NCBI GenBank assembly: GCA_002104905.1
Contig: MCFE01000722.1
Coordinates: 1-42,125, forward strand
Source of the DNA: Basidiobolus meristosporus CBS 931.73
Taxonomy: Eukaryota; Basidiobolomycota; Basidiobolomycetes; Basidiobolales; Basidiobolaceae
DNA length: 42,125 nt
Reading direction: 5' to 3'
In this document: positions 1 through 42,125 of the stretch, in pieces
Numbering within the stretch: the stretch's first letter is position 1
How the letters are laid out: every line of letters starts with the position of its first letter
Notes under the pieces: generated by a model
Databases searched by the model: none
What the model was told of the DNA's origin: nothing
Seen by the model: only the letters and a program-made list of their open reading frames with translations
Position numbers and translations under genes: made by a program

Positions 1-2
1 AC

Positions 3-3000
3 CACAGAGAACCTGGTTGCTGCAACTATTGTAAAAAGCCAGGACACTGGGCAAGAGAATGCAAGAAGAAACAAGCAGACAAAAAACAGAAACTAGAGCA
101 GGCAAACCATATAACTAGTGATGAACAGTTATTTGTAACCATACAAGAGAGTGCAAGTAACCAAAGTAATGAATGGTATATTGACTCTGGATCATCACAG
201 CATATTTGTGGTATAAAGGAGTGATTCAGCAACGTCAAAACTATTCCCGTAAGAAAAGTTTATCTGGGAGATAACTCTGCTCTGGAAGCTACTGCAAGTG
301 GGTCTATACAACTAAATATGAGCAATAGCTCAGGGGCAACTACAGCAAGACTCACTGACGTACTCTATGTACCTGGAATAGCTAAGAACTTACTCTCAGT
401 CAGTAAAGCAACTGCTCAGGGACTGAAATTTGCTTTTACTAAGATGAGCTGCTCAATATTGAGTGAGAATGGATAAAAATTAGCTTTGGGAATCAGAGAT
501 CACAGTAAATACAAGTTACAATGCAAGATCATTGTATCTGAGTATGTCAACATTGCTGAAACTGATGAAACCAACTGGGAGACGTGGCATAGGAGGCTGG
601 GACACATTGGGGAACAGAAAATGAGCCAATTGGTGAAAAATCAGCTTGTTTTGGGCCTAAAATACTCAATTCCAATCAAATTGAATATTTGTAAGGGATG
701 TTCATATGGCAAACAAGCTAGGCAACGTTTCAAGAGCCCAGAAGGCATCAATACCACCAAAATATTGGCTATTGTACACTCAGACATATGTGGCCCCATG
801 AGAACACTGACCTTTGGAGCCAAGAGATACTTTATGACGTTTATTAATGACAAAACAAGATATATATGGGTGTACTTCCTCAAAACAAAGGTTGAAGCTT
901 TAGAGATGTTTAAGCAATTCAAGAACATGGCTGAAACACAAACTGGGTGTAAATTGAAGGTACTACAAAGTGACAATGGAGGAGAATACTGCTCAAAAGA
1001 GTTTGCAAAGTACTGCTTGTCTATGGGTATACTTCAACAGACCACAGTTCCTCATACTCCACAGCAAAATGGAGTAGCAGAACGTGCAAATAGAACAATA
1101 GTCAAGATGGGAAGATCTATGCTATATGCTAAGGGAATGGACTGCAAGTCCTGGGCTGAATTTGTTGCTACCACAGTATACATCAAGAACAGATGTCCTA
1201 CAACAGCACTGCGTGATTCTACACCCTTTGAAGCATATACAGGCAAAAAACCAGATCTCCAGCACCTCAAGATCTTTGGCAGTGATGTTTTTTATCACAT
1301 CCCTGACAAAAAACGCCCAAAGTTGGAACCAAAGAGTAGGAAAGGGATCTTTCTTGGGTATTGTGAAGATACTAAAGGGTATAGAGTGTATGATGGCAAA
1401 ATTCAGAAGCTGATCAAGAGCAGGGATGTTGTATTTGAGGAGAATTCAGATCAGAAAGCCACAGAAATCATTGGCCAGCTGCCTGATGATGCAATCAACA
1501 CTAATGAAGAAGATACATACCAAATCCAGCCAGATACAGAAGATACTTCTACCAGTTCCAGATCAGAACAGATTATCCCAGTTAGGGGATCTACCAGAAT
1601 AAGAAATGCCCCTGGATCCTGGTGGCAGACATCCAATGATCATGACAAAGCTTATCTTGCCTTATGTGCCAAACCTCAGAATCTGGAACAGGCAATGCAA
1701 AGTCCAGTTGCTACTAAGTGGCAACAAGCCATGCAGGAGGAGTACCAATCACTGATCAAGGCAAAAATGTGGGAACTGGTAGATTTACCAAATGGGAGAA
1801 AGCCAATAGGATGTAGATGGTTCTGCAAGATCAAGATAACCTCAAATGGTGCTGTTGATAAGTACAAGGCTAGATTGGTGGCTAAAGGCTTTTCCCAGAT
1901 ACAGGGACTAGACTTTAAGGAAACATTTGCTCCGGTTGCCAGGTTTAACTCCATTAGGACAGTTCTAGTCCTGGCTGCTGAACACAGTCTAGATCTACAC
2001 CAAATGGATGTCAAAACAGCCTTTCTAAATGGGGATTTGCAAGAAACTATATATATGGAGCAACCAGAGGGCTTTACCAATCCAAAAGTGCCCCATAAGG
2101 TGTGCAACCTTAGAAAATTGCTGTATGGGCTTAAGCAGGCACCTAGAGCATGGTATAACAAGGTTGACACATATCTAGAGGAAATTGGGTTCTCTTGTAG
2201 CACTGCAGATCACAGTATATATGTGAAATAGCTCAAAAAGGGTGTGATCATCCTAGTTCTTTATGTGGACAACCTAATCATAGCTACAAGTGACCAAGAG
2301 GCACTTAAACAGACAAAATCAAATCTTTTCAGCAAGTTTGAGTTGAAAGATCTTGGAAAATTGAGCTATTTTCTTGGAATTAAGGTCAAATTTGACATAC
2401 CTACGCAGGAAATTGTGCTGAATCAGTCTAAGTACATCAGGGACATTTGTAGATGCTTCAAAATGGAAAATTGCAAGCCTGCAGCTACTACTATGGACAA
2501 TAACCTGAAATTAAGCAAATCTCAGCCAGTTATAGATGAAAACGGCTCAAGTATGGACCAAAACTTTCCCTATCAGTCAATGGTTGGTAGCCTAATGTAC
2601 TTGATGGTGTCTACATGTCCAGATATTGCAGTGGTAGTTGAATAGTCAGTCAATTCATGCAGAATTATGGATCAGATCAAGTTGCAGCAGTTATGCGGAT
2701 TTTCAAATCTCTACAAGGTACCATAAATATGGTACTGGAATACTCTGGAGCAGCTAATAGGCTTAAATTTGATGGTTATAATGATCCAGATTGGGGTAGT
2801 GATCTGATTGACAGATGCTCTACCACAGGCTATGTATTTCTTTATGCTGGTGCAGCTATTACTTGGAATTGCAAGAAACAACTAGTTGTGGCCCTATCTA
2901 CAACTGAAGCCAAATATATGGCTGCATGTCAAGCAACTAAGGAGGCTATATGGCTACAAAAATTATTCAACAACTTAGGTTTTAATTCAGATGAACCAAC

Positions 3001-3253
3001 ATGTATTTACAAGGATAATCAAAGTTGTATTTCATTAGCTAGAAATCCTACTAATCATGCCAGAACTAAGCACATTGATATACAGCATCACTTTGTGAGG
3101 GAAGCTGTAGAAAATAACTTAGTAGAGTTAGTGTACTGCCCAACTAACAAAATGGTGGCAGATATATTGACAAAACCACTAGCTAGGCCACAATTTGAGA
3201 ATCTCCAAGAGGAATTAGGATTAAGAAATTATTTAGTTGAGGGGGAGTGTTGA
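3..3253 (+). pseudogene. copia Gag-Pol polyprotein, inactivated
   Basis: The reading frame from base 3 begins with a CCHC knuckle (C-N-Y-C, GH, C) at 21-74. A protease with the DSGSSQH active-site motif follows at about 184-204. The integrase has an HHCC-type region (WHRRLGHIG near 585) and a DDE core seen in HSDICGP, QSDNGGEY and NGVAERANR. Reverse transcriptase (YKARLVAKGFSQ, QMDVKTAFLNGDL) and RNase H (ALSTTEAKYMAAC, YKDNQSC, ADILTKPL) follow. Breaks are TGA at 222-224, where related proteins usually have Trp before FS, TAA at 474-476, TAG at 2229-2231, TAG at 2643-2645, and a 1-nt frame change near 2644-2650 that restarts at VSQFMQN. The polymerase motif YVDD reads YVDN (about 2262-2273), so the second catalytic Asp is lost. 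Confidence 0.93.
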
Positions 3254-3616
3254 AATATTGGACTATTTGGTATCATTCTGCAGCTAAAAATTTACTTAGC
3301 AGTTCTGGACTAGTCTTGGTCACTGTGGGACTAATTTGCAGCTCTATCTTTGCCACTTTCTTCAGATCTATGATGTTATGATTATTCCCATATAGTCAGG
3401 TTCAAATTAGCACAAATACTAGCTATTATGTACTAACCCTGAAACTGTTACAGAATGCTCCTGAATATTGAGAAACCCTCCTTACTTAGTGTTAGAGCTA
3501 TATTACTTCTACAAAGGTATAAATACTGAGCTTCTTTATTAATGTACAACAGTTCAACTATTATCACTATTTCTTGATAAGTTCCTTATATCCAAATCAC
3601 TTCTTAAATTGCAACA
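3248..3616 (+). repeat. 3' LTR of the copia element
   Basis: The 369-bp segment starts TGTTG right after the polypurine tract and ends CAACA, the expected inverted TG...CA termini. It holds a TATA box (TATAAATA, 3518-3525) that would sit in U3. Its sequence differs from the 348-bp LTR family at 34302-37244, so two copia families are present. The boundary comes from the terminal inverted repeat only, because no second LTR copy is visible. Confidence 0.8.
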
Positions 3617-5209
3617 ATTATTGGCAATGGCCTTTGAAAGTCAGAGCCATTGTTGCTCTTCATACTAGATCATTTCCAATCAGATTTTAGAAGGGCTTTA
3701 TTTGGCTGAAGTATTAAACTTGATTTGACTTCACAAACACCTAAAAAAGTGACACCATATCTCATAAACTGCTTCTGTAGCTACTATTGCATTAGTGTGG
3801 CATAACTCAGAGCATGCTTTTATACTCTGGTCCAGTATTATTAGTGGTATACAGTATGCTTGGTTATCAATTAAGACATCTTTTAGCCACACCACATCCT
3901 ACATCAAGTATGCTAAGCCTAGGGCTCTCCCCCAACTTCTGATTGCTGATGCACAGAAAAAAGCCTCCCCCTGCCTTCACTCCTGTATCTACAAATAGGA
4001 TATTATCCATAGGCTTGGCCTACGCACTCTCAGGTGGGCATTACCAACATAGTAAGCATAAGCTTTGTAAGGATTAGAGATCTTGATTGGCAGCTTGCCA
4101 CAGCTAAGAAAGCATACTTAGTATGTGGCCATTGTATCATCCAACCCACAGTCAGACTGTTAGGACAGTAATTTTTATTTTCTGGTAATCTTGGCATTCA
4201 TTTGTTGCTTGGAGCTATTGAGAGAGATCAGCAAAGCACCAATGCTGCTTTGCTCTGTATCATTCCTGCTCCAAAACTATAATAGCCAAAGTTATTACCT
4301 ATCTTTGAAGTGGCAGCAAAGACCAGCAGCAGCCTTTAGCCTGTTGTTACAAACATCTGTACACTGCATCCTTTGGCTTGCTACTGGCTACAAGATCCCA
4401 TAGGGGATTGAAGTGCTATTTGGGTTGGCCTGTATATTTGCTTTTGCAGTGGTTTCTGATATTCATGCATTTCCTACAACACATTAACCAATTGGAAATT
4501 TGACTTCCTATAGCTATATGCAGGGCTTGAAAAATCATGAGAGATTATGATGGTGCATACAACTAGTTGGTAGCCACTGTACCCACAGGTTCATTTTTGC
4601 TCACTTTGATACCTTTCTACTTGAGAGCGATACCATATGCTTGTCTTGCCCATTTAAGTATTCTCCCACTGTTTACATTTTCTAGGATATATGCTTGTTA
4701 TGCATACCAGCCACCGGTGACTTAAACTTTGATACTAATAGGGATGTATGAAGCCATCTATATTCACATCTCTTACCAGGTAGTGTGCGTAAGTAATATA
4801 AAAAGCAAGGAACTGTTACCTGAAAATGGGATCAAGGACGCCAAAAGTTTGTATGAAGTACACACCACTTGGTACAGTTTGCTTTGCAGGAGTCAAAAAA
4901 AGATTTGCTACGATATCAAGTTCAAGTGAATATTTGGCTAGATGCAATGCATATTTGTCCTGGATGCATGAAATTTAGGATGCTGTGGATCGATCTCTAT
5001 CTCCTAAGATGTTAGAGCATTCCTGCATCCTTTTAAGCTCAATATAGGTGGGCTACACTGTATTATTACTCAACCGCCAGACACGCAGTACTTCATGCAT
5101 CAAGATAATTATCCAAGATTATTTTATTAGCATAAAAATGGTTCAATGCTAAAAATATTGGGTATTGGGGAAATAAATAATCGATAGATGTGCTCGTGAA
5201 GGCTGATGA
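3617..5209. other. AT-rich gene-poor stretch
   Basis: About 1.6 kb between the copia LTR and the first repeat-protein gene. The open frames are short (60-70 codons), have no family signature and use codons unlike the neighbouring genes. I see no tRNA, no LTR and no convincing exon. The last 150 bases probably hold the 3' UTR of the minus-strand gene that ends at 5210. Old transposon debris is likely but not recognisable. Confidence 0.6.
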
Positions 5210-6760
5210 TTAGATTCGGATCTGGATGCGGGGGAGGCAGATGATTGCTCTGACTTGGATGCCGAGAGCATCGACACGGGCTCTGATACCGTTGCATGCT
5301 CTTGTGTTACTACCTGAGCCATCGGTGGGATTGGGTCTGGGGGATGATGAGTCGCTCAAGCAGACAAATGCATTGGCGCGAATTCCTCCAGCAACGAGCC
5401 TGGCGGTGATATCGGGGCACCCAGTGGCTGGGGAGTTGCCACCTCCGTTGTTTCCTCCGTTGTTACCTCCATTGTTACCTCCATTATTGCCACCGTTATT
5501 GCCACCATTTCCGCCGCTTAGACAGACACTGGCATTCACCTTGATACCCAATAGGTTAGCATCGGCAACGATATCTGGGCAGCTGTTTCCTCCGGAGAGT
5601 GGGGGAGCGTTGGGTCCATTGTTTCCGCCGCTCAAGCAAATGCTTGCATCAACATTGATACCAAGAAGCTTGACCTTAGCAACGATATCAGGGCAGGTGG
5701 CTCCGTTTCCTCCATTATTGCCGCCGTTGTTTCCACCATTGTTGCCTCCGCTACCACCACCCAAACAGACACTAGCATTAACCTTGATACCCAATAGATT
5801 GGCGTCGGCAACAATATCAGGGCAGCTACTTCCACCTGAGAGTGGTGGGGCGTTGGGTCCGTTGTTTCCTCCGCTCAAGCAAATGCTGGCATCAACATTG
5901 ATACCAAGAAGCTTGACTTTGGCAACGATATCGGGGCAGGTGGCTCCGTTTCCTCCATTATTACCACCATTGTTACCACCGTTGTTACCACCATTATTGC
6001 CGCCGTTTCCGCCACCGCCACCACCACCACCTAAGCAAACGTTGGCGTTCACCTTGATTCCTAGGATATTGGCGTCAGCAACAATATCAGGGCAGCTGCT
6101 GCCACCTGAGAGTGGTGGACTTCCTCCGCCTCCTCCACCACCTCCTCCTCCCAAGCACACGTTAGCATCCACCTTGATGCCGAGGACATTCAATTTGGCC
6201 ACGATGTCGGAGCATGGGTTGCCGCCATTGTTGCCACCATTATTACCTCCGTTATTGCCGCCATTATTTCCACCATTTCCTCCGCCACCACCACCACCTC
6301 CGCCACCGAGACAAACATTGGCGTTGACCTTGATTCCCAGAATATTTGCATCGGCAACGATATCAGGGCAGCTATTACCACCAGAAATGGGGGGATTTCC
6401 GCCGCCGCCGCCGCCACCACCACCAAGACACACATTAGCATCCACTGGAACTCCTAAGACATTCAGCTTCGCGACAATATCATTGCAAGGGCCACTACCA
6501 CCGCCTCCTCCGCCTCCACCATTTCCTCCACCGTTACCACCACCATTGCCTCCGCCGTTGCCTCCTCCATTACCTCCACCATTACCTCCACCGTTGCCAC
6601 CGCCGTTGCCACCACCATTGCCACCACCGTTACCACCCCCACCACCACCGCCGCCGTTTCCTCCGCCATTGTTACCACGATAATGAGGCGGAGCAGCTGA
6701 GGCTAATCCTAGGGAGGAAATAGCCGCAAAGAATATTAAAGCCTTGGACGAGAATTTCAT
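5210..6760 (-). CDS. Secreted glycine/asparagine-rich repeat protein A, ten two-cysteine modules
   Basis: 516 residues, one exon. An N-terminal signal peptide (MKFSSKALIFFAAISS then LGLASAA, about 22 residues) precedes an APPHYRG start shared in outline with B and C. A Gly/Asn run (GGGN repeats, about residues 30-90) leads into ten copies of a module C-x18-C. Two types alternate: CPDIVAKxxxLGIxVDAxxC and CPDIVADANxLGIKVNAxVC. Linkers are GGGG, NNGG and APPLSGG. The last two modules are divergent (CPDITARLVAGGIRANAFVC, CNGIRARV...), and the protein ends LPRIQIRI. All 20 cysteines lie in modules. Hydrophobic and polar residues alternate across the second half of each module, as in beta strands. 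I know no family for it; an extracellular structural or surface protein is inference. Compared with B it lacks the first module pair. Confidence 0.88.
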   Translation of the reverse strand: MKFSSKALIFFAAISSLGLASAAPPHYRGNNGGGNGGGGGGGGNGGGNGGGNGGGNGGGNGGGNGGGNGGGNGGGNGGGNGGGGGGGGSGPCNDIVAKLNVLGVPVDANVCLGGGGGGGGGNPPISGGNSCPDIVADANILGIKVNANVCLGGGGGGGGGGNGGNNGGNNGGNNGGNNGGNPCSDIVAKLNVLGIKVDANVCLGGGGGGGGGGSPPLSGGSSCPDIVADANILGIKVNANVCLGGGGGGGGNGGNNGGNNGGNNGGNNGGNGATCPDIVAKVKLLGINVDASICLSGGNNGPNAPPLSGGSSCPDIVADANLLGIKVNASVCLGGGSGGNNGGNNGGNNGGNGATCPDIVAKVKLLGINVDASICLSGGNNGPNAPPLSGGNSCPDIVADANLLGIKVNASVCLSGGNGGNNGGNNGGNNGGNNGGNNGGGNSPATGCPDITARLVAGGIRANAFVCLSDSSSPRPNPTDGSGSNTRACNGIRARVDALGIQVRAIICLPRIQIRI

Positions 6761-6875
6761 ATTATTGTAAGTACAAAGATGATATAAGGGCCTCTATGAT
6801 ATAGAATTAAGTAGAATAATGAAGGCACCAATTGAGATATGCTGGAATGATACTTTTGGGTCAGTTCTTCACGGC

Positions 6876-6882
6876 ATTTATA
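6876..6882 (-). promoter_or_regulatory. TATA box of repeat protein A
   Basis: TATAAAT on the minus strand, 116 bp upstream of the ATG at 6760, in the 500-bp gap between genes A and B (6761-7260). I see no other gene in that gap. The neighbouring repeat-protein genes have a similar box upstream. Confidence 0.6.
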
Positions 6883-7260
6883 GAGAGCCACGAACCCCTT
6901 AAGCTCCGGGATCATTCGATGTACACTCTAGGAACACTGCAGATATTAGGATAGACATACTTAAATTTGGCTCGAAATTGCCGCCGCCCCTTTCTTTCCC
7001 TCTGGAGCGCTTTTGATGCTCCTAAGAATGATCACCACGCATGGTCACGTTGGTTCCAATCCATCATGAACGGCACTTAACCTTAAGGAGCTAATGCAGA
7101 TTGGAAGCAATCCCTTGGATGATGCATCGCTCTCACTTCATTCGCATCTCGACAGATATAGGGAGCGGTCTTTTGATATGGTTAGGAGTAATGCAGTTTA
7201 TTCATGATTTTGTTCTTAGTGGCATCACCCAGAAATAATATCGAAGCAATGAAAGCCTAT

Positions 7261-10200
7261 CTAGATGCGAATTTCAATACGTGGGAGGCAGATGATTGCT
7301 CTGACTTGGATGCCGAGAGCATCGACACGGGCTCTGATACCGTTGCATGCTCTTGTGTTGCCACCTGAGCCATCGGTGGGATTGGGTCTGGGGGATGATG
7401 AGTCGCTCAAGCAGACAAATGCATTGGCGCGAATTCCTCCTGCAACGAGCCTGGCGGTGATATCGGGGCACCCAGTGGCTGGGGAGTTGTTACCTCCGTT
7501 GTTTCCTCCATTATTGCCACCGTTATTGCCACCATTTCCGCCGCTTAGACAGACACTGGCATTCACCTTGATACCCAATAGGTTAGCATCGGCAACGATA
7601 TCTGGGCAGCTGCTTCCTCCGGAGAGTGGTGGCGCATTGGGTCCATTGTTTCTTCCACTCAAGCAAATGCTTGCATCAACATTGATACCAAGAAGCTTGA
7701 CCTTAGCAACGATATCAGGGCAAGTGGTTCCGCTTCCTCCATTATTACCACCGTTATTACCCCCATTATTACCACCATTATTGCCACCTCTACCTCCGCC
7801 CAAGCAGATATTGGCATTAACCTTGATACCCAATAGATTGGCGTCGGCAACAACATCAGGGCAGCTACTTCCACCTGATAGTGGTGGAGCGTTAGGTCCA
7901 TTATTTCTTCCACTCAAGCAGACGTTGGCATCGACCTTGATACCAAGAAGATTGACCTTGGCAACAATATCAGGGCAGGTGGTTCCGCTTCCTCCATTAT
8001 TCCCACCATTGTTGCCTCCATTGTTACCGCCGTTATTTCCTCCATTTCCACCACCCAAACAGACGCTTGCATTGATCTTGATGCCTAGCAGATTAGCGTC
8101 GGCAACAATATCGGGGCAGCTACTTCCACCTGATAGTGGTGGAGCATTGGGTCCATTGTTTCTACCGCTCAAGCAGACATTGGCATCGACCTTGACACCA
8201 AGGAGGTTGACCTTGGCAACAATATCAGGGCAGGTGGCCCCATTTCCACCGTTGTTTCCGCCATTATTACCACCGTTATTACCCCCATTGTTTCCTCCAT
8301 TACCACCACCCAAACAGACGCTGGCATTGATCTTGATGCCTAGCAGATTGGCATCAGCAACTATATCTGGGCAACTACTTCCACCGGATAGTGGTGGAGC
8401 GTTGGGTCCATTGTTTCCGCCGCTCAAGCAGACATTGGCATCGACCTTGATACCAAGGAGGTTGACCTTAGCAACGATATCAGGGCAGGTGGCTCCGTTT
8501 CCTCCATTGTTACCGCCATTATTACCTCCGTTTCCGCCACCGCTTCCTCCGCCTAGGCAGACATTAGCGTTGACCTTGATACCCAATAGATTGGCATCAG
8601 CAACTATATCTGGGCAGCTACTTCCACCGGATAGTGGTGGAGCGTTGGGTCCATTGTTTCCGCCGCTCAAGCAGACATTGGCATCGACCTTGATACCAAG
8701 AAGATTGACCTTGGCAACGATATCAGGGCAGGTGGCCCCGTTTCCTCCATTATTACCTCCGTTGTTACCGCCATTATTACCTCCGTTTCCGCCACCGCTT
8801 CCTCCGCCTAGGCAGACATTAGCGTTCACCTTGATACCTAGGATGTTGGCATCAGCAACGATATCTGGGCAGCTACTTCCACCTGAGAGTGGTGGAGCGT
8901 TGGGTCCATTGTTTCCACCACTCAAGCAGACATTGGCATCGGCCTTGATACCAAGAAGATTGACCTTAGCAACAATATCAGGGCAGGTGGCTCCACTTCC
9001 CCCATTATTACCACCATTATTTCCATTGTTGTTGCCGCCATTGTTACCACCGTTACCTCCACCCAAGCAAACACTGGCATTGATCTTGATGCCTAGTAGG
9101 TTGGCATCCGCAATGATATCTGGGCAGCTACTTCCACCCGAGAGCGGTGGGGCGTTGGGTCCGTTGTTTCCTCCGCTCAAGCAAATGCTGGCATCAATAT
9201 TGATACCAAGAAGCTTGACCTTGGCAACGATATCGGGGCAGGTGGCTCCGTTTCCTCCATTATTACCACCATTGTTGCCGCCGTTATTGCCTCCATTGTT
9301 GCCGCCATCTCCGCCACCACTTCCTCCGCCTAAGCAGACATTAGCGTTCACCTTGATTCCTAGGATGTTGGCATCAGCAACAATGTCAGGGCAACTACTT
9401 CCCCCAGAGAGTGGTGGGTTTCCGTTGTTTCCTCCGTTTCCTCCGCCATTACTACCACCACCTCCTCCTCCTAAGCATACGTTAGCATCCACCTTGATGC
9501 CGAGGACATTCAATTTGGCCACGATGTCGGGGCATGGATTGCCACCATTATTACCACCATTATTTCCGCCGTTATTGCCGCCATTGTTGCCACCGTTGTT
9601 GCCGCCATTGTTGCCACCGTTGTTACCGCCATTGTTGCCACCGTTGTTACCGCCATTGTTGCCACCGTTGTTACCGCCACCGAGACAAACATTGGCGTTG
9701 ACCTTGATTCCCAAAATATTGGCGTCAGCCACAACATCAGGGCAGCTATTACCTCCCGAGGTCGGCGGTGTGACTCCACCAGGGTTGCCACCCCCGCCAC
9801 CACCAAGACAAACATTAGCATCGACTGGAACTCCCAGGACATTCAGCTTTGCGACAATGTCATTGCATGAACCTCCTCCGCCATTCCCCCCATTACCACC
9901 ACCATTTCCTCCGTTGCCACCACCGTTGCCTCCATTACCGCCGCCATTTCCTCCGTTGCCACCGCCGTTGCCACCATTACCGCCGCCATTTCCTCCGTTG
10001 CCACTGCCGTTGCCTCCATTGCCGCCGCCATTTCCTCCGTTGCCACCGCCGTTGCCTCCATTGCCGCCGCCGTTTCCGCCGGTACATATCTTGGCATCCA
10101 CCCGGATATCCAGGGTTTTGGCGGCGGCCACCAGGTCGGGGCAGCTCATGCCCCCGGGATTCTTCCCGTCGGAACCGCCCGGTTTGCCGGCGCAAACTTT

Positions 10201-10356
10201 CGCATCGATGTGGGCGCCGTATGTGTTGAGCTTGGCGACGATCCCACGACAGTGGTCATGGTCGGATTTCACCTTGTAGCGGGGCAAGGCGGTCGAAGTC
10301 CCGGCCAGGGAAGCGATCACGGAGAATAGAAGGATGGCTCTGGTGGGAAGTCTCAT
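7261..10356 (-). CDS. Secreted glycine/asparagine-rich repeat protein B, twenty-two two-cysteine modules
   Basis: 1031 residues without an intron. The signal peptide is MRLPTRAILLFSVIASLAGT plus STA, followed by LPRYKVKSDHDH. There are 22 C-x18-C modules, or 11 pairs in strict alternation of a DIVAK...VDA type and a DIVADAN...VNA type. The first pair (CRGIVAKLNTYGAHIDAKVC, CPDLVAAAKTLDIRVDAKIC) is divergent and followed by a long GGN/GGGN tract. Inner pairs are joined by NNGPNAPPLSGG within a pair and by NNGG runs between pairs. The final pair matches A closely, and the tail is LPRIEIRI. All 44 cysteines are in modules. At the DNA level the 3' 200 bp differ from gene A at only a few bases, so the two are recent duplicates or are kept alike by gene conversion. 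Function unknown; a secreted matrix or wall role is inference. Confidence 0.88.
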   Translation of the reverse strand: MRLPTRAILLFSVIASLAGTSTALPRYKVKSDHDHCRGIVAKLNTYGAHIDAKVCAGKPGGSDGKNPGGMSCPDLVAAAKTLDIRVDAKICTGGNGGGNGGNGGGNGGNGGGNGGNGSGNGGNGGGNGGNGGGNGGNGGGNGGNGGGNGGNGGGNGGNGGGGSCNDIVAKLNVLGVPVDANVCLGGGGGGNPGGVTPPTSGGNSCPDVVADANILGIKVNANVCLGGGNNGGNNGGNNGGNNGGNNGGNNGGNNGGNNGGNNGGNNGGNNGGNPCPDIVAKLNVLGIKVDANVCLGGGGGGSNGGGNGGNNGNPPLSGGSSCPDIVADANILGIKVNANVCLGGGSGGGDGGNNGGNNGGNNGGNNGGNGATCPDIVAKVKLLGINIDASICLSGGNNGPNAPPLSGGSSCPDIIADANLLGIKINASVCLGGGNGGNNGGNNNGNNGGNNGGSGATCPDIVAKVNLLGIKADANVCLSGGNNGPNAPPLSGGSSCPDIVADANILGIKVNANVCLGGGSGGGNGGNNGGNNGGNNGGNGATCPDIVAKVNLLGIKVDANVCLSGGNNGPNAPPLSGGSSCPDIVADANLLGIKVNANVCLGGGSGGGNGGNNGGNNGGNGATCPDIVAKVNLLGIKVDANVCLSGGNNGPNAPPLSGGSSCPDIVADANLLGIKINASVCLGGGNGGNNGGNNGGNNGGNNGGNGATCPDIVAKVNLLGVKVDANVCLSGRNNGPNAPPLSGGSSCPDIVADANLLGIKINASVCLGGGNGGNNGGNNGGNNGGNNGGSGTTCPDIVAKVNLLGIKVDANVCLSGRNNGPNAPPLSGGSSCPDVVADANLLGIKVNANICLGGGRGGNNGGNNGGNNGGNNGGSGTTCPDIVAKVKLLGINVDASICLSGRNNGPNAPPLSGGSSCPDIVADANLLGIKVNASVCLSGGNGGNNGGNNGGNNGGNNSPATGCPDITARLVAGGIRANAFVCLSDSSSPRPNPTDGSGGNTRACNGIRARVDALGIQVRAIICLPRIEIRI
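9540..9680. repeat. Minisatellite encoding (NNGG)n in gene B
   Basis: A near-perfect 12-bp unit (plus strand: ccgccattgttg / ccaccgttgttg) repeated about eleven times in frame, giving NNGG copies in protein B between modules 4 and 5. Only third positions vary. The matching place in gene A (about 6221-6275) holds far fewer units, so the array length is evolutionarily labile. Confidence 0.8.
9885..10082. repeat. Minisatellite encoding GGN/GGGN in gene B
   Basis: An in-frame array of a unit of about 21 bp (plus strand: ccgccatttcctccgttgcc-like) that codes for GGNGGGN repeats between modules 2 and 3 of protein B. One unit carries a Gly-to-Ser change (GSGN). Gene A has a related GGGN run at about 6520-6680 directly after the signal peptide. 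Confidence 0.75.
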
Positions 10357-10574
10357 GGTTCAGCGGCCGAAAAATCTCGTTGTCTGGTTGGGAGGATGGG
10401 TGGATATTAGATGGAATAGAATAGGATTGGATTGGAGTGAATTGGATTGAATTGAATTGAATGATAGAATGAATGAATATGAGAACTTGAAATGGAGATC
10501 GGGAGGTCGCTCGAAACGAATCGAGTCGAGTTGTATGAACTGATTGATTGAGTTGATCTCGTTGGGTGGGAAGG

Positions 10575-10581
10575 TATTTAT
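10575..10581 (-). promoter_or_regulatory. TATA-like box of repeat protein B
   Basis: ATAAATA on the minus strand, about 220 bp upstream of the ATG at 10356. The rest of the gap 10357-11165 contains no gene I can support. It includes a purine-rich run on the plus strand at about 10920-10957 (ggagagg/ggaaagg units) near the 3' end of gene C. Confidence 0.45.
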
Positions 10582-11165
10582 GGAGATGGGATGGCTCAGG
10601 GGATACCACCCGGTGGCTCCATACTGCCTTTGGCTAGTTCGTGGTGCTCATGCAGACTGCATGGTCATCCATATATGGCAATCCAGGGAATCTCCCTACC
10701 GCCACCAACCTTGTTTCCCCTTGGGATCGGGTTGCCATTACGATCGCTTGTGTCACTAATGAATGCACGTGTCCCCTGAATTTAGCGCATGGATTTAGCA
10801 ATGCCACACTTTATGCTGGATGCAAGCGATCCCTCGTAGAATTTAGGGATCCGCTCGATCGGCAGGGAAACTAATGCGGTCTCGTTGGCAACATTAGCGC
10901 TGGGAATACATTGGGTGGAAGGGGAGAGGAGAGGAAAGGAGAGGAAAGGAAAGGAAAAATTGGATCCCCTCCGTGGAGACGGTCGAAAGTAATCAGATGC
11001 GGGACGGTAATTGGTCTCAATGGGAATTAATCGTTCCCAGATTTGGATTTATTGAAATGGCAGTTGGGTAGAAATTGTATACGTGAGTGAATGGATTGCT
11101 GCTAACTTATGTAAAAGGTTCATTTGATCATGATGGGAGGAGGGGGGAGTGGATAGTCTTGGGGA

Positions 11166-12488
11166 TTAGAGTCGGATCTCGATACGCGGAAGGCATACCA
11201 CTGCTCGAACTCGAATGCCTAGGGCGTTCACGCGGGCGCGGATCCCGTTGCACATACGAGAGTCGACTTGGTTGTTGGTGATAGGACGGGACGCCTCGTT
11301 TCCACTGAGACAGACGAAAGCATTGGCACGAATCCCAGATGCCACCAAACGGGCAGTGACGTCGGGACAGGTGGATGAGGACCCATTGCCAAGCCCATTG
11401 CCGAATCGATTCCCGGGTTGATTGTTGCCCCCGCTTAGGCACACGTCGGCGTTGATTTGGATGCCCAGGACGTTCGCGTCGGCAACGATGTCGGGGCACC
11501 GGTTGCCGCCTCGCAACCTTGGAATGAACTGACGCTCATTTCCTCCGTTGAGGCAGATGTCGAGATCCGCCCTGATGCCAAGAAGGTTCAGTCTGGCCAC
11601 GATGCCACGACAGGCATCGTCCCTGGGACCACGGCTGGATTGGTTGCGGCCACGGTTGTTTCCACTCAGGCAAACATCAGCATTGACTTGGATGCCCAGG
11701 ATATTTGCGTCGGCGACAATGTCTGGGCAGCTGGTTCCACCTGAGAGCGGACGGTCTCTACCACGACGGGCTCCGCCACCGAGACAGACATTTGCGTTCA
11801 CTTGAATACCGAGAAGGTTCAATCTGGCGACCACATCGGAGCAGGAACGATCCCTGTTACCGCCACGATTACGAACACTGCCATTCCCATTGCCGTTGCC
11901 GTTGCCGTTGCCATTTCTATTCCCATTCCCACCCAGGCAGATACTCGCGTCCAACTGAATCCCAAGCAGGTTGGCCTCGGCCACGATATCCGGACAGGTC
12001 TGACCCGCGTTGCGTCCCCTGCCTCTACCTAGGATCTCATCGACCTCGTTACCGATCCCTCTTCTACCGCCACCATTCAAGCATATGTTGGCATCGACCT
12101 TGATCCCCAATGCATTCAGCCTAGCCACTATATCATTGCAAGCGCCATTTCCGCGGCCTCTCCCTCTTCCGCCGCCACGACCGCCACCGTCACGGGGATT
12201 GCCACCAAGGCAAAGGTTGGCGTTCACGTTGATCCCTAGAAGGTTGGCATCGACGACCACGTCAGGGCACTCCATGTCCCTAGGACTGCGACCCCTACGG
12301 CCATTCCCCTCTTTTCCGATGCATACCGCGGCGTCGATGCTGGCCCCGAAAACGTTGAGCCGGGCCACGATCCCTTGGCAGTACTCACTGCCATAGCCGG
12401 ATTTAAAGTGGGAAGGGGCGGCAATGGTGCCGGACAAGAATGACAGCCCGGATATGAGAAGTAGGGTGTGTGTGGAAAACTGCACCAT
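11166..12488 (-). CDS. Secreted repeat protein C, ten two-cysteine modules with arginine-rich linkers
   Basis: 440 residues, one exon. Signal peptide MVQFSTHTLLLISGLSFLSG plus TIAA, then APSHFKSGYGSEY. There are ten C-x18-C modules. The first pair (CQGIVARLNVFGASIDAAVC, CPDVVVDANLLGINVNANLC) corresponds to the first pair of B, and the last pair (CPDVTARLVASGIRANAFVC, CNGIRARVNALGIRVRAVVC) to the last pair of A and B. Linkers differ from A and B: they are richer in Arg and Asp (GGRGRGRGNG, RNRGGNRDRS) plus one NG run (about residues 192-205). Lys in the module is often Arg or Gln. It is the diverged paralogue and supports purifying selection on the modules while linkers drift. The end is LPRIEIRL. 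Function unknown. Confidence 0.87.
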   Translation of the reverse strand: MVQFSTHTLLLISGLSFLSGTIAAPSHFKSGYGSEYCQGIVARLNVFGASIDAAVCIGKEGNGRRGRSPRDMECPDVVVDANLLGINVNANLCLGGNPRDGGGRGGGRGRGRGNGACNDIVARLNALGIKVDANICLNGGGRRGIGNEVDEILGRGRGRNAGQTCPDIVAEANLLGIQLDASICLGGNGNRNGNGNGNGNGNGSVRNRGGNRDRSCSDVVARLNLLGIQVNANVCLGGGARRGRDRPLSGGTSCPDIVADANILGIQVNADVCLSGNNRGRNQSSRGPRDDACRGIVARLNLLGIRADLDICLNGGNERQFIPRLRGGNRCPDIVADANVLGIQINADVCLSGGNNQPGNRFGNGLGNGSSSTCPDVTARLVASGIRANAFVCLSGNEASRPITNNQVDSRMCNGIRARVNALGIRVRAVVCLPRIEIRL

Positions 12489-12549
12489 ATTGTAAGAGCT
12501 TGCTTTTGTGTAAGCTTGAGTATACTGAGGATGGGGTTGAGCCGGAGCC

Positions 12550-12557
12550 TATTTATA
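12550..12557 (-). promoter_or_regulatory. TATA box of repeat protein C
   Basis: TATAAATA on the minus strand, 62 bp upstream of the ATG at 12488. This spacing would place the transcription start about 30 bp before the ATG and supports the chosen start. Confidence 0.65.
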
Positions 12558-13438
12558 CACCGCCAGCATGGTATGGTGAGCAAGGCGGGTGTGGGCGTGG
12601 GCGTGGGCGTGAGTATACCTGGGATGGAGATGGAGACGGTCGACCAGAAGCTAGCTAATGCAACGTAGCCAATATGATCGCTGTGCAGGGCAACAGCAAC
12701 CCGAGGATGTCCACGATCTTGTGGTTTTCACCCCATCCGATGCATCCGCCAAAGAGGCAGGCGAATCGATTTGGCCTCAGAGTGGAATGGATATCTCGTC
12801 AGATCACGCTACATCTGTTTGGCCAACGAGGTGCAACACGTTGTATGTCTGCGCACGGCATCGGCGGCGGTGGTGGTGTGTGGTGGTGGTGTGCCAACGT
12901 GAATGCAGTCTCAAGAGAGCAATGCGCTCACCTCACAGCCAATTCATGGCATTTGTCGGGAGTGGAGTGAGTTAGATCAGCATCCTAGCTAGCATGGCTC
13001 AGGTAGGGGAGTGCATAATTATACAGGGTTCAATGGCGCGTTACTACCAATTTCCCATCCCTTATCTCCGAGACAGCTGACCAAGCTGGTGAAACTGATC
13101 GAAAATTTTTCACCATCGGTGTGCGTGTCCCGCCCAGCATCGATTTGTCGTGGGAAAAAATGGTGTCGTCGCGGATGGCCCATGGCTCATGGCAACCCTA
13201 CCCCACTTCCGATTCCCTTATGTTGCGGAGTGGAGATCCCGTGACATCCCAATTGGATGCTGTCGAACCTTTCGAGCCAACCCTAACCTCCAGCCTGCAC
13301 GACCACTGCGTGTATTCACCTTTCCCTACCCCACACCTGCGCTGGTGGGACCCTCGATACCTGCACCGTTCCAAGACCTAACTTCACCTTAGCACGCGCC
13401 CTTCATTGTACATTTCCCCTCACCAAGCATCACACAGT
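12558..13438. other. Divergent promoter region between repeat protein C and LEU5
   Basis: About 880 bp, GC-richer than the rest. It holds a short gggcgt tandem run (12589-12612) and a ggt-rich run (about 12858-12897). The open frames here overlap on several frames and lack any family signature, so I read none as genes. Confidence 0.5.
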
Positions 13439-14677
13439 ATGGTTTACCTCAGCGCCCCCGTCCCACAAGTGAGCCCAAGCCAATTCCCTTCACCACAACT
13501 CCTTTCCAACCCCCTAGCCAGCCCAACCAAACCCGCCACCGGCAGGCGGGAGAAGAAGAGCCTCGATTACGTGGTGCGAACGTTCCTGGCCGGGGGGATC
13601 GCCGGTTGCGCTGGTACGTAGCGCTGGGACGACACTGCACCCACCGAGATTTACTCAACCCGGTTTATTTTAGCAAAGACGGTGGTGGCCCCGATGGACC
13701 GAGTGAAGATCCTGTTCCAGTCCAGTAACCCACACTTCGTAAAATACACTGGTATTCGCGTTTCCCCAACCTACTGGCGCTCCTTGTTGCTAACGTTTCG
13801 TCGGGAACCTTAGGCACGTTTTGGGGGGTCCTGTTCGCCGGCAGAGAGATCTACCAGAGCACCGGCGTGCGCGGACTGTTTCAAGGGCATATGGCCACCC
13901 TGCTAAGGATCTTTCCTTACGCGGCCATCAAATTCGTCGCTTACGAGCAGTTCAAAAATGTAGGCCCTCGTACCCGGGACCATCGACTATCCCGTGAATG
14001 CTCACCCTCCATTGAATCTATAGATACTCGTCCACTCGAAGGCAGCCGACACCCCAGGGAAGAATTTCGTCGCCGGATCCCTGGCCGGCCTGTCGTCCGT
14101 ATTCTGCACATACCCACTCGAGTTGATCCGGGTCCGCATGGCTTACGAGGTCACCCATAGCGGAAAAGGGCCTGGGGTTTACGACACCTTTCGCGGCATT
14201 CTTCGGGAAGGATCGACTGGCGATGCGCCCCGAATCCGGCTGGGAAATCTGTATCGTGGATTCGCCCTCACAGTCCTGGGGGTCATTCCTTACGCTGGGG
14301 TCTCCTTCTGGACTCATTCGTTTGTTCAGGACTGGATTCGGGCCCATTTTCCGCACCAGATTCTTCCCACCGACGATCCCCATAGCAAACCTCGTCTGAA
14401 GGCTATCCCCGAGCTGATCAGCGGTGGCATCGCAGGCGCGGTGGCCCAAACCGTCTCCTACCCAATCGAGGTCACGAGAAGAAGAGTGCAAGTCCGAGGG
14501 GCGATTAGCCCTGAGAACAACAAGATCAAAATGAAGGAGGTGGTCAAGCAGATCTATCGCAACAAAGGCATCACCGGGTTCTTTGTCGGGCTGAGCATCG
14601 GATACTTGAAAGTTGCCCCGTTGGGAGCCGTCTCCTTCTATACATATGAGAGAATGAAATGGGTTCTGGATGTTTGA
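13439..14677 (+). CDS. LEU5: Mitochondrial carrier, coenzyme A carrier LEU5 / SLC25A16-SLC25A42 type
   Basis: Four exons: 13439-13613, 13674-13751, 13814-13959, 14024-14677. They join in phase to 350 residues. It belongs to the mitochondrial carrier family (SLC25): three repeats, each with a PX[DE]XX[KR] signature, seen as PMDRVK after GGIAGCAAKTVVA, PLELIR after GLSSVFCTY, and PIEVTR after GAVAQTVSY. The phrases VKILFQSSNPHFVKYTG and GLFQGHMATLLRIFPYAAIKF match the LEU5 group, which brings CoA into the mitochondrial matrix across the inner membrane. The start ATG precedes a Pro/Ser-rich leader of about 45 residues. It sits convergent with repeat protein D. The substrate is inferred from the family. 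Confidence 0.9.
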
Positions 14678-15028
14678 TGGTCTCTAGATTTGTAAGCCCC
14701 CCTCCCTATCTTCCTCCCCTCCTCACTCTGGTGATGTCGCATGTCCACCTCTCTTGTCGGAACTGTTTGCCTAAATAATGACAAGAGAAGGGGAGACTGC
14801 TCCTACCGGCGTGAACATCTTCTTGGAAGCATAAACATCAAGTTTTATGAAAGGCAATCTTATGGATTCGGCCCCTAGGGTAACTAACCAGAATAAACCA
14901 TTCCAATTCCGAGATCTCCCCTGAACCAGATCAGCATAAACGTAATATTAATGCATGCAGCTGCAGAAGGTTGTTTATTAGGAACTCAGTCTAACAATGC
15001 CCCGTCATCACCCATCTATCCTAAAGTT
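14678..15028. other. Convergent 3' gap between LEU5 and repeat protein D
   Basis: 351 bp that hold the 3' UTRs of two converging genes. I see no ORF or RNA gene. Confidence 0.5.
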
Positions 15029-16315
15029 CTAGTAAGCACCACTCTTGTGGGTCCGGCTTCGGCGTCTGTTGTGATGGCTGCTACCAGCCCCGAGCTTTTC
15101 CAGTAAGGCTTCCAGGCCACTAAGCTTGCTGCCCAACAATCCCGAGACACGGCTCAGTCCGGCTAGGATTCTACGGTTTCGACGGATACTGGCGCCGGAT
15201 AGTCGGAGATTCCCTCCAACGCCGCTGAGGCGTCTATTCAGAAGGGCAATCACTCTGGCAATGCGACGGAATGATCGGCTGGTGATATTGGTAACGTTGG
15301 TAACCTGATCGCCTCGGCCTCTACCTCCGCCTCCACCACCTCCATTACCGCCATTTCCTCCATCACCTCCGTTGCCGCCATTTCCTCCGCTGCCTCCATT
15401 ACCTCCATTGCCACCGCTGCCTCCATTACCACCGCTACCTCCATTTCCACCACCGCCACCGTTACCTCCATCACCGCCATCGCCTCCATCTCCACCGTCA
15501 CCACCATCACCACCGCTTCCTCCATTGCCACCACCACCTCCTCCTCGGCCGCCACCTAAACCGCCTCTTCCTCTAAGGCCACCTAAGCCGACTGTCCCCA
15601 AGTCGTAGCCGTTAATGATGATGTTCGTCAAACCACCAGCACCAGCATGTCCATTACCAATACCACCAACACCACCACCGCCACCGCCACTGCCACTGCC
15701 ACCATTACCATTACCATTACCACCGCCATTTCCGTTGCCTCCAGAGCCGCCATTGCCACCGTTTCCGCCATTGCCACCGTTGCCGCCAGAGCCGGAACCG
15801 TTTCCGCCGCCTCCGTTACCACCGTTACCGCCGTTGCCACCATCACCGCCATCGCCGCCGTTACCGGAACCGCCGTTGCCACCAGATCCACCATTTCCGC
15901 CGCTGCCACCGTTTCCGCCGTTTCCATTACCATTGCCACCACCGCCTCCGCCATTTCCGCCGTTCCCTCCATTTCCTCCATTGCCTCCGTTTCCTCCACC
16001 ACCGCCGCTACCACCGTTCCCGCCGTTACCACCATCACCGCCATTTCCACCGCTACCACCGTTGCCCGAGCCAGAGCCGCCGCCGCCGCTGCTGCCGCCA
16101 CCCCAGAAATCGAAGTCGTCGTAACCACCATCGCCGCCGCCACCGCCACCACCGATACCGTCCAAGCCGTTCAGGATCTCCTCGATCTCCACATCGTTGA
16201 AGTTGGAGACAGAAGAACCTTTGTTACCATAACCGGGCTCGGCGGACACCAGGTGGCTCGAGAGAAGGGAGGTGCTTAGGAGAGCGAGCGAGAGGAGGGC
16301 GCGGGAGAGATGCAT
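15029..16315 (-). CDS. Secreted glycine-rich protein D with acidic N-terminal and basic C-terminal ends
   Basis: 428 residues from the ATG at 16315, which starts a clear signal peptide (MHLSRALLSLALLSTSLLSS plus HLVSA). A longer frame reaches back to 16723, but its added part crosses the TATA box and is Thr/His/Arg-rich junk, so I reject it. Order: signal; acidic segment (NDVEIEEILNGLDG, YDDFDFW); about 270 residues of GGN, GGS and GGD repeats broken by a short hydrophobic patch (LTNIIINGYDLGTVGLGGLR); then a basic tail of about 90 residues (RSFRRIARVIALLNRRLSG, RRNRRILAGL) that can form amphipathic helix, ending HKSGAY. The tail starts with an RGD inside GRGRGDQV. No C-x18-C modules and no cysteine in the mature chain. 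It shares orientation, Gly linkers and a TATA box with A-C. Function unknown. Confidence 0.82.
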   Translation of the reverse strand: MHLSRALLSLALLSTSLLSSHLVSAEPGYGNKGSSVSNFNDVEIEEILNGLDGIGGGGGGGDGGYDDFDFWGGGSSGGGGSGSGNGGSGGNGGDGGNGGNGGSGGGGGNGGNGGNGGNGGNGGGGGGNGNGNGGNGGSGGNGGSGGNGGSGNGGDGGDGGNGGNGGNGGGGNGSGSGGNGGNGGNGGNGGSGGNGNGGGNGNGNGGSGSGGGGGGVGGIGNGHAGAGGLTNIIINGYDLGTVGLGGLRGRGGLGGGRGGGGGGNGGSGGDGGDGGDGGDGGDGGNGGGGGNGGSGGNGGSGGNGGNGGSGGNGGNGGDGGNGGNGGGGGGGRGRGDQVTNVTNITSRSFRRIARVIALLNRRLSGVGGNLRLSGASIRRNRRILAGLSRVSGLLGSKLSGLEALLEKLGAGSSHHNRRRSRTHKSGAY

Positions 16316-16503
16316 GCTGTTGGAAGTGTGAGTGCGGATGCGGATGCGGATGCGGTTGAGAGATGAGTTGGCTCGATTGGTATTTCCCGAGGAGGATCGC
16401 GCGATTGGGAGTTTGCGTTGGTGAGTTGTGTGGACGTGGCACCGAGAGGGGAAGAGGTCGCCGGAGGTGGAAAGGGTAGTGGGCATTGGACGGGAGGGGA
16501 GGG

Positions 16504-16510
16504 TTTTATA
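16504..16510 (-). promoter_or_regulatory. TATA box of repeat protein D
   Basis: TATAAAA on the minus strand, 189 bp upstream of the ATG at 16315. It falls inside the longer open frame that continues to 16723, which is the main reason to prefer the internal ATG. Confidence 0.65.
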
Positions 16511-17135
16511 GGTTGGGAGGGGGCGATCTTTGTGACGGGTTGTTTGAGAACTCACATCACCGGAGGGGGTGCGTGTGGGAGGTGGGTGGCTGGTTATGGC
16601 GAATGTGAATGTGAATGTGATTGCGAAGGCGGTAATGGTGGTAATCGTGGCAATGGTGGTAATGACGATTTGTTGATGCCGATGTCGATGCTGATACTCA
16701 TGCTGATCATCTGTAGATGCCAAGCGCTTGAATCAGCTGTTTGGAAGGCTGACAGCATGTCTGGATGTCGCCCATTGGCCATGACGGGTGGGTTTCGCTT
16801 ACCCTGATGATCACTTCAGGATTGTTTCAACCTGAGGGCGGTGAAACATCGGTTGGGTTGGAGTGTCAACATAGTAACCCATCGGAGCCAGACCCGCTTG
16901 CATCGGTTGTGCATGAGTGTTTCAACAGATGTTGCTATCCACATCACCAGACGGCCCAGCACATACCAGCCACGGCCTGCAGCACGCATACCACACCCAC
17001 CAAGAGAAAGAGAGCCCGTCGGCCAGGAATGCGAAGCATGTAATGGTGGTTGTTTACTTTAATAAGAATTTTCAAGGAAACACTGGGTGATGGGAAGATT
17101 GAGTGATGTAGGGTGGGGCAGAGTAGGGTAGGGAT
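16511..17135. other. Gap between repeat protein D promoter and the NDUFA9 3' end
   Basis: About 620 bp. It contains a simple run tgtgaa/ggtaatggtgg (about 16601-16670) that resembles linker DNA of the repeat genes but has no start or signal peptide. No gene supported. Confidence 0.45.
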
Positions 17136-18555
17136 TTACCAAGAGGTGTGGTACTCCTTGGCGTTGTCGCCAGGCTTGGAACCATCGGGTGGGATGACGT
17201 CGAAGAGGGATGGGTTTCTGTACACGCGTACGAAGGATAGGATGGTGTCTTCAAGGGTGCGAGGGATGATGCCAAGATCGTCGAATGTCTCCCCTTCGCC
17301 GGAGGGAAGGTTGTCGAGATGGGCCCGGACAACCTCATCGGGGGAAAGGTACAGGGGCCAGGGGGCGTAGTCCAGGACCTTGGCCAAGATGCTGGCGATG
17401 GGCTTGGGCACGTTGACGGTCTTGACGGATTCCTTCAACTGGTCGGACACCTGTTGAACGATCTCCGAGTACTTGTACTCCTTGGGTCCGTATAGCTCGT
17501 AGGTCTTGCCGATGGTGCTCTCGTCGTACTCCATCTGGTTCAACGCTTTGGCGACGTCGTTGACCAGCACGGGACGAAGACGCTTCTCTCCGTGGCGGTA
17601 GGTGGGCAGCATCTTTTTGAAGTAGCCGATATCGCTCAGCAGCTTGTCCTCGTGTCCGAACACCTGGGCGGGACGCACGATGGTGGCCTCGGGGAACTCT
17701 TGACGAACGACCTTTTCTCCCTCGGCTTTAGTACGAAGGAATCTGGAGGGGGAGTTCTCGCTGGCTCCCATGGCGGACACCTGGATGAATCTGGACACTC
17801 CGTGCTCGCGTGCGGTCTTGGCAAGTACGTAGGGGGTGGCGATGTTCAGATCCTCGTATTTGAAGTTCTTGGTCTCGTAGTCCTTGCCAATAAGGTTATA
17901 CACGACGTCGGAGTGACGGATGCACTCGGCGATCTTCTTTTCATCGCGCAAGTCGAACTCCAATGGAACGATGGCTCCCAGGTCGCCCATGGGCTTCAAG
18001 AAGCGCTTGGTATCTTCATCACGGTAGGGAACGATCACCTGGGTACCTCTCTGACCTGCACAACTGGGTTACACTCCAATCCACTCACTTCAACACGGGT
18101 TCGCCTGGGACTTACCTAGCTGGTTGACCAAGTACCGGCCCAAGAAACCGCTGCATCCGAAGACGGTGACAACGCGGCCAGAGGCGGAGCTTCTACCGCC
18201 AGGACCGGCTCTAACGTAGGAGTTGCCAGTGGACTCTCTGACAACCACATCCGAGGAGTATCTCTAGAATGGAGAGGAGTTGAATGAGAGCATGTTCTAG
18301 TAAGGTCGAGCGAAACTCGTCAGTCGTGGGTTCGTCGAGGGGAAGCCTAACTTACCTTCTGTCCGCAGAAGGCAGCGCTCCTCAAGCTGTGTTCCAATGT
18401 GGACTTGGCGAGGTCTAGACGGGGGGAAAGGTAAGTGGATGGCAGGAAACGGGGACAAGTGGTTTGGCAGAGGGTGGGGGTGCACCAGAACAGGAACAAA
18501 CGAAACAGGTATACGTACGTCCTCGCAAGGTATTGAAAGTGGAAATCGCGCTCAT
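17136..18555 (-). CDS. NDUFA9: NADH:ubiquinone oxidoreductase 40-kDa subunit (NDUFA9 family), mitochondrial
   Basis: Four exons, high to low: 18519-18555, 18356-18414, 18116-18263, 17136-18055. They join in phase to 387 residues. The start gives an Arg/Ser-rich leader ([19 protein letters not shown]) typical of mitochondrial import. The atypical short-chain dehydrogenase fold follows: [19 protein letters not shown] is the nucleotide-binding GxxGxxG region, then [24 protein letters not shown] and KAEGEKVVR. This is the accessory complex I subunit on the matrix side near the quinone site, known in the family to bind NADPH. It is divergently paired with COQ5. Presence of complex I argues against a Saccharomyces- or Schizosaccharomyces-like host. 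The yeast COQ11 relative is less likely, because motifs match NDUFA9 along the whole length. Confidence 0.92.
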
Positions 18556-19116
18556 GGTTAGGCTCGACAAAATAGGTTGCGAAGAGGGGACAGTCTGAAC
18601 ACTTTACAAAGGCGATAATAATAGATGATTAGTGGGGCTCCAACTTTTGAGAATACAGTATGGCGATTCCCAAAAGATTCCCAAAAAATTGCCGGATCCA
18701 ACCCAATTTCTGTGCTAGTTGGGGAGTGCAAGGACAGGGGTAGCTCCACTCCGCACCGATTCCGCGTGCTGCTGCTATTAGTTGGAGATCTGTGGTGCTG
18801 ACCATCCAACCACCCCAGCATTTTCCGAACGGACCTGGTTTGCATTAGGCCTGGAATAAACCAGCATGCTCCCAATGTTGTTTAACATGTGGTGATGCGA
18901 TGATGTCGCTCGTGAAAGGAAAATTCCTCTGTTGCGTTCGAGGTTTGTAGAGTGCGTATTATGCTGGTTTCGGTAGTTTTGAGGTGTAGAAATGGTTCCA
19001 GACTGATTCTTTTGCTATCCCTGCCCCAACTTTTCCTGTAGGCCGTCTATTTCTTGACTTCCCGGGCCGCTCCTTTCTTAGTAGTAGTCTCTTCTATTCT
19101 CCTGAACTTTCGAAAC
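18556..19116. promoter_or_regulatory. Shared upstream region of NDUFA9 and COQ5
   Basis: 561 bp between two divergent ATGs (18555 minus, 19117 plus). Both products act in the mitochondrial quinone system, so common control is plausible. I see no clear TATA box. The region also holds CT-rich stretches just before the COQ5 start. Confidence 0.5.
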
Positions 19117-20228
19117 ATGTATGCCCTACGTAGTTTTGCTCTCTCCAAGAGCCCCCTCTATAGAAGTGTGGGCCAGGTGGCTAACAGGGCCTGGTTTTCC
19201 AGCGCCAGTCTGTTGCGTAATGCCAACCCTCCGACCCCAACTCCAACTCCCGCTCCTCAAGCCAGTGAGGAAAAGGGTGCCCAAACGCATTTTGGCTTCA
19301 AAGACGTCCCAGTCGCCGAGAAGGAATCCCTGGGTTAGTACAGAAACTTCGTAGTATTGTCCAGTTCAAGGACTCATTGTTTTACCGCGTTTAGTTGGAA
19401 AGGTGTTCGCTAACGTAGCCTCGAAGTACGATATCATGAACGACGCTATGAGCGCCGGTATTCATAGAGTATGGAAGGCCCACTTCATTGAGCAGATGGC
19501 CCCCGCCGCAGGCACGAAGCTACTCGACGTGGCCGGTGGAACAGGTAGGCTTGGCTAAGCTTCTATCCAGCCCTTTGCCCAAGATACCAACATCAGGCCC
19601 TGCTTTCCTATAGGGGACATTGCGCTCCGTTTTCTCGATTACTGCCGCGATCACCACAAGGACTATACCGCACATGTCACCGTGCTCGACATCAACCCGG
19701 AGATGTTGAAGTATGGACGCCAGCGATTTGGCATGACCAACTACTTCAATAGTACGTAGTGGTCCATCCTCCCGCTCATTCACTCACCTAACGTTCTTCT
19801 TAGCCCCACAAGTGAAGTTTGTCGAGAGCAACGCCGAGGACCTCTCCTCCATCCCAGATAACACCTACGATGTGTACACCATCGCTTTCGGTATTCGCAA
19901 CTGCACCCATGTCGACCAGGTCTTAAAGGAAGCCCACAGAGTGCTCAAGCCAGGCGGTCGTTTCATGTGCTTGGAGTTCGGTAAAGTGGAGAACCCACTG
20001 CTTGCTAAAGCATACGACCTATACTCATTCGAGGTGATCCCCCGCATGGGAGAGGTCATCGCGAATGACAAGGAGTCCTACCAATACTTGGTAGAGAGCA
20101 TTCGCAAATTCCCTGATCAAGACACCTTCGCCAAGATGATCAAGGATGCAGGGTTCGCTACGTTCGGCAAGGGCTACGAGAACCTTACCTTTGGTGTGGC
20201 TGCCATTCATACCGGAATCAAGTACTAG
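19117..20228 (+). CDS. COQ5: 2-methoxy-6-polyprenyl-1,4-benzoquinol methyltransferase COQ5, mitochondrial
   Basis: Four exons: 19117-19333, 19395-19544, 19614-19751, 19804-20228. In-phase product of 309 residues. The start [19 protein letters not shown] gives a mitochondrial leader. The UbiE/COQ5 C-methyltransferase core follows: [14 protein letters not shown], the SAM-binding motif [12 protein letters not shown], then [31 protein letters not shown] and the end motif [10 protein letters not shown]. It methylates the benzoquinol ring in coenzyme Q synthesis within the matrix-side CoQ complex. Length matches the family. The gene converges on ULP1 with a 138-bp gap. Confidence 0.95.
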
Positions 20229-20366
20229 CCACGCCGGATAGATTTCCTCGCCAAATAAACACGCCATTTCTATCCTTGCGCGTATGAGTAGATGTAGTAT
20301 AGTGCGTCCGGTCACTCGGACGAGGTTGCGTGGTAGAAATGAACACTTTTATTTACAGAAATTGGA

Positions 20367-23157
20367 TTATTGGTTGACCAGATGTTTTTGAATAATCTCC
20401 CAAATCATGCGTTGTCGAATGTACTTCATATGCTTTTGGTGGAAGTCAAACGGTTCGTTGCGGCTGATGTACTCGGCAAACATGCATGTGAAGACCCCGC
20501 AGTCGAACCCATTCTGTTGACTAGGGATGTTCTTGGGCGCGTAGTCTGTCCATTCCGACAGATCCATCGGCTGGCTTAGCTTGTCCATGGATTCTTCTTC
20601 GAGGTAGTGGCGCAGAAGCTAGGGAAGAGTGTGAGTAGAAATGTATGCGCGCGTGATTGTGGGATGGAAATACCTGAAAGCACTGTGGGTTGTTGCCATG
20701 CATCGAGTCGTAATACTCGATCCGCTTTTGCTTGAAGTTGATGATCGCGCAAACCCAATGCATTCCCAGATGAACCGGAATAATAATGTAATCCTTCTTG
20801 AAGATGTTGAACTTGGGGGAAGGGTGAGCACACTGATCAAAAAATGGGCCAGTGTAGATGTGGGCGTTACCTTGCGGCTCCATCGTCGAACCTTCTGGTA
20901 GCCTTTGTCACGAAGTGTGGAGTAAAAGAATGTGTTGAAGACGTGGATTTCCGGATAGCTTGACTGGGACTTTTTAGCTCTCTCCATAATCAGGTTGCCA
21001 TAGAAATTCATAATCTTCGAACGGGGAGGTTAGTAAGCTGGGCAAGATGGGAGAAGTGAGGATCCAGCCTTACCTCGTCATTGAGCCATCTTCCATCTCT
21101 GAGCGTCTCGATGTCAGATCTGCACAGTGTGACATTAAAGCCCTCCACGATTTCCTCAGCGTCAGGACTGAGTGCCCATTCAATCTTGGTCAAAGAAAGA
21201 GTCAGCTACTGTTCTAACAAACACTACTTCAACACAACTCACTGTCTCGTACGCCTCTTCTGACAGTTCCGGAAAGTTGTTTCGCTTTGGCTACACCTTG
21301 GCATTAATAGGGCTGCTGAACCAATCTGAAGAAGTGGACTTACTTGAGCTTTCTTGCGTTGCTCGTCGATCTATGTGGAGTGGGTTAGTCCGGGCAACAA
21401 GAAGAGTACTACACTTAAAACTAACCAGCTGATCCATCAGCAAATCTTGCTGCTTCAATCTGTCGAAGGTCGGGGTGAATGGACGATCCTCCGGCGGTTT
21501 ACTATCATGCATGGAGGAATGAATAAACTTCCTGGGAATCAGCCATGTAGATGAATCTTACAACAAATGCGCCTTTTCAATGCGCTCCCGGAGGCTCTTC
21601 AGCCACTCCTCCTCTCCCCAAGAATCCAGCCTCGAAGGGAGGTTCTGTGTGAAGGTAATCAATGACTGGAACCCACAGTGGTCAGTAGAAATGGGCTGTG
21701 TACCTTCATGGGAGAACTTTGGATCGCATTGGATTTTTGCTTGGCTTTCGTCGAGTGATTAGAGGTGGAAATATAGAATGAGCAATCACGAAGGCCGCTC
21801 TTACCTGGTAGACTTTGAGGTTTTGCACCAATTGAGGCCTCATATACTTGCTTGGCATAATCAGTAAAGACTGAAGGAATCGGGTAAGTGACAATTCCAT
21901 TCATCATCTAGGGACTCTGAAATTACCGGCATACTCCCGCTCGTTTCCTAAATAGCCTATTTCACGCAACTGTCAGCGGGAATTCTAGGGAACGGATCGT
22001 CTCAAGGCTACTCACCTAATTCCTTGGCCTGAGAGAAAGGCACACAAGCCTGGAGCATCTCGCGAGTGATCGTCTTGACATGCTTCCGCCGCTATGCAAG
22101 GGTTAATTGTACGCTCATTGACATGGCATATCGATTTAGGCATTACCCTATCTTCAAACAAGGGTGATTTTCTAGACTTCCTGGCGCTATTTCTGGCGAG
22201 CGCTCGGCGAACACTGCCTGGCCTCCGGCGATATGTCGAACGCACGAAAGGGGACTGCAACGAACTCTCGGGTACATCGTCATCCGAGTCATCGATGAGA
22301 ATGGGCTGTGTAGGGTCATTGAGTGGTGACCGGCTGCGGGTCGGGCGGAGGTGTGAATTAATTAGGGGTTTGTTTTGGCTTGTAGTGCCTAGTGGCGCAA
22401 AAATATGAGCAGGGAATCGCCTCTCATATGAACATCACGACCCACCTATATCAGATCTACAGGGGAATCCGTCCTCCTCCAACACAGCATTCTTCAGCTC
22501 ATCAATCGAAATGGATCTCTCGGAAAATTCCTCGTCGGACTCGCTATAAATAAGGGTAGTTTCAAACTTGGGGGATAGGTCGGTATTGTATACCAGCCCA
22601 TTCGAGATAGGCTTCGACTCGCTCACGAGTATCGGAGACAGGTGATCAAAGAGGTCTTTTTGCCTTTTGCCATCTGCAATTTGTCCAATGCTAAGTATCA
22701 GGTCGACCATGCCTTATCCAACAAACGGTTGCTTTACCTTCGACAAAAAATATGTTCTCTTCCTCCATCGTCGGGGAGATATCTAATGCGTCTGGAACCT
22801 CTCCTGGTTTGGGGTCAACTTCAGTGAGACCTTTAACAGATCAGACTCGGAGTTACGGAAATGAACCTTACCATCAGTAGTTTCCGGGCTCGGATCTTGG
22901 GGAGCTGTTTTCTGGTCGTGGGCCAGGTTGGGGGAGGCATTTGACCCGCTGACCCAAGAAAAGAAGCGACTGGCCACGTCGACAAAAACCGAGAGCAGCC
23001 TTCTTTTGGGCGGGTGCTCGGTCTCGGGTGAGTATAGAGGATCCGGCGCGAAATCATCCTCTTCTTCGCGTCCTCGTTTCAGTCTGGAGTCGGATCCATT
23101 CATGTCCAACAAGTCGGCAGGGTTGCAAACACGTCTCGACGTGTGTAGAGCTTCCAT
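20367..23157 (-). CDS. ULP1: SUMO-specific cysteine protease, ULP1/SENP family (C48)
   Basis: Sixteen exons, high to low: 22872-23157, 22738-22830, 22446-22673, 22147-22388, 22016-22091, 21927-21956, 21805-21870, 21704-21744, 21562-21644, 21426-21501, 21344-21370, 21243-21290, 21074-21184, 20871-21014, 20674-20811, 20367-20618. All junctions are GT...AG and in phase, giving 646 residues. The C-terminal 230 residues are the peptidase: WLNDEIMNFYGNLIMERA, then catalytic His in PVHLGMHWVCAIINF, Asp in YYDSMHG, oxyanion Gln and nucleophile Cys in SQQNGFDCGVF. It matures SUMO and removes it from targets. The N-terminal half is basic and Ser/Pro-rich (ETEHPPKRRLLS) and has a likely SUMO-interacting motif PILIDDSDDD. 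Yeast Ulp1 is held at the nuclear pore; here the next gene upstream encodes a pore protein. Confidence 0.93.
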
Positions 23158-23771
23158 ATTGCTATAGAACGGGGGTACCACGTGAACGGGATGGTGGTTA
23201 GGGAATCGGTATCAGGATGCTTAGGATAAAAAAGAGGGAGCGAAAGGTGGCTGAGAGTGAGAGCTATTTGCGTAGGGTAAGCAAACCAAGGAGAAATTAT
23301 TACAAACTAGCAAAACTCTAAAGGCGGGAATGGTGTTTAATCAAAGAGTTTACCTAAAAAACTTTATAACCTTGAATTGAGGATAAAGTAAATTCAGGGA
23401 GCGGCGACCTCGCCAATCATTGGTATACAATGGACCAACGGGATGATTCCTTCATTTCCTTTCATTTCCTTTCATACCCCTTAAATGGATGATTCGGTGA
23501 TTGAACACAATCAATTATATAAGGAATCTGCGCAGGTGAACGCTTGATCAAATGCTAATGATTGTTTTGATGCGAATTCGCCAGCAAAATATCCACATCT
23601 TCGCCAGTGCGCAGTGATTTGCAGAGAATGCATGGAGTTCATCTTTCCTAGTTTATTTGACCATCGCGGGTTGGTCGACTGATTTTACAACAATAATATC
23701 GCCAGAAAAGTAGGGAAATGGGAAATGGGAAGCGGGCAATAACGGGAAGTAACGGGGTAGTAACGGGCTGT
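23158..23771. other. Gap between ULP1 start and NUP155 stop
   Basis: About 610 bp on the ULP1 promoter side. It contains a short direct repeat ttcatttcct (23451-23470) and, next to the NUP155 stop, a run of gtaacggg-like units (about 23735-23768). No ORF, tRNA or TATA box that I can support. Confidence 0.45.
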
Positions 23772-26700
23772 CTAATAGAATTGACGGATGCGTCTTTGAA
23801 GTTCGTGGAATTTGTTTACCAGTGTGGAGTTCGTGGTGGCCAGACTGACCAGATATTTGCTGATCGACTCATCGATGAACTTGGCTGGGAGCGGCTCCTT
23901 GTCTTCCGAAAGGGCGGCTTGCTTGTCCGAATCGATCCACTCATTCATCAGCAGGTGGATCTCCTCCAGCAGGAACTCCATGGAGCTGGGTGTTTGCCAA
24001 GGAGGAAGCTTGGTCTCGAACATCGAGTGGAAAATCTCGAGCATGGAGCCGTATGGGACACCAATGCTGTGGAGTGTGCGGACCACCCAGCCGGGCTCGG
24101 CCTCGCTTTGATATTGGAGATTGTACTTCTCGAGGAGGTCGCAAATCTTCGTGAGCGGGAACACGTTGGATGATGGATAGTATCTTTTGCCAATTTCTTT
24201 GATCTTCTGGCTCATCGCTTGGTTGGGTTGGATCCGGCCTTCCGTCACTGCGTTCTCGTGTGTCTGGCGAATGATCTCTGCCCAGATTTGTGCGATGTAC
24301 TCTTGGTCGTAGTAGTTGGAGGTGTAGAAGATAAGAAGCATGGACTCGTAGAGTCTAAGAGGGAACGCGTATTGGTTGTATAGCTGGGTGACATCAAAGA
24401 GCTTGGTATCCAGCTCAGCAAGGGCCTCGGGGTGTGCCCCGCTACGCTGGATGGCATGATAAATGTCCATTTGCACTTGGGCCACCTCGAGCTTCTCCTC
24501 CAATTCATGCAAGAACTGGATTCCGTCCTCTCTGCTGATACCAGGGGCGAAGCTCTTTGCATTACCCACTGCACGTGAGAGGTACTCGATCCGGTCCGAA
24601 AGGGTCAGGGCAAACTCTGTCGAATCGGCCAATCTGCTTTGGACTCTGGCTGCTAGCCCGTAATGGCCAGCTCTAACATAGTATTGCCAGAGCAGGTCTA
24701 GCTTCTCCAGGGTAAGTGGCTCTCTTTGAAGATAATCCTCGAGGTAAGGTGTTTGCACTTCCAACAGCTGTTGAACAAGGCCTTGGGCAATGTACCAATC
24801 GTAAAGCTGGAAATGGAACAGAATGTCATCCGATGATAGCGCCTTTTGGAACACCTGGGCTCTGAATATCTCGTTGTCTTGGAGAGTTATCTCGGAGTCT
24901 TCGGCCGAGAGTTTTGTTTGCTGGTACAGGGAGTTGGCGGCGAGCAATGTGGAGAACACACACTCATAGCATCTGATGCGCTTCTTGTAGAACTCCATTC
25001 GGAAGTCGGATGAGGGGGCATTGTCCTGGAAGAAGGAGATTGCGTAGCCCGCTGGATCCTGCTCCTTGGCGCATGTTAGTCCAAGTTCGACGGCGCCCAT
25101 GTGGAATCTCAACAGCTTGAATTCTTCACAGATTTCCTGAAGCTTGATGAGCGGGAGATGCTTAGCTACTCTGTTGAAAAGTCGGAGAGATTCTCTCAAA
25201 AGGGATAGTCGCTCTTCGATCTCGTTGGTGGCCTTGGCGTGTCTCAAATGCTCGATGGCCTTGAAGAGAGTGACATCGTCGACGGTGCAGAAGGATCCGC
25301 AGCGCTTTTGCAGTAAATCGCTAACCGCCTCGACGCTAATGTGCTGGTTGGCTTGCTTGTCGATTACAGCGGCGACCAGGTCTCTACGGAGCTCACGGCC
25401 CTTGACGGAGATCAAGAAATTCTCAAAGGTAAGCTCCAAAAGCTGCTCTTGAGTAGAGCTGGGCACACCTTGCACAATGTCTGACAATCTGTAGTCCAAA
25501 AGCAGGGAAATGAATGAAATGGCCTCGAAGCACTGTGTCAACAGTTCCTGCATGGTGTGTAGGGATTGTTGCTCCATCTGCCAAGCCTCGGCCTCTCTGC
25601 GTCCGGCCTGAAGGTCTGAGAAGATGAATTGTGAGGAGTCAGGTCTCGAGGCAAACTGAGGGTTCGCTTCCAGGAAGTCTCTGAGTGAAGCAAGGTTCTG
25701 TTGGATTGAAGTCAACACTGAAATGGAAACTGCAGTATCATAATCGTGGCCAACTTTGACAATGAATGGCTTCTTCCAAATGGGGTTGACGAGTCGGGCC
25801 AAATAAAGCGCGAGACCGTCATGGCGACCGCTGTAGATAGGCTCAGGAGTGAACAATGGTCTGCCGACGTCGTTGCTAGTGATGATGCTCGACTGCATGT
25901 CCACGAGAATTGGCTTTCCGCCATATTCGAAGAACACTTTTTGCGCGCTGGAGACGCTGCTCTGGCTTCTGTTAAGCTGAGAGCTCATAAGGCTGTCGAA
26001 CCCAGCGACACTGACGGACGGGTGCCCGCAAATAATGGCCAAGCACATGGCGCAGACTTGAGATCTGCCGTAGTTTTCAATGAACGCCAAAATGTCGGCT
26101 TCTTGGGTGGATGGACTGGTCAGGAGTTGGTTCAGGATGTCGATCGGACGTTGCTTGACGAACATGTTAATCCCGGAGTTGGTCAAGACGAGGAACCGTC
26201 TGGGTGGATAGGCGAGCTGTGTCGCTAGTTCATTCAGCACGCGCTCGTCGTCGTTCCCAATTTGCTCGAATGGATTGTCGATTTCGGCGATCGCCCATGT
26301 CTTGCCCTCGATGGTGTTGGATCCGTGGAACTCGACCAGTGGTCCGCGCTGGCTTTGGATCCCTGCTTGGCTAATTTTCCCGGAATCAGGGGCCATGCCC
26401 ATAAGTGAGTCCATCTCATCACTGACCGAGTTGGCAGCTAGAAGCACGCCACTCGAGTAGGAGGTAACATGGATGTTGGAGACACTGAGGCTGCGATTGA
26501 ATTCGCCAATGGTCTTGGGAGTAGTCTCCAGGCTAGGGGGGAGTCGTACGTGTAGGAGCTCCAGGCCGGTGGGAGCCTTGAGGTCGTTGCGCAAAACAGC
26601 GCCAACCCCGCGGAAATCGCGCTTGTGGTGGGTGAAATAGAGACGGCAACCTTGAATGGGGTTTGGTTACCACGAGTGCATGTCAGGAGGAATCGGACCA

Positions 26701-28214
26701 GATGCTTACCAGTCGAAGTAATAGCTACAAGGTTGATCAGCTTCGACTCCGAGGGATAGACAGGATGTAGGGACACTATCTGGAAACTTCTGTAGTCCAG
26801 CAATGGAGAGGTGGAACACAATTGAGAGGCGTACTGGCAGATGTTGGTCACCTTGGCCACTCTCTCGAACTGAGCTCCATCTTGGCCAAGAAATATGATC
26901 TAGCGCGTGGTTCAGTGTGAGCTGCGAGATATGAGGCCCAGCTTAGTGATTAGAGTAAATACCTCGATGTTGGATCGCTTGGTCAGAGCATACAGGGTAT
27001 TCTTCGTTTCATCCATGGTGATGTACACAATGGGATCTAATTGGAGTGGGTGAGTCGCGATCAACGATGCATCGCATTAGCAAGAACAACAAACCCTCGG
27101 GCGACTTTAGGAAGGTTGGAATGAAGGTAGGTACAAGGGAGGAATAGGGGGAGGATGTGTGGTTGATCTTTCGGCACTTCTTCGTGAACCAGCCCTCTTC
27201 GCCCTGGCGGCATTATGGCTTAGTTTGTGCAGCAGAACACGCGCGGGATGTGAGAAACATACCTGGTAGACAAGCTCATAGATATGCCCATCGTTTCCGC
27301 ACATAAATATACGGGCATTCTTGGTGCTAACAATGGATGTCATGCTAACATTGTCCGAAGGAATAGCCATCAACGTTCTGTATAGCGTCAGATCGGTGGA
27401 GATGCGCTCGTGGCTAGAGATCTGTGTCGAGCCCTGAGAGATCGACAAGCCGAGCAGAATGATCTCCAGAGGAGTGGCTAGCACGAGAACATACTGGACC
27501 TCCTCCACAAATATTCCTAAGGTAATGGTTCGGTGTGAGCATATCGAGTTTTCCGAAGCACTTTGCTTACAAGGCAATTACCTGGCTTGGCTTTTGCCAA
27601 ACCAACGCTGACAATAATCTGATCCTGGTCCTCGAAAGTGTAGAAGTCGTTGCTTTGAATTTCCAAACAAGTCAATTAGCTGCACAGGTGCGCTGAGTAT
27701 TGGGGACCGAGTAGTTACCCATCCTGATAATTCCACAAAAATAATCTATGATCCACAGTAATCCAGGCTCGATTGATTTCAGGAAAGAGGCCCATGAAGC
27801 ATCTGCATTGCAGCACTATCAAGTAGATTAGAAAAGCAAACGCCAGAAAACATGGAAATATAGCCTTACAATCATACTGCTCAAACAAAGCATTCGGGAG
27901 AGTGATGATTCTTTTCCTCTGGAACAACTGCCAGCCAAGAGTTTGTGGTTGCGAATATTCGCCGGAAGAAGAGGCTAAAGGATGGAAATGGGTAAATATA
28001 AAGAGGAGCTCGAAGTGAATGGCAGTAGAAACATACAGCTAAGCAGATCTGCCAATTCAGGGAATTTGATGTCGCTGATCAACTGCGCATCCAAGGCCTT
28101 TGCTGCAGTGTTCAACATATTGTGATAGGCCTCAGCAGAGGTGGCGTTGATAGCTGGGTTAAGGGGCAATTCGGAAGCCTGTAGCTGATCCACATCGAAC
28201 ATTGACTGCACCAT
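23772..28214 (-). CDS. NUP155: Nucleoporin NUP155 / NUP170 family, inner-ring scaffold
   Basis: Nine exons, high to low: 28037-28214, 27870-27974, 27719-27815, 27582-27652, 27263-27516, 27095-27203, 26963-27036, 26710-26899, 23772-26650. They join in phase to 1318 residues, close to the family size of 1300-1500. The N-terminal beta-propeller starts with RIITLPNALFEQYD, LLQCRCFMGLFPEINRAW and TVDHRLFLWNYQDG, then GNDGHIYELVYQ and YITMDETKNTLYALTKRS. The large last exon is the alpha-helical stack (for example FQLYDWYIAQGLVQQLLEVQ and YYVRAGHYGLAARVQSRLAD). It builds the inner ring of the nuclear pore and touches membrane. The start ATG gives MVQSMFDVDQLQASE, a natural fungal N-terminus. It is divergent with the LYR gene. 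Confidence 0.95.
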
Positions 28215-28534
28215 AATGAGAAAGTAGTGGCAGGCGCAACCCTAGAGTCTAACAAACCACCAATATAGACGAAGTACACTTAAAGTTCGTAGTTTTTTGT
28301 TTACCTGGAATCATGTTTCGTAAGATTTTTCTTTTTTTCGTTGGATTCGCGCGTCGACACCACGAACAATGGATCCGACTAATCCCACAACAATTCCATC
28401 CTGCATTATTTTGGTCATACCCACTTACCCCTAGGATCATGATCAGTCGACAAAAAATTTTGAATTTTCTCCTAGTCAGTGGTTGAATCGCCGAACGGCT
28501 GTTGTTTGACCACCCACTGCTTCCTCGCCCCACA
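28215..28534. promoter_or_regulatory. Shared upstream region of NUP155 and the LYR gene
   Basis: 320 bp between divergent ATGs. No obvious TATA box. I see no RNA gene in it. Confidence 0.5.
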
Positions 28535-28980
28535 ATGAATCCTCTACAGCGCCAAGAATTCGTCTCTCTCTATAGAACCTTTCTCCGTCTTGCTGCCAAA
28601 TGGCCCGCTGACCCTATCCGACCCACCAGAAACTTCCGCACCTCGTTGCATTCGCGTCTCATGGAAGACTTCCGTAAGCCACTGAACGCCGCCACCGAGA
28701 GCGAAGTCGAAGCCACTCTCCAAGAAGCCAGAAGCCAGCTGGCCGCCTTGAAAAACGTTCTTGGAAATACGTACAAACAGGAGGTTGGGTTATTGCGTAG
28801 TTCACCGTGTAGAGACGTCTTGGCTAACTTTCCTCTATTCCACAGAATACACTTTCGGAAGCTATGCTAACCCCTGCTGGCAATCCCAAATACTACGAGC
28901 GGCTCTTGGCTAGCCTCGACGCCTTGAGCAAAGCAGAAAAGGATCCAAGGGGCTTTTTCGCTCGCCTCTTTGGTCGTTAA
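28535..28980 (+). CDS. Small LYR-motif mitochondrial protein (Complex1_LYR family)
   Basis: Two exons, 28535-28783 and 28846-28980, give 127 residues. The intron donor is gag|gttggg. The alternative donor at 28770 would cause an early stop, so it is rejected. Near the N-terminus, EFVSLYRTFLRLAAKWP holds the LYR tripeptide in a helix, followed by Arg-rich helices (FRTSLHSRLMEDFRK) and a C-terminal FFARLFGR. LYR proteins are small mitochondrial adaptors that bind the acyl carrier protein and help assemble respiratory complexes or Fe-S clusters. I cannot assign which member this is. The WP...P..R.F spacing is not that of ISD11 or of a standard complex I subunit I can recall. It is divergent from NUP155. 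Confidence 0.82.
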
Positions 28981-29212
28981 GTAGTCTAGATGCACTTACA
29001 AGCTCATATCATGCCTTGAAAATCTCTATTGCACATATGTACAATTCTACTTCATTCATCACCCAAGCACTAAACTCCTTTCGAGAGCATTTACTTTTTA
29101 ATCTCTGTATCATCTGAGATATCCTGTGTACTCCAAAGTTATGGGTTATACTGAGTTAATTTTATTATAAAACTTCGTATGCTACACAGGGGCAATATCA
29201 CCCACTTTAATG

Positions 29213-29630
29213 TTACTCGCTGTCGGGAAGGAAAACCTCGGACTTCTTTTCCTCCGTTTTCTCCAGGTTATCTTGAATGATGCGGCACTGCTTGAAGCTA
29301 GCAGTTGTAAACAAGTAGGCGCTTAATGCGGTCGTACCTGAGGTGGCCAAACGAGTTAGTATTGCTTCCAATACTCCGCAGGGGGATAAAGCTCATACCG
29401 AAAGTAGAGAGATACAGTGTGTTGCGAGGGAATTTGAAGACACTCTTGCCAAGTAAACCAGAGATGGTCAAGGCACATAGGCCGAAGAGCACCCCATCGA
29501 GCATGGCGCGTCTCTGGCACTCTCTAAGAGAAGCCAAATGCTAACGGACGAGTCAGAAACAAACCATACAAGAAAGCTAAAGTATGCTGACCGGATATTT
29601 CTCAGCTATTTCGCGGTTAATGCTGGACAT
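29213..29630 (-). CDS. Small two-helix membrane protein, OCIA-domain-like
   Basis: Three exons, high to low: 29592-29630, 29399-29540, 29213-29337. In-phase product of 101 residues. Sequence: a short polar start (MSSINREIAEKYPHLASL), then RECQRRAMLDG, a first hydrophobic helix (VLFGLCALTISGLLGKSV), the loop FKFPRNTLYLSTFG, a second helix (TTALSAYLFTTASFKQC) and a charged end (DNLEKTEEKKSEVFLPDSE). The RECQ start, two small-residue-rich helices and the closing KQC resemble the OCIA domain of mitochondrial or endosomal membrane proteins. The match is by eye and weak. Introns of 51 and 61 bp. Convergent with the LYR gene, divergent from the trefoil-like gene. Confidence 0.72.
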
Positions 29631-29853
29631 GGTGGCGATGACAAGTTTAAAGCTGAGACGGAGAGCTTTCAACTCGATTTAATGCCAGGTTGATTAAAAT
29701 CCGATAAATATTGTTTTGACCCCAGGGAACGAAACATGGGGCAATTATTGATGTTTGATTAGAATGTGCTCCTTGCTGATCGTACCAGTTTAGCCTTGAT
29801 GCCACCGGATGAATCGATATGAAACGTTGCTACTTCGCCACAGTCACTTGAAG

Positions 29854-29860
29854 TATAAAA
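29854..29860 (+). promoter_or_regulatory. TATA box of the trefoil-like secreted protein
   Basis: TATAAAA, 72 bp upstream of the ATG at 29926. An upstream in-frame ATG at 29809 would lie before this box and is therefore not used. Confidence 0.65.
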
Positions 29861-29925
29861 TTCCAAAAGTGAGTGGGAACGCCTACCCCCTCCCACTGTC
29901 CCGTTTAGCCATTTGCTCTGGTCTC

Positions 29926-30591
29926 ATGTTTCGGGCGCTCGCTTATCTTTGCTTGTTCTTTGGGTGCCTTCTTACTTTCACCGATGCCTTCTACAACCAG
30001 AATATTGCATGTGGCTGGCCAGATATCACAAGATATGAGTGCATGAGGCGAACTGGGTGTCAATGGTCGCCAGTGTATGGTACTGGGTACTCGGGGTATT
30101 CTTGCTTCTATCCCCCGCTGGAGGTAAGTGTAAGGGCTCGCTGCGGCCCCGAGTCAATCACTCTGTACGAGTGCACCCATGATAGAAGCTGCTTGTATGA
30201 GGAATCCAAAACGGGAAATCCATCTTGCTTTCACAAGAAACCACCTGCTGGTTCTAGCGCTACTGATCAGAGCATTGATTGTGGTTTCCCTGAGATGCAA
30301 GCCACAGAATGCCCAATCGACTCGGGTTGTCAGTGGTCACCCGGCAATGGATTGAATTGGTGCTATTTCCCGAGAGATAAGCTTATCAATCAAAGGACAA
30401 CCCCATGCGGAAACCAAGCTTCAAGAGTGGAATGCACGAAGGTAAACAAGTGTCTCTTTGATACTCTAGCTACGGGAAGCGCTACCACATGCTTCTACAA
30501 CCCCGGTGGAAAGCCCAAGCCGGATATACCAGAGGGGTTCGAGGCTGTTGAGACCTCAACGCAGTCCGTGTCAGAGACCGTAAATGTTTAG
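29926..30591 (+). CDS. Secreted cysteine-rich protein with four trefoil-like 4-Cys modules
   Basis: 221 residues, no intron. The start MFRALAYLCLFFGCLLTFTD plus AF is a clear signal peptide. Four modules follow, each with four cysteines in the pattern CG-x(6-8)-EC-x(5-6)-C-x-[WYF]-x(n)-C-[FY]. Examples are CGWPDITRYECMRRTGCQW ... SCFYP and CGFPEMQATECPIDSGCQW ... WCYFP. Modules 1 and 3 are alike (GCQWSP), and 2 and 4 are alike (SCLYEE / KCLFDT), so the array is two ABAB pairs. The layout recalls the P-type (trefoil) domain, but the usual GCC is GCQ, and two of its six cysteines are absent. The C-terminus is a short Thr/Ser-rich tail. No GPI signal is seen. Role unknown; an extracellular glycan-binding or wall-associated protein is possible. 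Confidence 0.85.
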   Translation: MFRALAYLCLFFGCLLTFTDAFYNQNIACGWPDITRYECMRRTGCQWSPVYGTGYSGYSCFYPPLEVSVRARCGPESITLYECTHDRSCLYEESKTGNPSCFHKKPPAGSSATDQSIDCGFPEMQATECPIDSGCQWSPGNGLNWCYFPRDKLINQRTTPCGNQASRVECTKVNKCLFDTLATGSATTCFYNPGGKPKPDIPEGFEAVETSTQSVSETVNV

Positions 30592-30783
30592 GCTGCTTCA
30601 CGTTGGCTTTTAAGATAATTCTTAAGTAAACCCTCTGGCTGGTTGTATTCTGCTTTAATGCTTGCTTGTTCTGGTTTTTAATACAAATGAGTGTAGGCAC
30701 TCAGGGAAGGTGCCCAGAGATTGATTTAAAGGTTACATATAAACTACATGCGCTAGAATTACGAAATGCTTCTCCACATGTTA

Positions 30784-31342
30784 TTAGTTTGCACCGATTA
30801 CTAGCACCAACACAAAAAGACTGATCAGTAGGGCAATAATACCTACAGTACCGCCTATGACTATTCCTCTACTAGCGGGAAACTTGCCTTGCGTCATAAG
30901 AGATTGAGCATGGAAATAACGAATAAGGGCAAAGAAGGTAAAGCATATCCCAAACACTATGAAGGAGGCGCCGATTGGAATACCGGCATTATGATGGGAT
31001 TTACTGTTGGAATCCTTGGTTGGCAAACGGAAAAGTTGAGCGATGGCAACACCAACAGTAATCAGAGAAAGCGAAGTACGAATCCAAGCGAGAAAAGTAC
31101 GTTCATTTGCTAAACAAGGGTGCTTTAGGGGATGTGCTACAATGGATAGCTCACAAGAAGATTAGAACCATACCTAAATGGTCGCGAGCAACGCTGCCTT
31201 TATTTTCAAGCAACAAGCTTGGGTTTAGACGTGACCAAAGACTCCTTTTATCATTGTTAGAAGAGTTAGACGGATTCGGAGAGGCCTGTTGGTTAGACTC
31301 TCTCAAGGCAGTATTTCTCTTCCGTACGTCTGATTCAGTCAT
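30784..31342 (-). CDS. DUF202 (YidH-like) small membrane protein
   Basis: Two exons, 31174-31342 and 30784-31109, join in phase to 164 residues. After a polar, Asn/Ser-rich N-terminus of about 50 residues comes the DUF202 signature ARDHLANERTFLAWIRTS, split by the intron between L and A, then three hydrophobic helices: LSLITVGVAIAQLF, ASFIVFGICFTFFALIRYF and IVIGGTVGIIALLISLFVLV. The family is an inner or vacuolar membrane protein. In fungi the domain also ends the VTC polyphosphate polymerase subunits, but no SPX part is present here, so a stand-alone DUF202 protein or VTC1-like subunit is the best reading. Convergent with the trefoil-like gene. Confidence 0.88.
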
Positions 31343-31652
31343 GAGTAAGATGGTCGGAAGCAGAGGCGTAAGGGGTTTTTAAAGAAGGCCATGAGGAATT
31401 TTTATGATGTGACTTTGTTTAATTATGGTAATTCACCGGAAGGTTTTATCCAATTGGCCAGAACTTTATTCCTTGATTGACTAATAGATCAGATATTTTC
31501 ATTCCAATGTGACTCAAACAGGGAGCTGTGTTCACCAGGGGATCCAAAGTTGCTACGAAATACATGTGCTCAGAATTGAGTTTGGTGGTGAAATAGCGTG
31601 ATACGGAACTGAGCACCCACGCGATGAATGTTCGACGGATTTTGCTTGATTC

Positions 31653-33122
31653 CTACAATTTCAAGCCCTTTGCCACCCGCTCTCCGAACTCAGCATTCGC
31701 CTTGCGGAAGATCTCTAGTTGACGCTTCTGAATAGCTGGTTTCGCATTCTTCAAGTGGCCAACAATGTTGCTGACCAATCGGGCCTTCCCATCGTCGGAC
31801 TGCACTTGGTACAACCCGCCCGCCTGCACGTAGTCGTCATCTACGGCTGGTACTACAAATCGATCAACGGCTCCGTGGACTTTGTCCTTGTTGTTGGTCA
31901 CTGGATATGATTTCCCATGAATATGAAGCTGCTTTGGAGTTCCTTCGAAGATACTGTTTGGCTCGTAGTTGGGTGCGTCGCCAAAGTTGCCGTTGACAGT
32001 CATGAAGCCATCACGTTGGTGATGGAAGACGGGGCATCGGGGTTGATTGATGGGGATCTGAGTGAAATTAGAACCTAAGCGATACCGATGGGCGTCCGGA
32101 TAGGCGAAGAGACGCCCCTGCAACATTTTGTCGACGGATGGCTCGATCCCAGGGACCATGTTGGAGGGCGAGAATGCCGCTTGTTCGGTATCGGCAAAAT
32201 AGTTGTCCGGGTTCTTGTTCAACACCATCTTACCCACCTCTTGAAGTGGGAAGTCTTTATGGGGCCACACTTTGGTCACATCGAATGGGTCCCAGCGATA
32301 GCTGGCTGCTTGTTCCGGCTCCATCACCTGCAGGTGAACTGTCCACGACGGGAAGTCGCCTTTCTCAATTGCTTGGAACAAGTCCTCCGTTCCGTAATCG
32401 GGGTTCTCCCCTGACATTTTGACCGCCTCCTCATCAGTAAAGTTTTGAATGCCCTGATCGGTTTTGAAGTGCCATTTGACATACTTGAATTCCCCTTGGC
32501 CATTGACTAGCTTCAGAGTATGCCCGTAGTAGCCGTTCATGTGACGGAAGCCTTTCGGAGTACCGCGGTCGGAAAACAGGATCATCACTTGGTGGATCGA
32601 CTCGGGCGTTAAGCTCAAGAAGTCCCAAAACGCGTCGGGATCCTTCAGATGGGTTTTAGGGTTGCGCTTTTGTGTATGAATGAAGTCGGGGAATTTGATG
32701 GGGTCGCGAATGAAAAAGATTGGAGTGTTGTTGCCAACCATATCCCAGTTGCCCTCTTCTGTATAGAATTTGACCGCAAAGCCGCGTGGGTCGCGTGCCG
32801 AGTCTGAGGATCCACTCTCTCCGCCAACTGTCGAGAACCGAGTAAATACAGGTGTGCGCTTCCCAACCTTGGAAAGGAACTTGGCTTTGGTAAGGTGCGA
32901 AACATCCTTTGTCACCTCGAAGTAACCGTGGGCCCCCGCGCCTTTTGCATGGACAACACGCTCGGGGATCCGCTCACGATTGAAATGAGCCAGCTTGTCG
33001 ATGTAATGGAAATCCTGGATGACCACTGGTCCTTTCTCACCAGCAGTCATCGTGTGCTGATTATCATCAACGGGGTTACCGTTGGAGGTGGTCATGTTTG
33101 GCTCTGGGTTGTACTGGGTCAT
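31653..33122 (-). CDS. CAT: Catalase, small-subunit heme (clade 3-like) type
   Basis: 489 residues in one exon, the usual small-subunit size of about 480-510. Catalytic His lies in [16 protein letters not shown], the distal Asn in [15 protein letters not shown], and the proximal heme Tyr in [14 protein letters not shown]. It breaks down hydrogen peroxide to water and oxygen. The ATG at 33122 is chosen; an apparent longer frame begins with TTG. A TATA-like TATAA at 33158-33162 lies only about 36 bp upstream, so the leader would be very short, and the second Met at 33095 (residue 10) could be used. The C-terminus LKL resembles a weak PTS1 peroxisomal signal, not the canonical SKL. Downstream, 31343-31652 is a 310-bp gap with nothing I can identify. 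Confidence 0.96.
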
Positions 33123-33157
33123 TTTGAATGAGTAGCTACGGTATACCAAGCCCCACC

Positions 33158-33162
33158 TTATA
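33158..33162 (-). promoter_or_regulatory. Possible TATA box of catalase
   Basis: TATAA within gatataagg on the minus strand, 36 bp before the chosen ATG. It is close to the ATG, which leaves room for only a very short leader. It may be a chance match. Confidence 0.4.
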
Positions 33163-34301
33163 TCAATGTGTAAAGTGGTACGTCACCCATTCTGCCAGAG
33201 TTTTGCTAGGGCACTAAGCCTTACGCTAGTTAAACCCAACCTATCAGTCAACAAGCCACCGTCAGTTATTCCCAGTCACAAGGTATGTAAGCGTCCATTG
33301 GCCATGCGTATTAGTAAGCTCCCAAATAGCCATAGCTTTGCCCCTAATTAGCCGGGGAAAACAAACCTAGTCTTGGTCATCTACCACCTGCTTGATTAAT
33401 AGCCGTCCTGATCGTAATTAACTGCTGCCTACTTGATTAATGGCCGATACAGTCGTGATTAACTATTGTAGTCCGCTCCAATCAAAGCTCACTAAGCTTG
33501 AGTCGCTTAAATCCTCAGCACGCTGATCTCACCAACAGTTGGGTTAATTGTCAAGCCATCTAAACCACAATGCTTGTCTTGGCATCGGAAGGGATAGGGA
33601 TACTCGGCAGTTCTTGATCAACACTGTTGTGAAGATGACTCGGGGCCTTTCGGGATCGATTGCCAGAATGATCGTCTCATGCTAGTTTTTGTATAATAGA
33701 CAAGGCATGCCATTTTGTTTACACCAATGGCCAAGCCTTCCTTGGATAAGGGTGTGAAGTATTTAGCAATATATTGCAGATGCTTTCTCATTGGCTGCCT
33801 ACAGACGCTGTTGGATAATAATTTCTTCCACATCAAATTTGCTCAAGGCGATTGGAGGGAGGGATACTAACCATTATCAAGAGCATTTCAACAGAAGAAG
33901 ATCAGTTACAGCTCCTCTTTAGATCCAATCTATCACTTGTATTCAGCTATGGAGTAAATGTTAATTAAGATATACAAATTCAATCTTTTTTGGATTGAGG
34001 TTTAGTGTCAGTAACAAACAATTGGATGGTCTACTCCCATACAAACAGTACTGCTAGCACAGTGATTTTGAATTAATTGGCCATTGATGTATGCAGTGGC
34101 TCCTCTGTTAGCCACAGTAGCTCCATCTATAACTGGGGCCTAACAATTGTCTCAGCAATAGTAATGGTGGGTAGTGTATCAGATTCAAAGTCTGTGACCT
34201 TTCACCTCAATGGTTCCTAAGTTGCCATTGATTGATTCTCTAGCTTTTCTCTCACTTCTTGATCCTAGACACTCAATTTTCTCCTATGCTTGTGTACATT
34301 G
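33163..34301. other. Catalase upstream region and gene-poor DNA
   Basis: About 1.1 kb. At 33385-33466 two degenerate copies of a unit of about 41 bp lie in tandem (tgattaatagccg... and tgattaatggccg..., each ending gattaac or aattaac). Farther on, a minus-strand frame at about 34009-34137 has some coding character (44 codons) but no start or domain, so I do not call a gene. Confidence 0.5.
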
Positions 34302-34556
34302 TGTTGAAAAAATTTGTAATTGCACCTAAACACACTCCTAACTTGGTCACTTGGATCATTACCTACAAATTTTAGAGAATTCTGTGTAAATTCCTTGTTG
34401 GGATTTACTTGAAATGCTTTCACCCAAGCATGAGGTAGACAGAGCACAAAATTTTGTGAAGTTGTCCAAACAGCCCCAAAATCTGCAAATATGCTCTTGG
34501 GACCTTTCTTAACATAATACATTTATTTGCTTTGCCAAGATCACTTAAAGTATAAA
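34302..34556 (+). repeat. Truncated copia LTR (copy a)
   Basis: This is the first about 255 bp of the same LTR family as 36897-37244, in plus orientation. It starts TGTTGAAAAAATTTG and includes the shared stretches ccaaacagcccc and gggatttactt. It stops at its own TATA box, exactly where the opposite-oriented LTR b begins. This is the expected picture when a later element inserts into the box. Confidence 0.75.
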
Positions 34557-34905
34557 TGTTGCAAGAGTCTTGGAGATATTGCAAGTGATTGGGAGAACAA
34601 GTAGATTATGTGGTTTTCACTTAATGATTTACTGAATGTAAAAGTAGTGTTTATGCTTTTACATGGTCTTTACATAACAAACATGCAAAGTAATTTTAGG
34701 AAGATCCCAAGAACATGTGTGCAAAGCTTAGAGCTGTTTGGACAACTTATCTAATTCTCATTTTCTGGGAACCTGATATTTTGGTGAAAATATTCCAAGT
34801 AAATCCCAACAAGGATTTTGGTAAGTATTCTCAAGGATTTGAAGGTAATGATCTAAGTGACTAAGTTAGGTGAATATTTAGGCGGAATTCCAGATTTTTA
34901 CACCA
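34557..34905 (-). repeat. 3' LTR of the second copia element (copy b)
   Basis: 349 bp on the minus strand, starting TGGTG after the purine tract and ending GCAACA. Reverse complement matches copy c along its whole length, including the end block ctccaagactctt. Its insertion point is the TATA box of copy a. Confidence 0.8.
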
Positions 34906-34925
34906 CCCCCACTCAGCTAAAGGTT

Positions 34926-36896
34926 CATACTGACTAGTCCTAATTTTGACCTAAGATATTCAAACTTGTCTCCAGCTAATAGTTTGGTGAATATGTCTGC
35001 AATCATTTCATCTGTAAGACTGTAAGCTAAGTTCACCAAGTCTATCTCTATAGCTTCACATATGAAATGGTGTCTAATATCTATGTGCTTAGTTCTAGCA
35101 TGAAAAGTTGCATTTCTACCTAATTGTATACATCCTTAATTATCTTGAAACAAAGTAATAGGCATTTTTTGACATTAGCCTAAATCTGTAAAAAGCTTTA
35201 TTAACACATTACTTTGTTTGTAGCTTCACATGCTGCCATATTCTCTGCCTCTGTGGCTGAAAGTGCTACAGTTGGTTGCTATCTTGGATTCCATGAAATT
35301 TCTCCTTGACAATAAAGAAAGCTATATCCTGAAGTGGATCTTCTGTCTTCCAAGTTTTGTCCCCAATCAGCATCAGAGTATCCCACAAGATCCTGTTCTG
35401 ATACCTTATAAGTGTATCTTAAGCAGACATCAGCAGTTCCTTTCAGATATCCAAAATCCACTTAACTGTTGCAATATGATCAGATCCACAGCTCTGATTA
35501 TGCCAGCTGACAACTCCCACTGAATAGGAGATATCTGGATGTGTTCCAAGCATGATATACATCAGACTGCCAACCATAGATTGATAAGGAAAGTCAGGGC
35601 TTTCAGATGGCACCAAGCTCTCTTGATTTGGTTGAGTATTGACCAATTTAAGGTTTGTCTCTATTGGGTTAGCTGCTGGTTTACAGTCTTCCATTTGACA
35701 CTTCTTTAGTATATCTTGAATATACTTGGATTGGCTTAGGGTGATAGTCTGGGTACTTCAGTCTATGGAGAACTTTATCCCTAAGTAGTAACTGAGTTCT
35801 CCTAGATTGGACATCTTGAACTCTTTAGATAGGCTGGATTTAGTCTCTTCCAATGCTGCCAGATTATTGGTAGCTATAATAATATCATCCATATATAGAG
35901 CTAATAGAACTGAATTTGCTCTATCAGGCTTATAGTATTTACTATAGTCAGCATTACTCCTTTTCAAACTCAAGGGCTCCAAATAAGAATCTATCTTGCA
36001 ATCCAGGCTTTTGGTGTTTATTTGAGACCATATAGAGATTTTTTGCAGCTTGCAGACCAAATGGGGGCTATCTTGATCAACAAACTCATCAAAACTGGTG
36101 CATATACATGGCCACCTCAAGTTCTTCATTCAAAAATGCAGTTTTTACATCCATTTGATGTATAAAAAGCTTATATATAGCTGTAATAGCCAATACCAAT
36201 CTGATGGAATTAAACTTGGCTACCAGTGCAAAGATTGCAGTATAGTCAAGTCCATTTGTTTGAGAATATCCTTTGGCCACAAGTCTTTCTTTGAGTCTTT
36301 CAATCTTACTATCAGCCTTATACTTTGTCTTAAAGACCCATTTGCATCCAATTGATTTTTGGCCAATTAGTAATTTGACCAAGTCCTAAGTTTGATTTTC
36401 CATCCGGGCCTGATATTCCTCAGTCATTGAAGATCTCCAAAACTTTGTCTGGGGGCTATTTAGGGCCACTTTTACAGTCTGGGGCTCATCAATATGGACT
36501 GAATAGGTGTAGGCTTAGTTTATATCCTCTTTGATATAGTGATTTGGGCTATTTCTGGTCTGGTTGGGTCTCCAGGCTTTTGATACTGGAATAATCACTT
36601 CTGGAATATTCCTGGGCACTGATACATGCTGAGCCATTGGTGTAGAGTCCTCTGGAGCAAAAATGTCTTCATTGTTTTGTTCTGATTCAATCCTGACAAT
36701 AGGTGGACTTGAGATCAGATTTTTGTCATCATCAAATGTCATTTTTTATAAAAATTTTACTTTTCATCAAACAACACATCCCTGGACTTGATTAGCTTCT
36801 TTGGTTTGGTATTGTAGAGTCTGTATGCTTTACTCTCATTGCAGTAGCCCAAGAATATGCATTTTACACTTTTTGGCTCAAATTTTGACTGATTTT
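34926..36896 (-). pseudogene. copia Pol remnant (integrase end, RT, RNase H)
   Basis: Segments, in order on the minus strand: integrase C-terminus 36757-36896 (SKFEPKSVKCIFLGYC, IKSRDVLFDEK); linker 36515-36742; RT 36089-36382 (GCKWVFKTKYKAD, QMDVKTAFLNEEL); frameshift; RT 35758-36129 with an intact YMDD (LALYMDDIIIATNN); 35443-35694 (PYQSMVGSLMYIMLG); RNase H 35279-35461 (GYSDADWGQNLEDRRSTSG), then ALSATEAENMAACEAT with stops at about 35170-35270, and the end ADIFTKLLAGDKFE near 34985. At least five stops or frame changes make it nonfunctional. Confidence 0.88.
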
Positions 36897-37244
36897 TGTT
36901 GTAAAAACTTAAAATTCCACCTAAATAATCACCTAACTTAGTCACTTAGATCATTATCTTCAAATTTTAGAGAATATTGAGCAAACTCCTTGTTAGGATT
37001 TACTTAGAATATTTTCTCCAAAATACCAGGTACCAAGAACATGAAAATTCTCAAAATTGTCCAAACAGCCCCAAACTTTGCACACATGTTCTCAGGACCT
37101 TGCTTAGCCTATTCTATGTGTTTGTAATGCCAAGATCATGTAAAAGTATAAATACTACTTTTACATTTAACAAATCATTAAGTGAAAACCACATAATCTA
37201 CTTCTCCTCCCATCACTTCCAATATCTCCAAGACTCTTACAACA
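36897..37244 (+). repeat. Complete solo-type LTR (copy c)
   Basis: 348 bp, TGTTGTAAAAAC...ACAACA, with TATAAATA at 37147-37154. It lies in plus orientation, opposite to the copia pol it abuts, so it is not that element's own 5' LTR. The flanks atttt (36892-36896) and atttc (37245-37249) could be a worn 5-bp target duplication, which would fit a solo LTR inserted in the integrase region. Confidence 0.78.
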
Positions 37245-37484
37245 ATTTCCAGGCAGTTTCTTGGATTTTGCTGTACACCCAGATATTCTGTAGATGTCCT
37301 GCACTAGGTCTGTATCCATATCATGCTTCAAGTGGAGCAGAATCACAAATTATTAGAGTTGTTCCATTGGATAGTGCCACATTGAGCCATGAGTGCCAAA
37401 TGATGCCACAGTGTGCCAGGGAGGCCAAATGAGCTTACACTTGGCCACAGAGTGTGAAACAAAGCTCTGCATTTTGATGCAAAG

Positions 37485-37957
37485 CTGCTCCTGTGTTTCA
37501 CTCATTGTGTTGGAGAAAATCCATTTTTTGACCTTTTTTTTAGGTCAATGTTGTGCAGGATGTGTAAGAGCACAAAAAGATTAAAGACATGCATCAGGTA
37601 CTCAATACCCATGGCACTCTAAATCTAGCTCCTGTGGCTTGTAGCATGTCACAAAAATGCATGGTACTATCTTGGTCCACTGGTACTATCTGGCACTGAA
37701 TTTAATTATTAGCCCTAAAGTAAGATCTATACAAAGCAATTTTAGTGCCAGATAGTACCAGTGGACCAAGTTAGTACCATGCATTTTTGTGACATGCTAC
37801 AAGCCACAGGAGCTAGATTCAGAGTGCCATGGGTATTGTATACCTGATGCATGTCTTCAGTTCTTCTGTGCTCCTACACATATGGCACAACATTGATCCA
37901 CAAAAAAACATCAAAAAATGATTTCTCCGACATCATAGGTGGAACACAGGGGCTGCT
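37485..37957. repeat. Foldback element with arms of about 213 bp
   Basis: The left arm (about 37485-37697) and right arm (about 37744-37957) are inverted copies with a 46-bp spacer. For example, ggtccactggtactatctgg on the left faces ccagatagtaccagtggacc on the right, and ctagctcctgtggcttgtag faces ctacaagccacaggagctag. Mismatches and small indels rise toward the outside. No coding content. It could be a MITE or foldback transposon. Its right arm ends at the TTAG of the first telomere-like junction. Confidence 0.85.
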
Positions 37958-37959
37958 TA

Positions 37960-38022
37960 GGGGGGGGGGATGATAATCACCACATGGTGAAATCTTTATT
38001 TAAATCTTAAATAAAGAAGCCA
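37960..38022 (-). repeat. Shared LINE 3' tail, inner copy
   Basis: Minus-strand reading: tggcttctttatt, then aaataaagatttcac, then ggtgatt, then the C-run. It aligns with 38983-39040 by eye in three blocks separated by small indels. A short inverted repeat (tcacca...tggtga) just before the C-run could form a hairpin. Confidence 0.78.
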
Positions 38023-38055
38023 AGTTTATATATGAATATTTGAGATGCAGTAAGC

Positions 38056-38913
38056 CTACAAGATAAACTTGGACTTTGCTGTATCCCAAATATCATGAAT
38101 ATCAAAGTCTAGAGGAGAATGTAGCAAAACTGCTTGTTCACTGTAGTATTTCTTGAGGAAGTTTATGACTTGAAGGGAAGGAGAGTTTTTCAACAAGCTG
38201 GTAAACCTTTTGAGGAGTTCTTTTTCCAGAGAGAATGGTACAAAGAGTGGAATGTCTAAATGATGTCTGAATATATGCTCTGAGGGCTCCCAGTCCAGCA
38301 TATTCTTGACTTCCTCTGCAAAATCTTCAACAATATCCTTGTCAAGAATAACTTCCAGGAGATCCCTGGCAATGTACTGAATGTTAATAATCTTAGGCAT
38401 ATGAATACCTAGGTCCTTGAGGTAGCTTCTTTGTTCTGAAATTGGGAGATAGCCAGCATTTCTGAAATAGCAAACAGCCCAATTGGCAGTGGGAGGAGTT
38501 TCAGGGCTGACAGGGAATCTTCTTCTGGCTTTAGGGTGCACTGGCTTAGTTGGCTGTCTTGTTCAAAGGGCTGCTGGCTTTGGATGAGCTTGAAGTGCTT
38601 GGGAGTATGCCTGAGTATGAATGGCAGGAGTAGCTGGTTGCTGACAGTGTTCAGATTGACTGGAAGAAGGGCTGGTTGAGGGGTTGCAAGGTAAGGAAGA
38701 AGCTGAAAGAGAAGTAGAGAGTGCTGGGTGAAGTTCAGAGAGAGTTTTCAAAAGAACCTGGATCTGAGATTTCCACATTGAGTTTTCAGCTTCAAGAAGA
38801 GAAACTCTTTGTTCAAGGTAAGAAGTCTGTAAAGAGTGAAAGTTGGGTAAAGATATGGAAGAAGTAGATAATAAGAAGAAAGGAGTAGTTGGGGTGGGAG
38901 GGTGGGAAAATAG
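38056..38913 (-). pseudogene. LINE ORF1-like protein with one in-frame TGA
   Basis: The frame is open from 38913, first ATG at 38778. Before and around that ATG is a heptad-like stretch (YLEQRVSLLEAENSMWKSQ) that suggests a coiled coil. A Ser/Pro-rich stretch follows, interrupted by TGA at 38563-38565. The same frame then continues with a basic patch (HPKARRRFP) and a C-terminal domain (WAVCYFRNAGYLPISEQRSY, IQYIARDLLEVILDKDIVED), the kind of RNA-binding fold seen in fungal LINE ORF1 proteins. It ends at 38056. Upstream the frame has no ATG, so the N-terminus is probably lost. The assignment rests on layout and neighbourhood, not on a database match. Confidence 0.65.
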
Positions 38914-38982
38914 TTAAGAAGAAAAGAGAGGAAAGATCTGAAATTGAAAATCTCAGAATTTATAGATGGATTTAGGGTAGGA

Positions 38983-39040
38983 GGGGGGAGACAGTCACCA
39001 ATAGATGAAATCTTTATTTCAGTTGTAACAAAGAAGCCAG
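38983..39040 (-). repeat. Shared LINE 3' tail, outer copy
   Basis: Minus-strand reading: ctggcttctttgtt, then gaaataaagatttcatc, then ggtgact, then the C-run. It is the counterpart of 37960-38022 and directly follows the end of the ORF2 frame at 39043. Confidence 0.78.
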
Positions 39041-39042
39041 TG

Positions 39043-41915
39043 CTACTGTTGTAGCTTTGATACAAGAGTGTGTAGCTCAGGGGAATTTGTAGGTAAGTTA
39101 ATAAGAAGTGATGATAGTTCCTCAGTGCTCAGGACACTGTTCAGTGGGAAGGGGGGTAGCAAGAGAGGTAAGAATGACTTGTGAACAACATTAATGAGGG
39201 GAATGTGATAAGGATTGATATTCATCATAAAGGGAGTGTGCTGCTGCAGATATTGCTGCCAAAGGTCTGTCAAGTACTTCAGGTAGGCCAGCTTGGGTTT
39301 TCTGACTGCAGAATATAGTGAGCAAACTTCTTGACTTCAGGATCTCCAAGTATAGTTCTCCAGCAGGAGCCAGGTGTTGTGTGGTGTGTTCTCTTCCAGG
39401 CCTTAATCAGTGGGTTGTTGCAGTTGTGAAGTCTGAGGTATAATCTGGTTCTAAGGTAGAGAAGTCTGATCTTATAGGGCATAAACCCAAAAGCACCAAG
39501 AATAGCATGTCTGTAGGGGCATTCAGGCAAATGAGGCACCAAGGAGGTAATGCACCATACTGCAAACTTGTCAAGCTTAGTGCAGTCTCTAGAAGTAAGA
39601 GAGAGAAGTGGTAAGCCAAATTCCAGGACAGGGAAGACAAACTGCTTGAGTAGAAGAAGGCAGCTGGGAGCTGAAGTTGTAGGAGGAGTAACAGCCAGTA
39701 GCTTGTGGAGTGCCTGTCTTGCCAGGATAATTCTCTTCTTCAGGTGTGCTCCAGAGTCTAGTCCAGTAGGAAGGAAAGGAAAGCCAAGATATGTAGCAGA
39801 AACCTGAGCAGGTAGAGTGGAGTTCTCCAAGTTGATGGGAGAGCCCAAAGGTGCTGTCTTTGTAATGGAAAGCTGGAGATTATTCTTGTGCAGATACTGG
39901 TGGATGGTCTGGGAGTCTTGATGCACATTGGAGGAGGATATTCTGATGCCATCAGCAAAGAGAGTAACCAGGCAGTCAGCTGAGAGTCTTGGGAAATCAT
40001 TCAGGAAGATGGCAAACAGTATAGGACCAAGCACAGAGCCTTGAACCACTCCATTAGGAATTGAGAACACTGGTGATTGCTCACTTGGGTGAAGAATTCT
40101 TGCTTGTGGATCCAGAAACAGAGACCTGACAAGGAGGGTGAGAGAGGTACTGGAGAAGCATTGCAACTTGGACCAAAGCAGATTTCTGTCAACTGAATCA
40201 AAGGCCTTAGTAATATCAAACAGAACTGAGGGATACTTGCACTGGAGAGAGTGATCTTGGCTAAGTATGACTGCATATTCCAAGGAGAGGCCAGGAATAA
40301 AGCCAAACTGTGCAGGATGAGATTTGAGGGAGTCAGAGTAGAGCTCCTGAGCAAGCAGAAGCTCAAACACCTTTCTGCAGGTGGGCAGCAGAGATATTGG
40401 CCTGTAGGAGCTAGGATCCAGGTGCTTTCCTTTACCCTTGTACAGTGGCAGAACATTTGCAAAGGATCATTCCTCAGGAGTAGAAAGCTGGGCTGAGCAT
40501 TGCTGAGACAGTGGAAGCAGAAGTGCAGACATGGCCTTGGTACTAGTCTTCAGAAGCTCATAGGAGATTGTGTCCACACCTGGAGCAGTAGAGTTGGGAA
40601 GCCTCTTGAGCACATTATGGATTCTCCCTTGATCAAGTGCAAGTGGGATGGGCAGAGTCTTGAAGTCAGGATGAAAGCCAGGAGTTGAGTACTGCTTTGT
40701 AGAGAAGAAGATGTTAGCCAGCTGTTCTGTTGAAGGTAACTTCCTGGAAGAGGGCCTCATTGCCCTGTAGAGTCTTGATACTGTTCTTGTTATAGAGTTG
40801 GAAGATTGCAGAGGCAAGGAACTCATAATATGATCCCAGAGCTGAGTATGCAGAGTGTGGTGAATTGCCTTGGAGTGGTGTATTGCTGTCAGGAGGAGTT
40901 TCTCTGTTTTTGGGTTAGGGAAACTCAGGTAGCTTTGTTGCAGGGCTGAAACAATGGATTCCCATTTTCTTGAGGTAACAGCAGTAGTCTTGCATGGCAG
41001 TGAGAGGGAGGCAGACACCAAAATCAGATGCTTCACAAAGAGCCAGGCATAGTTGAGATCATCAGGCAGAGAAAGTAGCAAACTGGCAAGCTTCAAGTAG
41101 TTCCCAAAGTCTTTCTTCTGATTCTTGGTAGCTTTGTGGGTGAGCACAGTAAGTTTTGGCAGCTTCTTCTTCACAACTGGTTGCATAGAAAGGGACCAGG
41201 CTGGGTGGTCAGAGGCTCTCAAGGATCCTAGCTCAGCTCCAGAGAATTGCTTAACTTCATTCACAAAGTAGAGGCCAGCAGCAGAAGGGCAGATCCAGTC
41301 AACACATCTTTTCTCAGATTGAGCACCTAGTGCTAGCAGATGGCTTTCTCTAAGGAAGTTCAGTAGGAATGTAGACCTTGGCTTCATTCTTGCAGTCAGA
41401 GTAGTCTTGTTCTCAGGATGGGGAATGTTGAGATCTCCAAGCAAGATAACAGGTGTTGATATAGATTGCTGGTATTGCTGAACTTTCTGGCATATAACTT
41501 GCACTTCCTGAAGGGCAAGACTTGGAGGCAGATAGCAGAGCACCAGACTGATAGTTGGCAACTGGAGAGCAGCACAGTAAGGGGAGTAAAGAGGAACACA
41601 GAGCTGAGGAGTATTGATGGTACAAGAGATAGAGCAGATAGAGGAGGTATTCTTTGTTCTAGGAGTAGAAAAGCAATATAGATTAGTCAAAAGTATAGAG
41701 GGTAGCTGGACATCAATCAAACACAGGAGGGAAAATCTTGAAAGAAGTCTCTCTAGAGTTGGTCTTGATGGCTGTATGCTGTTGCAGTTAAGCAACAGAA
41801 CTTCAGGTAGTCAGGCAGAGGTTGTAGCTTCTTCAGAGGCAGCATTGACAATGTGACCTGCAGAGTCCCAGAGCTCTTCAAATGGTGCATCACTTAAGTC
41901 AGCAAGGAGGGAAAT
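39043..41915 (-). pseudogene. LINE ORF2: APE-type endonuclease and reverse transcriptase, broken
   Basis: One frame is open from the telomere junction (41915) down to 39279 except for TGA at 41811-41813 and TGA at 40467-40469. A frame change near 39296 continues to 39043 (LKYLTDLWQQYLQQHTP). Endonuclease marks: LLLNCNSI, VLCYLPPS, LLGDLNIPHP, CVDWICPS and RASDHPAW. Where family members read QE, this one reads QL (DVQLPSI). RT marks: VLPLYKGKGKHLDPSSYRPI, then FDITKAFDSVD (motif A), GVVQGSVLGPILF (motif B) and LFADGIRI for motif C, where the usual FADD has lost its second Asp. The TGA at 40467 sits where the conserved Trp of this region is expected. This copy is probably inactive. Confidence 0.88.
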
Positions 41916-42125
41916 TTAGGGTTAGGGTTAGGGTTCTAGTGCTTTAGGGTTAGGGCTAGGGTTAGGGCTAGGGTTAGGTAGGTTAGGGTTAGGGTTAGGG
42001 TTAGGGTTAGGGTTAGGGTTAGGGTTAGGGTTAGGGTTAGGGTTAGGGTTAGGGTTAGGGTTAGGGTTAGGGTTAGGGTTAGGGTTAGGGTTAGGGTTAG
42101 GGTTAGGGTTAGGGTTAGGGTTAGG
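41916..42125 (+). repeat. Telomere, (TTAGGG)n
   Basis: The proximal part (41916-41982) has TTAGGG units mixed with CTAGGG, TTAGG and TAGG variants and one unrelated gap (ttctagtgc). From 41983 to 42125 there are 23 perfect TTAGGG units plus TTAGG. The G-rich strand runs 5' to 3' toward the window end, so this is a right-hand chromosome terminus. The order, with worn units inside and clean units outside, is that expected of telomerase renewal. Confidence 0.98.

What the first reader, a model, noticed from the sequence alone, without database searches (positions are those of the whole stretch)
5210..12488. Undescribed protein module: C-x18-C repeats in two alternating types, up to 22 per chain
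Proteins A, B and C contain 10, 22 and 10 modules of exactly 20 residues from Cys to Cys. Types alternate strictly (DIVAK...VDA and DIVADAN...VNA), every cysteine is in a module, module number is always even, and the first and last pairs are distinct capping versions. Hydrophobic residues alternate (for example VNLLGIKVDANVCL), as in beta strands. Gly/Asn linkers separate them. I recognise no Pfam family. Bacterial chaplins and fungal hydrophobins are secreted, two-cysteine, beta-forming surface proteins and are the nearest idea, but the pattern differs. A self-assembling coat, adhesive or matrix protein is inference.
Basis: partly seen in the sequence, partly recalled or inferred. Interest (0 to 1): 0.87.

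Follow-up and report, generated by a model that had tools for sequence, protein, structure and literature searches.

The report
Basidiobolus-only cysteine-pair coat protein family
The fungus Basidiobolus carries dozens of related genes, seen in no other organism in our searches, whose proteins string together up to 22 copies of a 20-residue two-cysteine unit and are predicted to be secreted, where they would likely act as a sticky coat or glue on the fungal surface.

Summary
Genes A, B and C (window 5210-12488, minus strand) carry 10, 22 and 10 modules of exactly C-x18-C. All 84 cysteines lie in them. The genome is Basidiobolus meristosporus CBS 931.73, judged by matching proteins and contig lengths. 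It holds at least 48 open frames with two or more modules on 14 contigs, some of them alleles or fragments. Three searches of about 5.8 billion proteins returned 27 distinct relatives, all from B. meristosporus or B. ranarum. No credible Pfam, NCBIfam or PDB relative was found. Linkers are Gly/Asn, Asp-rich, Pro-rich or long hydrophilic, so they look like interchangeable spacers. The shortest members have one pair, resembling the C-terminal cap pair of the long ones. Selection is purifying. The fold is unresolved: periodicity and covariation favour a beta-hairpin, while the better AlphaFold model (pLDDT 71) gives a helix for the first arm. Function as a secreted adhesive, wall or surface-active coat is inference; hydrophobin and chaplin membership tests fail.

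The parts
5210..6760 (-). gene A: 516 aa, 10 modules (5 pairs), Gly/Asn linkers
   Evidence: purifying selection
7261..10356 (-). gene B: 1031 aa, 22 modules (11 pairs), Gly/Asn linkers
11166..12488 (-). gene C: 440 aa, 10 modules (5 pairs), Gly/Arg/Asn linkers
6695..6760 (-). A: N-terminal hydrophobic stretch, likely signal peptide (residues 1-22; cleavage point not predicted)
   Evidence: hydropathy; inference
10288..10356 (-). B: N-terminal hydrophobic stretch, likely signal peptide (residues 1-23)
   Evidence: hydropathy; inference
12420..12488 (-). C: N-terminal hydrophobic stretch, likely signal peptide (residues 1-23)
   Evidence: hydropathy; inference
10084..10251 (-). B: N-terminal cap pair, Cys 36 to Cys 91
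12210..12380 (-). C: N-terminal cap pair, Cys 37 to Cys 93
5237..5419 (-). A: C-terminal cap pair, Cys 448 to Cys 508; resembles the two-module short proteins
7288..7470 (-). B: C-terminal cap pair, Cys 963 to Cys 1023
11193..11369 (-). C: C-terminal cap pair, Cys 374 to Cys 432
11661..11852 (-). C modules 5-6 with flanks: the module pair used as target for structure prediction
6877..6882 (-). TATAAA 122 bases before the ATG of A
   Evidence: consensus match only
12552..12557 (-). TATAAA 69 bases before the ATG of C (no exact TATA[A/T]A within 350 bases before B)
   Evidence: consensus match only

Best explanation
A, B and C belong to a protein family, found only in Basidiobolus in these searches, that is built from pairs of C-x18-C modules; the proteins are predicted to be secreted and likely work as multivalent sticky or surface-active coat proteins on hyphae or conidia. 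Shown: the module pattern, the near-fixed spacing inside pairs, different linker types, many copies in the genome, genus restriction at this sensitivity, and purifying selection. Inferred: each module folds back on itself at the conserved Leu-Gly turn and is closed by its own Cys1-Cys20 disulphide, giving a small amphipathic hairpin with one hydrophobic face (positions 4, 6, 8, 10 and 13, 15, 17, 19, 21). Two such hairpins form one domain of about 60 residues. Flexible Gly/Asn (or Asp-, Pro-rich, hydrophilic) spacers string 1 to 11 domains together, so one chain makes many weak contacts with wall, surfaces or other chains. Short one-domain members would be soluble or surface-active units; long ones would be cross-bridging units. 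The adhesive material on the capilliconidia of this fungal group is one place where such a protein would be needed; that link is not tested.
For: 42 of 42 window modules C-x18-C, all 84 Cys inside modules. Pair gap nearly fixed, inter-pair gap variable (first seen). Hydrophobic N-termini, and no strongly hydrophobic segment at the C-termini of A, B, C (19-residue hydropathy at most 1.22). 48 distinct frames with at least 2 modules on 14 contigs, 42 of 48 with a Met followed by a hydrophobic run (crude regular expression; one of the 42 is a fragment). Several kinds of linker. All 27 distinct relatives from Basidiobolus: 2 of 2, 21 of 21 and 6 of 6 hits in three searches, two proteins shared between the first and third. 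Copy A' differs from A by 12 synonymous and 0 non-synonymous changes; modules of C versus the P0002 gene dN/dS 0.11. Beta-type alternation in arm 2, and in arm 1 of the short members. Covariation between arms is highest on the antidiagonal i+j=23 (permutation p 0.001-0.04 over six settings), led by 5-18 and 6-17. Acidic residues at both 7 and 16 in 2 of 147 modules, 8.7 expected. Adhesive on capilliconidia of Drechslerosporium, a genus of Basidiobolaceae (PMC13370150, passages); a 1994 paper title on the adhesive droplet of Basidiobolus ranarum capilliconidia (reference list only).
Against: AlphaFold2 on the pair, the better of two models, gives helices at residues 4-13 and 42-51 and no strand (pLDDT 71, pTM 0.51); the short-member model that shows hairpins is poor (pLDDT 56). 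In long members arm 1 has no significant strand or helix period (peak at 60 degrees). Chou-Fasman averages do not decide arm 1 and lean to helix in the short members. The covariation is confounded by relatedness; without the 5-18 pair its p is 0.009-0.09, and the sum-27 diagonal (3 pairs) ties with 23 in the full alphabet. Two basic residues at 7 and 16 are not avoided (20 seen, 18.3 expected). In the Asp-rich chains (C1148, C455) gaps between pairs are about as short as those inside, and in the C1003 protein shorter, so spacing alone does not mark the pair there. A naive parse that misses modules with an inner Cys loses the contrast (sd 31 for both). No expression, localisation or disulphide data exist here. 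Genus restriction rests on a word-based search; only the roughly 8000 candidates sharing most words were scored. Low aromatic content (no Trp; 1-2 Tyr in A, B and C) speaks against a DOPA-type glue. Nothing ties the genes to capilliconidia.
Confidence: 0.45

Rival explanations
1. The module is a helix-turn-strand unit (helix 2-11, Gly12 cap, strand 13-20, Cys1-Cys20 closing), and the pair is an ordinary small disulphide domain that binds a ligand (for example wall polysaccharide or an ion) rather than assembling.
For: AlphaFold2 pair model with 51 rows gives helices at 4-13 and 42-51. P/D at position 2, D at 3 and Gly12 followed by Ile13 look like helix caps (the capping rule is recalled). Chou-Fasman helix above strand in arm 1 of two of four groups, tied in one.
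Confidence: 0.35
2. Precursor of small secreted peptides: the chain is cut between modules (Kex2-type repeat protein, like Ustilago Rep1 repellents), and the pairs act as free peptides.
For: B. meristosporus CBS 931.73 has 43 predicted Kex2-processed repeat proteins, the most populated strain of that survey (PMC7329392, passages; which genes they are was not seen); Rep1 peptides confer surface hydrophobicity (PMC3032640 passage).
Against: No KR or RR site in A or B, three RR in C that do not separate the pairs regularly.
Confidence: 0.1
3. Host- or microbe-interacting secreted proteins (amphibian gut, bacteria), with modules as binding or antimicrobial units; copy number driven by that interaction.
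For: Tandem, expanded, genus-private secreted cysteine proteins are typical of such roles (recalled); two-module forms in a tandem array on C946.
Against: Conserved rather than diversifying: 0 of 12 coding differences between A and its C875 copy alter the protein; no motif points to a target.
Confidence: 0.25
4. Known domain missed by the first reader: Pfam reports DUF2583 (44.6 bits) and GPHH (39.5 bits) above their cut-offs for protein B.
For: scores.
Against: No single stretch passes on its own (0 stretches); the best stretches are partial matches of 24-29 residues, so the score is summed over repeats; A and C do not reach either cut-off, and neither family is listed for the ten relatives.
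Confidence: 0.02

Closest known systems
Chaplins of Streptomyces (ChpA-C, PF03777)
   Same: Secreted; hydrophobic domain of about 40 residues with two Cys that can form an intramolecular disulphide in four short chaplins (D, F, G, H); surface-active (PMC5618249 passages). Long chaplins carry more than one domain (recalled).
   Different: No PF03777 match at E<=1 in the 13 proteins scanned or in the genome (controls silent); up to 22 modules; pair as unit; conserved Leu-Gly turn and C-x18-C.
Hydrophobins (PF01185, PF06766)
   Same: Fungal, secreted, cysteine-rich; UniRef labels 5 of 21 short members with a name beginning 'Hydrophobi' (truncated; basis of the label unknown).
   Different: Hydrophobins carry an 8-cysteine marker region (PMC6784888 passage); the short members have 4 module Cys. 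No Pfam match in 13 proteins.
Ustilago repellents (Rep1) and other Kex2-processed repeat proteins
   Same: Large secreted repeat protein; surface hydrophobicity is the analogous job (passages).
   Different: A and B have no Kex2 sites; modules carry Cys pairs.
Curli-type repeat amyloids (CsgA; recalled, no call)
   Same: Repeats of about 20 residues with two arms around a turn.
   Different: No Gln/Asn ladder, Cys-closed modules, long flexible spacers.

Membership tests
Hydrophobin | eight Cys in C-CC-C-C-CC-C spacing (spacing recalled; 8 Cys from PMC6784888) | tested here: not met
   Cys of A, B, C only as isolated C-x18-C modules, no CC; short members have 4 module Cys
Hydrophobin | match to PF01185 or PF06766 | tested here: not met
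   no match at E<=1 in 13 proteins scanned; genome search with PF01185 gave 0 but its controls also rang in 0 of 14, and PF06766 was not searched genome-wide, so true hydrophobins elsewhere in the genome are not excluded
Hydrophobin | self-assembly into an amphipathic layer at an air-water interface | not testable with these tools
   needs protein
Chaplin | match to PF03777 | tested here: not met
   no match at E<=1 in 13 proteins; genome 0 with silent controls
Chaplin | two Cys per domain forming an intramolecular disulphide | tested here: inconclusive
   two Cys per module shown; bond not shown. A lone C-x16-C module between pairs in L014/L019 suggests bonding within the module
Kex2-processed repeat protein | signal peptide plus tandem repeats | tested here: met
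   repeats; signal peptide judged from hydropathy only
Kex2-processed repeat protein | dibasic sites between repeats | tested here: not met
   0 KR/RR in A and B, 3 RR in C
Amphipathic beta-hairpin protein | beta periodicity in both arms | tested here: inconclusive
   unfiltered: arm 2 p 0.003 long, 0.06 short; arm 1 p 0.014 short, 0.17 long; AlphaFold2 models disagree

The most novel reading that the evidence does not exclude
Basidiobolus, a lineage branching outside the Dikarya, invented its own counterpart of hydrophobins and chaplins: a new disulphide-closed hairpin domain, used singly as a surfactant-like unit and strung up to 11-fold as a bead chain in the glue or coat of its conidia, with a gene family of dozens of members.
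Probability: 0.3. Interest if true: 0.75.

Novelty: new variant of a known kind. Interest (0 to 1): 0.58.

Why it matters
Surface proteins of fungi outside the Dikarya are poorly known; [quoted passage not shown] A domain family of dozens of genes with one strict module, several linker types and natural one-domain members offers a ready test of how such fungi make spore glue or water-repellent walls. The Gly/Asn bead chains are also a candidate for designed adhesive or surfactant materials.

Tried and rejected

Rows dropped. Pair alignment A5: 84 unique odd-even pairs with a gap of at most 32 were thinned at 93% identity to 52 and one out-of-register pair was left out by hand, leaving 51. Covariation: 147 x18 modules after requiring set residues at 4, 13 and 15; without that filter there are 154, some of them out-of-register spans, and the periodicity result stands; covariation itself was not rerun unfiltered. 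Frame count: C968, C358 and the C1191 fragment did not pass the filter. Pair gaps: the first count held some genes twice; the recount by genomic place uses 38 even-numbered chains of 45, and gives the same contrast when four look-alike contigs are left out (sd 3.0, n=79, against 34.8, n=51). The intermediate recount missed modules with an inner Cys on C448, lost the phase there and gave sd 31 for both classes.

Literature: in these listings, with Basidiobolus plus hydrophobin, secreted/cysteine/repeat, small secreted proteins, gene family/cell wall, or capilliconidia/adhesive, I saw no title or abstract start that describes this family. Only passages were read of PMC7329392, PMC13370150, PMC5126542, PMC6784888, PMC6733946, PMC5618249, PMC8778642 and PMC3032640; the rest were seen as listings; subscription journals are mostly not held.
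Full report
WHAT IS THERE. Three neighbouring minus-strand genes, each one open frame: A 5210-6760 (516 aa), B 7261-10356 (1031 aa), C 11166-12488 (440 aa). They contain 20, 44 and 20 Cys; 42 of 42 consecutive Cys pairs are C-x18-C and no Cys is outside a module. Random placement gives on average 0.7-1.8 such pairs. The module consensus from 108 unique 20-mers of the family is C-[P/D/N]-[D/G]-[I/L]-V-A-[K/R/D]-[L/A/V]-N-[A/L]-L-G-I-K-V-[D/N]-A-x-V-C. Gly12 (99 of 108) and Leu11 (85 of 108) mark a turn. All three proteins begin with a hydrophobic stretch that looks like a signal peptide and lack a strongly hydrophobic C-terminus. No signal-peptide program was available.

WHOSE GENOME. The protein P0002 found is named K493DRAFT_362012 of Basidiobolus meristosporus CBS 931.73 on a contig of 42253 bases; the same gene lies on contig C1003, 42253 bases, of the window's own genome. 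P0003 of the same strain lies on a 188334-base contig, the length of C946. So the window is from that strain.

THE PAIR AS THE UNIT. Counting distinct frames by genomic place, 38 of 45 have an even number of modules. In these the gap from an odd to the next even module has median 18, quartiles 18-21, sd 2.8 (n=114); from even to odd, median 26, quartiles 20-32, sd 32 (n=76), up to 154. 98 of 114 gaps inside pairs but 24 of 76 between pairs lie in 16-22. Leaving out four look-alike contigs changes little (sd 3.0 and 34.8). In the window alone the contrast is significant for A (p 0.009) and B (0 of 5000) and not for C (p 0.43). In the Asp-rich chains the two kinds of gap are alike, so there the pair is marked by module type rather than spacing. 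A simpler parse that missed modules with an inner Cys did not show the contrast in sd. Short proteins of 100-134 aa carry a single pair and resemble the C-terminal cap pair of the long ones (beside): polar residue at position 5, hydrophobic at 18, a further alternating stretch after the last Cys.

THE FAMILY. Protein C matches 76 places in its genome, a short member 68 and a diverged member on C431 40. With a stated motif filter, 48 distinct frames with at least two modules lie on 14 contigs; three of them are pieces of one broken copy of B on C875, and several contigs look allelic (C875 to the window; C1148 to C455; C200 to C946; C295 to part of C602), so the number of genes is lower. Linkers differ by group: Gly/Asn (window, C875), Asp-rich (C1148, C455), Gly- or Pro-rich (C602), Lys-Pro-Gly-rich (C448, C968), long hydrophilic stalk before one terminal pair (C847, C587). 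A conserved pair with different spacers is what one expects if the pair does the work.

RELATIVES. Three searches of about 5.8 billion proteins returned 2 of 2, 21 of 21 and 6 of 6 hits from Basidiobolus, 27 distinct proteins in all; only the roughly 8000 best candidates by shared words were scored, so distant relatives may be missed. Five of the 21 short members bear a UniRef name beginning 'Hydrophobi' (cut off in the listing); Pfam finds no hydrophobin or chaplin at E<=1 in the 13 proteins scanned. NCBIfam (6 proteins) and PDB (protein C) give nothing credible.

SELECTION. Contig C875 matches the window at 95% over 5.6 kb. Between A and its C875 copy there are 12 synonymous and 0 non-synonymous differences over 512 compared codons. 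Modules of C against those of the P0002 gene give dN 0.30, dS 2.8, ratio 0.11; the first pairs of B and C give 0.29; A against C is saturated at synonymous sites with dN 0.19. The genes are constrained; in A, the linkers too (11 synonymous, 0 non-synonymous outside modules).

FOLD. For a hairpin: in arm 2 (13-21) hydrophobicity alternates with a strand period (0.64, shuffle p 0.003, long members; 0.51, p 0.06, short). In arm 1 (2-11) it does so in short members (0.69, p 0.014) but not significantly in long members (0.36, p 0.17; helix period 0.29, p 0.33; peak at 60 degrees) (no residue filter, with filter, gives the same picture). Mutual information between columns of 147 modules is highest on the antidiagonal i+j=23 (mean 0.047 full alphabet, where the sum-27 diagonal with 3 pairs ties; 0.053 reduced alphabet). 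Permutation p is 0.001-0.04 over six settings and 0.009-0.09 without the strongest pair 5-18. Position 5 hydrophobic with 18 polar, or the reverse, holds in 137 of 147 modules. The two window module types differ at 7 (Lys/Asp) and 16 (Asp/Asn), which would be opposite each other; acid at both occurs in 2 of 147, 8.7 expected, but base at both is not avoided (20, 18.3 expected). Relatedness inflates all these numbers. Against: AlphaFold2 on the pair with 51 rows gives helices at 4-13 and 42-51 and no strand, pLDDT 71; on a short member, hairpins at pLDDT 56; propensities do not decide. No structural neighbour was found for the pair model, which means little at this confidence. I hold the hairpin at about 0.55.

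FUNCTION. The best-supported reading is a predicted-secreted, multivalent structural protein: amphipathic disulphide units on flexible spacers, acting as coat, surfactant or adhesive. In the family Basidiobolaceae, capilliconidia of Drechslerosporium have a beak covered with adhesive material, and Basidiobolus is said to share the capacity to form capilliconidia (PMC13370150 passages); an ultrastructural paper on the adhesive droplet of B. ranarum capilliconidia is cited in PMC5126542 (title only). Ustilago shows that a large repeat protein can take over the hydrophobin job (PMC3032640 passage). In 2018 hydrophobins outside the Dikarya were reported as first examples, in Caulochytrium and Mortierella (PMC6784888 passages). 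None of this tests the Basidiobolus genes; expression and localisation are the missing facts.

VERDICT.

Noticed in passing
window 1-3617: Retroelement (frames read like a Copia-type polyprotein; not scanned with Pfam) with 35 other matches of 3.2 kb or more at 90-94% in the genome (35 of 3588 candidates scored, so a lower bound). The otherwise 95% identical contig C875 stops matching at window base 3617, so the insertion is probably absent from that copy.
   Followed up: partly
L009 (C875) 1-2510: The C875 copy of gene B starts at the contig edge and is broken into three frames, while the neighbouring copy of A is intact.
   Followed up: partly
window 15029-16723, minus strand: Gly/Asn/Ser-rich ORF with a likely internal signal-peptide start, without the Cys modules and without a Pfam match; a second glycine-rich, possibly secreted protein next to the array.
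   Followed up: partly
window 29809-30591: Possibly secreted protein with three matched Trefoil (P-type) stretches (PF00088, E 1.5e-17), a domain better known from animal mucosa (recalled).
   Followed up: partly
window 39279-41795, minus strand: Two frames that read like a non-LTR retroelement (endonuclease and reverse transcriptase); not scanned.
   Followed up: no
L014 404-1093 and L019 7096-8301: A lone C-x16-C module stands between pairs, with both Cys kept, which hints at a disulphide within a module.
   Followed up: no
L015, L016 (C448 14000-28500): Six members in strictly alternating orientation (three on each strand), with near-identical N-terminal parts and variable Gly-His-Tyr-Asn-rich tails (one has a different tail).
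   Followed up: no
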